DNA from: Candidatus Raymondbacteria bacterium RIFOXYA2_FULL_49_16
Lineage (GTDB): Bacteria; Fibrobacterota; OXYB2-FULL-49-7; XYB2-FULL-49-35
Length of the DNA stretch: 64,000 nucleotides
Direction of reading: 5' to 3'
Assembly: GCA_001789205.1 (NCBI GenBank)
Contig: MFYT01000009.1
Coordinates: forward strand, 34,854-98,853
Shown here: positions 1 to 64,000 of the stretch, piece by piece
Layout: every line of letters begins with the position of its first letter
Position numbering within the stretch: position 1 is the first letter of the stretch
Notes under the pieces: generated by a model
Database searches by the model: none
Told to the model about the DNA's origin: nothing
What the model saw: the letters and a program-made list of their open reading frames with translations, nothing else
Position numbers and translations under genes: made by a program

Positions 1-436
1 CCCCCCGATAAATTTACTGAAAATTGATTGGTTTTATAAAACAAAATGCCATTTAAGCACCACAAAACAGGTGCACATTGGTTTGGAAAAATATCTTGTT
101 TCCGTTATATTTCTCTTTTCTAAGAACCATGGCTAAAAAATGTGGCTTTTACCATGGAAGATGTGCGTTTCTGCTTACTGGCAAGGGAAAAGGGTTTAGC
201 GTCTTTGTTGGTCCGCGGGTTGTGGTGGGGCATGAGAAGATGGTGGTTTTGTGATTCGGAGGAGAAGAAAGTTTAAATGCGGTTCGGGAGTTTGTTGTCA
301 GGCACTGAGGGACTAAGGTGATTTTGGGGCTCTATCATATTGTAAGGAAGAAGAAGGGTTAACGCGGTTCGGGAATTTGTTGTCAGGCACAAAGGGACTA
401 AGGCGATTTTGTGGTACTTTTAAGGAGGTGATCAAA
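1..436. other. Gene-poor leader region at window edge
   Basis: No convincing gene is seen before the ribosome binding site at 421-430. The stretch is AT-rich up to about 180 and then purine-rich, and it carries the imperfect direct repeat described separately (279-325 and 364-410). It may be the end of a region whose genes lie outside the window, or the leader of the small ORFs that follow. ORFs that can be drawn here on either strand lack a ribosome binding site and have no protein-like composition. Confidence 0.5.
279..410. repeat. Imperfect 47-bp direct repeat, two copies 85 bp apart
   Basis: Copy one is 279-325 and copy two is 364-410. They differ at only a few positions (a G/A, a TG/AA and a T/C change). 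The purine-rich flank upstream of each copy (about 258-278 and 344-363) is also similar, so the unit looks like an old tandem duplication of about 85 bp. The second copy ends just upstream of the ribosome binding site of the 437 gene. No coding role is apparent; it could be a duplicated regulatory or recombination site. Confidence 0.6.
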
Positions 437-643
437 ATGGAGAGAAAAAAGAAGACAAAACGGAAAAAGACCGGTATTCTAAAATCTGGTCCTGGGATAA
501 ACTTTGTAAAACCAGGGCAATGCCTGGAAATTGACAACTGTTACCGGTTCCAGGCAGACGGCAGGGTGGGGATTGGGCCAATGTGCCAGTCTGAACGCAT
601 TGAAATAAAAGGTGTCGATAGAAGAAAGAAAAAGGCTGCATAA
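437..643 (+). CDS. Small basic hypothetical protein upstream of tail-spike-like gene
   Basis: A 68-residue protein. The start is fixed by a strong AAGGAGG at 422-428, seven bases before ATG 437; an upstream in-frame ATG at 377 has no such site. The first 12 residues are almost all Lys and Arg (MERKKKTKRKKT), and the tail ends in another basic run. The middle contains the phrase DGRVGIGP, which resembles the GVGIGT repeats of the large protein encoded at 901-4143. It is followed 16 bases later by another small ORF, so the three genes are likely transcribed together. I do not recognise the family. A phage-type structural or assembly role is only inferred from the neighbour. Confidence 0.6.
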   Translation: MERKKKTKRKKTGILKSGPGINFVKPGQCLEIDNCYRFQADGRVGIGPMCQSERIEIKGVDRRKKKAA

Positions 644-659
644 TTAATGAGGAGGCATT

Positions 660-827
660 GTGCAAAAAATGAAAAATGATCCTGTGCTCATCCAAGACGT
701 GACTGTGTTCAAATGGGTGTGGGTCAGCGGGGAAAATGTGAAAATTAATACACCGGCAGCGTATGAAGGTAAAACAGGATCAGGCGGGACAACTGTATTC
801 AATGCGTGCGTTGAAGTAACGGCGTAG
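660..827 (+). CDS. Small hypothetical protein, GTG start
   Basis: A 55-residue ORF that begins at GTG 660, four bases after a GAGGAGG at 649-655. An in-frame ATG at 669 is the alternative start, but its spacing to that site is long (13 bases). The protein has alternating hydrophobic and polar residues typical of beta strands (DVTVFKWVWVSGENVKI) and a Gly/Thr-rich turn near residue 40, with no signal peptide. It sits between the basic 68-residue ORF and the tail-spike-like gene. The family is not recognised. Strong ribosome binding site and tight context support it as a real gene. Confidence 0.5.
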   Translation: MQKMKNDPVLIQDVTVFKWVWVSGENVKINTPAAYEGKTGSGGTTVFNACVEVTA

Positions 828-834
828 ATTAAAG

Positions 835-850
835 CCGCAGCAAGCTGCGG
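835..850. repeat. Short palindrome CCGCAGCAAGCTGCGG
   Basis: A perfect 6-bp stem around CAAG. It belongs to a small family in this window, with copies at 11698-11711 and 11743-11756 that share the core GCAAGC and the flanking GGGAAT/AGGTAT type of tail while the stem bases vary in a compensated way. Confidence 0.5.
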
Positions 851-900
851 GGAATTTACCCAAGGTGATTAAAACAATAATAATTTTTTAGGAGGTACAA

Positions 901-3900
901 ATGGCAACTGAATATTTTCAGAAAAATGGAAGCACGGCTCCCGGTGTTGATCTGGTAACCAATCAAAAGGTCGGGATTGGATACACAAACGGTGACACAA
1001 TCAATCAGGAATTAGTCGTGAATGGCGAGGCGGGAATAGGCTATAATGATGCAAGTCAGACTGCAAAACTTGCGGTAAATGGTTGCGTTGGAATTGGAAC
1101 GACAGACCCACAGGAAGCATTACATGTAATCGGAAACGTCAGAGGAAACTCATCTGGAGGTGCGTTACGCATACAAACAGGAAATGGATATTTGGATATT
1201 GGGCCACAGAGCACCTCGTGGGCGCACATATACTCAGATCGATCGCGTTTTTTATTCAACAAGGAAGTGGTTGTTAATACCGGCAAAATAAGTTCCTACG
1301 ACGAAAATCTTCTTATCCGAGCCGATTATAATGCTGCAGAAACCGCAAATCAGCTGTATTTAAAAACTGACGGTGCTGTCGGCATCGGCACGGTAAGTCC
1401 TGGGGAGAAGCTGGAAGTAGACGGCAATATTAAACTCACGGACCCGACGAATGACCGCGTGTGGACAACGGAGAAGGTGTTTAATGTGCTGGATTATGGA
1501 GCAGATCCGATAGGGACGACTGATTCAAAGCGGGCAATTCAACTTGCCATTGACGCGGCCGCAAGCGGGAATGGCGGCGGGACAGTGTATTTCCCAAAAG
1601 GCACTTATCTGGTAATGGGTTTCACGGGTTCTGTCACTTCCGTTACTTCTGACACCGTTTTCACTGACACAGCCGCAACCTTCATATCGGGTGCCAATGC
1701 ATCCAATGTTGCTATCGGGGATATGGTGATCAACTATTCGAACAAATGCGCAGGGATCATCACAAATGTCACCGCAACGCAAATAACCGTTGGGTCACTT
1801 ATCGGGTCTGTAACAACCCCGTACAACAACAAGTTCGTTGCGGGTAATAAATACTGCATTGTCGGTCTGAAATTGAAACATGGCGTTTGTCTCAAAGGCG
1901 AACTGAGCAGCATTCATGATGCCATACCAGCTGTTAAGATTGTGGGCAAGACATGGTCTACCGGAAGTACGGTTCACGGTGGAAACGAAAAAACATTTAC
2001 TGTCCTTAGCGTTGATTGTGCCACCGAATGGCCCAAGGTAAGGATGGTGGATATTACAGTACAGCGTGATGCAACGTGGAATTCTGATGCTGATTATAAG
2101 GATGTCGGTGTGGATATCTATAATTACAGGGTAAAACATCCGGGAGAGGGTTACGGGCCTGCATACTATCCATCTCTTGAGCGCATCAACGTGGGAGATA
2201 ACATTAATAAGCTGGGATTTGAGACTGGCCTCCGTATCGCAGCCTGGAACGGAATTGCAGAACAAGTCAATGTGTTCTATTGTAAGCGCGGCATTGACTT
2301 AAACATGCCGGGCGACTCGACCAATTTGGTTAATGTCATCAATCCTTATGTGTATGGCAGTTCTGAAATTGGTATCAGGATGACAGGGTATTCGAACAGA
2401 CTTCTTGGTGGTCAGATCTCATCAAATTCGGATATTTCCGGCTTCACGTGCATACAGGTGGATAATGATGGTTGTCAATCGGGTGTACCTGCTATGATTA
2501 ACTACATAGACGGTATCAGTCCCGAGTGTGCGGCCCCAGACACGATAGGGATAAAACTGAACGCCAATTCACGAGCCACAAAAATTACCGGATGCTGGTT
2601 TAACCTTGCTGCACCGGGGAAAACAGATATTGATATAGACGCGGCTTCCGTGGGCAACAACATTTTCGGGAATTTTACCTGGGGCAGTTATGGCGGTGTC
2701 TCAACAGGATGGGCTAATCTGGATTGGAAAACAGCGGGCGGGCTAAGCATCACCAGTGAAGGAACTTTTGCTGGTGCAGGCCAAATAGATGGATCGGGTA
2801 CTACAATTAATGCGAAATACCAATACATAGGTGGTTCCGGCAAAGTCCATACTGTTGGGAGTGTTCAAAGGGTTACTTCGGATGGCTATAATGAATTTGC
2901 CAATATTGATGTTGGTTCCAAAATTAAGGCAAACGGACTTGAAAGAAGGGTCACCAATTGGATCGATGCAAATACAATAGACGTTGATTCGAATGTAAAT
3001 TGGGAAAACTCAGGCACTGGTTATGATTGGACGTATAGCCCGACGGTTTTTACCACTGGTTCCAGCACAACCGTAGAAACGACACATGGTGGTTTTGCCG
3101 CGATTTGGCCGGGAATGCGCATCCGGGCCAATTCAAATCCTAGAGTCGTTTTAACAAAATCCTGGGATCATAATACCATCACGGTAGCAACGCCGGTCGA
3201 CTGGCCAACTGGTTCTGATTTTACCATGGATTTTCAGTATCCGATCTTTAAAAACATACCGCTTTTCAGTTTAATCTCAGCTTCCAATGGTGAAAGTCGA
3301 AACATTATCGCGATACCCGATGATTTTTCCGCAACGGCGAATAGTTCTGTGAGTGCTTGGACTGCAGGATATTGGTTTTCCATAACCAAAAATGATGCCA
3401 TGCTTAATATTAATGGCGGCTCATCAAATAAAATGGCAATCAGGGCAAATATTTACGCCAAGGATTTCTATGATCTGCCGGGTATTCATTTTAACCGCTG
3501 GACAGGAAATACGAGTCCAGATACGTTTGATAATGCGCGGATTGGCATGTCTGGCACAGGACCATATGACCTAACATTCGGAACTGCCGCAGCCCAGACA
3601 GACAAGGATATCGTAACGGAAAAGATGCGTATTACATCAAGCGGCAACGTAGGAATCGGCATAACAAATCCTTCCCAGAAACTACACTTGCGCGGCCAGA
3701 TGCTAATTGATGACGACAGTCCAGCGGGCTGGTATTCTGGGAGTGAGGCAGTGCTAAACCTGGGCGATACATCATCATTCATTAAAAATGCTTATGGTAG
3801 CACATATTCCTATGGTTTGAGGCTTAGTACCAATAATTACCTTACGCTTGAAACAACACCCGCTAGCAACAAACCAATTGTGATAATACCTGGTGGTACC

Positions 3901-4143
3901 GGATGCGTCGGCGTGGGAACGACAAGCCCAGGTCAGAAGCTGGACGTAGCAGGTAATATTAAAACGTCAGGGCAGATTATGCTTGGAAATGTCCGATTTG
4001 GTACGGCGGCCTCAAATCCTACCACAGATGAGTGGAAATATAAGGGTTCTCTTTACATTAACACTTCTGATGGGAAATTACGGATTAATATAGCGGATGA
4101 CAGCTCTACACCAAACTGGGTTGTGGTAGGGACTCAATCCTGA
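901..4143 (+). CDS. Tail-spike-like beta-helix protein with pectate-lyase superfamily domain
   Basis: A 1080-residue protein with an ideal AGGAGG seven bases before ATG 901 and no signal peptide. Residues about 23-82 and 160-180 hold repeats of the form VGIGT-x-P-x-x-x-L-x-V-x-G-N, seen again near 910-925 and 1000-1020; such repeats are common in phage tail fibres and in large Gram-negative surface proteins with S74-type ends. Residues about 190-240 match the start of a Pectate_lyase_3 domain (FNVLDYGADPIGTTDS, then AIQLAID and GGTVYFPKGTY), which opens a long right-handed beta-helix. The end (about 1040-1080) is a small beta-rich tip without a recognisable S74 peptidase. The likely role is carbohydrate binding or cleavage as a trimeric spike. 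It may be a prophage remnant, a tailocin fibre or a surface adhesin. No other tail genes are visible in the window. Confidence 0.75.
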   Translation: MATEYFQKNGSTAPGVDLVTNQKVGIGYTNGDTINQELVVNGEAGIGYNDASQTAKLAVNGCVGIGTTDPQEALHVIGNVRGNSSGGALRIQTGNGYLDIGPQSTSWAHIYSDRSRFLFNKEVVVNTGKISSYDENLLIRADYNAAETANQLYLKTDGAVGIGTVSPGEKLEVDGNIKLTDPTNDRVWTTEKVFNVLDYGADPIGTTDSKRAIQLAIDAAASGNGGGTVYFPKGTYLVMGFTGSVTSVTSDTVFTDTAATFISGANASNVAIGDMVINYSNKCAGIITNVTATQITVGSLIGSVTTPYNNKFVAGNKYCIVGLKLKHGVCLKGELSSIHDAIPAVKIVGKTWSTGSTVHGGNEKTFTVLSVDCATEWPKVRMVDITVQRDATWNSDADYKDVGVDIYNYRVKHPGEGYGPAYYPSLERINVGDNINKLGFETGLRIAAWNGIAEQVNVFYCKRGIDLNMPGDSTNLVNVINPYVYGSSEIGIRMTGYSNRLLGGQISSNSDISGFTCIQVDNDGCQSGVPAMINYIDGISPECAAPDTIGIKLNANSRATKITGCWFNLAAPGKTDIDIDAASVGNNIFGNFTWGSYGGVSTGWANLDWKTAGGLSITSEGTFAGAGQIDGSGTTINAKYQYIGGSGKVHTVGSVQRVTSDGYNEFANIDVGSKIKANGLERRVTNWIDANTIDVDSNVNWENSGTGYDWTYSPTVFTTGSSTTVETTHGGFAAIWPGMRIRANSNPRVVLTKSWDHNTITVATPVDWPTGSDFTMDFQYPIFKNIPLFSLISASNGESRNIIAIPDDFSATANSSVSAWTAGYWFSITKNDAMLNINGGSSNKMAIRANIYAKDFYDLPGIHFNRWTGNTSPDTFDNARIGMSGTGPYDLTFGTAAAQTDKDIVTEKMRITSSGNVGIGITNPSQKLHLRGQMLIDDDSPAGWYSGSEAVLNLGDTSSFIKNAYGSTYSYGLRLSTNNYLTLETTPASNKPIVIIPGGTGCVGVGTTSPGQKLDVAGNIKTSGQIMLGNVRFGTAASNPTTDEWKYKGSLYINTSDGKLRINIADDSSTPNWVVVGTQS

Positions 4144-4158
4144 TTCTTTCTCAACGAT

Positions 4159-4192
4159 GGAGGGAAGGGTCACCAACCCCTTCCCTCCTTTA
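4159..4192. terminator. Terminator between convergent genes
   Basis: An 11-bp perfect stem (GGAGGGAAGGG at 4159-4169 and its complement at 4178-4188) with an 8-base loop, followed by TTTATT. It lies between the ends of the tail-spike-like gene and the convergent lipoprotein gene. It is most convincing for the plus strand; the minus-strand side lacks a T run. Confidence 0.75.
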
Positions 4193-5947
4193 TTACCTTT
4201 TCGAGTATTTCAGTATCTTTTGGTCGTTTGTTAGGCAATATAACGTACCATCAGCATCAATTTGGATTGAAAGCATCTCTCGTTCCTTAGAAAACTCCAT
4301 GGATGTTAATATTGTTCCGGCTGGCTCCAAAATAAATACCTTTTCAGCCGTCCATTCATTCATGCTATAGAGATAATTGCGATAGTAAAGCAAGTAAATC
4401 TTACCTTGTGATATAACAAGTCTGTAATGCAAAATCTGTCCACCCACAACCCCATCAAGGATTACATGCTGAACATTTCTTGTAGTCTTATTTAGAATCT
4501 CTATTCCATAACCGGAAGAATAATCGTCAACGGCTAGATAGATATTTTCTTGATCCACTGCGATTCCCTTATAATATCCACCCGTTGCGGAATCAATTGG
4601 GATAATGTCTGCAACAGAATCAGTAATGGCAAATTTACCAATATTTTTACCAATATGGTTGTAGTATCTGTCGTTAAAAGAATGATACGACAGATAGAGT
4701 GAATCGTTATAGTACGCAAAATCATTCACATATACCGAGTCGATTTTCCATGTTTTTAATGTGTCACCATTCTGGTTCAGTTGGTATATCACTTGAGGAG
4801 AATCGGAAAGGCAGTAAAAGGTTTGGGAAGGCCCCTCTTTTAAATATAAGGGTGTTGAAGAGTTTAATGGCAAAGGTTTGGCGCTCGTAATTTGTTTTAA
4901 TGAAGTATCATAAATAGAAAGAGTCTTATTGGTATCCAATAAAATGAATGCTCCTCCCATGTTGACCATGTCAAAAGCTCTGATACTTAAAATTAAGGAA
5001 TCCGATAGACTAAAGGCGCTTACGATTTTCACACTTACGGCCGCAGTCTTCACTCCTTCTGTATTCTGTGTGTCCAAGGCCGCTAATCTGTATTCATACG
5101 TTTGATCTTGTATGGCTGTGCTATCGGAAAAAACGGTATCTTGCCAATCGGGTTTGAGCAGAACCAGGCTTGAATCCTGGTTTTTGCGGTAGATGTTGTA
5201 TCCAGAAACCGGCGCCCCGGTGGTGGGCCTGTTCCAGGTAAGGGTGACGATCTGCTTGAGCGTGTCGTATTGAATTTGCAGGTTCTTGGGTATTGGAATC
5301 CCCTTATACCTCAAACGAATTGGGGAAATTGCCGTGTCTGCCAGTCCTGCACGGATAACAAGTGAAGTGTCCTTTGGCTCATACGTGTCCAAGGTAGTCA
5401 GAATCCGAACGCTGTACGGTCCTTCGGCCATATTAGAGAGCGCGAAACGTCCAAGAGAATCGGTCAGGTGAAGTGATGTTGTTGTACCGAACAGGATAAC
5501 AAACAGCGTCCTGCGATCGTCACCAGGCTCAAGTTCGATGGTCCCGGCAAGAGAACCAGGCGCTTTTAACGTATCAGGCGGAACAACCGTGTCGCTGTCG
5601 CTTACGATAATGGAATCTACATACGCCAGTTCGCTTCCCAGATCGCCGAAGATGTTATATTCACCAGGCAACAGGGAATCCACGGAGTAATTGCCATTGG
5701 TATCTGTGGTAACTGTGTCTGCAATCGTACGGACCTTACCTAGGCCGCTGGGGTTGTGGTCTACGGTAATAAACTGCACACGAGCATTCTTTGCCGGCAA
5801 GCCGTTCAAATGATAGAGTTTGCCAGTGAGGGCTACATTGCCGGTCTCTGAACCTGTCCCGGTGTTATCATCAGGTCCGCTGGGCTTGGAACAGGCAAAA
5901 AACAATAAGGCCGCAAAAGCGACGGAACACAATAGTATTTTCATCAT
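4193..5947 (-). CDS. Lipoprotein with carboxypeptidase-regulatory-like, fibronectin III and propeller-like regions
   Basis: A 584-residue lipoprotein. The signal peptide ends in a lipobox with Cys at residue 19 (LLFFACSKP), followed by a Gly/Thr/Asp linker. Residues about 38-205 contain two carboxypeptidase regulatory-like beta-sandwiches (GNYSVDSLLPGEYNI and GRFALSNMAEGPYSV phrases). A fibronectin type III domain follows at about 215-310 (IVTLTWNRP and YEYRLAALD). The last 270 residues have repeated short strands with aromatic and Asp turns, like a beta-propeller. The gene starts 15 bp after the TIGR02147 gene on the same strand and is likely its operon partner. It is probably anchored in the outer membrane and binds an unknown ligand. 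The pairing of a TIGR02147 protein with such a lipoprotein is recalled from Fibrobacter-like genomes and is not proven here. Confidence 0.8.
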   Translation of the reverse strand: MMKILLCSVAFAALLFFACSKPSGPDDNTGTGSETGNVALTGKLYHLNGLPAKNARVQFITVDHNPSGLGKVRTIADTVTTDTNGNYSVDSLLPGEYNIFGDLGSELAYVDSIIVSDSDTVVPPDTLKAPGSLAGTIELEPGDDRRTLFVILFGTTTSLHLTDSLGRFALSNMAEGPYSVRILTTLDTYEPKDTSLVIRAGLADTAISPIRLRYKGIPIPKNLQIQYDTLKQIVTLTWNRPTTGAPVSGYNIYRKNQDSSLVLLKPDWQDTVFSDSTAIQDQTYEYRLAALDTQNTEGVKTAAVSVKIVSAFSLSDSLILSIRAFDMVNMGGAFILLDTNKTLSIYDTSLKQITSAKPLPLNSSTPLYLKEGPSQTFYCLSDSPQVIYQLNQNGDTLKTWKIDSVYVNDFAYYNDSLYLSYHSFNDRYYNHIGKNIGKFAITDSVADIIPIDSATGGYYKGIAVDQENIYLAVDDYSSGYGIEILNKTTRNVQHVILDGVVGGQILHYRLVISQGKIYLLYYRNYLYSMNEWTAEKVFILEPAGTILTSMEFSKEREMLSIQIDADGTLYCLTNDQKILKYSKR

Positions 5948-5962
5948 AAAAGCCCTTCTGGT

Positions 5963-6790
5963 TTACGGTATTTTCGACAAAGGAAACAGCTGCAAATTGA
6001 GCTGATACACCCTGTCCACATTCTGGTCATTATCCACTAAAGTTAATATTTTTTTACGGCACGCCACAAGCTCGGTTTCGATGGTTTTGTACGTTTCCTT
6101 GGAGATGTTAAAAGTCACGGTTGAAATATTCCGATGGTCCGCAGGGTGCCTGTCCAGGGCCTCTTTTGCCAGTTCCATCATGGCCTTCTGAAAGTTTTTA
6201 ACGTATAACGATTTTACCTCGTCTCCCGTGGTGATGATTTTATCCGTGGCCTTGTAATAGCCACTTGCGTTTTTCTTGATCATGCCCAATTCCAGCAGGA
6301 TATCGATGGCTTTCTTGGACTGTTCCGGCCGTATTGTAGGATTTAGGGAACGGGCGAGTTTTTGGTAATCATCTTTGATGTCGATCACCTCCAGAAGGTC
6401 CCGTATTGCGCTGTAATACCATTTTGAATAAAACTCATATTGGCTGGAATCGACAAGATAAGCCTTTGAATTGTAAAACCGCATCATGCGTTCAAAGTAC
6501 TTCTTTTTTTCATCAACGCCTTTGGCCTGGTTGAACAACACCATGTTCTCGAAATATTCCTCTTCCCGTCTGCCGTGCCGCATTGCCTTGGAGAGCTTGG
6601 CAATGAAACTCGGTTGGATGTTCGTCCTGCCACTCACAATGTCTTTATACATTCCTGATGAATTGTACCCTGCCTTCTGTGCAAAGTAGCGGTAGGAAAA
6701 TGCGGGGGTCGCGGCTTTCTGCTCGATGTAATAGTCGGCAAGGTACTTGCGGTAATCGGTATAGTTAAAAACGGATGCTTTGTTCGCCAT
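5963..6790 (-). CDS. TIGR02147 / DUF4423 family putative transcriptional regulator
   Basis: A 275-residue protein of the TIGR02147 family, first described as a paralogous family in Fibrobacter succinogenes. The opening (FNYTDYRKYLADYY, then FSYRYFAQKAGYNSSG) and the motif LVDSSQYEFYSKWYYSAIRDLL near residues 114-135 are diagnostic. Residues about 30-70 look like a helix-turn-helix (SGMYKDIVSGRTNIQPSFIAKLSKAM), so a DNA-binding role is likely, though members are mostly uncharacterised. No signal peptide or membrane segment is seen. It is transcribed away from the 7018 gene; the space between them carries two palindromes (6846-6864 and 6928-6945) that are good candidates for its own operators. 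The lipoprotein gene follows 15 bp downstream. Confidence 0.9.
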   Translation of the reverse strand: MANKASVFNYTDYRKYLADYYIEQKAATPAFSYRYFAQKAGYNSSGMYKDIVSGRTNIQPSFIAKLSKAMRHGRREEEYFENMVLFNQAKGVDEKKKYFERMMRFYNSKAYLVDSSQYEFYSKWYYSAIRDLLEVIDIKDDYQKLARSLNPTIRPEQSKKAIDILLELGMIKKNASGYYKATDKIITTGDEVKSLYVKNFQKAMMELAKEALDRHPADHRNISTVTFNISKETYKTIETELVACRKKILTLVDNDQNVDRVYQLNLQLFPLSKIP

Positions 6791-6845
6791 ACACCTATAA
6801 ATTTAACCATCGCATGATGGAAAAGCAATAGAAATAAACACTTTC

Positions 6846-6864
6846 TGTTCGATAGAACCGAACA
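6846..6864. promoter_or_regulatory. Candidate operator, TGTTCG-N7-CGAACA
   Basis: A perfect 6-bp inverted repeat (TGTTCG and CGAACA) around a 7-base AT-rich centre starting ATA. A second copy with a 6-base centre lies at 6928-6945. Both are in the divergent promoter region between the TIGR02147 gene and the 7018 gene, this one 56 bp upstream of the regulator start. The duplication and placement suggest a dimeric repressor site. Confidence 0.6.
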
Positions 6865-6927
6865 TGCAACATTCCGGCAGGAACATTGGCCGCTTTGTTT
6901 TCCATATATAGAAGATGCCGTTACTGC

Positions 6928-6945
6928 TGTTCGATAAAACGAACA
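6928..6945. promoter_or_regulatory. Candidate operator, TGTTCG-N6-CGAACA
   Basis: The second copy of the palindrome, with the same half sites and a centre also starting ATA. It lies 72 bp upstream of ATG 7018, near where a promoter for that gene would be. The centres of the two copies are about 81 bp apart, close to eight helical turns, so both could face the same side of the DNA and allow looping. That spacing argument is inference. Confidence 0.6.
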
Positions 6946-7017
6946 CTTTTTATTCTAAAACATTGATAATACGGTGATGGGTGATGCATATTAAATACAA
7001 ATAAAAAGGGAGGAAAG

Positions 7018-7548
7018 ATGAGCATCCATTATCAAAGTCTTGATACGGCTGTACGAGGATTCATGATCCGTGAGTTAGAGCATGACATAGCAGGCACTTT
7101 GTATGCCAGTCCCAGATTAACAGAAACTGGAATACAAACATGGCCCCAGATACTTAGAGAGGCATTCGAACAGCACGATGATAACTGGATCGCATCCACC
7201 CTTCGCTCTCGCAGTCTCATGCGCACCGAAGAACAACGGCGCAAGCCCAAAGGCGGTTTTACGGTAGCTAAAGTTCCTTACACGGCACCTGATACATTGG
7301 CTGAAGGCGAATTCAACCGATTTTACGCACGTGGTTTATGCGCCGATGTGATAGCTGCTGGTGGAACTGAGGTGGAAGTCTATCGTGGAAAAGAGGTTCA
7401 AAATCCCCGGCCTGAATCACAGGCCATGATTGGCAAGCGACTTCAGGCACAGAAGCTTCTTGACGATCTCCGCACTTCGCCGGGAATGGAAACCGCTCTT
7501 GGGCTGCCGCCAGGTCCGAACTCTGGTCTTACCGTCCGTCGAGTGTAG
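7018..7548 (+). CDS. Conserved hypothetical protein with LGLPPGPNSGL ending
   Basis: A 176-residue soluble protein with GGGAGG just upstream of ATG 7018. The pattern is distinctive: TLYASPRL near residue 28, a middle with RRKPKGGFTVAKVPY, then TLAEGEFNRFYARGLC near 94-110, a basic stretch with NPRPES, and a closing LGLPPGPNSGLTV. I recall the same phrases in scattered hypothetical proteins from diverse bacteria, but no function is assigned to them. There are no membrane segments. It is divergent from the TIGR02147 regulator and may be under the twin palindromes at 6846-6945. The structured GC-rich region begins right after it. A role in mobile-element biology is possible but not shown. Confidence 0.7.
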   Translation: MSIHYQSLDTAVRGFMIRELEHDIAGTLYASPRLTETGIQTWPQILREAFEQHDDNWIASTLRSRSLMRTEEQRRKPKGGFTVAKVPYTAPDTLAEGEFNRFYARGLCADVIAAGGTEVEVYRGKEVQNPRPESQAMIGKRLQAQKLLDDLRTSPGMETALGLPPGPNSGLTVRRV

Positions 7549-7574
7549 TTTATATCCCCGGCCTTTACGCGCAG

Positions 7575-8470
7575 GTACACTCCCCCGCGTCGTGCATGGT
7601 CATTTTACATAAAACGGGTTACCCGCCCATTGCCCGTCCGTGGGCATGGGTCAAACCTTTCAGGCAGGTAACCTGTTTTATGCAAACCTGCGCTTCAAAG
7701 CCTTGCCCGCCTCTTTCCAGAGTCGAGGCAGGCCCACCCACCACCCTTCAGAGAAGCGAAAACCATGACAGCCGGAGCATAATGAACATGGCGTAGGCTG
7801 GCATGGTTTTCGGCATTGGGAGACAAAAACCGGTCCGCCTGCCTCGCCCGCCTCGCCGATTTGGCGGGCCGGCAAGGCGGGGACTCCGCAAAGGTGAAGC
7901 TTGCTCTCCGCCTGCGGCGGACCCGGTTTTTGCTGGATACGACCGCTTTAGATGCACCAGGATCGAGGAACGGGATCGGGTTAATGTTCTGGGATGTCCG
8001 GAAAATCAGGGAGCCCCTGAGGGGCAGACGGGAAAGGCGCGGCCCGCCTTTCAGGCGAGGCAAGCACCACGTCCGGAGTGTACGCCATAGGCGCACACCT
8101 TTAGCCGTGGGAATATGGGACCCACGGGCCGGGCGTGCCTGGCCCGCCTCTTTCAGAGGCGAGGTAAACAATAAGGCACGGAGAACGAGAGGGGAATCCG
8201 CCTCAGGCGGATGGGGTGAACGTGAGCCCCTCTTCTCAGAGGCGAGGCATGCCGTAGCCCCCTTTGAGAGCTGGTTGCCCCTTTGCGGTATAGACATGGC
8301 ACCCTTACCAAACCAGGGTGTGCAAAGGAAGGGGAATGCAAAGGGGAAATCGAAAAACATTCGATCTGACGGCAGCCGAAGGCTGGCGACTCCTTACGAT
8401 TCAGAACGAATGTGACAAACCTGCGGCGAGGGGGCCCGCCTCGCCTTGACGGCGAGTCGAGGCGGGCGGC
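7575..8470. ncRNA. Candidate large structured RNA or palindrome-rich array (no protein gene)
   Basis: About 0.9 kb without a credible protein gene; ORFs on both strands have composition dictated by GC hairpins. Several long stems can be paired by eye: 7608-7627 with 7663-7682 (about 19 of 20 positions, enclosing another hairpin near 7631-7646); 7757-7773 with 7796-7812; 7825-7839 with 7916-7931; 8357-8363 with 8407-8413, enclosing CAGCC-GAA-GGCTG at 8373-8385; and 8434-8443 with 8458-8467 as a terminator-like end. Between them lie many short CCGCCT/AGGCGG-type hairpins (for example 7907-7921, 8197-8210). The density and nesting suggest an ornate RNA of several hundred bases; the strand is not clear. 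The alternative is a nest of REP-like palindromes inserted over time. It does not match group II intron domain V, RNase P, tmRNA or 6S motifs that I know. Confidence 0.4.
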
Positions 8471-8491
8471 CGTTTGCCAGGGCAGAAAGTG

Positions 8492-8655
8492 GCGCTAAAA
8501 TATACATTTTAACGCCAAAGTTTTAAGCTGTAACTCATTGATAATACAGAGAAACATGTTTTAAGGGAGAAAAACTGAACTGAAAATATACATTTTCGGT
8601 TCAAAAAAAGGCGCTGTAAGTCATTGAGAATCAGAGGTAGTTTTTAAGGGGAAAT
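8492..8655. repeat. Two diverged hairpin repeats with compensated stems
   Basis: Two tandem units. Unit one has a hairpin at 8492-8517 and unit two at 8576-8603. Both have the same loop-proximal core (AAAATATACATTTT), but the outer stems differ completely (GGCG/CGCC versus TGAAC/GTTCA) and both remain paired. Each hairpin is followed by a similar tail: GCTGTAA-C/G-TCATTGA, then AGAG and TTTTAAGGG-A/G-AAA. The unit is about 85 bp. No ORF is present. The stem change with preserved pairing points to a functional RNA or DNA hairpin. Confidence 0.6.
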
Positions 8656-8667
8656 ACGGGGAGCGGG

Positions 8668-8886
8668 TTAGTCTTTGCCTGGAGCAAATCCCATGCGCCA
8701 TTTTTTACAAGCAGACGCCTTCTTCTTCGAGTCTATCTGATAACCGGTCACTACTTGTGATCCGTCCGGGCCAAACGTCCACGACCAGCGGACCTTTTCA
8801 CCTTTTTGAAGGAAAATGCCATTAAGTTGCCCAGGTAGCATGCCTTCGCCGCTATTGGGGGCGGTTACCCAACGTATGCCCGGCAT
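8668..8886 (-). CDS. Small hypothetical protein, third gene of PIN locus
   Basis: A 72-residue protein starting at ATG 8886, one base after the TGA of the preceding 58-residue ORF, so it is probably translationally coupled. An upstream TTG at 8934 would add 16 residues that overlap the previous gene. The sequence is Gly- and Trp-rich (IRWVTAPNSGEGMLPGQLNG, then VRWSWTFGPDGSQVVTGY), with a basic tail. No signal peptide or known domain is seen. Its place behind the PIN toxin and its likely antitoxin suggests it travels with them. A frameshift joining it to the 58-residue ORF is also possible. Confidence 0.4.
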   Translation of the reverse strand: MPGIRWVTAPNSGEGMLPGQLNGIFLQKGEKVRWSWTFGPDGSQVVTGYQIDSKKKASACKKWRMGFAPGKD

Positions 8887-8887
8887 A

Positions 8888-9064
8888 TCAGGTGTGAGCG
8901 TGTTCTTTTTTGACCGTTCTGCATTTGATGCCAAGTTTTCGGCATCCTTCTTCGGCCTTTTCGTTGAGATACTTCACGCGGTTTTTCTCGGGAACATTCT
9001 CAAGTTCCTTTGACAAAGCTTCCCGCCATGCCCATACTTCTTCTACTGCTTTACCGTATTCCAA
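8888..9064 (-). CDS. Probable antitoxin partner of the PIN protein, TTG start
   Basis: A 58-residue helical protein too short for routine ORF lists. The TTG start at 9064 is supported by a CAGGAG seven bases upstream, inside the end of the PIN gene. The sequence (EYGKAVEEVWAWREALSKEL, then ENVPEKNRVKYLNEKAEE) matches, from memory, a family of small proteins encoded next to PIN-domain toxins in which a WR(E/D) motif is followed by a KV-Y-LNEKAE helix. It ends with KCRTVKKEHAHT. It is intact although the PIN gene before it is frameshifted. The antitoxin role is inferred from position and family resemblance. Confidence 0.6.
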   Translation of the reverse strand: MEYGKAVEEVWAWREALSKELENVPEKNRVKYLNEKAEEGCRKLGIKCRTVKKEHAHT

Positions 9065-9068
9065 AGTT

Positions 9069-9573
9069 TTACTCCTGTTCTACGTCCACTAAAAACCTGT
9101 GTGGCGTGGTAATGTCGATGACGTGATCGTATCCGCTGCGGATATTGACTGCGCTGAATCCGTCAATCTTCCGGTCATTCACCAGATGCCTGTAATTGAA
9201 GCTCACAACATGCTTGATGCCGTTTGTCGTTGCGATGGCCACGTGTGCGCAGTCACGGTAAACCCGCAGCGACGTATTGCCGCTGAACTCGCTCTCAATA
9301 TATTGCCTCGCCAGCGCAGTGGGCTTCGTCGTCGATCTCAAGCATGAGCGGTTGGACTCGGTTGATGTGTCCAGCAAGCTTTTTCTGTAAATCCAAGTCA
9401 GGCGTTTCGAGAATTTCGTCGATGACGATGTTTGAAATATAAAGCTCATAATGGCCTGCGCTCATTGTTTTGAAGAACCGTTCAGCAGTGTCCCGCCATT
9501 CCGGACGGTCATCATGCTCGATCTGGTTCCAAACGGAAGTCTCGATATACAGCTTCTTCTTCAAAGTTATCAT
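9069..9573 (-). pseudogene. PIN-domain toxin, frameshifted
   Basis: The two halves of one PIN-domain protein lie in different frames. The first (from ATG 9573) runs KKLYIETSVWNQ, then SNIVIDEILETP, and stops early after EIDDEA. The second frame continues with ALARQYIESE, then YRDCAHVAIATTNG and VSFNYRHLVN, which are standard for this VapC-like subfamily. Removing one base from the GGG at 9321-9323 restores a continuous protein of about 168 residues. The usual first Asp of the active site is Glu here (YIETS). The frameshift may be genuine inactivation or a sequencing error in a short homopolymer. Downstream are the probable antitoxin and a small ORF. Confidence 0.75.
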
Positions 9574-9641
9574 TTGCGTTTGCGGAGGTCCCGGACGCGA
9601 ATCCCGAAGCCGCCATTTTTAGTGTTTGTTTTTTCATTCAT
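9570..9641 (-). CDS. 23-codon leader ORF overlapping the PIN start
   Basis: A very short ORF (MNEKTNTKNGGFGIRVRDLRKRK) whose TGA overlaps the ATG of the PIN gene by the usual ATGA arrangement. The overlap suggests translational coupling, and the composition (basic, GFGIRVRDL) is protein-like. It could be a truncated first gene of the toxin-antitoxin locus or a leader peptide. There is no clear ribosome binding site, so confidence is low. Confidence 0.3.
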   Translation of the reverse strand: MNEKTNTKNGGFGIRVRDLRKRK

Positions 9642-9868
9642 GCATAAAAAATAAATATACACTTGCGCGAGTATACGATAAAACGTTAACATTAACATAA
9701 ATTTACATAAGAACAGCGGCCAAAGCAATAGGGGCAACGCATTTTTCGTTTCCATATGGAAACGGTTAAAAACCGTCCGGCCCGCACCCCTTTACCGCTG
9801 TGTAGCAGAAAAAACGATACTAAAGAAAAACTATTAATGTAGCTACAAATTGTATATATATTTATATA
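9642..9868. other. AT-rich gap between PIN and BrnTA loci
   Basis: About 230 bp with no supportable gene. It includes a perfect palindrome TTCCATATGGAA near 9752-9763 and an AT-rich stretch up to the decayed BrnT gene. Divergent promoters for the two toxin-antitoxin loci must lie here, but no convincing -35/-10 pair can be singled out. Confidence 0.4.
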
Positions 9869-10140
9869 ACGAAATACGAGTGGGACGATTCGAAGAATAA
9901 GCTGAATATCCAGAAACATGGGTCGATTTTATTGACGCACCTTCCATGTTTCAACATCCTATGGTTACATTTCTGGATCAGAGAAAGGATTACAGTGAAG
10001 ACAGATGGATCGGCATAGGAATCCTTAAGACCATATTAGCGGTCATAGTTTTCACGGAACCGAACGAGAATACAATCCGGATAATTTCAGCACGAAAGGC
10101 GGCGACATATGAAGAAAAAATTTATAGAACCGAGATCTAA
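9869..10140 (+). pseudogene. brnT: BrnT-like toxin, decayed (no start codon, one frameshift)
   Basis: The first part reads KYEWDDSKNKLNIQKHG from 9872, the signature opening of BrnT ribonuclease toxins, but the codon where ATG should be is ACG (9869). After HGG the frame breaks: one base is missing around GGG 9920-9922, and the protein resumes one frame over as VDFIDAPSMFQHPMVTFLDQ, then EDRWIGIG and TIRIISARKA, ending EEKIYRTEI. Both lesions together argue for real decay rather than a single sequencing error. The end overlaps the intact BrnA gene at 10109, the normal brnTA arrangement. Confidence 0.75.
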
Positions 10141-10375
10141 GACCGATTGGAACAGGCTTCGGTCAATGCGGGATGATGATATCGACTTCTCCGATACTCC
10201 AAGGATCGATTCCACAATTTTCTCCAAAATGGAGATTCGAATGCCAAAGCCTAAGGAACTTGTTTCCATTAGAGTCGATCCCGATGTTTTAGGCTGGTTC
10301 AGGCAACAGGGCCGGAAATATCAGACCCGCATGAATGCCGTGCTTCGCTCTTATGTCGAAGCACATTCGCATTAA
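10109..10375 (+). CDS. brnA: BrnA-like antitoxin
   Basis: An 88-residue protein of the BrnA family (PF14384). The C-terminal half carries the diagnostic sequence VSIRVDPDVLGWFRQQGRKYQTRMNAVLRSY, a ribbon-helix-helix DNA-binding and dimerisation unit. The N-terminal part (TDWNRLRSMRDDDIDFSDTP) is the usual toxin-neutralising segment. The start ATG 10109 has AAGGCGG upstream and overlaps the end of the decayed BrnT frame by 32 bp. BrnA normally represses its own operon; here it survives without a functional toxin, so it may act as a free antitoxin or is simply a slower-decaying remnant. Confidence 0.85.
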   Translation: MKKKFIEPRSKTDWNRLRSMRDDDIDFSDTPRIDSTIFSKMEIRMPKPKELVSIRVDPDVLGWFRQQGRKYQTRMNAVLRSYVEAHSH

Positions 10376-10436
10376 AATGGCCGCTGTGTCCGGTTTCCGT
10401 ACCAATCCGCCTGGACAATTAATTATCTTATTTTTC

Positions 10437-11066
10437 ATGAAAACAATCACTTTATTTTTCAGCGTCCTGGTGTTTTGTGCGTGCGTTGCGCAGGCGCGGA
10501 TCGTCACCCTCTACTACACCGAGGACGGCCAAAACATTGAGTCCATCAACGGGTATCCGATAAACGACGACCTCTCACTCTCACCCGACGGCGATGAAAG
10601 CTGGCTGGTGCTGGTGGGGCAGAAATTCGGCCCCAACGGCTACCTGCCCAAGGATTCAAAACTCCAGCTGGGCGCCCTGGGAAAAACCCGGTCGCTCTTC
10701 ATGCTCCTCCAGGAGCCCTTCCTGGGCATTGGCCAGGCAACGCGGTACGAACAGCCCATCGACTGGGAGGACATCGCCTATGTGGTGCCCGACACGCAGG
10801 CCTCCATGCCGTTCCATGTGCTCCTCTCCAATGGTACCACGGGTGAGTTCTTTGTGAACAGTGAATACACGGAAAGCCCTGGCGCAAAGCTCATCCAGGG
10901 CAAAATTAACAACGACCTGTACATCATCAAGCTCAAATACAATATCCCCAAAAGCGAGCGAAGGGCCGGCGACCGTCCGGACCAGATCGGGATCAAGGCA
11001 AAGGCTTTCTCCTTTTCCGAGCAGGCGCTCAAAAAGGCCGTCCGTCGCGGCACATTCCAGGACTAA
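10437..11066 (+). CDS. Secreted hypothetical protein
   Basis: A 209-residue protein with a clear signal peptide (MKTITLFFSVLVFCACVAQA, cleavage before RIV). The start at 10437 is chosen because it opens the signal peptide directly; an upstream in-frame extension overlaps the BrnA gene. The mature protein is mixed alpha/beta with many Gly/Asp turns (YTEDGQNIESINGYPINDD, then GQKFGPNGYLPKDSKL) and a basic C-terminus. No known domain is recognised. Its TAA overlaps the ATG of the HAD hydrolase gene (TAATG), so the two are co-translated. It is probably periplasmic. Confidence 0.65.
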   Translation: MKTITLFFSVLVFCACVAQARIVTLYYTEDGQNIESINGYPINDDLSLSPDGDESWLVLVGQKFGPNGYLPKDSKLQLGALGKTRSLFMLLQEPFLGIGQATRYEQPIDWEDIAYVVPDTQASMPFHVLLSNGTTGEFFVNSEYTESPGAKLIQGKINNDLYIIKLKYNIPKSERRAGDRPDQIGIKAKAFSFSEQALKKAVRRGTFQD

Positions 11067-11722
11067 TGGACATCTCGGTCATCTGGTTCGATCTCGACAA
11101 CACCCTCTACCCCGCCTCGTCCGGCCTGCTCGACGCAATTGATGTCAGAATCAACGAGTTCATTGCCACTACCTTTGCCATGCCCATTGAACAGACGCCC
11201 GCGCTCAGAAAAACATTGTACGAGGAATATGGCGCAACGCTCCTGGGCCTGCACAAAAAATACAACACGTCATACGAGGACTATGTAACCTATGTCTACG
11301 CTCTTGACCCTGCGGACTACATAAAGCCTGACCCTTCAGTGCGGGACACGCTGATGTCGCTGCCGCAGCGAAAAATCATCTTTTCAAACTCCAACGCTGA
11401 CCATGTGGCGCGCGTGTGCGGCCATCTTAACATAGCGGATTGTTTTTCATACAAATTCTGCCTCGACAGGGATTTTGCCGTAAAACCCGATCCGCGTGCC
11501 TACAAAAAAGTGGCCAATGCCGTGGGGTGTACCTTTGGCGAGTCATTGCTGGTGGATGACGTGGACCGCAACCTCGCGGGCGGAAAGCGGATGGGCATGC
11601 GGACATTGAAGGTTGACGAGATGCTTGAAGGAAACGGATACGACTGCATTGGTCATATCAAGGAATTACCACGGTATCTTGCGGAAATGAATAACCCCGG
11701 AGCAAGCTCCGAGGTATCGTGA
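11066..11722 (+). CDS. HAD-superfamily hydrolase, pyrimidine 5'-nucleotidase type
   Basis: A 218-residue HAD hydrolase. Motif I is WFDLDNTLYP with nucleophile Asp9 and Asp11; motif II is KIIFSNSNADH; motif III and IV lie in FAVKPDPRAYKKV and LLVDDVDRN. The YP after DLDNTL and the cap (MPIEQTPALRKTLYEEYGATLLGL) match the SDT1/PPM1-like pyrimidine 5'-nucleotidases, which dephosphorylate nucleotide monophosphates. The substrate is not certain. The last ten codons are encoded by a short palindromic repeat element (11698-11711), so the C-terminal NNPGASSEVS is probably an insertion that replaced the original stop. Confidence 0.85.
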   Translation: MDISVIWFDLDNTLYPASSGLLDAIDVRINEFIATTFAMPIEQTPALRKTLYEEYGATLLGLHKKYNTSYEDYVTYVYALDPADYIKPDPSVRDTLMSLPQRKIIFSNSNADHVARVCGHLNIADCFSYKFCLDRDFAVKPDPRAYKKVANAVGCTFGESLLVDDVDRNLAGGKRMGMRTLKVDEMLEGNGYDCIGHIKELPRYLAEMNNPGASSEVS

Positions 11723-11756
11723 AAAACCTGGAAATTTAGAATCGCAGCAAGCTGCG
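11698..11756. repeat. Two copies of the GCAAGC palindromic element
   Basis: CGGAGCAAGCTCCG at 11698-11711 and CGCAGCAAGCTGCG at 11743-11756, each followed by AGGTAT. They share loop and tail but swap stem bases in a compensated way. The first lies within the final codons of the HAD gene. A third relative is at 835-850. Confidence 0.55.
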
Positions 11757-11807
11757 AGGTATTATACCTGGACATACGAATAAAATCCTGAATGGCAGGA
11801 GCGGGGT

Positions 11808-12071
11808 CTACTCAAATTGCCGATAAATCTCACGGCGATGTCCAATATCGACAACAAGTACGATCAGTTCCCGGTCATGAATTTCATAAATAATTCGATA
11901 CACGCCAACGCGGATACGCCACCCATCCCGGCCCGACAATTTCTTGCAGCCATACGGCCGAGGGTTTGCTGACAAAGACCTGATTGCATGGAGTATTCTT
12001 TCGTAGTCCTTGCCTTTTATTTTCTCAAGAACATGGAGTGCTTTTTTGAAAACACGAAGGGAATAGCTCAT
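11808..12071 (-). CDS. RelE/ParE-type toxin
   Basis: An 87-residue toxin of the RelE/ParE superfamily, of the mRNA-interferase-like kind. Typical features are the opening YSLRVFKKALHVLEKIKGKDYERILHAIRSL, then NPRPYGCKKLSGRDGWRIRVGVYRIIYEI near residues 36-65, and the closing LIVLVVDIGHRREIYR. The basic and aromatic residues of the GWRIRVGVYRIIY strand pair are in place. It starts at ATG 12071, overlapping the antitoxin stop by 4 bp. The gene appears intact. The target (ribosome-bound mRNA or gyrase) cannot be decided from sequence alone. Confidence 0.85.
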   Translation of the reverse strand: MSYSLRVFKKALHVLEKIKGKDYERILHAIRSLSANPRPYGCKKLSGRDGWRIRVGVYRIIYEIHDRELIVLVVDIGHRREIYRQFE

Positions 12072-12274
12072 TTCTGCCTGCTGCGCTCTACGTTCTTGAT
12101 TCCCTGTTCAAAGGAAAGGGAAGCGCCGCCCATTGCCTTTGCTTCATCATACGCGCGAATGTCCTCGAGTTCTTCGAGTTCTTCAAGCAGCTTCCGGTAT
12201 GATTTCATGTCGATCAGAACGCCCAAAGCATGGCCTCCTTTATCAACGACAAAATTCTCTTTTATCCGTAACAC
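12068..12274 (-). CDS. Phd/YefM-like antitoxin, GTG start
   Basis: A 68-residue antitoxin. GTG 12274 is chosen because AAAGGAGGG lies just upstream; the ATG at 12355 would add 27 residues without a ribosome binding site. The sequence has a short DNA-binding-like N-terminus (VLRIKENFVVDKGGHALGVLIDMKSYRKLLEELEEL) in the Phd/YefM style and a charged, helical C-terminus (AYDEAKAMGGASLSFEQGI) that would wrap the toxin. It overlaps the toxin start by 4 bp, the standard arrangement, and should autorepress the pair from the divergent region 12275-12429. Confidence 0.8.
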   Translation of the reverse strand: MLRIKENFVVDKGGHALGVLIDMKSYRKLLEELEELEDIRAYDEAKAMGGASLSFEQGIKNVERSRQK

Positions 12275-12429
12275 ACGCCCTCCTTTTTGAGAACCACAAT
12301 CATAATATACATATAATCTAATAATTTGTGCTCTGTGCCGCAACCTGAATTCCATTGAAATCGCTTGGTTTTTCCGTTATATTATTGTCTACAAAACCAA
12401 ATTATACGTATCAAAACAAAGGTAATATT

Positions 12430-13461
12430 ATGGTCAGAACTCCAATGACAAAAGAACAGACCATCAAGGCCATTGAAAGAGAAGGTTGCGAAAAAATCCC
12501 GCTGGTCCTGCACAAATGGTGGGGCAATGGGCTTGAGGAAAAATACGGCCCTGCGCTGCAAAAAATGGCGGCAAACTATCCGGACGATATCTGTTCTCTG
12601 TGGTACGAAGCGCCGGGAAGCGAGGACTCGTCCCTGGCCAACCCGTCGTACCGGTGGGGATACAAAAAAGAATATGCCAGCGCGGAACGCCACAGCATTG
12701 GTTCTGACGCGGTGCTCCTCCCGGACTGGTCTGAATGGGACCGGTTTATCGCTGATTTTCCAAACCCAAATGAACCGGGAAATTTTGCCGAAGTTGAAAA
12801 GAACCTGAAAAACGCGCACGGCAGATACCTGCTGGGCGGCTGGTGGCGGCTCTTTCACGAGCGCTTCTGGGGCATACGGGGCATGGAAAACCTCATGATC
12901 GATTATTTCGACAACATGGACAAGCTCAAGGAGCTGGGGTGGAAACTCGTTGAATTTTATACGGTCATCATTGACCGGTACGCTGCACTGGGGTTTGACG
13001 GCATTTTTTCATCTGACGATCTCGGCCATCAGGCCGGCCCCATGATGGACCCCGACTGCTTCAGGGAACTCTATCTGCCGCTATACAAAGAAGTCATTGG
13101 CCATGCACACAGGAAAGGAATGCACTTTCTCCTCCATTCGTGCGGCGATAATACGCTGCTGATGGACATGCTCATTGAGGCCGGACTCGATGTGTTTCAT
13201 CCCATACAAAAAGGCTGCATGGATGAAAAGGCAACGAATGAGAAATTCGGCGCAAAAATGAGCTTTCTCGCAGGCGTGGATGTCCAGCACCTGCTGCCCG
13301 AAGGCAGTGTCGAAGAAGTACGAAAGGGCGTCCGTGATCTTATCGACGCACTGTGGAAGCCCGAAGGCGGACTGCTGCTTGCAGCGGGAAACGGTATTAT
13401 GCCCGACACCCCGCTTGAAAACATTGACGCCATGTTACGGGAAATGGCCTTGTATAAATGA
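12430..13461 (+). CDS. Uroporphyrinogen decarboxylase (URO-D) family protein, methyltransferase-like
   Basis: A 343-residue (alpha/beta)8 barrel of the URO-D superfamily. The start ATG 12430 has AAAGGTAAT upstream; the longer in-frame start at 12355 lacks one. Residues 236-238 form His-Ser-Cys (LLHSCGDN), the zinc-binding pattern of MtaA/MtbA-like cobalamin methyltransferases, and HPIQ follows about 18 residues later. The heme-pathway Arg residues of true HemE are not evident, so a methyltransferase-like role is more likely than heme synthesis. No corrinoid protein is encoded nearby, so the substrate is unknown. It is divergent from the RelE/Phd pair. Confidence 0.8.
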   Translation: MVRTPMTKEQTIKAIEREGCEKIPLVLHKWWGNGLEEKYGPALQKMAANYPDDICSLWYEAPGSEDSSLANPSYRWGYKKEYASAERHSIGSDAVLLPDWSEWDRFIADFPNPNEPGNFAEVEKNLKNAHGRYLLGGWWRLFHERFWGIRGMENLMIDYFDNMDKLKELGWKLVEFYTVIIDRYAALGFDGIFSSDDLGHQAGPMMDPDCFRELYLPLYKEVIGHAHRKGMHFLLHSCGDNTLLMDMLIEAGLDVFHPIQKGCMDEKATNEKFGAKMSFLAGVDVQHLLPEGSVEEVRKGVRDLIDALWKPEGGLLLAAGNGIMPDTPLENIDAMLREMALYK

Positions 13462-13545
13462 TCCGGTTTATGACAAATAGTACTTGCGATTCGATTTAAA
13501 AATGAACATATTCTATGAACTAAATATAATAACCCTGGGGGTCTC

Positions 13546-14841
13546 ATGAAGTTTTTTCTCGCGCTCCTGCTGTGTATGTGCAGCCTTGGATTTTCAAAAG
13601 TCGTCAGCAAACAATATGTGGTTGACACCGTTTTCACCAGCATCTGGAAGGGCATGGGACGGGACGCACAGGGCAATATCTATATTGCCGCAGGCCACAA
13701 GATTTGGGACTATCTTTCTGAAAAAAAAGACTGCGCGTTCTTCAAATTCAATTTTGAACAGGACCGTTTTGAGAAAATAACCACGGTACGCACGGTATCT
13801 GAAAAAGAGGGCAACTGGGTACCCCGGAGCGATTATCCTTCAAAACCTTTTGACGCTGCAGGAAAGGTCCACACCTCCTTGCGCGAATTGAACGGTAAGG
13901 TCTATTTTGCCACAGCCACGACCATGGACGCAAAGACCTATCCTCTTGAGCTCGAGTTTTATCCCCAGTTTTTCAGAGGCTCGCACCTCTATTGCTACGA
14001 CCCGGTGACCAATGTACTCCAAGACCTGAATGCCAAAAACAAGGGTGTCTTTGCTCCGGGTAGCGGTATCCAGGACATTGCGATTGATTATCATCACAAC
14101 GCCATTTACGGCGTGGGCTATCCCACAGGAAAGGTCTTCAGATTCGACCTTTCCACGGGCGAATGCAAGGAAATGTGGCAGTGCCCTGATGGCATACCCA
14201 ACCAGGACGGTGGCAGGGTAACGCGAAACATCATTATCGACAACCAGGGCATTCTCTGGTTCGCCAATGGTTCCAAACTGATCGCCTATATTGCGCATCT
14301 TGAAGAACTGCCCAATCCCAGCGTCACAAGCGTCATGTTTCCCTACACCGAAAACAACTATTCCGGCCATTTGCTCTCGCTTGCATACAGCGCATCGCGC
14401 GATTCAATTTATTTCTGCCGTTCGGCCATGAACAAGATATTCCGTTTCAGGGTAAAAGCGCGGAAAATCGACTTTATCGCAGATGCCAATACGTCGTCGC
14501 TTCTGCTGCGATGGGACCTGAACAAGCTGTATTGGATAGTGCCGGAAAAGAAGAAACAGAAGCTGTTCGAATACAATATTACCTCGGGAAAAACCGTTGA
14601 AATCAAAGTTGAGGGTGACGGCATTCCCAAGCCCGGCCACCACTGGAGCGGTAATGGCGATGCTATTGATAAATTCGGCAATCTCTGGTTTTCGAACCAG
14701 GGAGTGGTTGGCGGAACTGCCTTGAAAATTGACCTGGGCGTTCCCTGCCCAACATGCGGCAAAGAGCCCTTTGATTTTGGCCCAAAACCGCAGAAGTACA
14801 CACACGAATGGCCAAAACGCGAAGAAATACCAACTGAGTGA
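13546..14841 (+). CDS. Secreted propeller-like hypothetical protein
   Basis: A 431-residue protein with a signal peptide (MKFFLALLLCMCSLGFS). The mature part has repeated blades containing phrases such as GRDAQGNIYIAAG, NAIYGVGYPTGKVFRFD, IIDNQGILWFANG and DKFGNLWFSN, typical of a beta-propeller of the NHL/SMP-30-like type. A CPTCG motif lies near residue 404, followed by a Pro-rich tail. It follows the URO-D gene by 84 bp on the same strand. The ligand is unknown. It has no C-terminal sorting domain, unlike the secreted proteins after 44 kb, so it is probably periplasmic. Confidence 0.65.
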   Translation: MKFFLALLLCMCSLGFSKVVSKQYVVDTVFTSIWKGMGRDAQGNIYIAAGHKIWDYLSEKKDCAFFKFNFEQDRFEKITTVRTVSEKEGNWVPRSDYPSKPFDAAGKVHTSLRELNGKVYFATATTMDAKTYPLELEFYPQFFRGSHLYCYDPVTNVLQDLNAKNKGVFAPGSGIQDIAIDYHHNAIYGVGYPTGKVFRFDLSTGECKEMWQCPDGIPNQDGGRVTRNIIIDNQGILWFANGSKLIAYIAHLEELPNPSVTSVMFPYTENNYSGHLLSLAYSASRDSIYFCRSAMNKIFRFRVKARKIDFIADANTSSLLLRWDLNKLYWIVPEKKKQKLFEYNITSGKTVEIKVEGDGIPKPGHHWSGNGDAIDKFGNLWFSNQGVVGGTALKIDLGVPCPTCGKEPFDFGPKPQKYTHEWPKREEIPTE

Positions 14842-14851
14842 CTGAAGAACC

Positions 14852-15418
14852 ATGCGTTTTTTTGAACAGGTTATATTTCTTCCGTTTGCCATTGTTTTAA
14901 TCGGCTGCGCACTTATGGCGGTTTTTTCTATTTTTTATGCCGTCTACGAGATTGTCCAGACGCGCAGGTTCTCATTTTCCCTGTACGAGGACGGCGCTAT
15001 GCTGTTGCGAAAGCATATCCCCATTCCCACGCTCGATGCGGCAGGTCTTGTCATACGCCTTTCGAATACGCAAGGGTTCGCGCACAGGATAATCGCCGAG
15101 GACATGATTTTACTGCGTCAGGACTTCAGATTACGCGCATTTGTCTCCAGCCTTTTGATAAAGGCCTCAATCTCCTACCTGGGACCCACGGGCCTGGTGG
15201 TCATCAGAAACCACCGCGGCCCCTCTATTCTGTTCTGGGCACTGTTCGTGGCCGCGCTCTCGCTCTGCGCTACCTTTGCAGCGGACAATGCGGCAATGGG
15301 TGTCCCTGTTTTCGCCTGCTGTTGCGCGTTTGGATTTCTGGTCAGATATATTCGCCATACTCTGGAAAAACGGGCTGCTGAGGATTTTTTCGAACGGCTG
15401 ATCCGCGTTCTTACATGA
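14852..15418 (+). CDS. Hypothetical membrane protein
   Basis: A 188-residue protein with hydrophobic helices at about 8-32 (IFLPFAIVLIGCALMAVFSIFYAVY) and two closely spaced ones at about 128-160 (ILFWALFVAALSLCATFAA, then GVPVFACCCAFGFLVRYI). The segment between them, about 95 residues, is soluble and basic and resembles a small PH-like or regulatory domain. It begins 10 bp after the end of the propeller protein gene. It converges on the GNAT gene with a 14-bp gap and no visible terminator. The family is not recognised. Confidence 0.6.
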   Translation: MRFFEQVIFLPFAIVLIGCALMAVFSIFYAVYEIVQTRRFSFSLYEDGAMLLRKHIPIPTLDAAGLVIRLSNTQGFAHRIIAEDMILLRQDFRLRAFVSSLLIKASISYLGPTGLVVIRNHRGPSILFWALFVAALSLCATFAADNAAMGVPVFACCCAFGFLVRYIRHTLEKRAAEDFFERLIRVLT

Positions 15419-15432
15419 CCCATTCAGGGCAG

Positions 15433-16617
15433 TTATACGTAGTCAATACTGAAACTCACCCACGGCGCAAAAGTAAATGTTTGTGACAGGGCTTTAAGGT
15501 ATTTTTCGGGCAACCACGTTGTCCGGACCATGTTCTGTCTGACCGCCTGACCAAAATCAAGCCGCCTGCACAACAGACGGGACAGTTGCGCTTCCTTGAG
15601 ATACAGTGTAGCACAATAAGCCGGTTTCTTTGGCTGATTCAGAACACAATCGCGATGGGGTGTGCAGGCGCGCAGTTCCAGATTGCGCAGCAGGGCCGAT
15701 CCGCGGGAGCTTGCCGCAAACAGGTTACCGCAATTAAGCATCCGCGCCATGATATAAGGTTCATCGCGTTCAAAGGCAAAGCCGTATTTAACAAAAAATT
15801 GATAGAACGGGTTTTCAGGGCTTATGAAGACGCCGGGGGCATGTGATTCCTGCGCAGCGTCATACGCGATTGCGTCGAGTACGTGCGCCAGCGCTGTTTC
15901 GGAACGCGCCGCATAGTCGTAAATGTTGTAGCCCTTCGCATGTTTGCATTCAGGGTTCACGATGGCATAGGCTTCAAGCTTTTTTGAAGGCGCATAGATA
16001 AACAACCGCCAGTTGTCGTTTTTATAAACATGCGACGATAGCACGGTTTTAAAATACCCGGGCTGCCTTTTCCAGTAGCCCCCAAAACGCTTGTAGCAGC
16101 GGCCAAAAAGGGCCATGAGTTCAGATTCGCGCTCCAATGCCTGATCAGCATTGCAGATATGGACCTTTCCCTGTCTGCCTTTTGGCTTTTGCAAGGTAAA
16201 AAGTTGTTGAAAAAAGAGATCGCCATGGTGGGTTTTGCGGTAAAACCGATAGCCGTCTGACCGCTCACTGCCGCGATAAACAAAGAGCGCATCAGTCCTG
16301 TCTTGTATAAACTGGGAGGTATTGTCTATCATTTTTGTGCCAATACCAGTACCGCGCGCTTTGTCAGACACACCCACGGCATTTTCGTATACCACGGGAA
16401 TGGTTATGCCAGGGGCAATAACCTGCTGCCGGAATTGGAGCGGGATTGCGCCCCACAATTCATTGTCCTTCCATGCCATTGCTGCTGTACAGCCCATGGC
16501 GTCCCATTTTTCCTCTGAAATATCGCCGAATATGGAGTTCCGGAAAGAGAGGAGCTCCTTCTTCTCAGAAGGTCTTAATTCACGCAGATCAAATTCCGTG
16601 CTGTTCACTGCTGGCAT
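15433..16617 (-). CDS. GNAT-family N-acetyltransferase-like protein
   Basis: A 394-residue protein with an N-terminal GNAT fold: ELRPSEKKELLSFRNSIFG, MAWKDNELWGAIPL, then the acetyl-CoA loop AVGVSDKARGTGIGTKMID near residues 82-100. The second half (from about 165) looks like a second, degenerate acetyltransferase domain, so the protein may be a tandem GNAT of the Eis or FemX-like kind. The start overlaps the end of ispD by 13 bp. The substrate is unknown. It is the last gene of a minus-strand run that begins with the TcmP gene. Confidence 0.7.
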   Translation of the reverse strand: MPAVNSTEFDLRELRPSEKKELLSFRNSIFGDISEEKWDAMGCTAAMAWKDNELWGAIPLQFRQQVIAPGITIPVVYENAVGVSDKARGTGIGTKMIDNTSQFIQDRTDALFVYRGSERSDGYRFYRKTHHGDLFFQQLFTLQKPKGRQGKVHICNADQALERESELMALFGRCYKRFGGYWKRQPGYFKTVLSSHVYKNDNWRLFIYAPSKKLEAYAIVNPECKHAKGYNIYDYAARSETALAHVLDAIAYDAAQESHAPGVFISPENPFYQFFVKYGFAFERDEPYIMARMLNCGNLFAASSRGSALLRNLELRACTPHRDCVLNQPKKPAYCATLYLKEAQLSRLLCRRLDFGQAVRQNMVRTTWLPEKYLKALSQTFTFAPWVSFSIDYV

Positions 16618-17279
16618 AACGTCCTCCCAAACACCAGGTCTTCTTTTGTGGTAATTTTAATATTAGCGTATGCACCCATGACAACATGCATGTTGTATCC
16701 AAGTCTCTCGGCAATGGCGCAGTCGTCGGTCGCTGTCATTTTTTTATCAAGGGCAAAACGCAGCGCGTGTTCAAGCACTTTGTATCTGAACGCCTGGGGG
16801 GTCTGCACCTGCCAAAGCTCATCTCGTGTCAGAGTAGCCTCGATCCTGGTGCCTCGTACCTTCTTTATAGTGTCTTTTGCCGGTACTGCGATGGTTAGAC
16901 CATCATATTTCCTGCATGCATCAATTGACCGCGTTATGATATCTGGCGTGACAAATGGCCGTACGGCATCGTGGGTCAGGACAACCGGGTATTTTTTGGT
17001 AAGGGCCCTAAAACCATTGGACACCGAATGCGTGCGTTCTTTGCCGCCCGCAACAATTGCTGTAATTTTCCGGAATTTCTTTTTTAGCGCGGCTGACAAT
17101 GGCGCCACCCGTTTTTCAGGCACAACAACGACGATTTCCATTATCTGCGGATGTTTGTTGAAAACAGCAAGGCAGCGGTCTAAAATTGAGACGCCGCCAA
17201 TTTTCAGGAACTGCTTCTCGATAGCAGCACCCATGCGCTTGCCTGAGCCGCCAGCGGGTATGATAACTGCCGCTTTCAT
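16605..17279 (-). CDS. ispD: 2-C-methyl-D-erythritol 4-phosphate cytidylyltransferase
   Basis: A 224-residue enzyme of the MEP isoprenoid pathway that joins CTP and methylerythritol phosphate to form CDP-ME. The nucleotide loop PAGGSGKRM (8-16), KQF, the HDAVRPFV motif near residue 105 and WQVQTPQAFRY near 155 are all present, followed by TDD near 183. The length is normal for the family and the gene looks intact. Its ATG overlaps the stop codon of the three-Cys-motif gene (ATGA), so the foreign-looking cassette upstream now drives or couples its translation. Confidence 0.93.
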   Translation of the reverse strand: MKAAVIIPAGGSGKRMGAAIEKQFLKIGGVSILDRCLAVFNKHPQIMEIVVVVPEKRVAPLSAALKKKFRKITAIVAGGKERTHSVSNGFRALTKKYPVVLTHDAVRPFVTPDIITRSIDACRKYDGLTIAVPAKDTIKKVRGTRIEATLTRDELWQVQTPQAFRYKVLEHALRFALDKKMTATDDCAIAERLGYNMHVVMGAYANIKITTKEDLVFGRTLCQQ

Positions 17280-18007
17280 TGCAAATTCTCTTTAAGTGTT
17301 AATTCAGGCATTTGTTTCCACGTACGGCCATCAAGAATGCTGCCGGTCTTTTTCTTGCGTGTCCCGCCCCATTGCTTAAAAAAGAATGGTTTTCCCTGGA
17401 TAATGCATGCGTCACGAATTGTGCGGACCCAATCAGGGTCAACAGGACGGGCGCCTGGCCCGGATTCTCCTCCTGCAATGACCCAATCAATATTATCCAG
17501 AATCAGCTTTGGAAAATCACTCAGAAGCGGCTCCATCGAAAGAAACTTGATAACAGCATCTGTCTTCCGAAGGTGGTCTATGCGTTGCACGAACTGGTTT
17601 GACTCAACAGTGACACCCATCCAGATATGTGGCTTCCAATTAAGCTTAGAATTCAATTCAAGCAGCCTTTCAGAGCGTTTGGTGAGCACTTGAAACCTGT
17701 GCCACGAGGCCTTGGCCATAATATCAAAGACCCTGAATATGAATTCATCAGAAACTGCTTTATGAAACAAGTCGCTCATGGAATTAACAAAGATGGTTTG
17801 TGGCTTTTTCCACGAAAGGGGAAGGTGAAGGGCGCCACTGTGTGTTTGGACTTTAAAACCATGCCGGTAATTTGGCTGGCCCATGGCTTTTAACCGAAGC
17901 GCCATTCTTTCGGCATAGCAGTTCTTACAACCGGAACTGATTTTTGTACATCCCGTAACAGGGTTCCAAGTGCTTTCAGTCCATTCAATGGTTGAATTCT
18001 TTGCCAT
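17276..18007 (-). CDS. Three-Cys-motif protein, phage Gp37/Gp68 (DUF5131) family
   Basis: A 243-residue protein of the PF07505 family, named after mycobacteriophage Gp37/Gp68. It opens with STIEWTESTWNPVTGC and carries Cys20, Cys27 and Cys30 in a C-x6-C-x2-C pattern, a probable iron-sulfur site that resembles but does not match the CxxxCxxC of radical SAM enzymes. Later signatures are IFVNSMSDLFH near residue 72, RFQVLTKR, HIWMGVTVES, FLSMEPLL, VIAGGESGPGARPV and FFFKQWGG. It sits 14 bp after the TcmP gene, the known partner arrangement. The activity is unknown; roles in DNA or RNA modification or defence have been suggested for such pairs only by context. Confidence 0.9.
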   Translation of the reverse strand: MAKNSTIEWTESTWNPVTGCTKISSGCKNCYAERMALRLKAMGQPNYRHGFKVQTHSGALHLPLSWKKPQTIFVNSMSDLFHKAVSDEFIFRVFDIMAKASWHRFQVLTKRSERLLELNSKLNWKPHIWMGVTVESNQFVQRIDHLRKTDAVIKFLSMEPLLSDFPKLILDNIDWVIAGGESGPGARPVDPDWVRTIRDACIIQGKPFFFKQWGGTRKKKTGSILDGRTWKQMPELTLKENLQ

Positions 18008-18021
18008 TTTATCTCTCCATC

Positions 18022-18858
18022 TTAAATCAGGTCAAGATTTGTTTGGGGATTGCTATATTTCTTGGCCTCTTTAAAGAAGTCATGCCCTCTTTTATGTTTG
18101 CTAAAGAATGAAAGATGATAAAGAGGGGCTTTTTTCTGCGTGTTTCTCACAAGAATCGAGGCGTCATCTGTATTTACCTCTTGATATTTCAGCGATTGCA
18201 TTTGTTTTGCAAAAGCTGAATGAATAAAATCTGCAAAATGAGCGCCTTGTTCCTTCTCTTTGATCCAGTCCAGTCGCCAATTAGGATTGCCCAGAAACCT
18301 GTCAACACAAGTATTCTCAGTCTTTTCATAGTTTTGAGGGTTTCTATGTGCATCCATGTATGTTGGAATAAGAATTAAAAAATCCATAAATTTTGCGGAA
18401 AGTTTTCGTATCGTATCAAAAGTGAGATTGTCCATTTTATATGGATCAATAAAACAAAAACTCAAGACTTTAAAATTAGGCCCGTGTTTAGGAATTTCTT
18501 TTAATATTTTATCTGTGCTTAAATTTACATCTCCTTCAACAAAAGAAACGATTGCCTCAATCTTAGCATTTTCAATACGTTTTTTCAGGGCGTACAACGC
18601 CTCTGGTTTAATATCACAGAAAATATACTTATCAAACATATCGGGTATCTTTAAAGCTAACAGTGCTGAGGACTCAACAATATTGCCTGTTTCTTTAAAT
18701 CTTGAACGTCCTGGACCCGAAAATAAATTGATATAAACCCTGCACCATTTATTTTTCATGCCTGTGGAAAATATTGAGGCATAGTTTTGGACAAGTGCAT
18801 ATTTGTCTTCGTTCCAATTTCCCATTTCTAACGTAAACAGGCCATCATCTTTCATCAA
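18022..18858 (-). CDS. tcmP: Three-Cys-motif partner protein TcmP
   Basis: A 278-residue protein matching TIGR04474, the family defined by its position next to three-Cys-motif (PF07505) proteins. Features are YALVQNYASIF near residue 20, INLFSGPGRSRF near 43-54, a central FCDIKPEALYALKKRI and VEGDVN stretch that looks like a methyltransferase-type Rossmann fold, and SFCFIDPYKMDNL near residue 140. The gene is clearly more AT-rich than its neighbours, a sign of recent transfer. It is the first gene of the minus-strand run tcmP, three-Cys gene, ispD, GNAT. Confidence 0.88.
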   Translation of the reverse strand: MMKDDGLFTLEMGNWNEDKYALVQNYASIFSTGMKNKWCRVYINLFSGPGRSRFKETGNIVESSALLALKIPDMFDKYIFCDIKPEALYALKKRIENAKIEAIVSFVEGDVNLSTDKILKEIPKHGPNFKVLSFCFIDPYKMDNLTFDTIRKLSAKFMDFLILIPTYMDAHRNPQNYEKTENTCVDRFLGNPNWRLDWIKEKEQGAHFADFIHSAFAKQMQSLKYQEVNTDDASILVRNTQKKAPLYHLSFFSKHKRGHDFFKEAKKYSNPQTNLDLI

Positions 18859-19178
18859 TGCAGTCCTTATCGATTATGACACCTTTGTGGGTGCAGTTAT
18901 TAATTATTAGCCGTTTTTTTGGCGCATATAATTGTAATAAAATCATTGTGTTATGGTTTTATACGCCAATATAGGCCTCTTTTTATGACCATTTTAGTAG
19001 TTATTTCCAGCCTTTTTGGTCAATAACAATGTAGTTCCTTCGCTCACATTTTTCTTCCTTTTTGGTTTCTTTTCCCTTACCAAAAACCCGCCGTGTATTT
19101 CTCTTACACCTCGAACAGATGTTTTATCCGCTCCGGGGCACAACAAAGATTTACTCGCAGGTTTATTCCAGGCTGAAT
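18859..19178. other. Intergenic region between tcmP and argG
   Basis: About 320 bp with no supportable gene. It is AT-rich near the tcmP start, where its promoter should be. An imperfect inverted repeat (TTTTTGGT at 19059-19066 and ACCAAAAA at 19079-19086) lies downstream of argG and could be a weak terminator or attenuated stem. The change in base composition around 18860-19050 marks one probable border of the tcmP cassette. Confidence 0.45.
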
Positions 19179-20387
19179 TTATTTCTTTTTCGCCAGCCGC
19201 GCCTTTGTGGCAATGGGCAGGCCAAAAAGCTTGATGAATCCAATCGCATCCATCTGATTGTAGAACGCCTTGTTGTCCGTAAACGACGCCATCTTGGTAA
19301 GATACAACGAATTCGGCGATGTAACCCCGGCCGATCTGATATTGCCCTTATAAAGTTTGAGCCGTACGGTTCCAGTGACAGGCTGCTGCGTGGCATTGAC
19401 AAAAGCGTCAATTGCCTCGCGCAGAGGCGTAAACCACTGGCCATAGTACACAAGTTCAGCGTATTTTTTGGAGACAATCTCTTTATAATGATACGTGTCC
19501 CTGTCGAGTACCAGGTGTTCAAGGTCGTCGTGAGCATAGTACAGGATTGCCCCGCCGGGCGTTTCATACACACCCCGCGACTTCATGCCCACCAGCCGGT
19601 TTTCGACAAGGTCAACGTGACCAACACCGTGCTTGGCGCCGATCTTGTTAAGCAACTGCAACAGGGCCACCGGATCAAGCTTCTTTCCATTGACCGAAAC
19701 CGGAACGCCTTTTACAAAACCAATGGTGACATGTTCGGCCTTTGATGGCGCCTTTTCAATGGGGTTTGATATGGTGAAAACCCTGTCGAGCGGTTCCTGC
19801 GCTGGGTCTTCCAATTCATCGCCTTCGTGTGAAAGGTGCCAGAGGTTGCCGTCCTCGCTGTATATCTTCTTCTTGGTGGCGGTAATAGGAATGCCCCGGG
19901 CGTTTGCATAATCAATGGCGTCTTCCCGCGACCGAATCTTCCATTTTTCATCTTTCCACGGCGCCACAATCTTAATAGAAGGATCGAAATGAAAATACGT
20001 GAGCTCAAACCGCACCTGGTCATTGCCCTTGCCTGTTGCGCCATGGGCCACGGCCCGCGCTCCCTCTTTTTTGGCCACATGCATCTGGTATTTGGCAATA
20101 ATGGGCCGCGCAAACGAAGTGCCCAGAAGATACCGGTTCTCGTACACTGCGCCCGCTTTGAGCGTTGGCCATACAAAATCAGTGAGAAACTCCTTGCGCA
20201 GGTCAAAGCCGTAGAATTTAGATGCGCCTGATTTTATCGCCTTTTTCTCAAGCTTCTTCATGTCATCGCCCTGGCCCAAATCAGCCGCGAACGCAATAAC
20301 ATCGTACCCATAGGTCTCCTTGAGCCACGGAATAATGACCGAGGTATCAAGACCGCCGCTATACGCCAATACTACTTTTTCAGCCAT
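19179..20387 (-). CDS. argG: Argininosuccinate synthase
   Basis: A 402-residue enzyme that joins citrulline and aspartate using ATP in arginine synthesis. The ATP pyrophosphatase loop [11 protein letters not shown] (8-18) is intact, as are AADLGQGDD, the [14 protein letters not shown] motif near residue 112 and the SPNSLYL phrase near the end. ATG 20387 is chosen because AAGGAGT lies eight bases upstream. It is separated from argC-argB-argD by two unrelated genes. The C-terminus is basic ([10 protein letters not shown]). Confidence 0.95.
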
Positions 20388-20474
20388 AAATGATACTCCT
20401 TGAAAAATGTGGGGCAAAGTATTATGGAGAGAAAAAATACTTTCTGTCAGCCAAAAGGGGCAATAACGGGTCTG

Positions 20475-20858
20475 CTATCGCTTCAAAATCTGGAGAAACC
20501 TGAGCGCGCCAATCACCGCAGTAAAAAGAACGGCAAGAGAGGTGATTCTACCAAAAGCCCGGTGGACCTGCCGCAACCCCTCATTCCCCTTAACCAGCAA
20601 CATGCCGAGTACCGGGGTAATAATGAGCAGGCAAAGCGAAACCGCGCCGGCGATTCCGTGCGGAGACGTCAGGTGAGGATAGCCTTTTAAATATTTTAAC
20701 ACAAAGATGGAACAGAAGGCGGCAAGAGCCAGCACAACACCCAGCAGCGCAAGTTTCCTGTGGCGCGGAAACCAGCCGTCTTTTTTTCTGCGTCCCGTAA
20801 CCGAGGCCGTGATGATGCATATCGCGGCAAAGGTCATGAACCCAACATGCAACAGCAT
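20475..20858 (-). CDS. Cytochrome b561-like four-helix membrane protein
   Basis: About 127 residues from ATG 20858, the likely start; a longer form from 20933 would overlap the upstream nucleotidyltransferase gene. Four hydrophobic helices each have a nearby His: LLHVGF, PRHRKLAL, SPHGIAG and QVHRAFGR. This spacing fits a b561- or DUF4079-like heme-binding membrane protein that passes electrons across the membrane. The heme assignment is inferred from the His pattern only. It lies between the nucleotidyltransferase gene and argG on the same strand. Confidence 0.6.
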   Translation of the reverse strand: MLLHVGFMTFAAICIITASVTGRRKKDGWFPRHRKLALLGVVLALAAFCSIFVLKYLKGYPHLTSPHGIAGAVSLCLLIITPVLGMLLVKGNEGLRQVHRAFGRITSLAVLFTAVIGALRFLQILKR

Positions 20859-20884
20859 GAGCGTATCCAAAGTGATCCTTTTTT

Positions 20885-21415
20885 CTATGGTTTTTGCACT
20901 TGCTTCTTCAGCTCTTCTGGTAATTGCTCCCACAGGTGCGAATGCGCTTCCACAAGGCGGGCTATGTCTCCCAGGTCTTTGATCCTTTTACTCTGTCTTC
21001 GTTCCTGGTCTTTCCATGCCTCTATTTTGCCGCAAAGCGTGTCTTCAAGCGAGGCAACGCGCAGAAGAATGCCATGGACATCAGCAGGAACCGCACGGGA
21101 AGGAAAGTCCCGGTAGAATTCTTCCGTACTTAATTGAATGCTTACTTTGGATGTACCCTTGAAATTGATGGACCATTCAAACCGTTCGGATTTAAAACCA
21201 AGTTTCTCTATGAGCGAAGTCGCACGTTCAATATCCGCCGCAGCCACAACCATATCTAGATCCTGGGTAACCATGGGTTCTTTTGCCCAGTGGTTTACCG
21301 CAATGCCGCCTATTATACACCATTCGATATCTGCCTTTTCCAAACCATCAACCAGGCGCATGACATCGTCTACGCCACCCGATGTTTGCCAGTTAAAGAA
21401 TTGCTTTCCTGTCAT
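20885..21415 (-). CDS. Nucleotidyltransferase-fold protein (MNT/AbiEii-like)
   Basis: A 176-residue soluble protein. The sequence EWCIIGGIAVNHWAKEPMVTQDLDMVV (about 31-57) has the GG...DLD arrangement of Pol-beta-type nucleotidyltransferases, with the two Asp residues for metal binding. A later segment (LRVASLEDTLCGKIEAWKDQERRQSKRIKDLGDIARLV) matches the helical C-terminal part typical of AbiEii-like and standalone MNT proteins. Many relatives are toxins or modify antitoxins or tRNA; no partner gene is evident here. It precedes the b561-like gene. Confidence 0.7.
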   Translation of the reverse strand: MTGKQFFNWQTSGGVDDVMRLVDGLEKADIEWCIIGGIAVNHWAKEPMVTQDLDMVVAAADIERATSLIEKLGFKSERFEWSINFKGTSKVSIQLSTEEFYRDFPSRAVPADVHGILLRVASLEDTLCGKIEAWKDQERRQSKRIKDLGDIARLVEAHSHLWEQLPEELKKQVQKP

Positions 21416-21464
21416 ATATATCCTATTGCATAAAATAGATTTATGTCAAAAACAAGGCAATGAA

Positions 21465-21494
21465 AAAGGCCGCGGGCAAACGCCTGCGGCCTTT
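21465..21494 (-). terminator. Terminator of argC-argB-argD
   Basis: A strong stem (AAAGGCCGC-G-GGC with its complement, 12 bp with one mismatch, loop AAAC) lies just after the argD stop. Read on the minus strand the stem is followed by TTTTTCATT. It separates the arginine genes from the nucleotidyltransferase gene. Confidence 0.8.
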
Positions 21495-21518
21495 AAGAAA
21501 TTGATTTATTTTGCTTGT

Positions 21519-22709
21519 TCAGCCTGCTTGTGCCACTGTCTTTGCGACGATCTTGACCGCCTGCCGGATTTCAGCCTCGGTGACATTGAGCGGCGGCAAA
21601 AACCTGATGCATTGCGTACCAGCCTTTGCCGTAAGCAGTCCGTTTTTCCGCAAAGCGTTGATAACATCGCCTGCCTTGTCCTTCATCTCAATTGCTACCC
21701 ACAACCCTTTGCCCCTGACAGCGACGATAGCGTCTGATTTGACGCTGGATAAAAGTTTTATCAAGAGATCGCCTTTTGCGCGAATTGTTGATAAAAACTT
21801 TTTATTCGCTACTTTGTTCAAGATCACCTGTGTGACCGCAAGCGCCACCGGGTTGCCGCCAAACGTGGTGCCATGGTCGCCAGGCTTAATCTGGTCCGCG
21901 ATCTTCTCTGACATGAGCACAGCGCCAAGAGGCAGGCCAAGACCAATGGGTTTGGCAAGCGTTATGATCTCGGGTTTTACTCCATAAGCCTGGTGCATCA
22001 TGAACAAACCGGTCCGGCCAAGACCGCACTGCACTTCATCGGCAATAAGCAACGCCTTATGCTTTTTGCACAAAGCGGCAATCTTCTGCACAAAGGGCTT
22101 TGCCGCGGTATAGCCGCCGCCTTCGCCCTGCAGAAATTCGAGCATGACCGCGCAGGTGCGTGAACTCATGGCCTTTTCAAGGCCTTTGACATCATTGAAA
22201 TCCACGTACTTAAACCCTGCAAGCATGGGCCCAAAGTCTTCCTGGTATTTTGCCTGGGGCGTTGCTGAAAGCGCACCATAGGTCCGTCCATGAAAGGCGT
22301 TGTTGAAGGTAATGATCTCGTACTTCTGTTTGGAATACTTTCTGATGCAATACCGCCGCGCAAATTTGATTGCAGCCTCGTTTGCCTCGGTGCCGCTGTT
22401 GCAGAAAAAGGCCCGGTCAGCGCAGGTATTTTCAACCAGCACTTTTGCGGCTGCTGCATCGAGTCCATTGTGATACAGGTTGGACACATGCATGTATTTC
22501 TTCGCCTGATCATTCATGGCTCTTAGCACTTCCGGATTCTGGTGGCCAAGCGCGTTTACCGCAATGCCCGTGACAAAGTCCAGGTACTTTTTACCGTTGA
22601 TGTCCCAAAGCCAGGCACCGTTGCCTTTGACTGGGATGAAATCATCGGGCCGCGCGTAGTTGCCCAGCAGGTATTTCTTTTCCGTATTCAATAGTGATTG
22701 TGCGTTCAT
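21519..22709 (-). CDS. argD: Acetylornithine aminotransferase
   Basis: A 396-residue fold-type I PLP aminotransferase that makes N-acetylornithine from the semialdehyde. Family marks are GNYARPDDFIPVKGNGAW, DFVTGIAVNALGH, FFCNSGTEANEAAIKFAR near residue 100, ADEVQCGLGRTG, and the PLP lysine in ITLAKPIGLGLPLGA. The start overlaps the argB stop (ATGA). It is the last gene before the terminator at 21465-21494. Confidence 0.94.
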   Translation of the reverse strand: MNAQSLLNTEKKYLLGNYARPDDFIPVKGNGAWLWDINGKKYLDFVTGIAVNALGHQNPEVLRAMNDQAKKYMHVSNLYHNGLDAAAAKVLVENTCADRAFFCNSGTEANEAAIKFARRYCIRKYSKQKYEIITFNNAFHGRTYGALSATPQAKYQEDFGPMLAGFKYVDFNDVKGLEKAMSSRTCAVMLEFLQGEGGGYTAAKPFVQKIAALCKKHKALLIADEVQCGLGRTGLFMMHQAYGVKPEIITLAKPIGLGLPLGAVLMSEKIADQIKPGDHGTTFGGNPVALAVTQVILNKVANKKFLSTIRAKGDLLIKLLSSVKSDAIVAVRGKGLWVAIEMKDKAGDVINALRKNGLLTAKAGTQCIRFLPPLNVTEAEIRQAVKIVAKTVAQAG

Positions 22710-23566
22710 TTCGTTAACTCCGTTCCTATGCCGCTGTCCGTAAAAATCTCAAGGAGCAGCGAGTGTGGTATGGTGCCGTTGATAATATGGGTCTTTTTGA
22801 CCCCTTTATTGATGGCTTTGACCATCGAAAGCGACTTTGGTATCATGCCGCCTGTGATGACTTTACGGCGGATAAGGCCGCGCACATCGTTGACCGTGAG
22901 CGTGGGAATCAGGTTCTTTCCGTCGTTGATCCCGTCCACGTCGGTCACAAAGATGAGCTTTTCGGCCTTGAGCCTCCCCGCGATCTCGCACGCCGCAATA
23001 TCAGCGTTTATATTGTACACAAAACCGTCTGGTCCAAGGGCCAGCGGCGCCATGACCGGTATTTTTTCAACATTCAGGAGCCGGTAGATGGGATGGGTGT
23101 GTATCTGGGTTATTTTTCCCACATACCCGATATCGACCTTCTTATTGTTGACCTTCTCATACTCTTTGACGCACTGCAGCACGCCATTGTCAGCCGCGGA
23201 AAACCCGACCGCTCTGCCGCCTAGTGCGTTGATCTTGGCGACCAGGCCCTTGTTGATCTCTCCCACAAGCACCTTTTCCACAATTTTGATGGTCGCCTTG
23301 TCCGTGACACGCAGGCCATTGACAAAAACCGGCTCAATGCCCTTTTTTTTGAGGGCCGCTGAAATGGCCTTGCCGCCGCCGTGCACAATAATGACCCTGA
23401 TACCCGCCTGTTCGAGGAAAACCGCGTCCCTGAGGATAGCGGCAATGGTCGTGTCGTCCTCCATGGTGCTGCCGCCAAACTTGATGACAAAGGTCTTGTT
23501 CCGGTATTTCTGAAAATAGGGCAGCGCCTCAATGAGAATGGAGGCTTTTTTAATAAGGTGCTTCAT
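22706..23566 (-). CDS. argB: Acetylglutamate kinase
   Basis: A 286-residue amino acid kinase that phosphorylates N-acetylglutamate. The ATP/substrate motifs KFGGSTMED near residue 29, VIIVHGGGKAIS, NGLRVTD and FVTDVDGINDGKN are present, and the SMVKAINKGVKKTHIING end is typical. The N-terminal extension of about 20 residues (KKASILIEALPYFQKYRNKT) is the helix linked with arginine feedback in sensitive enzymes. It overlaps argC by 4 bp and argD by 4 bp. Confidence 0.95.
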   Translation of the reverse strand: MKHLIKKASILIEALPYFQKYRNKTFVIKFGGSTMEDDTTIAAILRDAVFLEQAGIRVIIVHGGGKAISAALKKKGIEPVFVNGLRVTDKATIKIVEKVLVGEINKGLVAKINALGGRAVGFSAADNGVLQCVKEYEKVNNKKVDIGYVGKITQIHTHPIYRLLNVEKIPVMAPLALGPDGFVYNINADIAACEIAGRLKAEKLIFVTDVDGINDGKNLIPTLTVNDVRGLIRRKVITGGMIPKSLSMVKAINKGVKKTHIINGTIPHSLLLEIFTDSGIGTELTK

Positions 23567-24585
23567 GGAAGGCCCGCTGCTTCATCGAACCCGAACATGA
23601 GGTTCATGTTCTGCACTGCCTGGCCTGCCTGGCCCTTGAGCAGGTTGTCTATTGCCGAGAAAATAAGGCAATCGGTCCCTTCGCAATATACTCCGATGTC
23701 GCAGAAATTTGTATGAATAACATTGCGCAATTCCGGATATTGGCCCTTATCATACACCCGTATGAACCGCTTGCCCGCGTAGAACTGTTTATATAGATCA
23801 ATCAACTCGTCAACCGACTTTTTTGCCTTGAGCCTGATGTTGAGGGTGCTGATGATGCCCCGGCTGAACCCGCCAAGCTCGGGAACAAAATTGAGCGTAA
23901 ACTTCTCTCCGGCAAGCGCGGAAAGCTCCTGTTCCATTTCCGGCGTGTGTTGGTGTTTGCCTATCCGGTAGGGCCTGATAGTACCCTCGAGTTCTGCGTG
24001 CAGCATGGAAAGCGCGGCCTTTCTGCCTGCGCCCGACGTGCCGGTAATGGAAACTGAAAACGCGTGCGGCTCAGTCAAACCCTTCTTCAAGAGGGGGGCA
24101 AGGCCCAAAATAACAGATGTGGGAAAACAGCCTGGATTTGAGAGAAGGTCCGCCTTTTTCACCTCGTCAGCGTTCAGCTCAGGCAGCCCATACACAGCCT
24201 TGGCAAGAAGATCGGGCGCAGACTGGGGCATGCCATAAAAGGCCTCAAAGACTTTGGTGTTCTGTATTCTGAAATCCGCGCTGAAATCAATAACTTTTAC
24301 CCCTGCCTTAAGGAACACGGGCGCCATTTTCATGGCAATGCCGTGTGGCGTGCCAAGCATTGCCACGTCGCACGATTGCGCGAGCGTTGCCGTATCGGCC
24401 TTCTGGCAGGTAAGATCAACCAAGCCGCGCAGGTCCTGGAACGAGTCGCTAATTTTTGTGCCAATGAAGGAATCGTCGGCCGCGACCGATGCGATCTCGA
24501 CATGCGGGTGCCGTAAAAACATTTTAATGGTCTCCCTGCCGCCGTAGCCCGTGGCTCCCACAATGCACGCCCGGATCTTTTTCAT
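23563..24585 (-). CDS. argC: N-acetyl-gamma-glutamyl-phosphate reductase
   Basis: A 340-residue NADP-dependent reductase. The NADP loop is GATGYGGRE (10-18) and the catalytic Cys is residue 153 in LLSNPGCFPTSV. ATG 24585 is chosen because CAGGAG lies seven bases upstream and the protein begins directly with KKIRACIVGATG; an in-frame start at 24636 adds residues without homology. It begins the argC-argB-argD run; all junctions overlap by 4 bp. Confidence 0.94.
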   Translation of the reverse strand: MKKIRACIVGATGYGGRETIKMFLRHPHVEIASVAADDSFIGTKISDSFQDLRGLVDLTCQKADTATLAQSCDVAMLGTPHGIAMKMAPVFLKAGVKVIDFSADFRIQNTKVFEAFYGMPQSAPDLLAKAVYGLPELNADEVKKADLLSNPGCFPTSVILGLAPLLKKGLTEPHAFSVSITGTSGAGRKAALSMLHAELEGTIRPYRIGKHQHTPEMEQELSALAGEKFTLNFVPELGGFSRGIISTLNIRLKAKKSVDELIDLYKQFYAGKRFIRVYDKGQYPELRNVIHTNFCDIGVYCEGTDCLIFSAIDNLLKGQAGQAVQNMNLMFGFDEAAGLP

Positions 24586-24677
24586 GGTTTTCTCCTGTTG
24601 AAAAAAGGCGGAATTAAAATAATATTCACTGGGCATGGGAATAAAGAAAAATGCGGGAAAGCGCGGGCGCTGCCCGG

Positions 24678-25907
24678 TTACAATGCTGTAAATGGAACGC
24701 CGATGATTTTTTCGCTGTATTGCTTGAGGCTGTCGTCGTTATTGATAACAATACCAAACTGCAGTTTCCGTTCCTCAATGAAATCGTGCAGCGAACGGAG
24801 TTCGCGGCCATCAACCGCCTGCCGGTATTTGATCTCAATGGGCAAAAGGCCGAAATCCCCTTCAAGGAGCAGGTCAATCTCCGCGCCCGCGCCAGTCCGG
24901 TAATAGAAATGGTCGCAGGGAATGCCCTGACAGGCAATACCCCTCAGTATCTCCTCGATGACCATGCCTTCCCAGGAATGGCCCATGCGCGGATGGGAAA
25001 TAAGAGTGTCCATGTCGCGTATTCTCAACAAGTGGTGGAGAAGGCCGGTGTCGCGCATGAAACCCTTGGGATGCTTCACGATACGTTTGAGCGCCTTTTT
25101 TTCATAGGGCGGGACCTGGCGCCAGATAAACGTGCCTGCCGCAATCTCGAAATAATCCCGCACTGTAGGCTGCGATACGCCGAGAGCGCGCGCAACATCG
25201 GAATAATTGACAATGGTTCCGGAAAGATTTGAAAACAGCTGGATAAAAAGCCCGAATTTTACCTTGTCCAGGCCTGGAAAAAGACGGGAAATATCGCGCT
25301 CGATATAGGTCTTTACGTATTGGTCCATCCACGCCAGCCTGAAACTCACAGCTTTCTCCAGCCATGGCTCGGGATAGCCTCCGTTGAGCCAATATGTGTG
25401 AGCTTTGTTGACAGTGCTGCGCGGCCTAAGGGACATGCACGCATTCCTGACGGCCTGCATCTTGCCATGCTTCAGGGCCTTAAAAAACGGGGACGTGAAG
25501 TCCTGCCGCGTTTCCGCAAAGGAAAAAGGCGACATTTCTATGATGCCGATGCGGCCGGCGAGGCTTTCGGAAACCGACCGCAGCAAAGACGGAGAACTTG
25601 AGCCGGTAATAATAAAGCGGCCTTTGGTCTTTCGGTATGCGTCAATGGCGACCCGCAGGGCGGGAAATACGGCCGGGCAGATTTGCGCCTCATCTATGGC
25701 GATCCGAAACGGGTTCAGCTTTAAAAACAGGTCCGGGTCTTTTGAAACAACGGAGAGGTCTGCCTGCCGTTCCAGATCATAGGTCTTCCATGTCTTAGGA
25801 AGTTCCGAAAGCAATGTTGTCTTGCCGCACTGGCGGGGACCAATGATGGCCACGCAGGGAAAAATGGTCAAATATTCGTCAAGCAGTTGTTTATATCCTC
25901 TTTTCAT
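24678..25907 (-). CDS. AAA_14/DUF4143 ATPase
   Basis: A 409-residue ATPase of the AAA_14-DUF4143 kind. Walker A is GPRQCGKTT (23-31), Walker B is IAIDEAQ near residue 90, and sensor ITGSSSPSLL follows. The C-terminal half has the DUF4143 pattern: LFIQLFSNLSGTIVNYSDVARALGVSQPTVRDYF (a winged helix) and a PD-(D/E)XK-like end with GAGAEIDLLLEG and LPIEIKYRQ. Such proteins are very common and their cellular role is poorly known. The start ATG 25907 opens with MKRGYKQLLD. It lies upstream of argC with a 92-bp gap. Confidence 0.85.
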   Translation of the reverse strand: MKRGYKQLLDEYLTIFPCVAIIGPRQCGKTTLLSELPKTWKTYDLERQADLSVVSKDPDLFLKLNPFRIAIDEAQICPAVFPALRVAIDAYRKTKGRFIITGSSSPSLLRSVSESLAGRIGIIEMSPFSFAETRQDFTSPFFKALKHGKMQAVRNACMSLRPRSTVNKAHTYWLNGGYPEPWLEKAVSFRLAWMDQYVKTYIERDISRLFPGLDKVKFGLFIQLFSNLSGTIVNYSDVARALGVSQPTVRDYFEIAAGTFIWRQVPPYEKKALKRIVKHPKGFMRDTGLLHHLLRIRDMDTLISHPRMGHSWEGMVIEEILRGIACQGIPCDHFYYRTGAGAEIDLLLEGDFGLLPIEIKYRQAVDGRELRSLHDFIEERKLQFGIVINNDDSLKQYSEKIIGVPFTAL

Positions 25908-26226
25908 ACCTTGTAAAATAAAACATGGACTTTGAAAATGCAAGGTTATAATAATTCATCGATAGTGTCTTTTTAAGAATGACGCCGGCAACGTCCTGGG
26001 ACGGCACACTGGGTAATGTGCGTCCGCTCGATATGTGGCACGAACAGATAGGCCTGAAATATGCGGCCGAAAAGCCAGAAAGGAAACCGTTATTATCGCC
26101 AAAGGCGCGCACACACCCAATTGCACGCTCAAAGGCATTGTCAGCAAGCTTCACACAAGCCATGAACGCATGCAGACTGGCTTAATCTGGAAAAACCCAA
26201 CAGAAAAATAGTAGTTTAATGGTGCT
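25908..26226. other. Intergenic region upstream of galK
   Basis: About 320 bp between divergent genes. Short ORFs can be drawn on both strands, but none has a ribosome binding site. One plus-strand frame ending at TAG 26209-26211 reads TVIIAKGAHTPNCTLKGIVS and could be the remnant of a decayed gene; it has no start. Promoters for galK and the ATPase must be here. Confidence 0.35.
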
Positions 26227-27375
26227 ATGAAGACGAAACTTGTCCGCAACCACCAGCAGAAGTTCCATTTCCCGCCTGCGTTCTGCGTGTTTGCCCCAGG
26301 CCGCATAAACTTCATTGGCGAACACACTGATTACAATGGCGGTCTGGTCATGCCCATGGCGCTGGACAAAGGCGTCTACGTTGCCATTTCGCCAAACGGC
26401 GACCGCATGCTCCGCATCCAGTCGCTCGATTTCAACCAATACGCGGAATTTTCCCTTGAGGGCCTTGCTCCCGATCCAAGCGCCATGTGGGCCAATTGTC
26501 CCAAGGGAATCGTCCGCATGCTGCAGGACAAAGGCTGTGCTGTGCCGGGCGCCGACATTACCATTACCGGCGATCTGCCCATTGGCGCCGGTCTTTCGTC
26601 GTCCGCCGCAGTTGAAGTGGCTGTGGGGTTTGCGGTCAAGCGGATGTTCAATCTCAATGTCAGCGATATTGATCTTGCCTTTCTCTGCCAGAAAGCCGAA
26701 CATGAGTTCACCGGCGCAAAATGCGGCATCATGGACCAGATGATTTCCATTCTGGGCAAAAAGCGCACCCTCATGAAACTGTCCTGCGCCGATCTCGAGT
26801 ACGAATATATTCCCTTCAAATTTTCGGGCGTATCAATCCTGATCACCAATTCGCGCGTGTCGCACAACCTTGCCCAGGGCGAATACAACGTCCGCCGCAC
26901 CGAATGCGCGCAAATATTCGAGATGATCCGGACAATGAACAGCGACGCCGCGACCATTTCCGATTTCTCGCTCAAGGAGATGGGCGAAAACGAGTATTTC
27001 TTCAGAGGAACACTCTACAACCGGCTTTTGCACATTCTATCCGAAAATTATCGTGTGCGGAAAATGGCACGCATGCTCAAAGACGGAGACCTTTATGCAG
27101 TGGGAGATCTTCTGTACGAATCGCACAAAAGCATGCGCGACCACTACGAGGTCTCATGTCCCGAGCTGGACTGGCTGGTTGACAACGCAAGCCAGATCCC
27201 GGGCGTGTACGGCGCACGGATGACCGGAGGCGGGTTTGGCGGCTGCACAATAACGCTGCTGAAACAGAGCGCTGAAAAGGCCTATATCGCCTCACTTGAT
27301 CAATATGTGAAGGAATTCGGCATAGAGCCCGAGGTGTATACTGCAGTGCCGTCAGACGGGGTGAGAGTGATTTAA
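26227..27375 (+). CDS. galK: Galactokinase
   Basis: A 382-residue GHMP kinase that makes galactose 1-phosphate. The galactokinase signature GRINFIGEHTDYNGG is at about 26-40, the ATP loop LPIGAGLSSSAA near 118-129, the catalytic Asp in KCGIMDQ near 170, and the last motif GARMTGGGFGGC near 327. The gene looks intact. It converges on lacZ, so galactose released by the beta-galactosidase would enter the Leloir pathway through it. No galT or galE is in the window. Confidence 0.94.
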   Translation: MKTKLVRNHQQKFHFPPAFCVFAPGRINFIGEHTDYNGGLVMPMALDKGVYVAISPNGDRMLRIQSLDFNQYAEFSLEGLAPDPSAMWANCPKGIVRMLQDKGCAVPGADITITGDLPIGAGLSSSAAVEVAVGFAVKRMFNLNVSDIDLAFLCQKAEHEFTGAKCGIMDQMISILGKKRTLMKLSCADLEYEYIPFKFSGVSILITNSRVSHNLAQGEYNVRRTECAQIFEMIRTMNSDAATISDFSLKEMGENEYFFRGTLYNRLLHILSENYRVRKMARMLKDGDLYAVGDLLYESHKSMRDHYEVSCPELDWLVDNASQIPGVYGARMTGGGFGGCTITLLKQSAEKAYIASLDQYVKEFGIEPEVYTAVPSDGVRVI

Positions 27376-27449
27376 AAGGAATGAGGTTAGAGGAGCGGAG
27401 GCATGAAGCCATATTCCGGCCTCGTTCCTCGAGCCTCGCACCTCGTTCC

Positions 27450-27451
<2 letters not shown>
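27376..27451. terminator. Inverted repeat between galK and lacZ ends
   Basis: AAGGAATGAGGT at 27376-27387 pairs with ACCTCGTTCCTT at 27440-27451 with one mismatch, and the inside has further GAGG/CCTC pairing. The long stem between convergent genes is probably a bidirectional terminator, or a palindromic repeat element. It reaches into the lacZ stop codon. Confidence 0.5.
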
Positions 27452-30589
<3,138 letters not shown>

Positions 30590-30613
30590 ATATGTTAAAA
30601 ACATTCCCTGTAT

Positions 30614-31717
30614 TTATTTTCCAATTCTTTCCGCTATCTTCCTGAATCCCGGCATCGCATGATTATAAAATCTTTTCCATCCTTCGCACAAATAGGGGCG
30701 GGTTTCAAGCCCGCCCCTGCTTATCCTGTGCTTCAGACAATCGCCTGCACAGAACACGAGGTGCGGGCACTCTGCGCACACGCGAGGCCACCGGGTTTTC
30801 TTTTTCCCGAAAGAAATATAGACGTTTGATTTTTGTAACTCTTTCCACGAATGCGCGTTCACATTTCCCAGGCGCGTTTCTTTTGTCACAAAAAAATCGC
30901 AGGGATACACGTCGCCGTTGTATTCAACGACAAAATACTGGCAGCAGTTTTTCCCCGCATGACAGATAGTCGATGTGCCACGGACCAGCTGTGACAGGAT
31001 CGAGTCAAAAAGCCTGACCGACACCTTTTCCGGTCCATGGGCCATCCAGGCGTCAAAAACCTGGCACATGAAATCGCCCCACTCTTCACCGGTTATGGCA
31101 AAGGGAAGCAGACCGCCGTCTTTATCGAATTCAACGCAGGGAATATACTGATGAAAGAAAAATCCATTGTCGCACAGGAATTGAAAGACCTCCCCGCCCT
31201 TTTTGACATTTGACTGGCTGACAAGCGTCAGGATATTGAATTCAACCTCATGCTTTTTCAACAGGCCAATGCCGCGCATAGCATCGTCGAATGACCCACG
31301 ATCTTTGGTTGCGTACCTATAGTGATCGTGGATTTCAGGAGGACCGTCGAGGCTGACACCAAGCAGAAATTTGTATTTGCCAAAATGAGCGGCCAGCTCT
31401 TCGGAAATGAGCGTGCCGTTTGTCTGGAGCCCGTTGGCGATGGAAGCGCCCTTGGGCGCATACTGTATCTGAAGTTTGATGACCTGTTTGAAAAAATCAA
31501 TGCCCATGATGGTTGGTTCGCCGCCCTGCCAGCCGAACACGTACTGCGGCTGTTCAGTCTTCATGTAGCGGGAAATGAGGGTCTCGAGCGTTTTGTCCGT
31601 CATCCGGTGGGTTTTGGTCTCAGGATACAGCTTTGATTTCGGCAAATAAAAACAATAGGGGCATCGCAGGTTGCAGTCAGCAGACGCGGGTTTTATGAGT
31701 AAAGAAAATGGCTTCAT
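30614..31717 (-). CDS. Anaerobic sulfatase-maturase-type radical SAM protein
   Basis: A 367-residue radical SAM/SPASM protein. The SAM cluster motif is CNLRCPYC, followed by the family phrases FGWQGGEPTIMGIDFFK, LQTNGTL and GVSLDGPPEIHDHYR. The C-terminal SPASM region has CHAGKNCCQYFVVEYNGDVYPCDFFV and CAECPHLVFCAGDCLKHR, which hold two extra iron-sulfur clusters. The family converts Cys or Ser of sulfatases to formylglycine, yet no sulfatase is in the window, so another peptide target is possible. ATG 31717 follows the stop of the ZIP gene by one base. A palindromic element (30694-30718) encodes the segment SRGGLETRPYL in frame near the C-terminus. Confidence 0.85.
   Translation of the reverse strand: MKPFSLLIKPASADCNLRCPYCFYLPKSKLYPETKTHRMTDKTLETLISRYMKTEQPQYVFGWQGGEPTIMGIDFFKQVIKLQIQYAPKGASIANGLQTNGTLISEELAAHFGKYKFLLGVSLDGPPEIHDHYRYATKDRGSFDDAMRGIGLLKKHEVEFNILTLVSQSNVKKGGEVFQFLCDNGFFFHQYIPCVEFDKDGGLLPFAITGEEWGDFMCQVFDAWMAHGPEKVSVRLFDSILSQLVRGTSTICHAGKNCCQYFVVEYNGDVYPCDFFVTKETRLGNVNAHSWKELQKSNVYISFGKKKTRWPRVCAECPHLVFCAGDCLKHRISRGGLETRPYLCEGWKRFYNHAMPGFRKIAERIGK
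30694..30718. repeat. Palindromic repeat inserted inside the radical SAM gene
   Basis: AGGGGCGGG at 30694-30702 pairs with CCCGCCCCT at 30710-30718. It is a sibling of the intergenic copy at 30557-30589, but here it lies within the open reading frame and is read through as RGGLETRPY. The flanking protein sequence (CLKHR before, GWKRFYNHAMPGFRKI after) is normal for the family, so the element looks like a tolerated in-frame insertion. Confidence 0.7.
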
Positions 31718-31718
31718 G

Positions 31719-32528
31719 TCATCCCAGGGCAACGTCAAGGACCATCATAAGGGCAAATCCAGCTATAGTGGCCATGGTCGCGATGTCCGTGTTGTTGTTG
31801 TTTTGAGACTCGGGTATCAATTCTTCCACCACGACAAAAATCATGGCTCCGGCTGCAAAAGAAAGCGCATAGGGCAGCAGCGGTTTTATCAGGACCACGG
31901 CAAAGGCGCCAACCACTGCTGCAACAGGCTCAACAACGCCCGAAAGCTGGCCAAACCAGAAACTTTTCTTCGCAGACATGCCTTCGCGTCGCAGCGGAAC
32001 CGAGACCGCTGTTCCTTCGGGAAAATTCTGTATGCCAATTCCTATTGCGAGCGCCACTGCTCCGGAGAATGTCGCATGCAGGTCTGGAAATGCGAGCGCA
32101 CCAAACGCAACGCCCACGGCAAGCCCTTCGGGTATATTGTGCATGGTAATTGCAAGCACAAGAAGAATGCTCCGTTGCCAGCTGGTTTTAATGCCCTCTG
32201 CCTGATTCAAAGAAAGGCCAATATGAAGATGGGGAAGCAGCTGGTCGATAATGCGCAGAAAAATTGCCCCTGCAATAAACCCAATGGCAGGCGGCGCCCA
32301 CGCAGACCCACCCTGGGCAGCGGAAAGCTCAATGGCGGGCGCAAGAAGCGACCAGAAACTCGCGGCAATCATGATTCCCGCGGCAAATCCAAGCATGCTA
32401 TCAAGGACCTTGCGGCTCATGTCCTTGAATATAAAGACCATGGAAGCGCCCAATGCGGTCACGCTCCAGGTAAAAAGCCCGGCAACAAGGGCCTGCGCCA
32501 CGGGGTTGGCATGTGAAAACCACTCCAT
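31719..32528 (-). CDS. ZIP-family divalent metal transporter
   Basis: A 269-residue inner-membrane protein with eight predicted helices. The metal-site motifs are HNIPEG at residues 130-135 and QNFPEG at 167-172 on neighbouring helices, as in ZupT-like zinc and iron importers. The cytoplasmic loop after helix three is short and has HLHIG. The start is ATG 32528 (MEWFSHANP). The gene runs into the radical SAM gene with a one-base gap. Regulation is not visible. Confidence 0.9.
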   Translation of the reverse strand: MEWFSHANPVAQALVAGLFTWSVTALGASMVFIFKDMSRKVLDSMLGFAAGIMIAASFWSLLAPAIELSAAQGGSAWAPPAIGFIAGAIFLRIIDQLLPHLHIGLSLNQAEGIKTSWQRSILLVLAITMHNIPEGLAVGVAFGALAFPDLHATFSGAVALAIGIGIQNFPEGTAVSVPLRREGMSAKKSFWFGQLSGVVEPVAAVVGAFAVVLIKPLLPYALSFAAGAMIFVVVEELIPESQNNNNTDIATMATIAGFALMMVLDVALG

Positions 32529-32605
32529 GGATTAAAATATAATTTCTTCACCGCGATAATTATAGCAGCGCCAAGGATAATGCATTGAATTATATTTTAT
32601 AGAAA

Positions 32606-33541
32606 ATGGTGTTCCCATCCTTTCAATTCATCATCGGTCTTGCCATTCTATATTTTGGAGCCGATTTCTTCCTCAAAGGCGCGGTTAGATCAGCGCGGCT
32701 GTTTGGCGTCAGCCCTTTTATCATTGGTATGACCGTGGTGGGGTTTGGCACCTCAGCGCCCGAACTTTCAGTAAATCTTGCAGCAGCCTTCAATGGCTCC
32801 TTTGGACTGGCAATGGGAAATGTTGTAGGCAGCAACATTGCCAATATCGGTTTAATCCTCGGTTGCGCTGCGCTCATCAGACCCTTGCCCGTGGAACGGA
32901 AAATCCTGCGCCTCGAAGTTCCGGTTATGATTGGCGTCACCTTGCTCTTGTGGTTTCTTGCGCAAAGCTCTGTCATTTCCCGGTTCAATGGCCTCTTGTT
33001 TCTCGCCATTTTTATTGGATTCTTTATCTACCTGTATGTATCGTCTAAAAAAACCAAGGACCCGGACAACACGTCTGACACTAATGTCTCCCCCTTGGTC
33101 ATTATTCTCCAACTCGCTGTCGGTCTTGGCGGACTAGTCTTTGGCGCTGAATGCATGGTCAGGGCTGCGGTGACGGTTGCCAGTCTCCTGGGTATCAGCG
33201 AACAGGTAATCGGCGTTACGGTAGTGGCGTTTGGTACCTCGTTGCCCGAACTTGCCTCGGCAACGGTCGCGGCCTTCAGAAAAGAAGCTGACATTGCCGT
33301 GGGCACTGTGGTAGGATCAAATATTTTCAACATTCTTCTTGTGCTGGGTGCAACGTCGATTGTTCACGAACTGCCGGTAACCGGGTCCATGCTTTCGTTT
33401 GACATGCCAATCATGGCCCTTTTTGCCCTTGCCCTTTTTGTTATTATACTGTGGCGCAACCGGATAAGCCGTATTGCCGGAATACTGCTGTGCGCAGGTT
33501 ATGCGGCCTTTGTGCTGCGCCAGGTTATGCAGACGCAATGA
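32606..33541 (+). CDS. CaCA-family sodium/calcium antiporter (YrbG-like)
   Basis: A 311-residue inner-membrane exchanger with two inverted halves. The alpha repeats are GFGTSAPELSVNLAAA (about 47-62) and AFGTSLPELASATVAA (about 210-225), each followed by a GNVVGSNIANI/GTVVGSNIFNI motif. The gene looks intact and has ten hydrophobic segments. Its stop codon overlaps the start of the MFS transporter gene (ATGA). It is divergent from the ZIP transporter gene. Confidence 0.92.
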   Translation: MVFPSFQFIIGLAILYFGADFFLKGAVRSARLFGVSPFIIGMTVVGFGTSAPELSVNLAAAFNGSFGLAMGNVVGSNIANIGLILGCAALIRPLPVERKILRLEVPVMIGVTLLLWFLAQSSVISRFNGLLFLAIFIGFFIYLYVSSKKTKDPDNTSDTNVSPLVIILQLAVGLGGLVFGAECMVRAAVTVASLLGISEQVIGVTVVAFGTSLPELASATVAAFRKEADIAVGTVVGSNIFNILLVLGATSIVHELPVTGSMLSFDMPIMALFALALFVIILWRNRISRIAGILLCAGYAAFVLRQVMQTQ

Positions 33542-34782
33542 TGCACCCATCAGCTAGAATCCACTACTGCTGGTTTGTCCTTGCCATGTCCGTATGCACG
33601 GTCTTTGCCTCGCTCGGGCTTGCGCGCTTCGGCTATTCAATGGTCCTGCCTTCCATGCAGGCTGGCCTTGGCCTCACAAACACCCAAGCGGGCGCGCTTG
33701 CCACTGCCAATCTGGCAGGCTACCTCATCATGTCAGCCATAGCCGGCGCTATTGCGCTCAGGTTCGGTGCGCGCGCCACTATTTCAGCCGGCCTGGCCCT
33801 TGCGGGCGCGTCCATGGTCCTCACAGGCCTTGCGCGCTCGTGGTCTGACGCGGCAGCGCTCCGTTTTGTGACCGGCACAGGCAGTGCGGCCGCAAACGTG
33901 GTGGTCATGGGCCTTATATCAGCCTGGTTTGGGCCGCAGCGTCGCGGCTTTGCCGCAGGCATTGCCGTTACCGGGTCGTCCTTTGCCCTTATCCTTCTCG
34001 GTAGCTGCGTGCCCCGTATTGTAACAGCCGCTGGCGCCGCAGGATGGCGCACAAGCTGGTTCCTCTTTGGCGCGGCCGCGCTTATGATAGCGATTTGCGC
34101 AGCTGTTGTGCTGCGCAACAAGCCCCAGGACCAGGGCCTTGCGCCGTTTTCCGGAGACAGCGCCCCAGCGGCTTGCCCGGCAGAAAAAGACACCCCTGCG
34201 CGGTTAGCGAGCGTCTATGTGTCAAAAACCGTATGGCGCCTGGGCCTGGTCTATGCCGCATTTGGTTTTTCGTATATCATTTACATGACCTTCTTTGCAA
34301 AATACCTCATTGCTGAGGCCCGCTATACCAGGGAAGCCGCGGGCAGGCTCTTCATGACCATGGGATGGTTCGCGCTTCTCTGCGGCGTCCTCTGGGGTTC
34401 GTTGTCTGACAAGGCCGGCCGCAAGCGAACGCTTGTGGCCCTTTTCCTGGTGCACGCTGTAGCGTTCGGCCTTTTTGCCGTGCGGCCAGCGCCAGCGGCG
34501 TTCATTGTCTCCGCGGTCCTCTTCGGCCTTTCAGCATGGAGCATCCCGGCAATAATGGCAGCAGCGTGCGGCGATGTCGTGGGTCCACGGCTCGCGCCCT
34601 CTGCCCTCGGGTTTATCACGCTATTTTTCGGCATAGGCCAGGCGTTCGGGCCCGCTGTTGCGGGCGCAATAGCGGACAGGACCGGCTCCTTCTCGCCGGC
34701 TTTTCTGCTTGCCGCGGGCGTGGCGCTTGCGGGCGCTGTCGCTGCCTCGTTCCTCAGGCCGCTCAGGCCTTCCGCGCGATAA
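33538..34782 (+). CDS. Major facilitator superfamily transporter
   Basis: A 414-residue, 12-helix MFS permease of the YbfB/YjiJ-like or oxalate/formate-like kind. It has the loop 2-3 pattern AIALRFGARATISAG and, between helices eight and nine, GSLSDKAGRKRT, the second copy of the family signature. The start at ATG 33538 overlaps the antiporter stop. The 3' end overlaps the convergent methyltransferase gene by 20 bp. The substrate cannot be told. Confidence 0.87.
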   Translation: MMHPSARIHYCWFVLAMSVCTVFASLGLARFGYSMVLPSMQAGLGLTNTQAGALATANLAGYLIMSAIAGAIALRFGARATISAGLALAGASMVLTGLARSWSDAAALRFVTGTGSAAANVVVMGLISAWFGPQRRGFAAGIAVTGSSFALILLGSCVPRIVTAAGAAGWRTSWFLFGAAALMIAICAAVVLRNKPQDQGLAPFSGDSAPAACPAEKDTPARLASVYVSKTVWRLGLVYAAFGFSYIIYMTFFAKYLIAEARYTREAAGRLFMTMGWFALLCGVLWGSLSDKAGRKRTLVALFLVHAVAFGLFAVRPAPAAFIVSAVLFGLSAWSIPAIMAAACGDVVGPRLAPSALGFITLFFGIGQAFGPAVAGAIADRTGSFSPAFLLAAGVALAGAVAASFLRPLRPSAR

Positions 34783-35863
34783 TAAGCCAATGCGCGCCCA
34801 TTGACCCTATCACGGGTATGCGTGAATATATCCGGAAGAGCCCGGAGGCAACGCGGGCATACCCCTCCTCGGTCACGGAAAATGGCAGCCTGTTCAGTAG
34901 CAGGTAGAGCGTATGCAGAAAGGGAAATGAAGATTGAAATTCGACAACGAATCCGCTCTCTTCGAGGACCTTTCGTATTTCCGACTTTGAAAAGGCGGTA
35001 TGATAATAATACAGGCTGTTGTCAGCGTTTCTCCATAGCACGGACCGCACAGGCAGCAGCGGCTCATACAAAAGGCCCGCCGCCTTTTCGAGTATCTTGA
35101 GGGGATTACACAGGTCTTCCCATAACATTTCATGCCGGTTGTCCGTAGAAAGAAGCAGCTTGCCGCCAGGCACAAGCGCGTTGCGCAGTTCGCCAAGCAC
35201 AGCGAACGGGTCGAGCAGGTGTTCAAGCACCTCGGTGAAGCTAATGGCGCCGAGTGATCCTTTCTTGAAGGGCAGATGTTCGGCGCTGCCGATTACCGCA
35301 TGGGGCCCGACTCTGCGTCTGAATTCGGGCATTCCCATGGATTGAAAGTCAAAACCAATGACATTCCTCCACCCGTGCAGGAATTCCTCGGACATGGTGC
35401 CATAGTGGCAGCCAACATCCACGACCGTGTTTCCCGTGAACCTTCCCGAACGCACAATAGACCTGATGATAAATTTCCTGGTACAGTGGATAGGGTTCAC
35501 ATCACGTATTGAGCGTTTCCCGAACAAGGCAATATCTTCCCGTTCGACCGCTGCTATCTTGTTGTCCTTATAAAAATGGTCGGATTCCCCGGCAATGTAT
35601 TTCCGCAGAAGCGCGATTTCCATGGACAGCTTGAACCGCCGTCCCCTTCTGGCGACCCATAGGTCGGCAATCCACACCACAGCGGCAATGCATGCGATGA
35701 GAAAAACAGGCGCGCCAAAAATTAACCCTGCGGCAAGCGCGCATTCAATGCCAACAAGGTATCGCAGCCGCCAGGGGGACCATATACCAGGCCTGGAAAG
35801 CGCCTTTTTCTCAAGGTTGAATAGGAATTCCGGCGTTACGGTGAATCTTTTTTTAATTTTCAT
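34763..35863 (-). CDS. Membrane-anchored SAM-dependent methyltransferase
   Basis: A 366-residue protein. Two hydrophobic helices at about 36-72 (YLVGIECALAAGLIFGAPVFLIACIAAVVWIADLWV in part) precede a class I methyltransferase domain: NTVVDVGCHYGTMSE near residue 140 binds SAM, followed by VIGFDFQSMG, HAVIGSAEHLPF and EVLEHLLDPF. The anchor suggests a lipid or cell-envelope substrate, for example a quinone or glycolipid; that is inference. It converges on and overlaps the MFS gene by 20 bp. Confidence 0.8.
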   Translation of the reverse strand: MKIKKRFTVTPEFLFNLEKKALSRPGIWSPWRLRYLVGIECALAAGLIFGAPVFLIACIAAVVWIADLWVARRGRRFKLSMEIALLRKYIAGESDHFYKDNKIAAVEREDIALFGKRSIRDVNPIHCTRKFIIRSIVRSGRFTGNTVVDVGCHYGTMSEEFLHGWRNVIGFDFQSMGMPEFRRRVGPHAVIGSAEHLPFKKGSLGAISFTEVLEHLLDPFAVLGELRNALVPGGKLLLSTDNRHEMLWEDLCNPLKILEKAAGLLYEPLLPVRSVLWRNADNSLYYYHTAFSKSEIRKVLEESGFVVEFQSSFPFLHTLYLLLNRLPFSVTEEGYARVASGLFRIYSRIPVIGSMGAHWLIIARKA

Positions 35864-36113
35864 GGGGTTTTAGAAAATAAGTAATAATGCTGTTAATATC
35901 TAGCTGGAACTTGTTTAATAAAATTGGTCAATGTTGACAGCTTCGACGAGATAACCATCCTGAAGCTAAAAGACAAAAAATTATTGGCCAAAGTGAACAT
36001 GGTAACAGCAAAAGCCAAGGAATCAATTCTAAAAATCCATAAAAACGTCAACTCGAAAACAATGCGTTAAAACTGCTAATAAAAAAACCGTTTCTCAGAG
36101 GGAAAGTGCTGAT
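35864..36113. other. Intergenic region with a possible gene remnant
   Basis: AT-rich DNA upstream of the methyltransferase and downstream of the tRNA terminator. Part of it (35924-36070) keeps a protein-like reading frame described separately. No other feature is seen. Confidence 0.4.
35924..36070 (+). pseudogene. Possible 48-codon gene fragment
   Basis: A frame ending at TAA 36068-36070 reads VNVDSFDEITILKLKDKKLL, then AKVNMVTAKAKESILKIHKN, a believable amphipathic helical composition. It could begin at TTG 35924, but there is no ribosome binding site. It may be the C-terminal remnant of a decayed gene next to the tRNA, a common insertion point. The family is not recognised. Confidence 0.25.
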
Positions 36114-36146
36114 AAAAAAAGGGCTTACATGTTACTGCAAGCCCTT
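36114..36146 (-). terminator. Terminator downstream of tRNA-Lys
   Basis: AAGGGCTT at 36119-36126 pairs with AAGCCCTT at 36139-36146 around a 12-base loop. On the minus strand the stem is followed by seven or more T residues (plus-strand A run 36114-36120). It is a textbook intrinsic terminator for the tRNA transcript. Confidence 0.85.
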
Positions 36147-36155
36147 CTCTATTTA

Positions 36156-36228
36156 TACCCCAATCAGGATTTGAACCTGAGACTCTTTCCTTAAAAAGGA
36201 AATACTCTACCAACTGAGTTATTGGGGC
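36156..36228 (-). tRNA. tRNA-Lys (anticodon TTT)
   Basis: A 73-base cloverleaf on the minus strand. The acceptor GCCCCAA pairs with TTGGGGT (one G-T pair), the D arm is ACTC...GAGT, the anticodon arm is TTTCC-TTTTTAA-GGAAA with anticodon TTT, and the T arm is TCAGG-TTCAAAT-CCTGA. The discriminator base is A and CCA is not encoded. It is followed by the intrinsic terminator at 36114-36146. Confidence 0.95.
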
Positions 36229-36365
36229 TCTAATTCAAAGTCCTTTAAAATAAAAAAAACATATCCCCCAATTCAATTATCTTTTTGACTTGCACCGGTT
36301 CCCTGCCATTTAAGATATTTTAATACCTTGATTTAAAACAACCTGCGTCAAAATAAGGGCACCCT

Positions 36366-37013
36366 ATGGCAAAAGAAGGTCTTCCTATCCTCGCGGTTGT
36401 ACTGCTGATTTTTCTCGCTTTTCTTTTCCTCTTCTTAAAAACCGAATCAACCGTGGTCTCTGGTTTCATGATTTTATCAGGCATATTCACACTCTTCACG
36501 CTCTTCTTCTTCAGAGACCCTGAGAGAAACATCCCCAGGGAAGGGCAGAATGTGCTTGTGTCCGCAGCTGACGGAAAAATCGTGGAGATAAAGGAAATTG
36601 ACTGCGAATACCTGGGCGGAAAAGCGCGGCAAATATCCACCTTTCTTTCAGTCTTCAATGTGCACGTAAACCGCATACCTGAAAAAGGCACAATCGAGTT
36701 ATACAAATACTATCCGGGAAAGTTCCTTGCCGCATGGGACCACAAGGCATCACTCGAAAATGAACAGACCCACGTGGGAATAAACTGCGGCACATACAAA
36801 ATCCTGGTAAAACAGATCGCAGGCCTTATTGCCCGCCGCGTTATCTGCAAGGCGCGCGAAGGCGTGGTATACAACCGGGGAGACCGCTTTGGCCTTATCA
36901 GGTTTGGGTCGCGCACCGATGTTATCTGCCCGCTCGATTTCACGGTAAAGGTGAAGATCGGCGATGTGGTAAAAGGCGGCGAATCCATACTCGCGATAAA
37001 AGAAACCCCATGA
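36366..37013 (+). CDS. psd: Phosphatidylserine decarboxylase proenzyme
   Basis: A 215-residue enzyme of the short Psd type that makes phosphatidylethanolamine. Two N-terminal membrane helices (about 7-24 and 32-50) precede FFRDPERNIP. The self-cleavage site is in RFGSR (about 179-183), where cleavage between Gly and Ser creates the pyruvoyl group. FLSVFNVHVNRIP near residue 93 is the other hallmark. It is the first gene of the eight-gene run ending at 42597 and overlaps pssA by 4 bp. Confidence 0.93.
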   Translation: MAKEGLPILAVVLLIFLAFLFLFLKTESTVVSGFMILSGIFTLFTLFFFRDPERNIPREGQNVLVSAADGKIVEIKEIDCEYLGGKARQISTFLSVFNVHVNRIPEKGTIELYKYYPGKFLAAWDHKASLENEQTHVGINCGTYKILVKQIAGLIARRVICKAREGVVYNRGDRFGLIRFGSRTDVICPLDFTVKVKIGDVVKGGESILAIKETP

Positions 37014-37825
37014 ACATCAGAAAGTATAAAATCGCCATTCCCAGCATGCTGACCAGCATCAGCATTCTTGCGGGCATCATGGCCATTTTCATCTGCATCG
37101 ACGGAACCAGGGAAAATTACAGCCTGGCCTGCTGGCTCATTATTATGGCTGCGGTCATCGACGGGCTTGACGGCAAGGTAGCGCGCCTTACCCGCACCTC
37201 AAGCGAATTTGGCATACAGTTCGACTCCATCGCGGATGTCATCACCTTTGGGGCAGCAGCCACCGCGGTGCTGTTCAGGTCAATCTTTCTCGACCGGGTG
37301 GGATCAAACCCCATCTTCTACGTCTTTCCAGTCATCTTCCTGATCTGCGGCGCTGTGCGGCTCGCGCGATTCAACATCACCGCAACCACGGGAAAAAAAA
37401 CCGGCTTCACGGGCCTGCCCATTCCCACGGCAGCGGGCGCGCTCATGTCCCTGCTGCTCATTTTCACCTGGATGGACAATGCCGGCAATGGCGCGTGGCT
37501 TGCCGCGTGGTTGGCACACAAAGGCATTGCGGTACCCGATGACCTGAAACTCCGCATCACCATCGGCTATCTTGTCGTGGTCTCTTTCCTCATGGTATCG
37601 CTGGTAAAATACCCCACGTCGTTTGGTTTCTTTTTCAACGATATCCGCGGCCACAAAATACGGTCTTTTATTAACGCGCTGCTCGTTGTTATCCTGTTTA
37701 TATATCCCAGCGTCACCTTTTTCCTTGTATCGGTCTTCTATATAGCGTACGGATTCGCAACCAGCACGCAGGACCCGGTCCAGGACAATGGCGAAACCGA
37801 AAAACTGACTATTGACGTTCAATAA
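37010..37825 (+). CDS. pssA: CDP-diacylglycerol-serine O-phosphatidyltransferase
   Basis: A 271-residue integral membrane enzyme that makes phosphatidylserine, the substrate of Psd. The CDP-alcohol phosphatidyltransferase motif DGLDGKVAR...G...D...D spans residues 51-76 (DGLDGKVARL, then FGIQFDSIAD). Eight or so hydrophobic segments are visible. It overlaps psd by 4 bp, so the two consecutive steps are co-translated, and it is followed 14 bp later by purS. Confidence 0.93.
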   Translation: MNIRKYKIAIPSMLTSISILAGIMAIFICIDGTRENYSLACWLIIMAAVIDGLDGKVARLTRTSSEFGIQFDSIADVITFGAAATAVLFRSIFLDRVGSNPIFYVFPVIFLICGAVRLARFNITATTGKKTGFTGLPIPTAAGALMSLLLIFTWMDNAGNGAWLAAWLAHKGIAVPDDLKLRITIGYLVVVSFLMVSLVKYPTSFGFFFNDIRGHKIRSFINALLVVILFIYPSVTFFLVSVFYIAYGFATSTQDPVQDNGETEKLTIDVQ

Positions 37826-37839
37826 ACAAAGGGTGGTTC

Positions 37840-38091
37840 ATGTACAGAGCAAAAGTCGTTGTTACCTTGAAAAAAAGCGTCATGGATCCGCAGGGCGCCA
37901 CCATTCGCAGCGCGCTTGAGTCGCTGGGCTATAGCGGGGTCGATAATGTGCGCATGGGAAAATTTTTGGAAATCGACATTGCGGAAACCACCCGGGACAA
38001 GGCCGAGAAAAAACTCGACGACATGTGCGGCCGGCTGCTGTCCAACCCTGTGATCGAAAACTACACTTTTGAAATGGAAGAACTGAAATGA
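37840..38091 (+). CDS. purS: Phosphoribosylformylglycinamidine synthase subunit PurS
   Basis: An 83-residue protein, the small bridging subunit of the three-part FGAM synthase in purine synthesis. Typical features are [21 protein letters not shown] at the start, a central [19 protein letters not shown] and a C-terminal [16 protein letters not shown]. It overlaps purQ by 4 bp. purL is not in the window. Confidence 0.93.
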
Positions 38092-38780
38092 AATTCGGCA
38101 TTGTCACCTTTCCCGGGTCAAACTGCGACCACGACTGCTACTCTGTTACGCGCGACGTACTCGGCGCAGAGGCTGAATACCTCTGGTACAAGGAACGCGA
38201 CCTTAAGGGCAGCGACTGTATCATCCTTCCGGGCGGATTTTCGTACGGCGACTATCTCCGGTGCGGCGCCATTGCCAAGTTCGCGCCCATCATGACCGAG
38301 GTGATCGCCTTTGCGGAAAAGGGCGGCCCTGTGGTGGGCATCTGCAACGGCTTCCAGATACTGGTCGAATCAGGCCTGCTTCCAGGAGCGCTCATCAAAA
38401 ACAAAAATGTCAAATTCATCTGTAAAAACGTGCGCCTCCGGGTCGAGACCGCCACCCGTTTCACCAGCGGTTATACCGCGGGCCAGGTGATCACCGTGCC
38501 CATTGCCCATGGCGAAGGCGCCTATTTCGCGGACACTGAGACCATTGAAAAGCTCGAAAACGAGGGATGCGTGGTGTTCAGGTACTGTTCGGTCGACGGC
38601 CGGGTGGTGGATGAGGCAAACCCCAACGGGTCAATCAATAATATCGCGGGCATCAGAAACAGCGCAGGAAACGTGCTGGGCATGATGCCGCATCCTGAAC
38701 GCTGTTCCGAAGAGGTACTCGGAAACGCGGATGGCGCAATCCTCTTCAGATCTATCATGGAAAACATAGGGCCATCATGA
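38088..38780 (+). CDS. purQ: Phosphoribosylformylglycinamidine synthase subunit PurQ
   Basis: A 230-residue class I glutamine amidotransferase that supplies ammonia to PurL. The nucleophile is Cys86 in [11 protein letters not shown], and the His202-x-Glu204 pair is in MMPHPERC. The opening [15 protein letters not shown] and [15 protein letters not shown] are family marks. The length is normal for the stand-alone subunit. It overlaps purS and the DUF4321 gene by 4 bp each. Confidence 0.95.
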
Positions 38781-39052
38781 ACGAAAAATCCCTGGGAACG
38801 CTTGTTCTTGTTGTTGTCGTGGGACTTATTATTGGCTCGGTGCTGGGCCAGGTGGTGGGCAATCTGCTTCCCGACTCCACGCCCAGGACCTTTCTCCTGG
38901 GATCATACTCGCCAAGCTTCGGTTTTGACAACGACACCTTCCTTATCGACCTGTATGTCATTAAAATAAAAATGGGGCTCAAATTCACATTCAATATCAT
39001 GGGGTTGATTGGCCTTGCCATAAGTGTGTACCTTTTCAGATGGTATAAATGA
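38777..39052 (+). CDS. DUF4321 membrane protein
   Basis: A 91-residue protein with two hydrophobic helices, at about 8-28 ([21 protein letters not shown]) and 68-88 ([21 protein letters not shown]), joined by a polar loop. The arrangement matches DUF4321, a family of small inner-membrane proteins of unknown function found in many anaerobes and FCB bacteria. It overlaps purQ and batD by 4 bp. Confidence 0.8.
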
Positions 39053-40872
39053 CCTCTCGTGCACATACTATGCGGTGTTTTTTTAGTTTCAGTATAACGT
39101 GCCTGCTGTTCCTTGCCCCCCTGCCCGTCTTGTCAATGCAGTTCGAGGCCAGTATTGATAAAAACAAGATGACCCTTGATGAGGACGTCACGGTCACCAT
39201 CCAGGTCTCGGGCGAGGATGTGCAGGACAATGTTCCCTTTCCCGCAATCCAGGAAAGCCCTGACTTCAAGTTCGTGAACAAGAACAACTACCAGAACAGC
39301 TCCCAGAACATCACGGTCATCAACGGCAGGTTCAAAAAAAGCATTGTACGTACCGTCACCTTCCAGTTCGTGTTCAAGCCAGTGCGCATAGGCGAATGCC
39401 AGCTTCCCTCGTTCGCGTTCAATTACAACAACACGCAGAAAAATTTCGCCGGGTCAAAAATCCAAGTGTTAAAAGAAAGCCCGGAAAGCGCTGACATCGA
39501 CTTTTTCTTCACCTTCAGCAAAAACAAGCTCTTTGTGAACGAACAGATGGTGCTCACCGCGGTGCTGCGCAAAAAAGCCGGGTCAGCGGTCAACCAGATC
39601 AAGCGGCCCGAGATTGAAAAAAACCTCTCCCGTTATTTCTGGATGAAGCCCGTGACCGACAAGGTTGAGGGAAAAATTGAGAGTGTAAACGGCCAGAACT
39701 ACGAGGTCTACCGGATCAGCTTCATCGCCTTCCCGGTGCTGGCGGGGACCATTAAAATTCCCTCCGTGCCCCTCGAATACACGGTGGTGGAACGGAGGCG
39801 CCAGCAAAACCGCGACCCCTTCTTCAACGACGCTTTTTTCAATTCGTTTTTTGACAACGCGACCACCAAAACAAAGACCAAGTACTCGTCCCCGGTAACG
39901 CTCGAGGTAAAGGACCTCCCTTCGCTGCGCAAGCCCGCGGACTTCCAGGGTGCCGTGGGCGTATTTTCAATCGCCGCAATGGTTGATAAAACAAACATTA
40001 AGGCGGGCGAGGCGTTAAACCTCAAGGTGACGGTCTCGGGCAGGGGAAACGAAAAGAGCTTTAACGCCGTGCACATCAAAAACATCGACCGGTTTGAGGT
40101 CTTTGACCCGGAGATCACCGCAACCGCCGATGTAAAAGGCGGAGAGGTGCGGATAACCAAGATATTCAAATACGTGCTCATTCCCCAGGTCGAGGGCGCC
40201 TACAGCATTGGCCCCATCACCCTCTACTATTTCAATCCTGACCGCGGCGTGTACGACAGCGCCCAGACCGAAATCGCGATCTCGGTAAAGCCGGGAAAGG
40301 TCTCGCGGACCAGCGGCGAGCGCTACCTGTCAAAGGAGGAGATAAAACTGGTTGGCAAGGACATCCAGTACATCAAGACCAGCGCCGGCCGTCTCACCGA
40401 CCAGTCAAAACGGCTCTACCGCGAGCCGCTTTTCGCCCTGCTCACGGTTTTTCCCTTCCTTTTCACACTCGTCTTTGCCCTGGTGCAGCGCCAGCGCGAA
40501 CGGCTCGAGACCGACATTGAGTATGCGCGCATGAAAAAGGCCCGGAAAAAGGCCGCGCGCCTGCTCGCGGGCGCGGAAACGCAGGTGGCCCATTCAGCGG
40601 GCGGAGAGTTCTTCGCCACCATCAATAAATCGCTCTCGGGATATATTGCGGACAAGCTCAACCTTGCCGCGGCCGGCCTTACCAACGACATGATCAGGGA
40701 GACGCTGTTGAAACGGGGGGTTGGGAACGTTGCTGTGGATGAAGTGCTCGGCTTCTTTAATGAATGTGATCTCTACCGCTTTGGCAGCATGAGCGCCAGT
40801 GAGACCGAGCGACGCGCCCAGTACCGGAAAGCCGAGGCCCTCATTACCCGGCTTGAAAAGGAGCTGAAATAA
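39049..40872 (+). CDS. batD: BatD-like protein (aerotolerance family)
   Basis: A 607-residue membrane protein. A signal peptide (ending near LPVLS) is followed by a large periplasmic region of Ig-like beta domains (FEASIDKNKMTLDEDVTVTIQVSG, then LKVTVSGRGNEKSF), as in BatD. A membrane helix at about 460-479 (LTVFPFLFTLVFALV) leads to a cytoplasmic helical domain rich in Lys and Ala. BatD belongs to the Bat operon linked with stress and oxygen tolerance in Bacteroides. BatA, BatB and the MoxR ATPase are not in this window. A TPR-SH3 protein like BatE follows directly. Confidence 0.88.
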   Translation: MTSRAHTMRCFFSFSITCLLFLAPLPVLSMQFEASIDKNKMTLDEDVTVTIQVSGEDVQDNVPFPAIQESPDFKFVNKNNYQNSSQNITVINGRFKKSIVRTVTFQFVFKPVRIGECQLPSFAFNYNNTQKNFAGSKIQVLKESPESADIDFFFTFSKNKLFVNEQMVLTAVLRKKAGSAVNQIKRPEIEKNLSRYFWMKPVTDKVEGKIESVNGQNYEVYRISFIAFPVLAGTIKIPSVPLEYTVVERRRQQNRDPFFNDAFFNSFFDNATTKTKTKYSSPVTLEVKDLPSLRKPADFQGAVGVFSIAAMVDKTNIKAGEALNLKVTVSGRGNEKSFNAVHIKNIDRFEVFDPEITATADVKGGEVRITKIFKYVLIPQVEGAYSIGPITLYYFNPDRGVYDSAQTEIAISVKPGKVSRTSGERYLSKEEIKLVGKDIQYIKTSAGRLTDQSKRLYREPLFALLTVFPFLFTLVFALVQRQRERLETDIEYARMKKARKKAARLLAGAETQVAHSAGGEFFATINKSLSGYIADKLNLAAAGLTNDMIRETLLKRGVGNVAVDEVLGFFNECDLYRFGSMSASETERRAQYRKAEALITRLEKELK

Positions 40873-40873
40873 C

Positions 40874-41644
40874 ATGCGATACGCCGCGTATTGCGCCTTG
40901 GTTCTGGCTGCGCTGGCAACAGCGCCCTGCATGGCCGCGACTGACCTGGGGCTCGAATATTTCTCCAGGGGCAACTCGTTCTACGAAAAGACGCTGTACG
41001 ACTCCGCTTTTGCCTGCTATGACAAAATCCTCTCCATGGGCCTGCACAACGCCAGCGTCTATTATAACATTGGCAATGCCTTGTACCGGAAAAAGGAGAT
41101 TGGCCGGGCCATCCTCAATTTTGAACGCGCCAGCCTGCTCGATCCTTCTGACCGCGACATTGCGGCGAACCTCAGGTTCGCCTACATGGCAACGGTTGAT
41201 AAAATACCTCCGCGTGAAATTGGCTTTTTCGCGGCCGCCATCCTGAAACTCCATACCATGTTTAGCATCAGGACGCAGACCCTGCTCTTCCTAGCCCTGC
41301 TCTACCTGACCACGCTCTTTTTCCTGGTGTTCCGGTATGCCCATCCCCGTTTCAGGAACATGTCCCTTACTCTGTGCATTGTGTGCGGCGCCCTCTTTGC
41401 CATGCTGTCAGCATCCTTCTTCACAAAGATATACCGGGAAAACACGGTAAAAGACGCCATTGTGCTTGTTGATAAGCTGAACGCGCGCAACGCGCCCGAC
41501 GGCGACCAGGTGCTTTTCTCGGTCCACGAAGGCGCCAAGTTCACCCTGGTCCGCAAGGTGGGCGGCTGGTACTACGCCGCGCTCGACAATGGCGTGGCCG
41601 GATGGATACCCGAAGATGAAATCGGGGTCGTTGAAATAGAATGA
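40874..41644 (+). CDS. TPR and SH3 domain protein, BatE-like
   Basis: A 256-residue protein. After a signal peptide (AYCALVLAALATAPCMAA) come tetratricopeptide repeats (SFYEKTLYDSAFACYDKILSMG, then ASVYYNIGNALYRKKEIGRAI) at about 25-105, two membrane helices at about 133-182, and a C-terminal bacterial SH3 domain (NARNAPDGDQVLFSVHEGAKF, then GWYYAALDNGVAGWIPEDEI). This combination is that of BatE. It starts one base after the batD stop and overlaps the nuclease gene by 4 bp. Confidence 0.85.
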   Translation: MRYAAYCALVLAALATAPCMAATDLGLEYFSRGNSFYEKTLYDSAFACYDKILSMGLHNASVYYNIGNALYRKKEIGRAILNFERASLLDPSDRDIAANLRFAYMATVDKIPPREIGFFAAAILKLHTMFSIRTQTLLFLALLYLTTLFFLVFRYAHPRFRNMSLTLCIVCGALFAMLSASFFTKIYRENTVKDAIVLVDKLNARNAPDGDQVLFSVHEGAKFTLVRKVGGWYYAALDNGVAGWIPEDEIGVVEIE

Positions 41645-42597
41645 CCGCTCCCCGCATCCAAAACGAGCTCTCCTGGTCAGCCTCGCGCGCCGATATTTTC
41701 AACCGCTGCAAACGCGAATACTATTACTCCTATTATGGTTCGTTCGGCGGATGGGACCGGAACGCCCTGCCCGAAAAACGGGAGCTCTATATACTGAAAA
41801 ACACGCGTAACCGGTATGCCTGGATGGGCGATGTGGTGCACCAGACCCTTGAGCGGTTTCTGACTGATTTCCAGAATAATAAAAAACTTTCGCGCGAAGA
41901 ACTGACCGCGCTTGCTGACGCGCGCATGCGGAGCGAATACCGCGACTCGCTTGAGCAGCGCTATCGCGAGCGGCCCGGAAGCATCAAGGGGCTGGTGGAG
42001 CATGAGAATACTATGACCATTGACAAGGGCCAATGGCGCGCCATTCACGAAAACGTGGTTACCTGCACGGGAAATTTCTTTTTCACCGATTTTTACAGGG
42101 ACATTATTGAAAACAAGATTGGCACTATCAAGCGCATGGAAAAACTCGACCATTTCATGTTTCGGGACGTGAAGGTCTATGCCAAGCCCGATGTTGCCTA
42201 TGTGCAGGACGATAGACTCACTATTCTTGACTGGAAAACCGGCAAGCAGGCGGATGAGCACGAGTTTCAGCTCTATTACTATGTTCTCTACGGCGTGCAC
42301 AAGCTCGGGGTTGCACTCGATTGCATTGACGCCAGTATTGTGTACCTGAAAGACAATAAGGTAAGTAAAGTGATCATTGAGCCTGACAATGCACAGAGGG
42401 CGCTCGCATACATTGACCGCACCCACGCTGCCATGGAAGAACTCATTGATCCTGACCACCCTGACCTCATGGACATTGAGCGTTGCCCGCCCTGTCTAGC
42501 CGCAGCCACCTGCCGGCTCTGCAGGTTCTGGAAAAAATGCCACTCCGGGCCTGCGGACCAGTCGCATCTTTCCGGCGGCTCAGAGGCCGCCGGTTAA
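41641..42597 (+). CDS. PD-(D/E)XK nuclease with AddB/Cas4-like Cys cluster
   Basis: A 318-residue nuclease-fold protein. The entry SWSASRADIFNRCKREYYYSYYG holds the first Cys of a four-Cys iron-sulfur site; the other three are in CPPCLAAATCRLCRFWKKC near the C-terminus. The catalytic core is YAKPDVAYVQDDRLTILDWKTGK near residues 181-203, with Asp and the DxK pair, and an upstream HQTLE near 73. The arrangement is like the C-terminal nuclease of AddB/RecB and Cas4. It is the last gene of the psd-to-nuclease run. The last codons (SGGSEAAG) overlap a hairpin. Confidence 0.87.
   Translation: MTAPRIQNELSWSASRADIFNRCKREYYYSYYGSFGGWDRNALPEKRELYILKNTRNRYAWMGDVVHQTLERFLTDFQNNKKLSREELTALADARMRSEYRDSLEQRYRERPGSIKGLVEHENTMTIDKGQWRAIHENVVTCTGNFFFTDFYRDIIENKIGTIKRMEKLDHFMFRDVKVYAKPDVAYVQDDRLTILDWKTGKQADEHEFQLYYYVLYGVHKLGVALDCIDASIVYLKDNKVSKVIIEPDNAQRALAYIDRTHAAMEELIDPDHPDLMDIERCPPCLAAATCRLCRFWKKCHSGPADQSHLSGGSEAAG
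42572..42595 (+). terminator. Hairpin at the end of the psd-to-nuclease operon
   Basis: CCGGCGGC at 42572-42579 pairs with GCCGCCGG at 42586-42593 around TCAGAG, followed by TTAAT. The stem covers the last seven codons of the nuclease gene and its 3' edge touches the stop codon. It can act as a terminator, though the T run is short. Confidence 0.6.
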
Positions 42598-42832
42598 TCA
42601 ATGTGTTATTTTCTATAAATCGAGGCCAGTGACGGCCTCGTAATATTATTTACCGGTTTGTTTTCGAGCCGTCTGGCTCGATCTTTAAAACAAAAAATGA
42701 TGGTCAACAGGCAGCCTCTGTGCTGCCTGCTGGCCCCAACGAGCGGCCTTGCAATTTTCGTTAGAAAAGTCTTCGGGAATTTCCTCTTTTTCGCATTGTT
42801 CCGCTTCGTGCTCAACTATTATTTTCTTGTTC
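42598..42832. other. Hairpin-rich intergenic region, possible antisense small ORF
   Basis: Three further stems follow the terminator: CGAGGCC with GGCCTCG (42621-42640), CGAGCC with GGCTCG (42665-42680), and CAGGCAGC with GCTGCCTG (42708-42729). On the minus strand a 49-codon frame from ATG 42834 to 42685 reads NKKIIVEHEAEQCEKEEIPE and looks protein-like, but it has only a weak ribosome binding site and overlaps the divergent regulator start by two bases. It is reported here as a possibility and not as a gene. Confidence 0.4.
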
Positions 42833-44791
42833 ATGCCTGCTATTCTTTCACTTTGCATCCTTGTCTTCTCTGTCATGCTGGAGCCGCTTGAGGCGCAGGT
42901 CCTTTTTTACGAAGATTTCGAAAACACGGACGTCAGTCTTTCGTGGGAGCAACCTGAAGGCCCAAAACCGTGGCTTACCTTGTCAGAAAAGAGCGCATTT
43001 TCAGGGACCCGCGGTGTCAATATCACAAATGGCGAAAGTCACATGGCGCGGCGTAACCTGATGTGGCCCGTTGCCTCGTCGGCCTGCACGGCCGGGGTCT
43101 ATCTGGCTTTTCGGTGCAGGTTCAACGCGCCCGGCCTTGGCGATACGGCTGGCGCACTAGAACGTTTTCCCCTGGTACATTGGGAAATTACCGCGGGAAA
43201 CAGCAAGTTCAGTAACCCCACGCTGCTGGTGGTTCAGAACAGCCAGGGCAATCCCTGCTTTCGCATGCTGTCACGAAACCATAAAAGCGCGGAACCTGTG
43301 ACGACCGGAGACACACCGCTTACAACCGTGACTCCGGATACGTGGTATTCGCTTGGCATCTATGTCCGGCTCAACGGCGCTGCGCTTATCGACTCCCTGT
43401 TCATAAACGGACAATGCGCGGGCGCGGCGAACATTGCGCTTGAGCAGGCGCCCCTGTTTCTGAATTATATCTCCTTTGGATTCAACAGAAAATCGAGCCT
43501 TCCCCTGAACAGCGTTGACATTGACGATATTATTCTCACGCGTACGCGGACCGACCCCTTTCTTCCCTATCGGGTGGTCCGCAGACCAGCCGCCTTTGAG
43601 TATGTTGGTTCACCTCCTGTCAAATTCGAAATTCAACCGGACGCCATACCCGAAGGTTCACGTTCAATTCTCGTACATATATTACAGGATCACGCATGTA
43701 TTGCCCAGAGCGTGTGCGCCATTGATTCACTAGTGACCTTTGACAATGTACTTGCCCCTCATATACCCTACACCTATTGCCTGATTTTCCAGGGAGGCGA
43801 ATGCAGGTTTCCTGAACAGCGGGGCGGTCCCTTTATGATCGCCGAACACGCAGAGGAGGAAGAAACGCGGTCTTTTGGCGCAGGCACAATCCGGTTTGTG
43901 TTGCCGCACGCCAATGCTGGCCGGGTGATGGCGGGCGATACGCTTTTGGTGGAACTTTCCTTTGAACCGCAGAAAGATGGGACCTGTTTTATTGATCTGA
44001 ACATAGGATCGGTGAAGTTCTCCGAATCGCGGCACGAACGGTTCGGCGTGTATGATCCGGGAAAAAACCTGGTTTTCAGTCTCTGCAAACAGGACCTGGT
44101 CTATGGTAAGTACCAGGAAGGGACCAACCAGTTGAAAGCGGTCTCTCTTGTCGATACAGGAAGCGAGTATCCCTTTAATTTCATAGATGCCGGAGGATAT
44201 TCGTTTGATCAGCGCAAAGGGAATGCGCGCTTTCCCTTTGTCATAACCCGGGACATGGAGCCTGGCATATGGACCATACGCGCGTATCTGGTGAACGAAC
44301 ACACGGGTCTGCGCCTTTCGTTCAATTCCCTCTTCTTTACTGTTGGCCGCCCTCTTTTTTCAGCAACGCACGTGCTGTTGGTCCTTTTCTGTGTGTGCGG
44401 CGCAATTGTTATACGTGTCCTTCTTCGCCGCAGGCAACGCAAAAACGAGCCGCCTTCCTCATCGTGGCTTTCCGTGGCTGATTCCATCGAAGAATTGATC
44501 ATACAGACGTATAGAGATACAAATCTTTCGAACAACACCATTGCCCAACACGTGAATTTGAGCACCCCCAAGGTTACTGAAATATACCAACGGGTAAAAG
44601 GAAAAACACCTGTGCAGCATATCCGGGAGATACGGCTCGAAAAAGCGGGTTTGCTGCTTAAAACCACCATGAAATCCGTTTCTGAAATAGCGTATGAGGC
44701 CGGCTTTTCAGATCCGGTCGTTTTTCAACGCAACTTCAAGAAACACAAAGGGTTAACCCCTGGCCAGTATCGGGATAAAAAATCTGATTAA
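42833..44791 (+). CDS. Transmembrane AraC-type regulator with periplasmic sensor
   Basis: A 652-residue protein. A signal peptide (MPAILSLCILVFSVMLEPLEA) is followed by a periplasmic jelly-roll-like domain (LFYEDFENTDVSLSWEQPEG, to about residue 245), a middle beta region and an Ig-like domain (GDTLLVELSFEPQKDGTCFIDL, about 370-500). One membrane helix lies at about 511-532 (VLLVLFCVCGAIVIRVLL). The cytoplasmic end (about 555-650) is an AraC-type double helix-turn-helix: NNTIAQHVNLSTPKVTEIYQ and SVSEIAYEAGFSDPVVFQRNFKKHKGLTPGQYR. Start 42833 is chosen because it opens the signal peptide; an upstream TTG extension has no support. It is a paralogue of the 53747 gene over its whole length and is followed by three secreted protein genes it may control. 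Confidence 0.88.
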   Translation: MPAILSLCILVFSVMLEPLEAQVLFYEDFENTDVSLSWEQPEGPKPWLTLSEKSAFSGTRGVNITNGESHMARRNLMWPVASSACTAGVYLAFRCRFNAPGLGDTAGALERFPLVHWEITAGNSKFSNPTLLVVQNSQGNPCFRMLSRNHKSAEPVTTGDTPLTTVTPDTWYSLGIYVRLNGAALIDSLFINGQCAGAANIALEQAPLFLNYISFGFNRKSSLPLNSVDIDDIILTRTRTDPFLPYRVVRRPAAFEYVGSPPVKFEIQPDAIPEGSRSILVHILQDHACIAQSVCAIDSLVTFDNVLAPHIPYTYCLIFQGGECRFPEQRGGPFMIAEHAEEEETRSFGAGTIRFVLPHANAGRVMAGDTLLVELSFEPQKDGTCFIDLNIGSVKFSESRHERFGVYDPGKNLVFSLCKQDLVYGKYQEGTNQLKAVSLVDTGSEYPFNFIDAGGYSFDQRKGNARFPFVITRDMEPGIWTIRAYLVNEHTGLRLSFNSLFFTVGRPLFSATHVLLVLFCVCGAIVIRVLLRRRQRKNEPPSSSWLSVADSIEELIIQTYRDTNLSNNTIAQHVNLSTPKVTEIYQRVKGKTPVQHIREIRLEKAGLLLKTTMKSVSEIAYEAGFSDPVVFQRNFKKHKGLTPGQYRDKKSD

Positions 44792-44914
44792 TAAAAAGTC
44801 TCTTTTATTTTAAAATAGTCTCATCTGTTTTCATATAATCTGCTGTTTTATTTCCATTATCATTGTTTTAAAATTTCCCTGAAATTATATTTGCATTTAA
44901 TAGTAGGGAGGTAA

Positions 44915-45979
44915 ATGATGAAAACAGTGATCCGTGTTCTGGCACTGGCCGGTTTCTTCTCGGTTTCCCAGGGTTATGTTGTTGATTCCCTGTTGTTTGG
45001 CGATGATTTCGATGGTGCTCTTGAGAACTGGGTGTGCGAAACCGTCATCGGCGGCAGCGTGAACATCGTAAGCGGGGTTGTTGATATTGACGACAATGGC
45101 GGCACCGCGGTCTGGTATAAATATCCACTGTCCGACAGCATTGCCATTGAATACAGCGCCCGCTGCTTAAGTGATGGCGCAAATTTGACTGATCTGAACT
45201 GTTTCTGGATGGCGCGCGACCGCGAAAGTACGCCTGTATTGTCGTTGGATAGCGCTTCGTTTTTCAATGCCGGCCGCACAGGCCTGTGGGCCACCTATCA
45301 TTCGCTTGAGGCGTATTACTTCGGCTATGGCGCAAATCTCAACACCACGTTTAACCTGCGCCGGTATTATGACCCAAACGCTCTTCCAACAGAAGTGCTG
45401 AGCATGCCGCGCGATGGTCACCGGGTCATTATTGCCAGCGACAACCAGACAGGCCTCATCACTGCGGGAACGTGGTACCGCTTCAAGGTGGTATATTTTA
45501 AGGGTCTCATAGAGGTATGGGTAAACAATGTCAAACAATTTACCTATACTGAACAATCGTATGACGTGCCGTATAATCGCGGGTATTTTGGATTCCGTAC
45601 CACCTATTCTGTCCATGCGCAGTTCGATTCTGTGCGCATCTTCCTGCTGAAAACAAGTTCAGCGAGCATAGACGACCACGGCATGAGAAACACCAAAGAG
45701 CAGGGGATCAAATGTTCTCCTAACCCGTTTAATCCAATGACAAAAATAACAATTCCGAATTTAATATTACAAAATACGAATGAAGAATTTAAAATATTTG
45801 ACATACGGGGTAAACTGGTTAAGGACCTGACACCGGAAATTCGCTCGCCTCGCGTCGCCGCAGGCGAAGCGGGTAATTCCATTACCTGGGACGCCTCGGC
45901 CCTGCCATCGGGCGCTTATATAATAAAAGCCCAGGCCGGTGCAAACGTGCTCACAAAAAAAGTAATTCTGGCGCGGTAA
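44915..45979 (+). CDS. Secreted DUF6250-type protein with C-terminal sorting domain
   Basis: A 354-residue secreted protein with GGGAGG before the ATGATG start; either ATG could be used. A signal peptide ends near SVSQG. Residues about 25-250 match DUF6250, a jelly-roll domain seen with polysaccharide lyases and other carbohydrate enzymes (WYKYPLSDSIAIEYSARC, then TWYRFKVVYFKGLIEVWVNN and NRGYFGFRTTYS). The C-terminal domain (about 270-354) is a type IX-like sorting domain: PNPFNPMTKITI, FKIFDIRGKLVKDL, ITWDASALPSGAYIIKA and a basic hydrophobic end. A palindromic element encodes the loop SPRVAAGEAG. It follows the transmembrane AraC gene by 123 bp. Confidence 0.85.
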   Translation: MMKTVIRVLALAGFFSVSQGYVVDSLLFGDDFDGALENWVCETVIGGSVNIVSGVVDIDDNGGTAVWYKYPLSDSIAIEYSARCLSDGANLTDLNCFWMARDRESTPVLSLDSASFFNAGRTGLWATYHSLEAYYFGYGANLNTTFNLRRYYDPNALPTEVLSMPRDGHRVIIASDNQTGLITAGTWYRFKVVYFKGLIEVWVNNVKQFTYTEQSYDVPYNRGYFGFRTTYSVHAQFDSVRIFLLKTSSASIDDHGMRNTKEQGIKCSPNPFNPMTKITIPNLILQNTNEEFKIFDIRGKLVKDLTPEIRSPRVAAGEAGNSITWDASALPSGAYIIKAQAGANVLTKKVILAR

Positions 45980-46023
45980 TTGCGTTAATCCATGGCATGA
46001 GCCCAACCGAAAAGGAGCACACA

Positions 46024-47658
46024 ATGAGAAAGATATTCCTCATGTTTTTTTGTCTTTCTATGTTAAGCGGTTTGGCATTTTCTCAAAACAACACCAAACA
46101 ACTGCTTAAGGGCCGCTACTTGAACGTTGTGGGCGGATTTGACGTTCCCAATGTGCGAATTGATAATATGAACCTGATCTGGAGCCGTCTGCAGATCGAC
46201 AAGCTGCCTGGAACAAACACATGGGCCATCAGCCATCCATCCGGGTATGTGCTGGAACTGATTGAACCCGAGAGCCTCGGGGTGGTGGGAGAACCCTGGC
46301 CCGCAATGACAGAGGGCCGGCGCCAAGCTGCTTTTACTTCCGTGGATAAGATTAGTCCCCAAGGTGTGTTCTGGCTGAACCAGAACGAACTGCTGACTTC
46401 TGGCCGTAGATCATACCGCGGGCCGTTCGAACCTAACTGGATGGCTAGAATCAATATTCAAACCGGCGAGGAAATTCTTTACACCATAACATCTGAAGAG
46501 AATGAAGAGGGCCCTAATTTCCATATGATGCAGGGACTGGGAGCGGGTTTTGTGCGGATCAGCGATACTGCCTGGGCCGCGACTTATGCAAACGGCAACG
46601 CCTTCCTTCTTGGCCGTGGAGGCTACGACGTACTCGGTTCACCGCTTGGCCCTGCCTTGGGGGTCTGGAACATTGATGAGCCTCACGCAAGATATCTGCT
46701 CGATTTTCCCATGGATCATCCTCTTCGACGGGATCCTTACTATACCTATGCTGGCGGGGAAGCGCAGCAGCTCCTCATGTGGAAGGACCCGGATTCAAAC
46801 GGGGGCTTCTGGCAGGCCGGGGACGTAGGCGGTTTGGCATTTATCAACCACCCGCAAGTCAAAGGTATTGTGGCAACCCACAATCATGGCCGGGGCCTGC
46901 ACGACTATCGCGCCCAGGGAGACGGGGGTAGTGGAAGTTTTTTTCTTGTTCTTGATCCAGCCGTGTTTTACAGCACTGAAAGCAGCGGAGGCAACCGCGG
47001 CGACCATGAAAGCGATACCAGTCTGGCACACTACCCCAAGGGCGTGTATGCGAGAGTTGGCCACATTTTTGACCCTGACCATCTTGCAGAGGTGGCCCAG
47101 GGTACTCGGCAGCCCTGGGAGTGTCCTTCCGAGCGTTTTGAATGGCCGCGCGCGGGCATCGAATGGAACGAGCAAGACAGGCCTACCCTGCTGGGCGCCG
47201 TGTATTGGGACAATGAGCGCCAATTGCTCTGGCTGGCCTTGGGCATGCCTGTGGTAAAACTGGTCGCTTACGAGATTGTCGTGGACGACAGCCGTCCAGA
47301 GGAACCGATGCGCCTGCCCGAGAGCTGGCTGGATAACGAGAAAAACCTGGTTCAGGCGGATATTACGGCAGATGATGTAATACAGGTTACCCCGAATCCG
47401 TTCAACCCGAGCACGGTGATAACCATCAATGCGGCATCTGCGCCGCAATTGAGGATATACAATATTCAGGGAACATGCGTCGCTTCTTTCCACCCCGGCG
47501 CGATTGCGTCTGGAGATACGTATTCCAGCCTGCACGGCAACGCACAGATAAAGACCGCATACACGTGGCGCGCCGCCGGCCAAGCGTCCGGTCTCTATAT
47601 CGTCCATGCGGTTGTACATAAGCGTGTTTATACAAAACGAATAATATTTGAGAAATAA
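46024..47658 (+). CDS. Secreted protein of unknown function with C-terminal sorting domain
   Basis: A 544-residue secreted protein. AAGGAG lies six bases before ATG 46024, and a signal peptide (MRKIFLMFFCLSMLSGLAFS) follows. The body (about 25-450) has many Trp, Gly and Asp turns (PGTNTWAISHPSGYVLELIEP, RGPFEPNWMARINI, GIVATHNHGRGLHDY, FEWPRAGIEWNEQDRP) and could be a beta-propeller with an embedded ligand site; no family is recognised. The C-terminus has PNPFNPSTVITI, LRIYNIQGTCVASF and SGLYIVHAVVHKRVYTKRII, a sorting domain. It is the second gene of the three secreted genes after the AraC-type regulator. Confidence 0.75.
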   Translation: MRKIFLMFFCLSMLSGLAFSQNNTKQLLKGRYLNVVGGFDVPNVRIDNMNLIWSRLQIDKLPGTNTWAISHPSGYVLELIEPESLGVVGEPWPAMTEGRRQAAFTSVDKISPQGVFWLNQNELLTSGRRSYRGPFEPNWMARINIQTGEEILYTITSEENEEGPNFHMMQGLGAGFVRISDTAWAATYANGNAFLLGRGGYDVLGSPLGPALGVWNIDEPHARYLLDFPMDHPLRRDPYYTYAGGEAQQLLMWKDPDSNGGFWQAGDVGGLAFINHPQVKGIVATHNHGRGLHDYRAQGDGGSGSFFLVLDPAVFYSTESSGGNRGDHESDTSLAHYPKGVYARVGHIFDPDHLAEVAQGTRQPWECPSERFEWPRAGIEWNEQDRPTLLGAVYWDNERQLLWLALGMPVVKLVAYEIVVDDSRPEEPMRLPESWLDNEKNLVQADITADDVIQVTPNPFNPSTVITINAASAPQLRIYNIQGTCVASFHPGAIASGDTYSSLHGNAQIKTAYTWRAAGQASGLYIVHAVVHKRVYTKRIIFEK

Positions 47659-47677
47659 TTCCTTAGTGGAGGCAAAT

Positions 47678-49846
47678 ATGCATACGAAGTTCCTGGTTCC
47701 AGTCGTACTGTTTTCCATTTATGGATTCGTTGCCGGGGCTGCTCCGGATAGCCTGACCGCAGTCCATAGACATGGTCAAACTTTTTTAACCTGGAAAGAT
47801 GTTCCAGGCGCCACTGCATACCGGATTTATAGAGCTGGAGGAGCAATGTCTCCCGCGGACCTGATTGTGGCGAACCGAATTGCGGAAATTCAAAGCGGTT
47901 CTTCAAAAATCGGATACTGGGACATCACCCAAATAAAAGGAACCGCGGTCCGGGACTTCACCACGGCCATCGGTTCTGATTTTTACCGTATCGATGATCT
48001 GGGAACGCCTTTGAACGATTCAAATGAACTGTTTGTATGGACCACCCAGGAATCAGGCGGCGGCGCCTTCCACTATACCGTTACGGCCGTAACCGGCGCT
48101 TCCGAGGATGCTTCCATCGGCGCTGGAAACCGCGTTGGGCCTGTTTCTGAAAATGAATGCGTCATGATTTGGCCCGTGGAACAGGCCCGCACCGCCGACC
48201 AGTCGGGCCACGTATTCATGATGTGGATGCCCTATGACAAATGGGCCCTTGATTTTCAGGGATATGCCTATCCCATATACCTGGCCGCAAAACCGGAATT
48301 TATTGGACAAAAGAAAAAGGTGGTCCTGCACATGCATGGCGCGAGCGCCTATTTCAACGCATGGATGAATGACGGTTCCACCATTAAAACCGCTGTCGAG
48401 GCCCTTGCGTCCGACTATCTCATGGTCATTGCCGATGACCCGGGCATGTCCTGGCATTTCGGGTTTGCAGACACCAAGCAGAACGGCGTCAACACCATTG
48501 CCGATGGCAGTGTGGTTAAAAACTACACTCAATACCGTAACTGGTGCATGATACGCTGGCTCATCTCGGGTCAGGCACCGTGGCTTGGCGACAGCAACGA
48601 AGTGGCGGCGCTAGGCCATTCCATGGGAGGCACGGGCTCCATGACCTTTGCCATCCAGCATCCCGAGATATTCGCCTATGTGGAGTATGCTTCCGAGGGG
48701 ATCAACAACTGGCTCATGGACCCGCCCTACCGGGCAGACGGCTGGGCAAAAAATTTCGCCTACTGCATAGGAAGCGAGGACCAGGACCTGGAATATCGGG
48801 ACCTTATCAGCAAGGATAAGCTGATTGACAACCAGGATATGGGCATGCGCGCCTGGGCATGGCTCTCAATGCGCGACAGCGTTACCCTGGCATACAGGAA
48901 CCGGGACGATCTGCCCTTTCTCAATTTTTGTCATGGTACGCAGGACGGATCTATAGACTGGGAACCACAGGGCCTGCCGGTGTGGCAAGACCACAATGCC
49001 AACCCGTTTGCGGCCAACCTGTTTCCTTATTCGGGCTGCTGGGTAAACAGGGGCCATTCGAGTCAGGGCGCCAAGGGCGCCAACCCCAGCGGATATGTGC
49101 CAAAAAACCATTTTGTACTGGCCTTGAAAAATGCCTCCTCTGACGATCAGCTCAATCCAGCATGCGATGCCGTGTCCTGCGCGGACAGCGGTCAGTTCAA
49201 TGCGCGTATTCTCTGGTCAACGGAGCGGACAACCATTAACGAACCGCCAGTAGATAGCCCCGATGAATTCAGCACAACAATCAAGCTCGATACAAAAACC
49301 ATTTATTACCTCCCGGTATACGGCGGATCTGGAACCGAGACTGTGGACATAACGCCAAGGCGGCTCCAGCAATTCCCGCGCATTCCGTATGCGGAGTATG
49401 ACTGGCAGAACATTCCAGCCGGAGGCGGTGCTCCAGTGCAGAACGGAACTGCTATTGCTGATCAATACGGCATGTTTACCATTGAGGGTTTTCGATTCAG
49501 CGTTGCAGGAAACAAGCTGGTGGTTACAACTTCCAGTGCGGGCGCAACCGTCAATGCCGGTTTAGATGATCAGGAAGTCATGATCAAAACAAGTCCAAAT
49601 CCGTTCAATCCGGTAGTGACAATAGCTGTCAGAAATCAGCAGGCAATTGGCAGCAAGACCATCGTGTTTGAAATATTCGACGTTCACGGAAACCTTGTTG
49701 CTAAACTGCCGGCTGTTAGTCCGGCCTGCGGCGGACTGCCTGCTGAAATAACCTGGAACGCGGCAGGAAAGGCTTCCGGTGTGTATATTGTCCGCGCTGT
49801 GGCAAAGAATCGCGTACATACTACCCGTATAATATATTCAAAATAA
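47678..49846 (+). CDS. Secreted alpha/beta-hydrolase (esterase-like) with sorting domain
   Basis: A 722-residue secreted hydrolase. GGAGG precedes ATG 47678 and a signal peptide ends near FVAGA. A fibronectin III-like segment (DSLTAVHRHGQTFLTWKDVPGA) opens the protein. The hydrolase core has the nucleophile Ser315 in GHSMGGTGS, a likely Asp423 in GTQDGSIDW and a likely His460 in NRGHSSQG; the same three are conserved in the paralogue at 55621. Next is a domain with VDITPRRLQQF (about 545-620), shared with the paralogue. The end is a sorting domain (PNPFNPVVTIAV, FEIFDVHGNLVAKL, SGVYIVRAVAKNR). Esterase action on a polysaccharide is inferred from context. Confidence 0.85.
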   Translation: MHTKFLVPVVLFSIYGFVAGAAPDSLTAVHRHGQTFLTWKDVPGATAYRIYRAGGAMSPADLIVANRIAEIQSGSSKIGYWDITQIKGTAVRDFTTAIGSDFYRIDDLGTPLNDSNELFVWTTQESGGGAFHYTVTAVTGASEDASIGAGNRVGPVSENECVMIWPVEQARTADQSGHVFMMWMPYDKWALDFQGYAYPIYLAAKPEFIGQKKKVVLHMHGASAYFNAWMNDGSTIKTAVEALASDYLMVIADDPGMSWHFGFADTKQNGVNTIADGSVVKNYTQYRNWCMIRWLISGQAPWLGDSNEVAALGHSMGGTGSMTFAIQHPEIFAYVEYASEGINNWLMDPPYRADGWAKNFAYCIGSEDQDLEYRDLISKDKLIDNQDMGMRAWAWLSMRDSVTLAYRNRDDLPFLNFCHGTQDGSIDWEPQGLPVWQDHNANPFAANLFPYSGCWVNRGHSSQGAKGANPSGYVPKNHFVLALKNASSDDQLNPACDAVSCADSGQFNARILWSTERTTINEPPVDSPDEFSTTIKLDTKTIYYLPVYGGSGTETVDITPRRLQQFPRIPYAEYDWQNIPAGGGAPVQNGTAIADQYGMFTIEGFRFSVAGNKLVVTTSSAGATVNAGLDDQEVMIKTSPNPFNPVVTIAVRNQQAIGSKTIVFEIFDVHGNLVAKLPAVSPACGGLPAEITWNAAGKASGVYIVRAVAKNRVHTTRIIYSK

Positions 49847-49858
49847 AAATCACGCTCG

Positions 49859-49898
49859 CCCGGCCGGCAACAAACCCCCTCTTGCGCCGGCCGGGTTT
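49859..49898 (+). terminator. Strong terminator after the first secreted-protein run
   Basis: A 10-bp all-GC stem (CCCGGCCGGC at 49859-49868 and GCCGGCCGGG at 49886-49895), followed by TTTCCCC. It lies 13 bp after the hydrolase stop and closes the run that started at 44915. Confidence 0.8.
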
Positions 49899-49949
49899 CC
49901 CCGTTTCCCGCATTGTTCTTACGTCCGCTGAACGATTATCTTCTTGGTC

Positions 49950-51059
49950 ATGCACAATGCCCTTCCCCAGGCAAGCGAAACCCTGCACCAGATTTCGCTC
50001 AATACGCTCGCGGGGCTCCTTGTTCTTCTTGCCGCCATTACACTCTACGCGCTGCTGAAACATCGGACCAACAACAGGCTCCAGGAAATTATGGACCGCC
50101 TTATCCCGCGTTTTGAAGGGCTTATTGCCGCAGGCCGGGCAGGCGCCTTTGATCTTGCGCTCATTGCCGATGTACTGCAGCCAACGCATTATGATTTTTT
50201 CGAGCGCTTCTTGCGAAACAAGATCAGCCATCTCGAACCCGCTGATCTTTCGGTGGAACGAAGGCTGGCCAATATTTCAGGCTTTGTGTCATGGGTGAGG
50301 AAACGGGCGCAAGAAAAGAAAAAATGGCAGCAGGCCATTGCCCTGCGCACTCTCACCTATTTCCGCGACCCGGCCGACATTCCTCTTTTCAGGTCCATAC
50401 TCGACACCTGGACCTTTTTTCCCTGCGCCTATGCAGCTGTCATAGGCCTTGGCCTGTGCAACGACACCCAGTCAATAGAACCAATCATCTGCCGGATCTC
50501 ACGCACAAACAGTCCCAACCGCGATGTTCTGCTCACCGTGCTCAACCCGCTGGTAAAAGACGGGGCCGAGGAAATGCACCGGTTGCTCAAGTCAGGCAAA
50601 CTGCACGAGGCAGCGGTGTGCGTGCTCATAGACCTGCTGCGCGAACACGGTTACCGGCCCGCTCACAACACGCTCGAAAGCCTGTTGGAAAAATCAGAAA
50701 GCGAAGAAATCCGCATCCACTGCATTGAAGCGCTCAGTGTTCTCGGCGATGCCGAGAGCGTGGATATCCTGATTCCCTTTTTAGTCGAGGACAATTTCAA
50801 GCTCCGGCTCAAAGCCATTAGCGCGGTTGCACGGTTGTTCGGCGGCCGCGCCCTTCCCTTTGTTGAAAAATACATCCGCGACATGAACTGGTGGGTAAAG
50901 CGGACTGCGGCAGAGGCCCTCTACCGCATGGGCAGCCAGGGCCAGGAACGGCTCGCCGCGATAGCCGCCGCGCCGGGCGACCAGGCCTCCATGATGGCCA
51001 AACTGATTCTTGCGGAGGCCGCGTGCGGCAGGCTGCGGGGGGAAATCAAGGGTGTATAA
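49950..51059 (+). CDS. Membrane-anchored HEAT-repeat protein
   Basis: A 369-residue protein. ATG 49950 is preferred over the in-frame TTG 49944. One N-terminal membrane helix (TLAGLLVLLAAITLYALL) anchors a cytoplasmic or periplasmic helical solenoid: repeated HEAT/PBS-lyase-like units such as SEEIRIHCIEALSVLGDAESVDIL, DNFKLRLKAISAVARLFGG and DMNWWVKRTAAEALYRMG. Such scaffolds often sit next to glycosyltransferases of exopolysaccharide systems, and here a GT2 gene follows after one base. The protein probably assembles the synthase complex. Confidence 0.8.
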   Translation: MHNALPQASETLHQISLNTLAGLLVLLAAITLYALLKHRTNNRLQEIMDRLIPRFEGLIAAGRAGAFDLALIADVLQPTHYDFFERFLRNKISHLEPADLSVERRLANISGFVSWVRKRAQEKKKWQQAIALRTLTYFRDPADIPLFRSILDTWTFFPCAYAAVIGLGLCNDTQSIEPIICRISRTNSPNRDVLLTVLNPLVKDGAEEMHRLLKSGKLHEAAVCVLIDLLREHGYRPAHNTLESLLEKSESEEIRIHCIEALSVLGDAESVDILIPFLVEDNFKLRLKAISAVARLFGGRALPFVEKYIRDMNWWVKRTAAEALYRMGSQGQERLAAIAAAPGDQASMMAKLILAEAACGRLRGEIKGV

Positions 51060-51060
51060 C

Positions 51061-52488
51061 ATGTTCCTGGAGTTCCTCTACTGGTTCAACTGGTTTATCC
51101 TTGGATATTTCATTCTTCTCAATGGCTTTTATTTTCTGCTGCTCATCATCTCCTCGTTCGCCGTGGCCCGGTACAACAAGGAATTCGTGGTGACCAAAGG
51201 CGTGAGACTGCCCATCACTTTTGTCAAGCCCTTTTCCATCCTGGTCCCGGCTTACAACGAGGCCTCGGTGATCGTGGAGGCGCTGCGCTCGTTTCTCTCT
51301 CTTGATTTTGAGGAATATGAGGTGATTGTGTGCAACGACGGGTCCAAGGACAACACACTCCAGGTGCTCATGGACGAATTCGCCCTGGTCCCTGTCGAAG
51401 GCGCCATAAAATACCGTTTCCCCTGCAAGCCCATTAAAACGGTCTATTTTTCAAAGACCCATTCGCGGCTCGTGGTGCTGGACAAAGAGAACGGCGGCAA
51501 GGCCGATGCCCAAAACGCGGGCGCCAATATCGCCCGGTATCCGTATATGGGCGCCGTGGACTCTGATTCGCTCCTCTCGTTTGACAGCATGCGTAAGCTC
51601 ATGGCGCGCTTTTCCGCGTCGCCCGAGACCGTGGGCGTGGGCGGTATTGTTCGTATCAGCAACGGCAGCCGCATTGAAAACGGCCATGTGGTCGATGTGC
51701 GCCTGCCCACCTCACTGTTGGAAAACATCCAGGTGGTCGAATATTTGCGCGCCTTCCTGTATGGCCGCATGGGCTGGTCGCACCTCAATATATTAATGAT
51801 TATTTCCGGCGCGTTCGGCGTGTTCCGCCAGGACGTGCTTGCGCGCGTGGGCGGGTGGAACAGCAAGGCATTGGGCGAAGATATTGACGTGGTGCTTAAG
51901 ATCCACCGGCTCATCCACGAAAACAAGCTGCCCATGCGCCTCTCGTTTGCGCCCGATCCCGTGTGCTGGACCCAGGCGCCGGCAGACCTCAAGGGCCTGG
52001 GCGTGCAGCGCGATCGGTGGCAGCGCGGCCTCATGCAGACGCTCTTCTTGAATATCAGGTTGTTTTTCAATCCTCGCTACAAGCAGATTGGTATGCTGGG
52101 CTACCCTTATTTTTTCCTTTTTGAAATGCTGGGCGGCGTCTTTGAGTTCATTTCATATCCCATCATATTCGCCTGCTTTTTCTTTGGTATAGTAAACCTC
52201 AGCTTTTTCGTGCTCTTTATGAGCGTGGCCCTGATCTGGGGGCTTTGCATATCGTATATGTCCGTGGCGCTTGAAGAGGTCTCGTACCGCAGATACAGCA
52301 AAAAAGGCGATATTTTCAAACTCTTTGCCGCGGGCTTTTTTGAAAATTTCGGCTACCGCCAAATCCATTCATGGTGGCGCGTACGCGGGTTTTTCAAATA
52401 CATATTCGGCATCAACTCAGGATGGGGCACCATTCAGCGCGCGCAGTTTAAGAAACGGACCGTCATCCAGGAGAACCCAATATCATAA
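51061..52488 (+). CDS. Processive family 2 glycosyltransferase
   Basis: A 475-residue inner-membrane synthase of the PgaC/cellulose-synthase-like kind. The helix at about 8-35 is followed by the GT-A core: PAYNEAS (63-69), CNDGSKDNT, DSD at 167-169, ED at 273-274 and QRDRW at 316-320, the D,D,D,QxxRW pattern of processive enzymes. Further helices at about 350-440 form the export channel. ATG 51061 starts one base after the HEAT gene stop. The sugar is unknown; PNAG- or hyaluronan-type polymers are possible. Confidence 0.92.
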   Translation: MFLEFLYWFNWFILGYFILLNGFYFLLLIISSFAVARYNKEFVVTKGVRLPITFVKPFSILVPAYNEASVIVEALRSFLSLDFEEYEVIVCNDGSKDNTLQVLMDEFALVPVEGAIKYRFPCKPIKTVYFSKTHSRLVVLDKENGGKADAQNAGANIARYPYMGAVDSDSLLSFDSMRKLMARFSASPETVGVGGIVRISNGSRIENGHVVDVRLPTSLLENIQVVEYLRAFLYGRMGWSHLNILMIISGAFGVFRQDVLARVGGWNSKALGEDIDVVLKIHRLIHENKLPMRLSFAPDPVCWTQAPADLKGLGVQRDRWQRGLMQTLFLNIRLFFNPRYKQIGMLGYPYFFLFEMLGGVFEFISYPIIFACFFFGIVNLSFFVLFMSVALIWGLCISYMSVALEEVSYRRYSKKGDIFKLFAAGFFENFGYRQIHSWWRVRGFFKYIFGINSGWGTIQRAQFKKRTVIQENPIS

Positions 52489-53687
52489 TGAAACCATACG
52501 CTTGTGTCCGGGTCCTCGTATTGTACGCTGCCATGCACTGGTCTGGGATGTTGCTTTTTGCTCAGCCTGTTGTTCCCACCTACGAAGATCGCATGACAGA
52601 GGCCCTTGAATTGCGGCGACAGGGCCATGCCGCCTTAGCGGAAAAACTGTACGACACTGTTTTGCGTGACAACCCCAAGGACGTTGACGCGCTGGTGGGC
52701 AGGGGCTTTTGCCGGCTTGGGGACCCGTCGCGGGCCCATGAGGCGCTCAATGACTTCAGGACAGCGGCCGCCCTTGCCCCGCGCTACGCGGACGCCTATA
52801 TCGGCATGGCGCGCGCGTGCGAGCTCAAAGGCAAACGCTCCATGGCCACGGCGATCCTGAAAGACGGCATAAATGCCCTGGCAACGGACAGCGCGGCATC
52901 GCGGTATTTTGCGCATCTCTGCTGGGAAAACAGCTTTTTCCCCACTGCGCGCGCGGTTGACAAAGCTTTTAAGCCCGATCCTGGCCGCGCACTTATCGCA
53001 CGGCCCTTTTCGGCCATGGCCGACGAGTCATACGACCGGCTGTTCAACGATGATACGTGGTGGGTGTCGAGTCTTGTGGTCCAGTACAAACCCAGGCCCG
53101 ACCTGCAGGCGTGGGCAGCGGCAATGCCTGTGGGCAGATACCAGCGCACGGATTTTCTGGCAGGCGCTGGTGCGGCCTTCAGGTACGACAAGTTCCTCTC
53201 CCTGACCTACGAAGGCCTGTTCTCGGACAAGGCTGGTTTTTGTCCGGTCCAGAAGCATCGGCCCCTGGTCTTGTACGCACTGTTACGTTCCACAGTGCTT
53301 GGTCTTGGCGCTGACCTTTCCGCATATGCGGACGGTTGGGCGCGTCTTGGCAGGGCCGAGATCACCCAGTATGCGGGCGATTCGTATGCCCATTACGCGT
53401 TCATAGCCGGCAAGGACAATGTTGACCAGAATATTGTCGCGCATGTGGGCGACATGCAGTATGTGCGCGATGGAAAATTTGCCATTGGTTTTGGCGGTTC
53501 CTATGGTAACGAGACCGCTGACCTCGTGGGAAGCGAGTATACGCAGAGCCTTGTGCAGTCGATTTTCGCCTCATTTTCATTTGTTATAAATCCCCTGGTC
53601 GCACTACGGACAACGCTGGGCAGGGAATGGCGCGACCATGATTCCTTCAGGACCATGGTGAATGTGGGAACAACGGTGAATTTTTAG
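52488..53687 (+). CDS. TPR plus YaiO-type outer-membrane beta-barrel protein
   Basis: A 399-residue protein. A signal peptide ends near LLFAQP. Residues about 35-150 contain tetratricopeptide repeats (GHAALAEKLYDTVLRDNPKDVDALVGRGFCRLG in part). The remaining 230 residues have alternating strands ending in an aromatic (TTVNF), as in an outer-membrane beta-barrel of the YaiO family. In E. coli yaiO lies beside a GT2 gene as well. Its ATG overlaps the GT2 stop (TAATG). It is most likely the outer-membrane exit or guide for the polymer. Confidence 0.75.
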   Translation: MKPYACVRVLVLYAAMHWSGMLLFAQPVVPTYEDRMTEALELRRQGHAALAEKLYDTVLRDNPKDVDALVGRGFCRLGDPSRAHEALNDFRTAAALAPRYADAYIGMARACELKGKRSMATAILKDGINALATDSAASRYFAHLCWENSFFPTARAVDKAFKPDPGRALIARPFSAMADESYDRLFNDDTWWVSSLVVQYKPRPDLQAWAAAMPVGRYQRTDFLAGAGAAFRYDKFLSLTYEGLFSDKAGFCPVQKHRPLVLYALLRSTVLGLGADLSAYADGWARLGRAEITQYAGDSYAHYAFIAGKDNVDQNIVAHVGDMQYVRDGKFAIGFGGSYGNETADLVGSEYTQSLVQSIFASFSFVINPLVALRTTLGREWRDHDSFRTMVNVGTTVNF

Positions 53688-53746
53688 GCCCTGTCCTGTT
53701 TGGACATGTCAATAATGAAGGGGAAAAAAGTATATTTTCACCGTCA

Positions 53747-55414
53747 ATGAAAAAAATTCTCCGGTTCCTTATCGCCCTCGCTGTTCCATGTCTTTGCGCA
53801 AACGTGACTGATGGACCTTTGTTTCTTGACGGTTTTGAAAACGCCAATCCCTTTGCCGGTTGGGAAATTATCTCCCCCGATCCTGTGGAAACATGGGCCC
53901 TGGTTGAGACCAGAACAGCGTCTTCCGGCGCAAAGTGCCTCCGGCTGGTTCCAGGAAACCTGCATATTCTGATCAAACGGACCCTTATGCCTGTCCATGC
54001 TGCCTCTGTGGCCAAAGGGTTCTATTTCTCATTCGATTTCAAGATAGACAAGGCCAGTATAACAGCCGGACCCAGCGGTCCTCTCTGGGGCACGCTCCTT
54101 TCATGCGTTATGTCCGGGTCTTGGCCATTGTATGGCAATCCAACGGTGCTTATCGAAAAACAAGGGTCTGATCTTTTCTTAAAAATGCTCATGCGCCAGA
54201 AGCACGGCGACATGCCGCTTACCATCCCGCCCGATCCCGTGGTACGCGTTGCACCGGATAGATGGCATGCGCTCTCAGTGTTTGTGAGCATACGGGATTC
54301 CGTGCTGATTGATTCGCTTTTCTATGATGACCGTTGCATAGGCGCTGGTACGCGCAGGTTCATAGTCATGCCGGCCATGATCGAGAAAATCGAATTGGGG
54401 CAAGAACGCAAAGATGGCCTGCCGGTTTCCTCAATTTGTTTTGATAATGTCAGCATATCAGCCAAGCGGACGGTAAACACACAACCCGCAAACCTGATGA
54501 CACTGCGGCCGGATCGCGGCAACAACCCGGTATTCTCGGTTGGGGACACGCTGTATCTTGACTTTATCGTTAACCCAATGACACGGAATGATTATATTGA
54601 CCTGAATTTCCGGTTGACGTCATTTGAGGGATCAAAATTAGACCGGTACGGGGTTTTGGATAAAAAAAGAAACCTTGTCTTTAGTTTGTATGATTCAGCG
54701 CGAGTCCCCTATAAAGACCAGGAAGGGCTCAATTCATGGGGCGCCGTCTCCAAGGACGCCATTGCTTTGCGTTCATATCCCTTTACAACGCTTCTCATGG
54801 ACGCATACTATTTCAATCCGCGTAATGGAGAAGGGACCATTGCATTGCGTATTAACAAGGACTTTGAACCAGGGCGCTGGGAGATCAATGCCTGCATGGT
54901 GCATACAGGGCAAAGTAATGACGCGCAGGTCCTGCCGTCACTATCTTTTTATATAAAACCGCGTTATCCAAAATTGCGGCTGTTGATCGGCTTGGCGGCC
55001 GGCCTGATCAGCCTTGTTATTGTGTCAATGGTCTATACGAGACGCTCCGTGGTAAAAGACACCGCGTTAAAAGGGGACCTTAGCGACATTGTGCTGAAAA
55101 TAGACGACTTTCTTGCCAACAACTACGCAAACAACGACCTATCGCATGAAGATATCGCGAAACATGTATTTTTAAGCAAACCGCACACAAATATGCTCTA
55201 TAAGCGGTCCCAGGGCATATCACCCATGCAAAAATTACGTGATATCCGGATGCAAAAAGCCTGTGAATTGCTGCTTTCCACTGAAAAATCCATTTCCGAC
55301 ATTGGTTTTGCGGTTGGCTTTCAGGACCAGAACAATTTTCTGAGAAGTTTCAAAAAATCGATTGGTTTTTCACCAAGCGATTATCGAAAAACGAGGAAAA
55401 ACCAGCCCAGGTAA
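53747..55414 (+). CDS. Transmembrane AraC-type regulator, paralogue of the 42833 gene
   Basis: A 555-residue protein. A short signal peptide (MKKILRFLIALAVPCLCA) precedes a periplasmic jelly-roll domain (LFLDGFENANPFAGWEI, to about 245), then an Ig-like domain (VGDTLYLDFIVNPMTRNDYIDLNF, about 260-400). A membrane helix at about 409-430 (LLIGLAAGLISLVIVSMVY) leads to an AraC-type DNA-binding domain at about 450-548: HEDIAKHVFLSKPHTNMLYKR and SISDIGFAVGFQDQNNFLRSFKKSIGFSPSDYR. Shared phrases with the 42833 protein (NLVFSL, EPG-R/I-W, the Gly-Val-x-D-x-x-x-N-L turn) show common origin. It lies 206 bp upstream of the paralogous hydrolase gene on the same strand and probably senses a polysaccharide fragment. 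Confidence 0.88.
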   Translation: MKKILRFLIALAVPCLCANVTDGPLFLDGFENANPFAGWEIISPDPVETWALVETRTASSGAKCLRLVPGNLHILIKRTLMPVHAASVAKGFYFSFDFKIDKASITAGPSGPLWGTLLSCVMSGSWPLYGNPTVLIEKQGSDLFLKMLMRQKHGDMPLTIPPDPVVRVAPDRWHALSVFVSIRDSVLIDSLFYDDRCIGAGTRRFIVMPAMIEKIELGQERKDGLPVSSICFDNVSISAKRTVNTQPANLMTLRPDRGNNPVFSVGDTLYLDFIVNPMTRNDYIDLNFRLTSFEGSKLDRYGVLDKKRNLVFSLYDSARVPYKDQEGLNSWGAVSKDAIALRSYPFTTLLMDAYYFNPRNGEGTIALRINKDFEPGRWEINACMVHTGQSNDAQVLPSLSFYIKPRYPKLRLLIGLAAGLISLVIVSMVYTRRSVVKDTALKGDLSDIVLKIDDFLANNYANNDLSHEDIAKHVFLSKPHTNMLYKRSQGISPMQKLRDIRMQKACELLLSTEKSISDIGFAVGFQDQNNFLRSFKKSIGFSPSDYRKTRKNQPR

Positions 55415-55620
55415 CATATCTTCTTATTTTTCAATGCATTACTATCAAAACAAGCTTTACCCGTAGCGTCCTTTTCATAGAAAATGCCGAAAATCTTAGA
55501 AAAAGCCGAACGATTCTTCATAAATGCTGAATCAATTGCAGTAAAATGCCTTTGCAACGAACCAGTTGGGAAATATATTATTAAAAAATAATCGCCATAA
55601 CCCGCAAAAAGGAGGAGTGT

Positions 55621-58179
55621 ATGAAATATGTACTCATGTGTTTCTTGGCTGTCAGCGCCATAACCGTTTTTTGCGCCACTTCCACGCGAAGCTTTACCAA
55701 TAGTCCAAGCAGGGGTTCGGACCCGGCAACGCTGTCAAAATCCAGCAACACAATCACCGTGAACCTGTCCGCCATCCAGGACGCCCAGGTATACCGGGCC
55801 GTACTGAATCCATATGTCAATGTACACTGGCAGAACAACGGCTGCACGGCCAATGACGCCAGGGTTGTACTTACCAGCGGGGACACTGTCCGGCCAATGC
55901 CGCCCCGGTATCTTTCGTTTGACCTGACAGAAGCGGTGGCCGCCGCAATCGCGTCCGGGACCATTACCTTTACCCTTACCGGCATCCAGTGCATCCACTT
56001 GACAGACCTTATCTCGCTTGATGTTATGTGCGACAGAGCTGCTCCCGCGGCCATTGCCCAGGTAACAGGGACCGAGGCGCGGTTCAAGGACGGGGACGCC
56101 ATGATCACGTTCCATGAAGTGAATCCCTTTTTTACCACGGACAGCGTTACCTGCACGGACGTGATCAATGCCAAGGCAGCCATGAGTGACCCAAAAGTGC
56201 GTTACCGGATCTACCGTTCAAACCAGCCATTGACAACTGAAGAGGCTATCCGGACAGCGACCTTTGTCGACGAAATAGGGCCGTTGTCAAATTGGAATCC
56301 CATGTTCTACGGCGACGGCAACTGCAACTGGTCATGGACCGCCTCAAAACTTCTCCAGATAGTCCCCCGGCTCCCCAAGGACGACCTGGTGCTGACCGAT
56401 CCCGATGAAGGCATATATGTCAATCGATTCACCGGGACCGGCATTGAAACAGCGTATTATTTTGTGAGTCATTCGGTTGACGGAGCAGAGGACTTCTCGC
56501 TGTTAGAGAATGACCGCAATGCGGCCGGTCCTGTCGAGGAGTCAACTGGTCCTGGCATGGTCGTCAAACGTGTAGAGGAAAGTCCGGCTGTCTGGCAGTT
56601 TATCACCAATCCAACGCTGCATTATTACGTACGCTGGGAATGCCCGCCAACGTGCAACAAACCGAGTCAGGCGTACGATTATCTTGTGGCAATACCTTCA
56701 TCCGGAATGAAGGCCAGCAATGGCCTCAGCGTGGCATTGCATTGTTGGGGAGCAAGCCTGCAAGAACCAGTGCCAGGATGGACCCCGGGCCTGACCGGGA
56801 GCAAAGGCTATCTCCTTCTTTCCACGAACCAGTGGCCGTATGACTGGTGGACCGCCTATAATGAAAATTACGAGACATTGAAAAACTTGGGCAAAGGATC
56901 GGTAAAGCCCTTTACCGAGGTCCGCATACTGTCCTTTCTCTATGATTTCGTCAAAGATGGCTATAGTATTGACATGAACCGGGTGACCCTGGGCGGCCAG
57001 TCAATGGGCGGGACAGGCACTTCCCTGTGGGGTCTGCGGAGCGGTCATATTTTTTCCATGTTGTTTTCCTATGTCGGCGTTCACAAGCCCTCTGAATCGC
57101 CTTCATTCACCTCTTCGTTCAAAGGTATTTTCGGGGATCCTGCTGTCTATACCTGTTATTACTCCAACGAAGCGCTGGAACGGTTCGGGTATCCGGTCAT
57201 CCGGCCCCAAGACAGCGTATATGTGTGGGATTACTGGGACAATACGCAATGGCTGCGCGCGAACCCGACAACGGAGACCCCGTGGATAGCGTTGTCCAAC
57301 GGCCTGAACGATGGACAAATCGGCTGGCCGCAAGCGACAAAAAATGAGGCTGCGCTGCGAGAGACCAAACGGCCCTATAACTTTCATTGGGACATGCAGG
57401 GCCACGGATGCCAGGTCCGGTATCCCGGGTCAGGGATTGTTGAATTCAAAAAGTACCAGTCCGTGCCTGTATTCTCAAATTGCTCATTTAATACCGATAT
57501 CCCGCCCTCGGTCTCCGATACTACCGCGACCAACTCTAAAGGGGAGGTCAACAGGTATTTTGACTGGAAGGCGGACAGCATTGTCGATCAGACTGACCGC
57601 TGGGAAATAAGTCTCAAACTCGCGTATGTTGATAACGTCTATCCGCCAACACTGCCCCCGGCGGACTCATGCGCAGTAGACATTACCCCCCGCAAGCTGC
57701 AGGCCCTTGAGCATGGTCCTGGATCCACCTATTCCTGGGAACTGGCGCAGGGCGTAACAACGCTTGCAAACGGCACTGCGACAGCGGATTCAAACGGGCT
57801 GGTCACCATTCCGCAATTGTCAGTCACAAAAACATACCGTACCCTGAAACTTTCATGCATCCAGTGCACGGCCGGGGCCGGCAAGCCGCAAACACCGATG
57901 ATGGAGTCTTATTCCCTTCGTAACGCGCCCAACCCGTTCAACCCGGGCACAGTGATAGAATTCGACGCGGGAAAGACAACGCAGAAGGTCACGGTTTCAG
58001 TATACGATCTTTCAGGCAAACTGATAAAAAAACTGGCGGACCAGAGACTGTCTGGAAAGCATTCCGTTTCCTGGAACGGCAAAGACATGCGCAACACTGA
58101 TGCGGCAAGCGGTATCTATATCACCAGGATGAGCGTGGGCAACCGGGTGGTTGTGAACAGAATGGTCCTTGTCAGGTAA
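55621..58179 (+). CDS. Secreted alpha/beta-hydrolase (esterase-like) with sorting domain, paralogue of 47678
   Basis: An 852-residue secreted enzyme, with AAAGGAGGAG before ATG 55621 and a signal peptide (VLMCFLAVSAITVFCA). Residues about 40-150 form an extra jelly-roll with DLTEAVAAAIASGTITFTL, like a DNRLRE-type cell-wall domain. The hydrolase core has Ser461 in GGQSMGGTGT, Asp564 in GLNDGQIGW and His595 in MQGHGCQ, aligned with the 47678 protein. The VDITPRKLQAL domain follows at about 680-760. The C-terminal sorting domain has PNPFNPGTVIEF, VSVYDLSGKLIKKL and SGIYITRMSVGNR. It follows the transmembrane AraC gene and ends at a strong terminator. Confidence 0.85.
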   Translation: MKYVLMCFLAVSAITVFCATSTRSFTNSPSRGSDPATLSKSSNTITVNLSAIQDAQVYRAVLNPYVNVHWQNNGCTANDARVVLTSGDTVRPMPPRYLSFDLTEAVAAAIASGTITFTLTGIQCIHLTDLISLDVMCDRAAPAAIAQVTGTEARFKDGDAMITFHEVNPFFTTDSVTCTDVINAKAAMSDPKVRYRIYRSNQPLTTEEAIRTATFVDEIGPLSNWNPMFYGDGNCNWSWTASKLLQIVPRLPKDDLVLTDPDEGIYVNRFTGTGIETAYYFVSHSVDGAEDFSLLENDRNAAGPVEESTGPGMVVKRVEESPAVWQFITNPTLHYYVRWECPPTCNKPSQAYDYLVAIPSSGMKASNGLSVALHCWGASLQEPVPGWTPGLTGSKGYLLLSTNQWPYDWWTAYNENYETLKNLGKGSVKPFTEVRILSFLYDFVKDGYSIDMNRVTLGGQSMGGTGTSLWGLRSGHIFSMLFSYVGVHKPSESPSFTSSFKGIFGDPAVYTCYYSNEALERFGYPVIRPQDSVYVWDYWDNTQWLRANPTTETPWIALSNGLNDGQIGWPQATKNEAALRETKRPYNFHWDMQGHGCQVRYPGSGIVEFKKYQSVPVFSNCSFNTDIPPSVSDTTATNSKGEVNRYFDWKADSIVDQTDRWEISLKLAYVDNVYPPTLPPADSCAVDITPRKLQALEHGPGSTYSWELAQGVTTLANGTATADSNGLVTIPQLSVTKTYRTLKLSCIQCTAGAGKPQTPMMESYSLRNAPNPFNPGTVIEFDAGKTTQKVTVSVYDLSGKLIKKLADQRLSGKHSVSWNGKDMRNTDAASGIYITRMSVGNRVVVNRMVLVR

Positions 58180-58200
58180 CGCGACATCCACCCGAATCAG

Positions 58201-58235
58201 GCCCGGTGCGTCCCTAAAAACGCGCCGGGCTTTTT
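58201..58235 (+). terminator. Terminator after the second hydrolase
   Basis: GCCCGGTGCGT at 58201-58211 pairs with ACGCGCCGGGC at 58220-58230 (one mismatch), followed by TTTTT. It is a good intrinsic terminator that separates the hydrolase from the next regulator gene. Confidence 0.88.
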
Positions 58236-58333
58236 AAAAATCCACCATACACGCAAAAAATCCAAAAAATACCAAGGTGTTCGCTTTCAAAAGTAATCAT
58301 TGATGCCGGAAAGAATATATATTTTAAAACAGT

Positions 58334-59893
58334 ATGCGGGTCTCCAAAGTCTTCATTATTTCTTTCCCGTTGGTCCTGCTCATGCTTTTTCTCCCAATCA
58401 TACGGCCACACCATGCATCCGCAGCCCCCTGCTTAACAAAACCGGTCAATGGAAGCGTGCTTTCAGCCTCGCTTGTACGCGTGGCCGTGGACGTTGACAC
58501 GAATATGGATGCCGTCAAGAAAGTGACCTTCCTTGCCGGCTACTACAAATCACTCGATGTCCTCAAGATATACCGCTTTCCGGAACAACTGCCCGTGGAT
58601 ACCATCGGCATTGCTGAAAAATCGCCCTACGAGGTCTTGTGGGACATTTCCGGAATCCCTGATCAGGACCAATACCGCCTTTCATTCGGATTCGCTGTGG
58701 AATACAAGGATGGTGCAACATTCACGAAAGATATGCAATACGGTGTGGCAAAGGAGCAGTTTTATATCATCGACAGGAATCCGGTCCTGAAAGGCATTAC
58801 CCTGAATTCATTGTTCATGGAACCGGCCCCTGTGGTCGACGGCGCGCTCAACGAATGGCGCACGTGCGATTCCGCTGTCTTTCACAACAATGACAACACC
58901 ATCACCATCTGGTCGGCATGGGACCAGCAACGGCTCTTTTTTGCCGCACGCGTACTTGACGACACCCTGGTAGCATTGCCTCACCGTGATTTCTCGGTCA
59001 GCAGGAGTGGTGAACAGTTCCTGAGAAACTTCCTCTGGGACGGCGTGGAGTTTGACTTTGATTTTAACAACAATCACAGTGAATTCAAGGATTCTGGCGA
59101 CGCGGAGATTTGTATTGGCGTTGATTCCTCGTTTGTGGGACGCAAAGACTACGTTGTCAATGGCGGGAACATTGAACGGTTCGGCGCCGGGATAGCGTAT
59201 TGCGTCCAGCGGATGTCCGAAGGATACTGCGTTGAAGTGGCTGTCCCCTGGAAGGACGCGGGCGTGCGGCCCAACAACGGAAAGACCATTGGGTTCGATG
59301 TCATCAACAAGGACCGGGACGACACTGCGGGCTACGCGCTCTTTTCATCGTGGAGCGGAGTCCAGAGCTTCAACAGCGACAACCCCAGCGAATGGGGCAA
59401 TCTCAAGCTGACCGGGAACAAAAAACCCTTCAAGGCCTTGCCCGTTGCGAGCATTGCCCTGTGCTTTTTATTGGCTGCCGTCCTTCTGGTTCTATGGAGG
59501 AAAAAGCCGGCAACAGCGCCTGCCGGAAACATGCCGGCAACAGCGTTCAGCCAGAGAGGCAGCGATGAGGACAGGATACGGATGATACGGGAGTATATTG
59601 AAGCGCATTACATGACCGAGGAATTCAACCTGAAACAGGCGGCTGACCATTTCAAGATGAATTATTCCTATTTCAGCACCCTTTTCAAGGATTTGCTGGG
59701 CCAGACGTTCCCGGATTATATTAACAAGAAACGCATTGAAAAGGCCAAGGGACTGCTGAGAACAACCAATGCGTCCATCACCCAGATCGCCCTGGACCTT
59801 GGGTTTAAGACCCCTTCCTATTTCAACAAGATATTCAAGGACCTGGAGGGCGTTACGCCCTCTGATTACCGGGGTTCCGGTATCCAGGGATAA
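58334..59893 (+). CDS. Transmembrane AraC-type regulator with CBM9-like sensor
   Basis: A 519-residue protein. A signal peptide (VFIISFPLVLLMLFLP...ASA) is followed by an Ig-like domain (about 35-145, CLTKPVNGSVLSASLVRVAV), then a CBM9/DOMON-like sugar-binding domain at about 165-355 (PVVDGALNEWRTCDSAVF, WDQQRLFFAARVLDDTL, VEFDFDFNNNH, YCVEVAVPWKDAGVRP). A membrane helix at about 369-388 (SIALCFLLAAVLLVLW) leads to an AraC-type DNA-binding domain (about 420-513): LKQAADHFKMNYSYFSTLFKD and SITQIALDLGFKTPSYFNKIFKDLEGVTPSDYR. CBM9 domains bind sugar-chain ends, so direct sensing of oligosaccharides in the periplasm is likely. It converges on the 59906 regulator gene. Confidence 0.88.
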   Translation: MRVSKVFIISFPLVLLMLFLPIIRPHHASAAPCLTKPVNGSVLSASLVRVAVDVDTNMDAVKKVTFLAGYYKSLDVLKIYRFPEQLPVDTIGIAEKSPYEVLWDISGIPDQDQYRLSFGFAVEYKDGATFTKDMQYGVAKEQFYIIDRNPVLKGITLNSLFMEPAPVVDGALNEWRTCDSAVFHNNDNTITIWSAWDQQRLFFAARVLDDTLVALPHRDFSVSRSGEQFLRNFLWDGVEFDFDFNNNHSEFKDSGDAEICIGVDSSFVGRKDYVVNGGNIERFGAGIAYCVQRMSEGYCVEVAVPWKDAGVRPNNGKTIGFDVINKDRDDTAGYALFSSWSGVQSFNSDNPSEWGNLKLTGNKKPFKALPVASIALCFLLAAVLLVLWRKKPATAPAGNMPATAFSQRGSDEDRIRMIREYIEAHYMTEEFNLKQAADHFKMNYSYFSTLFKDLLGQTFPDYINKKRIEKAKGLLRTTNASITQIALDLGFKTPSYFNKIFKDLEGVTPSDYRGSGIQG

Positions 59894-59905
59894 CTCTGAT
59901 GAAAG

Positions 59906-61585
59906 CTATTGTTCCTGGTGCCCATATTCTCCAAGGCTGCACCCAAACCGTTTTTTAAAAAGCTTCCGGAAATTCGACGCGTCATCGAAACCCACCATTT
60001 CGTACACCTCGACGATCTTAAACTTTTTGCTGTCCAGCAATGTCTGGGCCTCCCGTAAACGCAATTCCGTCTGATACGCCTTGGGGCTTGCGCCGAAAAA
60101 GGCCTTGAATTTTGTTATGAAATATTCATAACTCATATAGCATTTCTTCGCAAGGCTTCTGAAATCGATTCGCCGAAAAAAATTCTTCTGGATATATTCT
60201 CGCGCATCTTCAAAATAAGTGAGATAATAATCTTTTTTATTATACGAAGGGAGTATTGGTACCGGGTAAAATCTAACCGCAAGAACGGATTTATTGTTCA
60301 GATAACTTATTGGCTCCGTTGAAAACCGGAAGAGTTTGCCCGGCGTGGAAACAAAAGAAATCAGCTGCGGCTCCTTTTCCTCCATTTCTTCTATGTTGAA
60401 AAGGGTCGGCCGGGTCTTAATGGTAAAAGCGTCAATGACCAGCGGTTTTGTATACACGTACAAGGAGATAAAGGAAGCGCGGGGCCCGAAAATAGGCTGC
60501 GTATCGTTGTAGCACACGGCAGGAACACCGTTCAGGTCAATGGTGAATTGGGCGCCAATACGCCGTAGAGTAATTTTGGTGCGTGAATTTTTACGGCCCA
60601 TGTCCGCGCTGCCGGTGCATATCTCCACCATCCTCCGGTTAAATGCGTATAAGAACCGGTCCCGTATCTGCAAATCGAAATGATAGGCCAACTCGAACTT
60701 TGCCGAAACCGTTCCTCCGGAAAACAGATGATCAAAACCTATTGTCACGTCATTGTCAGACAGGTTCGCGAATTGCATGTCCACCTCAATGTCCTGCTCC
60801 GGGAAATTCACCGCTTTATTCAATAGGACAAGGGGGTTCCTGTGGGTTTCGCGATCGTCCCTTTCAAGCACTAGCCGGTTGCTCCGGCAGCGAACGTGGG
60901 CGTGGTTCGTTATAAAAATCTCTTTCAACAGCGCATCGGTCAGCGGGTCCTTTAAAAGATTATAAATGGTTTTCCACTCATGCCCTTTTCTTGCCGCGGT
61001 TTTTTTTATATAATCGACCTTTTTATGCGACATGAAAAGGTTGGCGGTTTTATATTCCGCGGGCAAAAGATCCGTGACCGGCTTGTCGGCGATCGCATCT
61101 TCGTTAACATAATTTAGCATGTCAAGAAACAGAAGGTTGTACGAGATTATCCTCATGTCCGGATCAAGAAAAATCACCGGGGTGTTTTCACTCCGGTAGA
61201 GCGTGGCGAACGTTTTGACAAGAGGAGCGGTATATGTCTGCGGAGAAAGCGTTATCAGAGTATACCGTTTGCCGGCGGCGCTAAACCATTGTGAAAACGA
61301 AAAAAGATAGATGCTCTCATTGTCCATGTTTCCCGGATGGCCGGCTTGCACGTACAGCTCCGGTGGGCACGGGGAAAGAGCCGTACCGCTTCGTGGGTTG
61401 AGATACCGGTTCGCTTCAAAACTTAAGGGGACCAGGAACTTGCCAAGCATCTGTCCATATATATCGCGTTCTTTGAACTTTTTCATTTCACCAGGGAGTG
61501 AAATTATTTTCCTGATTTTCCCATTTTTATCGACAATAAACTGGCCAATCGTTGGACTCTGGGGGAGCGTAAACCGGGTTTTCAT
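59906..61585 (-). CDS. AraC-type regulator with PAS-like and jelly-roll-like domains, cytoplasmic
   Basis: A 559-residue protein without signal peptide or membrane helix. Residues about 125-185 look like a PAS domain (NTPVIFLDPDMRIISYNLLFLDML). A beta-sandwich at about 255-395 (EVDMQFANLSDNDVTIGFDHL, TKITLRRIGAQFTIDLNGVPAVCYND, FISLYVYTKPLVIDAFTI) resembles the jelly-roll domains of secreted carbohydrate proteins. The C-terminus (about 450-553) is an AraC-type helix-turn-helix pair: FRSLAKKCYMSYEYFITKFKAF and KIVEVYEMVGFDDASNFRKLFKKRFGCSLGEY. It is divergent from the SGNH hydrolase gene and may control it. Confidence 0.82.
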   Translation of the reverse strand: MKTRFTLPQSPTIGQFIVDKNGKIRKIISLPGEMKKFKERDIYGQMLGKFLVPLSFEANRYLNPRSGTALSPCPPELYVQAGHPGNMDNESIYLFSFSQWFSAAGKRYTLITLSPQTYTAPLVKTFATLYRSENTPVIFLDPDMRIISYNLLFLDMLNYVNEDAIADKPVTDLLPAEYKTANLFMSHKKVDYIKKTAARKGHEWKTIYNLLKDPLTDALLKEIFITNHAHVRCRSNRLVLERDDRETHRNPLVLLNKAVNFPEQDIEVDMQFANLSDNDVTIGFDHLFSGGTVSAKFELAYHFDLQIRDRFLYAFNRRMVEICTGSADMGRKNSRTKITLRRIGAQFTIDLNGVPAVCYNDTQPIFGPRASFISLYVYTKPLVIDAFTIKTRPTLFNIEEMEEKEPQLISFVSTPGKLFRFSTEPISYLNNKSVLAVRFYPVPILPSYNKKDYYLTYFEDAREYIQKNFFRRIDFRSLAKKCYMSYEYFITKFKAFFGASPKAYQTELRLREAQTLLDSKKFKIVEVYEMVGFDDASNFRKLFKKRFGCSLGEYGHQEQ

Positions 61586-61756
61586 ATATATCGGGAGATG
61601 AATTGTTAAATAAATACCCTTGATCGTGTAATTTTTACCCTTATGATTTTACCTTTTCTATAATATATTATAATCGGAACCAGTGATGGAATGAGGACAT
61701 GCAGCATCAACTATCATAAAAAATGTCCCTAGGAAAATAATGCCCGCGAAAAGGCC

Positions 61757-61808
61757 GGCAGCAGCGTCCGGTTTAACCCCATCCCCCCCCCAAACCGGGC
61801 GCTGCTGC
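61757..61808. promoter_or_regulatory. Long GC hairpin upstream of the SGNH hydrolase gene
   Basis: Arms of 17 bp (61758-61774 and 61792-61808, with one G-T pair) pair around a C-rich loop containing a run of nine C. It lies in the divergent region between the cytoplasmic AraC-type gene and the SGNH gene, 44 bp before ATG 61852. The arm GCAGCAGCG and its complement leave little T run, so a leader structure or a palindromic repeat element is as likely as a terminator. Confidence 0.5.
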
Positions 61809-61851
61809 TTTATGCACTAATGATACAGTATGTTGTTCTTGGAGGATACAT

Positions 61852-62964
61852 ATGAAAAAACAAGCGCTGTTATTCATCGCATGCGCCGCGCTTTCAATCC
61901 ATGGTTTGGATTTTAGCGTATACACAACCATTGACCAGGAAACCAAGGATTCCCTGCGCGCTAACTGGCTCGCTAAATTCCCTGCGTCCGGCTATGTACA
62001 TGGTAATGTGGCCACGTTTGGCGCAAGTGTAACAAACTCACGCGCCTTTTGGTGCCCTTTTCCAGGCAGCGCCACTGGCGTTGTTCCCAACACCAATGCG
62101 GAAAGCTACCTCATTGACAAGGACGATGACGCCAATTGCGCGGTCAACGGATATACTGTCGACGACGGGATATTGTGCCTTTCCGGCGCCATGAACACGT
62201 TAAAGCCCGAAGTCATCATCTGTAAATATGGCGGAAACGACATCTTTAAAAACAAGCTTTCCACTTTTCCACGCAGGTTCCGCCAGTATATTACAATAAT
62301 TCTTTTAAAAGGCATCATTCCTATCATGAGCACTATAAACCCGGTCATGGATAACGGTATTGATCTTACGCCTGAGGTCCTGGCGGCAAATGATTCGGTG
62401 AGGGCTATCGCGCGGGAAAAGCACGTTGTTTTAGTGGATTACTGGCAGGCCTTCATGGATTATACAAACAACAATCCTTTCACAGCCACATGGTTTGGTG
62501 ACCAGTATGTCCATCCTTCCGGCGGATGCAATCTGACCGATACCGCGACCCCCGCGTGCGGATATGGGATCAGAAACGCCGTGTCGTGGCATGCGGTAAA
62601 TAAAGTCTACCGAATCATCGTAGAAAATGGCACGCCTGATCACGTGGGACTTGAACAGCAAGCCGCACGCTCCGGAGGCTTCATACATGCGCTTGAAGCA
62701 TATCCAAATCCGTTCAATGCGAACACGGTAATAACAATGACGAATGACGAATTATCAGACATAGCGGGAATGAATCCTGAATTGAAGATATATAATATAC
62801 GGGGCAAGATGGTCGCTGATTTATCATCGAATACTCGTAATCCGAAATTCATAATTCATAATTCTTTTAAATGGAACGCTTCGAATTTCCCAAGCGGGGT
62901 CTATACGATACGGGCCAAAAAGGGGAACACGATTGCATCGAAAAACATATTCCTGATAAAATGA
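61852..62964 (+). CDS. Secreted SGNH/GDSL-like hydrolase with sorting domain
   Basis: A 370-residue secreted protein with GGAGG before ATG 61852 and a signal peptide (LLFIACAALSIHG). The SGNH blocks are Ser59 in ATFGASVTNS, Asn129 in YGGNDI, and Asp217 with His221 in DQYVHPS, where the usual D-x-x-H spacing is one residue longer. Such enzymes remove acetyl or other ester groups from polysaccharides. The C-terminal sorting domain is PNPFNANTVITM, LKIYNIRGKMVADL and SGVYTIRAKKGN. A tandem ATTCATA repeat encodes its variable loop. It is divergent from the 59906 regulator gene. Confidence 0.82.
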   Translation: MKKQALLFIACAALSIHGLDFSVYTTIDQETKDSLRANWLAKFPASGYVHGNVATFGASVTNSRAFWCPFPGSATGVVPNTNAESYLIDKDDDANCAVNGYTVDDGILCLSGAMNTLKPEVIICKYGGNDIFKNKLSTFPRRFRQYITIILLKGIIPIMSTINPVMDNGIDLTPEVLAANDSVRAIAREKHVVLVDYWQAFMDYTNNNPFTATWFGDQYVHPSGGCNLTDTATPACGYGIRNAVSWHAVNKVYRIIVENGTPDHVGLEQQAARSGGFIHALEAYPNPFNANTVITMTNDELSDIAGMNPELKIYNIRGKMVADLSSNTRNPKFIIHNSFKWNASNFPSGVYTIRAKKGNTIASKNIFLIK

Positions 62965-62999
62965 CGATAGACCTGGTTCTTAAAAAAGGGGGTACTGCA

Positions 63000-63971
63000 A
63001 TGTCAGTTATTAAATCAATGATCTGCATTATAAGTCTTACCAGCATCGCTTTTGGATATTTTCCTACGGATTATACCGGATACGAGATGATTGAATTGCG
63101 CAACACAAAACAGGCCTGGCTCAGCAGCGCTTCCGCGGAGCAGTCTGGAAATCTTTGGCCGTCTTTTACATTTTACAAGTTTAATGTTTCGCATCTCCTG
63201 CTCATGGACTGGGATGTCTCATCTCTACCGCCGTTTGAGGAAATAGCCGGGGTTCAGATGGTTTTTGGCGAAGATGAAAGATGGCTAACAACAGTCTCGG
63301 GTATTTATTATAATTGCGTACGATCCGACAGCGATTGGACGCAGGCATCGGGTTCCGCGTTTACAGTTTCCGCACCGCACGGAGAACCAAGTTATTTATT
63401 TTGTCAAAGTCCTGATGTGCCATGGGCTGCCAGCGCTGCGAACCTAAAGGAATTGTTGATGGCATCAGACACCTACAGGCCATTGGAAAACAATAGGGCC
63501 AATGAATTTCATGCATCAGGAGTCTGCCTTGGTGAAATTATCTTTGATCTTGACCTGCCGGCAATAAAGGATCTGCTTGAAGGAACCTGTCACGGCCTTT
63601 GTTTTTGGGGGGGCTCACCGGATAGATATATATGCAATTTATATAGATTACGCGTGTATAAAAATCAGGATAAAATTGAAGCTGCGACCCAAAAAAACAA
63701 CACCAGCGATCAAATATTGCTATTTCCTAATCCCGCAAACCCCTCGATTAACATTCAGTGTCCTGAAGAGATGGTCGAGGCGCACATTTCAATATTTTCA
63801 ATTAATGGGGATAAACTAAAAACCATATCAACATCAAAGAACAGCGTGTTCTGGGATGGAACGGATAGTGATGGTAAAAAGGTTACTACTGGTCTTTATA
63901 TATATAAGGTATCGGGGAGCATTAATGGTACACATACTCTTTTTACGGGAAAATTTATTGTAAACAAATAA
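63000..63971 (+). CDS. Secreted protein of unknown function with sorting domain
   Basis: A 323-residue secreted protein. ATG 63000 opens a signal peptide (MSVIKSMICIISLTSIAFG); a longer in-frame start overlaps the SGNH gene without support. The body (about 20-230) is a beta-rich single domain (DYTGYEMIELRNTKQAWLSS, FTFYKFNVSHLLLMDWDV, GTCHGLCFWGGSPDRY) that resembles the DNRLRE/CBM-like domains of cell-wall proteins, but I cannot name it. The C-terminus has FPNPANPSINI, ISIFSINGDKLKTI and TGLYIYKVSGSING, a diverged sorting domain. It follows the SGNH gene by 35 bp and is probably in its operon. Confidence 0.75.
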   Translation: MSVIKSMICIISLTSIAFGYFPTDYTGYEMIELRNTKQAWLSSASAEQSGNLWPSFTFYKFNVSHLLLMDWDVSSLPPFEEIAGVQMVFGEDERWLTTVSGIYYNCVRSDSDWTQASGSAFTVSAPHGEPSYLFCQSPDVPWAASAANLKELLMASDTYRPLENNRANEFHASGVCLGEIIFDLDLPAIKDLLEGTCHGLCFWGGSPDRYICNLYRLRVYKNQDKIEAATQKNNTSDQILLFPNPANPSINIQCPEEMVEAHISIFSINGDKLKTISTSKNSVFWDGTDSDGKKVTTGLYIYKVSGSINGTHTLFTGKFIVNK

Positions 63972-64000
63972 AAGTAATATATATTATAAAAGAGGTTATT

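Follow-up and report, generated by a model that had tools for sequence, protein, structure and literature searches.

A Modular Structured Element Missing from Rfam in the Toxin-Cassette Neighbourhood of a Candidatus Raymondbacteria Genome

Introduction

Integron attC sites and the attP hairpins of CTX phage are recombination sites that work as folded single strands. Group IIC introns take antisense positions at gene ends, and this class C includes introns that target attC sites or terminators. Considered here is a region of about 0.9 kb (positions 7575–8470) on contig MFYT01000009.1 of Candidatus Raymondbacteria bacterium RIFOXYA2_FULL_49_16, part of a 64,000-nucleotide stretch of DNA that was analysed as a whole and is referred to as the window. 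The initial annotation proposed a giant structured RNA locus, resembling the large ornate bacterial RNAs that occur near phage and mobile genes.

The region is best read as a new structured element, carried by mobile toxin-cassette units and working in folded, single-stranded form (RNA or ssDNA). With its recombinase and primase neighbours, such an element would provide a testable machine for the exchange of Rhs/polymorphic toxin modules; if it is a transcribed RNA instead, it would represent a new large structured class over several phyla, missing from Rfam. The accessible part of the literature, a weak guide with most subscription journals beyond its coverage, yielded nothing on such an element.

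Non-Coding Content, Fold and Modules of the Element

The region is real, non-coding and structured, and it is not a single uniform 0.9-kb RNA. The absence of a believable protein gene is borne out by Pfam, which gives no match for the two longest open reading frames (ORFs) of 7575–8470 (7816–8415 on the + strand, 7695–8360 on the - strand); on this ground the protein-coding reading was dropped. A protein match, which the initial annotation had set against its own proposal, was thus found for neither of these ORFs.

Folding of the + strand gives -419.4 kcal/mol versus -360.5 kcal/mol for 20 dinucleotide shuffles (z -8.9). The - strand folds nearly as strongly (z -8.2), because palindromes fold in either direction. 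Two compact copies, C91 on another contig of the same genome and G044a in a related genome, reach z values of only -3.0 and -3.6, so part of the fold excess in the window is due to REP-like palindromes. Similarity to other copies spans about 7582–7691 and 7748–8485. The proposed unit of about 0.9 kb stands as a structured non-coding region but not in its boundaries. The compact copies measure 0.5–0.7 kb.

Comparison of copies gives the module order H1 hairpin, P1 hairpin, X hairpin, M motif, mid domain and core domain (Table 1). Models were made for the core (R1, built from C91 and the two G044 core copies), mid (R2) and P1 (R3).

Table 1. Features of the element and its immediate surroundings (window coordinates).
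Feature	Position	Strand	Remarks
176-aa ORF, phrog_30545 (function unassigned)	7018..7548	+	PHROGs E 4.8e-31; no Pfam match; upstream neighbour outside the element
H1, long upstream hairpin	7582..7691	+	self-inverted 7604-7686
REP-like palindrome (looser)	7700..7733		97% matches at C34 and C39; also in two group II intron loops
P1 hairpin and start of X	7752..7836	+	model R3, 107 bits
X hairpin	7825..7931	+	fold; copies in C91 and C23; loop widened by REP-like palindrome 7847-7881
M motif GGGAGCCCCTGAGGGGCAGACGGGAAAG	8009..8036	+	related motif read in other copies
REP-like palindrome between M and mid	8043..8059		palindrome scan
Mid domain, closing helix and hairpin	8064..8141	+	model R2, 94 bits
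REP-like palindrome	8143..8163		shorter form in C91 too
Core domain	8256..8435	+	PA (8257-8264 with 8428-8435), PB, PC; model R1, 56.8 bits over 8272-8352
Window-only insertion in core	8350..8417 (68 nt)	+	self-folding; missing in C91, G044a and G044b
REP-like palindrome (the earlier 'terminator')	8434..8467		many genome copies; no terminator listed
PIN-type toxin gene, frameshifted	9069..9573	-	3' side, convergent; 59% and 52% identical to a C40 relative in two tblastn frames

The copies of the same genome differ in the modules they hold. C91 runs from P1 through the core; C68 comprises H1, P1, M and a second, inverted H1; C23 ends with its contig inside X; and C40 carries H1, interrupted by a group II intron, and M. 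H1 matches C68 directly over 7582–7652 and in inverted orientation over 7636–7691, and the H1 module is found at C23 as well. Motifs related to M are read in C91, C68, C40, the three G044 copies (G044a–c) and the 5' end of the copy in genome G435. The conserved core segments are AGAGCTGG, CAAAGGA and CCTGCGGC.

The long stems singled out from the sequence fared differently. Those at 7608–7627/7663–7682 (H1), 7757–7773/7796–7812 (P1) and 7825–7839/7916–7931 (X) recur, the first beside Rhs genes and inverted in places, the second in three other copies and the third in C91 and C23. The stem 8357–8363/8407–8413 lies inside the window-only insertion, and the supposed terminator is a dispersed REP-like palindrome at which the terminator scan lists nothing. 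By this comparison of modules, P1, X and H1 are parts of the element, and the 8357/8407 stem and the 'terminator' are additions peculiar to the window copy. The window region is a copy of a modular folded element swollen by REP palindromes.

Strict REP-like palindromes occur in the 64-kb window at only four places (7847, 8043, 8143 and 8435), and the genome carries four Y1 (RAYT-type) transposase genes. Simple REP insertions had been named as an outcome that would speak against a structured RNA; REP-like palindromes do occupy loops, but the conserved core is no REP. One such palindrome is shared by two group II introns (L036, 3520–3550; L037, 4058–4087) and the window (7700–7733), and the palindromes look as if they had spread into tolerant loops of structured RNAs. 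Within H1 of C40 (L066, 1670–3560), a group II intron with a reverse transcriptase lies downstream of an Rhs toxin/immunity module. On the 3' side of the window element (8497–8657), two degenerate AT-rich repeat copies include the palindrome AAAATATACATTTT.

Homologues and Covariation

The suggested check against Rfam covariance models (GOLLD, ROOL, HEARO, OLE, raiA and group II introns) matched no family, the only Rfam match in the window being a tRNA elsewhere in it. A relaxed search of the window, G044a and C91 copies gave only chance matches below the gathering score. Group II domains I–IV/V–VI are found nowhere in the element; as a positive control, six group II matches (D1-D4, D5-D6) were obtained at L036, L037 and L066 of the same genome. 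The element probably represents a new structured class, missing from Rfam.

A nucleotide search, likewise suggested, revealed relatives in the same genome (G000) and in the related genome G044. Within G000, blastn detects C91 as a compact relative (290 nt at 80% and 84 nt at 94%). It also detects the 5' hairpin on C68 and, where contig C23 ends, the 5' part. C23 and C91 have 134 nt in common at 94.8%, and one Rhs sequence forms the contig end of both C40 and C68. Of the first 60 genomes searched, G044 alone has copies, two in number, and R2 adds a third, core-less copy (G044c).

Five genomes, from four phylum-level groups, contain homologues of the core or of mid. R1 matches 2/167 genomes of the own phylum, 4/391 of a wider set of relatives that includes own-phylum members, and 4/386 around carrier G195, a set overlapping the preceding one. 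R2 matches 2/167 phylum genomes, and a score of 19.6 bits in G195 is all that it gives outside the phylum; the 5' domains are accordingly seen only within Fibrobacterota, except for the M motif in G435. Carriers G252 and G195 fall in two different phylum-level groups, which contain 4 and 3 genomes. G435 lies outside both of these and the own phylum; its copy gives only 25.6 bits with R1, and it has the M motif at its start, a C91-type G-rich motif at its end and a similar gene neighbourhood. Second copies are found in G195 on contig C28 (R1, 43.6 bits), in G252 (22.3 bits, split by an insertion) and in G435 (15.6 bits at E 0.087, recognized mostly by eye). The insertion in G252 (L111, 6600–6890) is about 290 bp long, bears terminal inverted repeats and splits the copy at the conserved AAGAGC.

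Several candidates were rejected. GTDB pattern matches L044, L046 and L048 have no R1 match, and L046 is within an apparent coding stretch; R3 matches in 19 other genomes, none above 28.4 bits, were dropped, the two best, which were read, being both of low complexity; and the G530 match (L116, 26.8 bits) lacks the hallmark segments. Viral contigs gave no match to the element patterns, and blastn of the element against phages and plasmids gave nothing informative.

Covariation of P1 and mid is modest, with four rows in each alignment. In P1, 64/64 cells are paired and 2/16 pairs are changed on both sides (28/500 shuffles equal); in mid, 98.4% of 64 cells are paired (10/500 shuffles equal) and 2/16 pairs are changed on both sides (347/500 equal). 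The 5' domain of G044 shows covariation at 13/101 predicted pairs among three sequences. In the core, eight sequences with hand-set arms have 4/8 pairs of PA and 9/13 pairs of PB changed on both sides, and the 164 cells of PA and PB comprise 154 Watson–Crick (WC), 3 GU, 0 AC and 7 other combinations. When 3' arms were swapped among these eight sequences, the observed pairing was reached in 2/2000 and 1/2000 trials. Further helices across lineages give 320 WC, 12 GU, 2 AC and 4 other cells, a count in which four pairs enter twice and some core pairs are common to the eight-sequence count. All these counts come from small samples with arms partly hand-set and sequences treated as independent of kinship.

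The excess of G-U/G-T over A-C indicates that it is the + strand that folds, as RNA or ssDNA. The core is conserved with compensatory changes across four phylum-level groups, and, within these small numbers, diverse homologues share a covarying secondary structure of the kind expected of a non-coding RNA. The homologues, their covariation and the negative Rfam search agree with the initial claim of a large structured element outside known classes, near mobile genes.

Gene Neighbourhood

The element belongs to a mobile neighbourhood of orphan Rhs toxin/immunity and toxin-antitoxin cassettes. Rhs core is encoded at five places of G000, with TIGR03696 in 5/5 proteins; C91, C23 and C68 continue with P1 and C40 with H1 and M, and the fifth place (C29) has no R3 match. 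The G252 and G195 copies adjoin Rhs-type ORFs, as read from translations without a scan by Rhs models. Genes named by eye next to other copies are of type I restriction (G044b) and toxin-antitoxin-like (G044c) character, or form a helicase/methylase pair with LexA/DinB-like genes (C28 of G195); G044a adjoins a phage-type primase and an integrase (PHROGs). An intact relative of the PIN-type gene of the window is located beside the C40 copy (L066:4273-4770).

A DnaG-like primase with an ATPase region and an Xre regulator adjoin the element in G252, G195 and G435, and C91 has Xre and a primase fragment. The primases are 37–45% identical over long stretches, and the recombinases and Xre are homologous. 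Xer-like tyrosine recombinases form a tandem pair in G435, follow the primase singly in G195 and persist as a remnant in G252, where the Xre/primase/recombinase set consists partly of remnants. Two same-strand copies in G252 flank a block of immunity, Rhs-CT, integrase-remnant and toxin-antitoxin genes, and two oppositely oriented copies in G435 flank the tandem recombinases. Between the first G435 copy and these recombinases (L118, 7660–7900), several direct repeats of the AACTACGAGGGC type could be recombinase or replication sites.

Measured at four places (C91, C68 twice and G252), the distance between the element's 3' end and the stop codon of a convergent neighbouring gene is 2, 4, 8 and ~15 nt. 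The next gene in the window is likewise convergent, about 180 nt off. G044a and G044b are exceptions in which the element reaches the start codon of different co-directional ORFs, with no stop codon.

The primase has relatives on 272 plasmid records by tblastn, 24 of them with at least 80% cover, and at two partial loci in viral contigs. Plasmids of Lonsdalea and Janthinobacterium are annotated with Xre, primase, XerC and toxin or immunity genes; in a third inspected record the primase relative is in a stretch without annotation. R1 matched 0/3 of the plasmid records with Xre, primase and XerC relatives at E up to 10, so either the recombinase could work without need for the core or another site is used there. 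The circular 11.3-kb plasmid of Lonsdalea populi (L121), with Xre, primase, XerC, a nuclease/immunity pair and SymE-type toxins, looks like an excised form of a toxin-cassette unit.

Possible Role of the Element

When toxin cassettes move or are exchanged, the + strand could act in folded, single-stranded form. Most likely, its fold would be the structure that the Xer-like recombinases recognize and recombine at the 3' ends of cassettes, and the primase could refill the single-stranded intermediate in a manner similar to attC or CTX-phage attP. Use of the fold on ssDNA by the recombinase is the first choice, with a probability of roughly 0.4; the homologues, covariation, + strand wobbles, gene set, layout of copies and 3' ends near stop codons argue for it. 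Against it are the plasmid relatives lacking a core, G044a and G044b at start codons, the scores of the recombinases below the integron-integrase cut-off (see below) and the different modules kept by the copies nearest Rhs. Doubtful at present is the wider proposal of a phylum-hopping, integron-independent system in which a giant fold, Xer-like recombinases and a primase-ATPase would shuffle toxin/immunity and toxin-antitoxin cassettes, including Rhs C-terminal modules.

In its size and its conserved unpaired segments the element looks less like attC than like an RNA. The closest alternative is that + strand transcription of the mobile elements yields a large ornate non-coding RNA of a new kind, a ribozyme, regulator or RNP scaffold without a role as a DNA site. 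This tentative possibility, short of even odds, agrees with unpaired segments conserved in four phylum-level groups, a multi-domain fold with covariation in G044, the GU over AC preference on one strand and inserts that spare conserved helices, as in the group II introns of the same genome. It fits less well with the promoter scan, where + strand matches occur only at 6963, 7040, 8474 and 9010 and none just 5' of H1 or P1, with the shuffling and partial loss of modules in C68, C40 and G044c, and with folding of the window on both strands. Loss of modules in several copies, the stretch common to C23 and C91 together with the C23 contig end inside the element, and the identical Rhs ends of C40 and C68 could instead reflect a relic or passive repeat: the untranslated part of an old mobile element, which homologous recombination would spread together with Rhs and toxin-antitoxin cassettes and which would serve at most as a bidirectional terminator or recombination homology. 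Such a relic is improbable, as the compensatory changes seen across phylum-level groups require that pairing be under selection.

A decayed or unusual group II intron without a protein (e.g., an attC- or terminator-targeting class C intron) is disfavoured and very unlikely. The antisense gene-end position resembles that of group IIC introns, and the introns of this genome contain the same palindromes, but Rfam recognizes D1-D4/D5-D6 in them and not in the element, even under relaxed settings. Least credible is a plain cluster of REP palindromes with no functional unit, suggested by the confinement of all four strict palindromes to 7847–8467 and by the Y1 transposase genes; it is refuted by the conserved core, which compact homologues such as C91 and G044a keep without most of the palindromes.

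Comparison with Known Systems

As with integron attC, cassettes of toxin-antitoxin type have a folded element at their 3' end, antisense to the gene, with tyrosine recombinases nearby and copies between cassettes (G252, C68). It differs from attC in its length of 0.5–0.7 kb and its conserved unpaired segments; no canonical attC boxes were found in it by eye, and the recombinases score 143 and 130 bits with TIGR02249, whose cut-off is 265. The plasmid units of Lonsdalea and Janthinobacterium similarly combine regulator, primase and recombinase with toxin, SymE or immunity genes, but without a detectable core. REP/RAYT palindromes are inserted within the element, yet outside its conserved part. 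Like the group II introns of the same genome, the element has a large fold whose loops accommodate REP-like palindromes; unlike them, it has neither a domain match nor an adjoining reverse transcriptase. GOLLD, ROOL, OLE and HEARO are similar to it in size, multi-domain fold and mobile context, whereas the element stands outside Rfam and is known here from DNA alone.

Follow-up and report, generated by a model that had tools for sequence, protein, structure and literature searches.

Predicted single-pass membrane AraC regulators with exported sensors beside secreted-protein genes in a Raymondbacteria genome

Membrane-bound AraC regulators of polysaccharide genes are known from Bacillus, where proteins of the YesS/YtdP type carry two true helices around a Cache-type sensor. 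The closest described case is Saccharophagus degradans 2-40, in which 16 of the 31 AraC regulators are membrane-bound and 13 of these are paralogs; several adjoin cellulase or xylanase genes, and sensing of extracellular polysaccharides was proposed for them in 2008 (PMC2386152). Transmembrane regulators as a whole number 50,302 in 9,673 genomes (PMC10269533), 56% of them single-pass (PMC10269533, PMC5936718). In ToxR, CadC and TcpP a single protein carries the DNA-binding domain, the helix and the outside sensor (PMC10269533, PMC5936718); in ToxR and CadC the winged helix is N-terminal and the sensor C-terminal (PMC5936718). The hybrid two-component systems of Bacteroides, of about 1,350 aa, place an exported sensor at the N-terminus and an AraC domain at the C-terminus and control polysaccharide genes locally.

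The window analyzed here, 64,000 nucleotides of the genome of Candidatus Raymondbacteria bacterium RIFOXYA2_FULL_49_16, encodes three proteins that resemble the S. degradans regulators in belonging to a duplicated set that often adjoins enzyme genes but have a single helix, whereas those of S. degradans mostly have 6–7 membrane segments and in two cases 2; the available part of that report mentions neither a CBM9 sensor, nor the sensor class called type A here, nor a tandem operator (PMC2386152). They share the one-protein design of ToxR and CadC in reverse order: a signal peptide stands in front and the AraC domain at the C-terminus, whereas ToxR and CadC begin with a winged helix and end in a periplasmic sensor, a contrast already drawn in the original prediction for this locus. 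Compared with the Bacteroides hybrid systems they are short (500–770 aa) and lack HisKA, HATPase and receiver domains as well as the Y_Y_Y/propeller sensor, so that neither the kinase nor the receiver which define a hybrid two-component system is present.

Architecture and sensor domains of the three regulators

The three open reading frames were found where they had been predicted, and all three show the proposed layout of an export signal, an exported region of 350–500 residues, a single helix through the membrane and, at the C-terminus, an AraC domain:

42833..44791, + strand: P0001, export signal, type-A exported sensor, membrane helix 513-531, AraC domain 570-648
53747..55414, + strand: P0002, export signal, type-A sensor without a separate middle domain, helix 412-430, AraC domain 470-548
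58334..59893, + strand: P0003, export signal, N-terminal region, CBM9 183-361, helix 369-387, AraC domain 437-513

P0001 has two possible starts, TTG at 42749 or ATG at 42833. At the C-termini, Pfam HTH_18 matched with E=1.4e-19 (P0001), 4e-19 (P0002) and 5.2e-22 (P0003), and the AraC domain matched the PDB structure of AraC (2k9s, E=7e-26); the domain with two helix-turn-helix units that is a hallmark of AraC/XylS proteins is thus present. Kyte-Doolittle analysis showed one internal membrane helix in each protein, and hydropathy a hydrophobic N-terminal export signal in each; a crude signal-peptide scanner, which also called half of the control ORFs, was too unspecific to be used as evidence. 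The domain search returned no histidine kinase or receiver family in any of the three proteins, in agreement with the original prediction, and none lies between helix and AraC domain: only 115–132 residues separate the helix end from the C-terminus across the 25 family members described below, leaving no room for a kinase. The proteins therefore combine a DNA-binding domain and at least one helix with no two-component parts, as transmembrane one-component regulators do. Mean net charge is +1.6 on the N-terminal side of the helix and +3.3 on its C-terminal side (25 members), and together with the helix position this positive charge fits the proposed N-out/C-in topology, with an exported sensor, for the whole family.

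P0003 is the only one of the three with a recognised sensor domain, CBM9_1 (PF06452; residues 183-361, E=2.5e-15). A profile of the six CBM9 sensors in the host genome matched CBM9-2 of Thermotoga maritima Xyn10A (1i82) with E=1.6e-14; at the positions of the tryptophans that sandwich the sugar, inspected by eye, one aromatic residue is kept in 5/6 sensors (phenylalanine in P0003) and the other is not conserved. A carbohydrate-binding fold was recognised in this CBM9 subset only. Type-A sensors matched no Pfam family in 14/14 sensors scanned, P0001 and P0002 included, and in profile comparison their first domain weakly matched Cip1, a jelly-roll protein (E=0.0026 with the sensor only, 4e-6 at full length), the resemblance falling at both ends of Cip1. 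Of the sensor folds originally proposed, CBM9 is therefore borne out in P0003, whereas the jelly-roll or Ig-like assignment of P0001 and P0002 is not confirmed as it was worded. An AlphaFold model of P0002, computed with P0001 as the sole partner sequence, had a sensor pLDDT of 20–35 and was unusable. Comparison of the type-A sensor with the neighbouring DUF6250 protein and with a soluble 560-aa AraC protein detected no relation.

Family members in the host genome and beyond

In the host genome (5.43 Mb, 100% complete), 54 HTH_18 matches correspond to 51 AraC proteins, 25 of which have the sensor-helix-AraC layout, with one truncated copy in addition. By sensor, 18 are type A (P0001 and P0002 among them), 6 are CBM9 (including P0003) and one is short. 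The short one (L014, G000:C39:95039-96013) is a 325-aa member whose exported domain has no Pfam match and looks CBM6/35-like by eye. The truncated copy (L050, G000:C109:14062-14559), a 166-aa fragment of helix and AraC domain with a 221-aa ORF 9 bp upstream, is on its sequence a truncated or frameshifted family member. L028, a further candidate by hydropathy, was not counted, being a soluble protein that contains a hydrophobic stretch in its interior. Considering that the longest AraC frame of the genome has 778 aa and that no Y_Y_Y match exceeded the cut-off, hybrid two-component AraC sensors appear to be absent from this host; histidine kinases do exist in its genome.

Among 168 genomes of the phylum, with the best candidates (at most nine) scored per genome, the type-A sensor was found at E≤1e-10 in the host genome only, and a diverged copy occurs in a genome of a sister order (L228 in G167, E=1.2e-9). 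The CBM9 form is spread across the phylum. The original prediction had suggested searching the phylum for the same architecture, and all 28 relative loci examined share it, with several other sensor lengths. G167 repeats the order of regulator and enzyme genes at gaps of 119–137 bp, in which a weak 20-bp repeat signal was detected (z=2.5, n=4).

Outside the phylum, ten proteins of about 520 aa from Bacteroidota, mostly Prevotella (L120, L126, L128, L132, L138, L141, L144, L160, L179 and L188), consist of a sugar-binding-protein-like exported part, a helix and an AraC domain, are apparently kinase-less, and look as if derived from hybrid two-component sensors. Three more (L130, L137, L146) have a propeller-type exported sensor, a helix and an AraC domain, with no kinase domain apparent. 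Such proteins (L120, L126 and L188; L130, L137 and L146) are like the host family in export signal, sensor, single helix and C-terminal AraC domain and differ in the sensors themselves, which are sugar-binding-protein- or propeller-like as judged by eye, the absence of a kinase being read from length and sequence.

Secreted neighbours and predicted operators

A model of the T9SS tail, built from six proteins of the window, was run on all AraC loci and on 14 arbitrary 20-kb stretches; at least 150 T9SS-tail matches occur in the host genome. Counting as neighbour a same-strand gene that is the first one downstream and lies less than 700 bp away, a T9SS-tail gene follows 16 of 26 membrane AraC genes (the 25 members and truncated L050) and 14 of 141 control ORFs (Fisher p=3.6e-8), in line with the dedicated link to secreted proteins that had been proposed, and 0 of 13 small soluble AraC genes (p=2.8e-4). 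For 10 of the 26 the downstream T9SS gene is absent; P0003 is among these, its next gene being convergent. Predicted targets include esterases, GDSL and GH30 proteins, a phosphoesterase and an Sde182-like protein, and in the window:

44915..45979, + strand: secreted protein with DUF6250 and T9SS tail, predicted P0001 target, 126 bp gap
55621..58179, + strand: esterase-like secreted protein with T9SS tail, predicted P0002 target

After P0001, three consecutive genes at 44915-49846 encode T9SS-tail proteins (DUF6250, one without assignment, and an esterase) and are likely one transcription unit. The host also has a second, parallel family of soluble AraC regulators of about 560 aa without a helix, present in the window at 59906-61585 (− strand) and in nine other genome copies; a divergent T9SS-tail gene adjoins 8/10 of these versus 3/141 controls (p=1.3e-9).

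Half-sites spaced by about 21 bp, with one half-site at −35, are the classic arrangement of AraC-type activators. In 15 gaps between regulator and enzyme genes, direct repeats peak at a shift of 21 bp (z=6.1; 0 of 300 dinucleotide-preserving shuffles), with a second peak at 40–43 bp; dropping three related promoters (those of P0002, L026/L062 and L032) leaves z=5.3, and 48 control gaps have no distinct peak. The score for three-copy arrays likewise exceeds that of controls (p=5e-6). The half-sites are AT-rich, and 4–5 of the 15 gaps have no clear array. Tandem half-sites about 21 bp apart near the −35 of the target, another AraC/XylS hallmark, are thus predicted for this family, as follows for P0001 and P0002:

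44826..44869, + strand: predicted P0001 operator, three TGTTTT half-sites at 44826, 44844 and 44864
44886..44891, + strand: putative −10 element TATATT of the gene at 44915, by consensus match only
55486..55553, + strand: predicted P0002 operator, half-sites GCCGAA at 55486, GCCGAA at 55505, GCTGAA at 55526 and GCCTTT at 55548
55574..55579, + strand: putative −10 element TATATT, 20 bp after the last P0002 half-site

The three-copy spacing pattern of P0001 occurs once in the genome. Downstream of the P0002 −10 element, AGGAGG lies at 55610 and the start codon at 55621. The P0002, L026/L062 and L032 promoters share four half-sites at 19/21/22 bp followed, after about 20 bp, by a TATATT-like −10; the DNA between the half-sites has diverged among them, and L032 has GAC in 4/4 half-sites where P0002 has GCC or GCT. 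The 5.43 Mb contain the pattern GMCGAA-N13-GMCGAA three times, each time at one of these regulators, and because it was derived from their promoters, finding them is circular and only its absence elsewhere is informative. For P0003 there is no convincing operator, the best candidate being a weak repeat at 58180-58333. Regions upstream of the regulators contain no clear 21-bp array, so autoregulation is not supported.

Proposed mechanism, alternatives and significance

We consider it likely from these sequence features that P0001–P0003 are single-pass inner-membrane one-component activators that act while tethered, P0001 and P0002 each serving its neighbour. The signal peptide would export the chain and the single helix would halt it, so that the large sensor would face the periplasm and the AraC domain would remain cytoplasmic. 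A ligand from outside, probably a glycan or another breakdown product of the polymer attacked by the neighbouring enzyme, would alter the sensor or its dimer state. In the stretch that separates the regulator gene from the following one, a tethered pair of AraC domains would then occupy the tandem half-sites at their spacing of about 21 bp. With the last half-site overlapping the −35 position, RNA polymerase would be recruited to the next gene, which encodes the secreted protein, and each regulator would have a largely private target next door.

The same observations could arise if the ligand triggered a cut near the helix that freed a soluble AraC domain for the operator, the tether serving as storage. 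The AraC domain does form a compact unit within 115–132 residues of the helix end, and the layout of gene and operator would be equally compatible; yet the linkers are short, no partner protease was noticed as a recurrent neighbour in an unsystematic look, and a local private operator needs no diffusible factor, which makes regulated proteolysis rather unlikely. Gene order could also reflect operon membership alone, regulator and enzyme being co-transcribed and the true targets lying elsewhere, considering that same-strand neighbours are common in this genome and that P0001–P0003 lie within a long same-strand run. We regard this as quite unlikely, as the gaps of 96–223 bp carry 21-bp arrays and TATATT-like elements, and the P0001 and P0002 arrays recur nowhere else in the genome except at two P0002 paralogs.

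Polymerase could also be obstructed by a half-site that ends 20 bp upstream of the −10, so that the regulator would repress its neighbour when ligand is absent; AraC/XylS proteins whose half-site lies at −35 are, however, mostly activators in general, and repression seems decidedly improbable. It is hardly credible that the proteins are kinase-less remnants of hybrid two-component systems whose signalling was lost. The nearest matches of their AraC domains are found in two-component and hybrid two-component proteins (PDB 6swi, 12aw), and kinase-less look-alikes exist in Bacteroidota, but 25 copies are intact and only one (L050) is truncated, related sets occur in sister lineages, and the sensors are not of the propeller type.

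Beyond tethered activation in the window, we tentatively propose lineage-wide cassettes of sensor, operator and enzyme, in which type-A sensors, a new domain family, or CBM9 sensors are joined to AraC domains, each with a private operator just after its own gene, and in which regulator and enzyme duplicate together while half-sites are re-tuned in concert. That membrane-bound AraC regulators are duplicated beside polysaccharide genes is already known (PMC2386152), as is the wide occurrence of transmembrane regulators (PMC10269533); with the kinase-less exported-sensor AraC proteins of Prevotella and other Bacteroidota, these precedents indicate that the rarity implied by the original prediction was overstated. 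Four things appear to be new: type-A sensors as a family, a CBM9 form present throughout the phylum, a constant gene arrangement, and tandem operators matched to the regulators; in the literature searched, coverage of which was incomplete, we found no publication on AraC proteins with CBM9 or type-A sensors.

An operator at the end of the gene for a membrane-inserted regulator would help to account for the ability of a tethered factor to locate its site. The 25 natural sensor/operator pairs of a single genome would offer a direct test bed for how such factors find DNA, and could also help to assign inducers to unknown secreted enzymes and to construct biosensors from one protein. With regulators of this kind, a phylum whose members probably degrade fibre would have its own simple equivalent of the Bacteroides hybrid two-component sensors.
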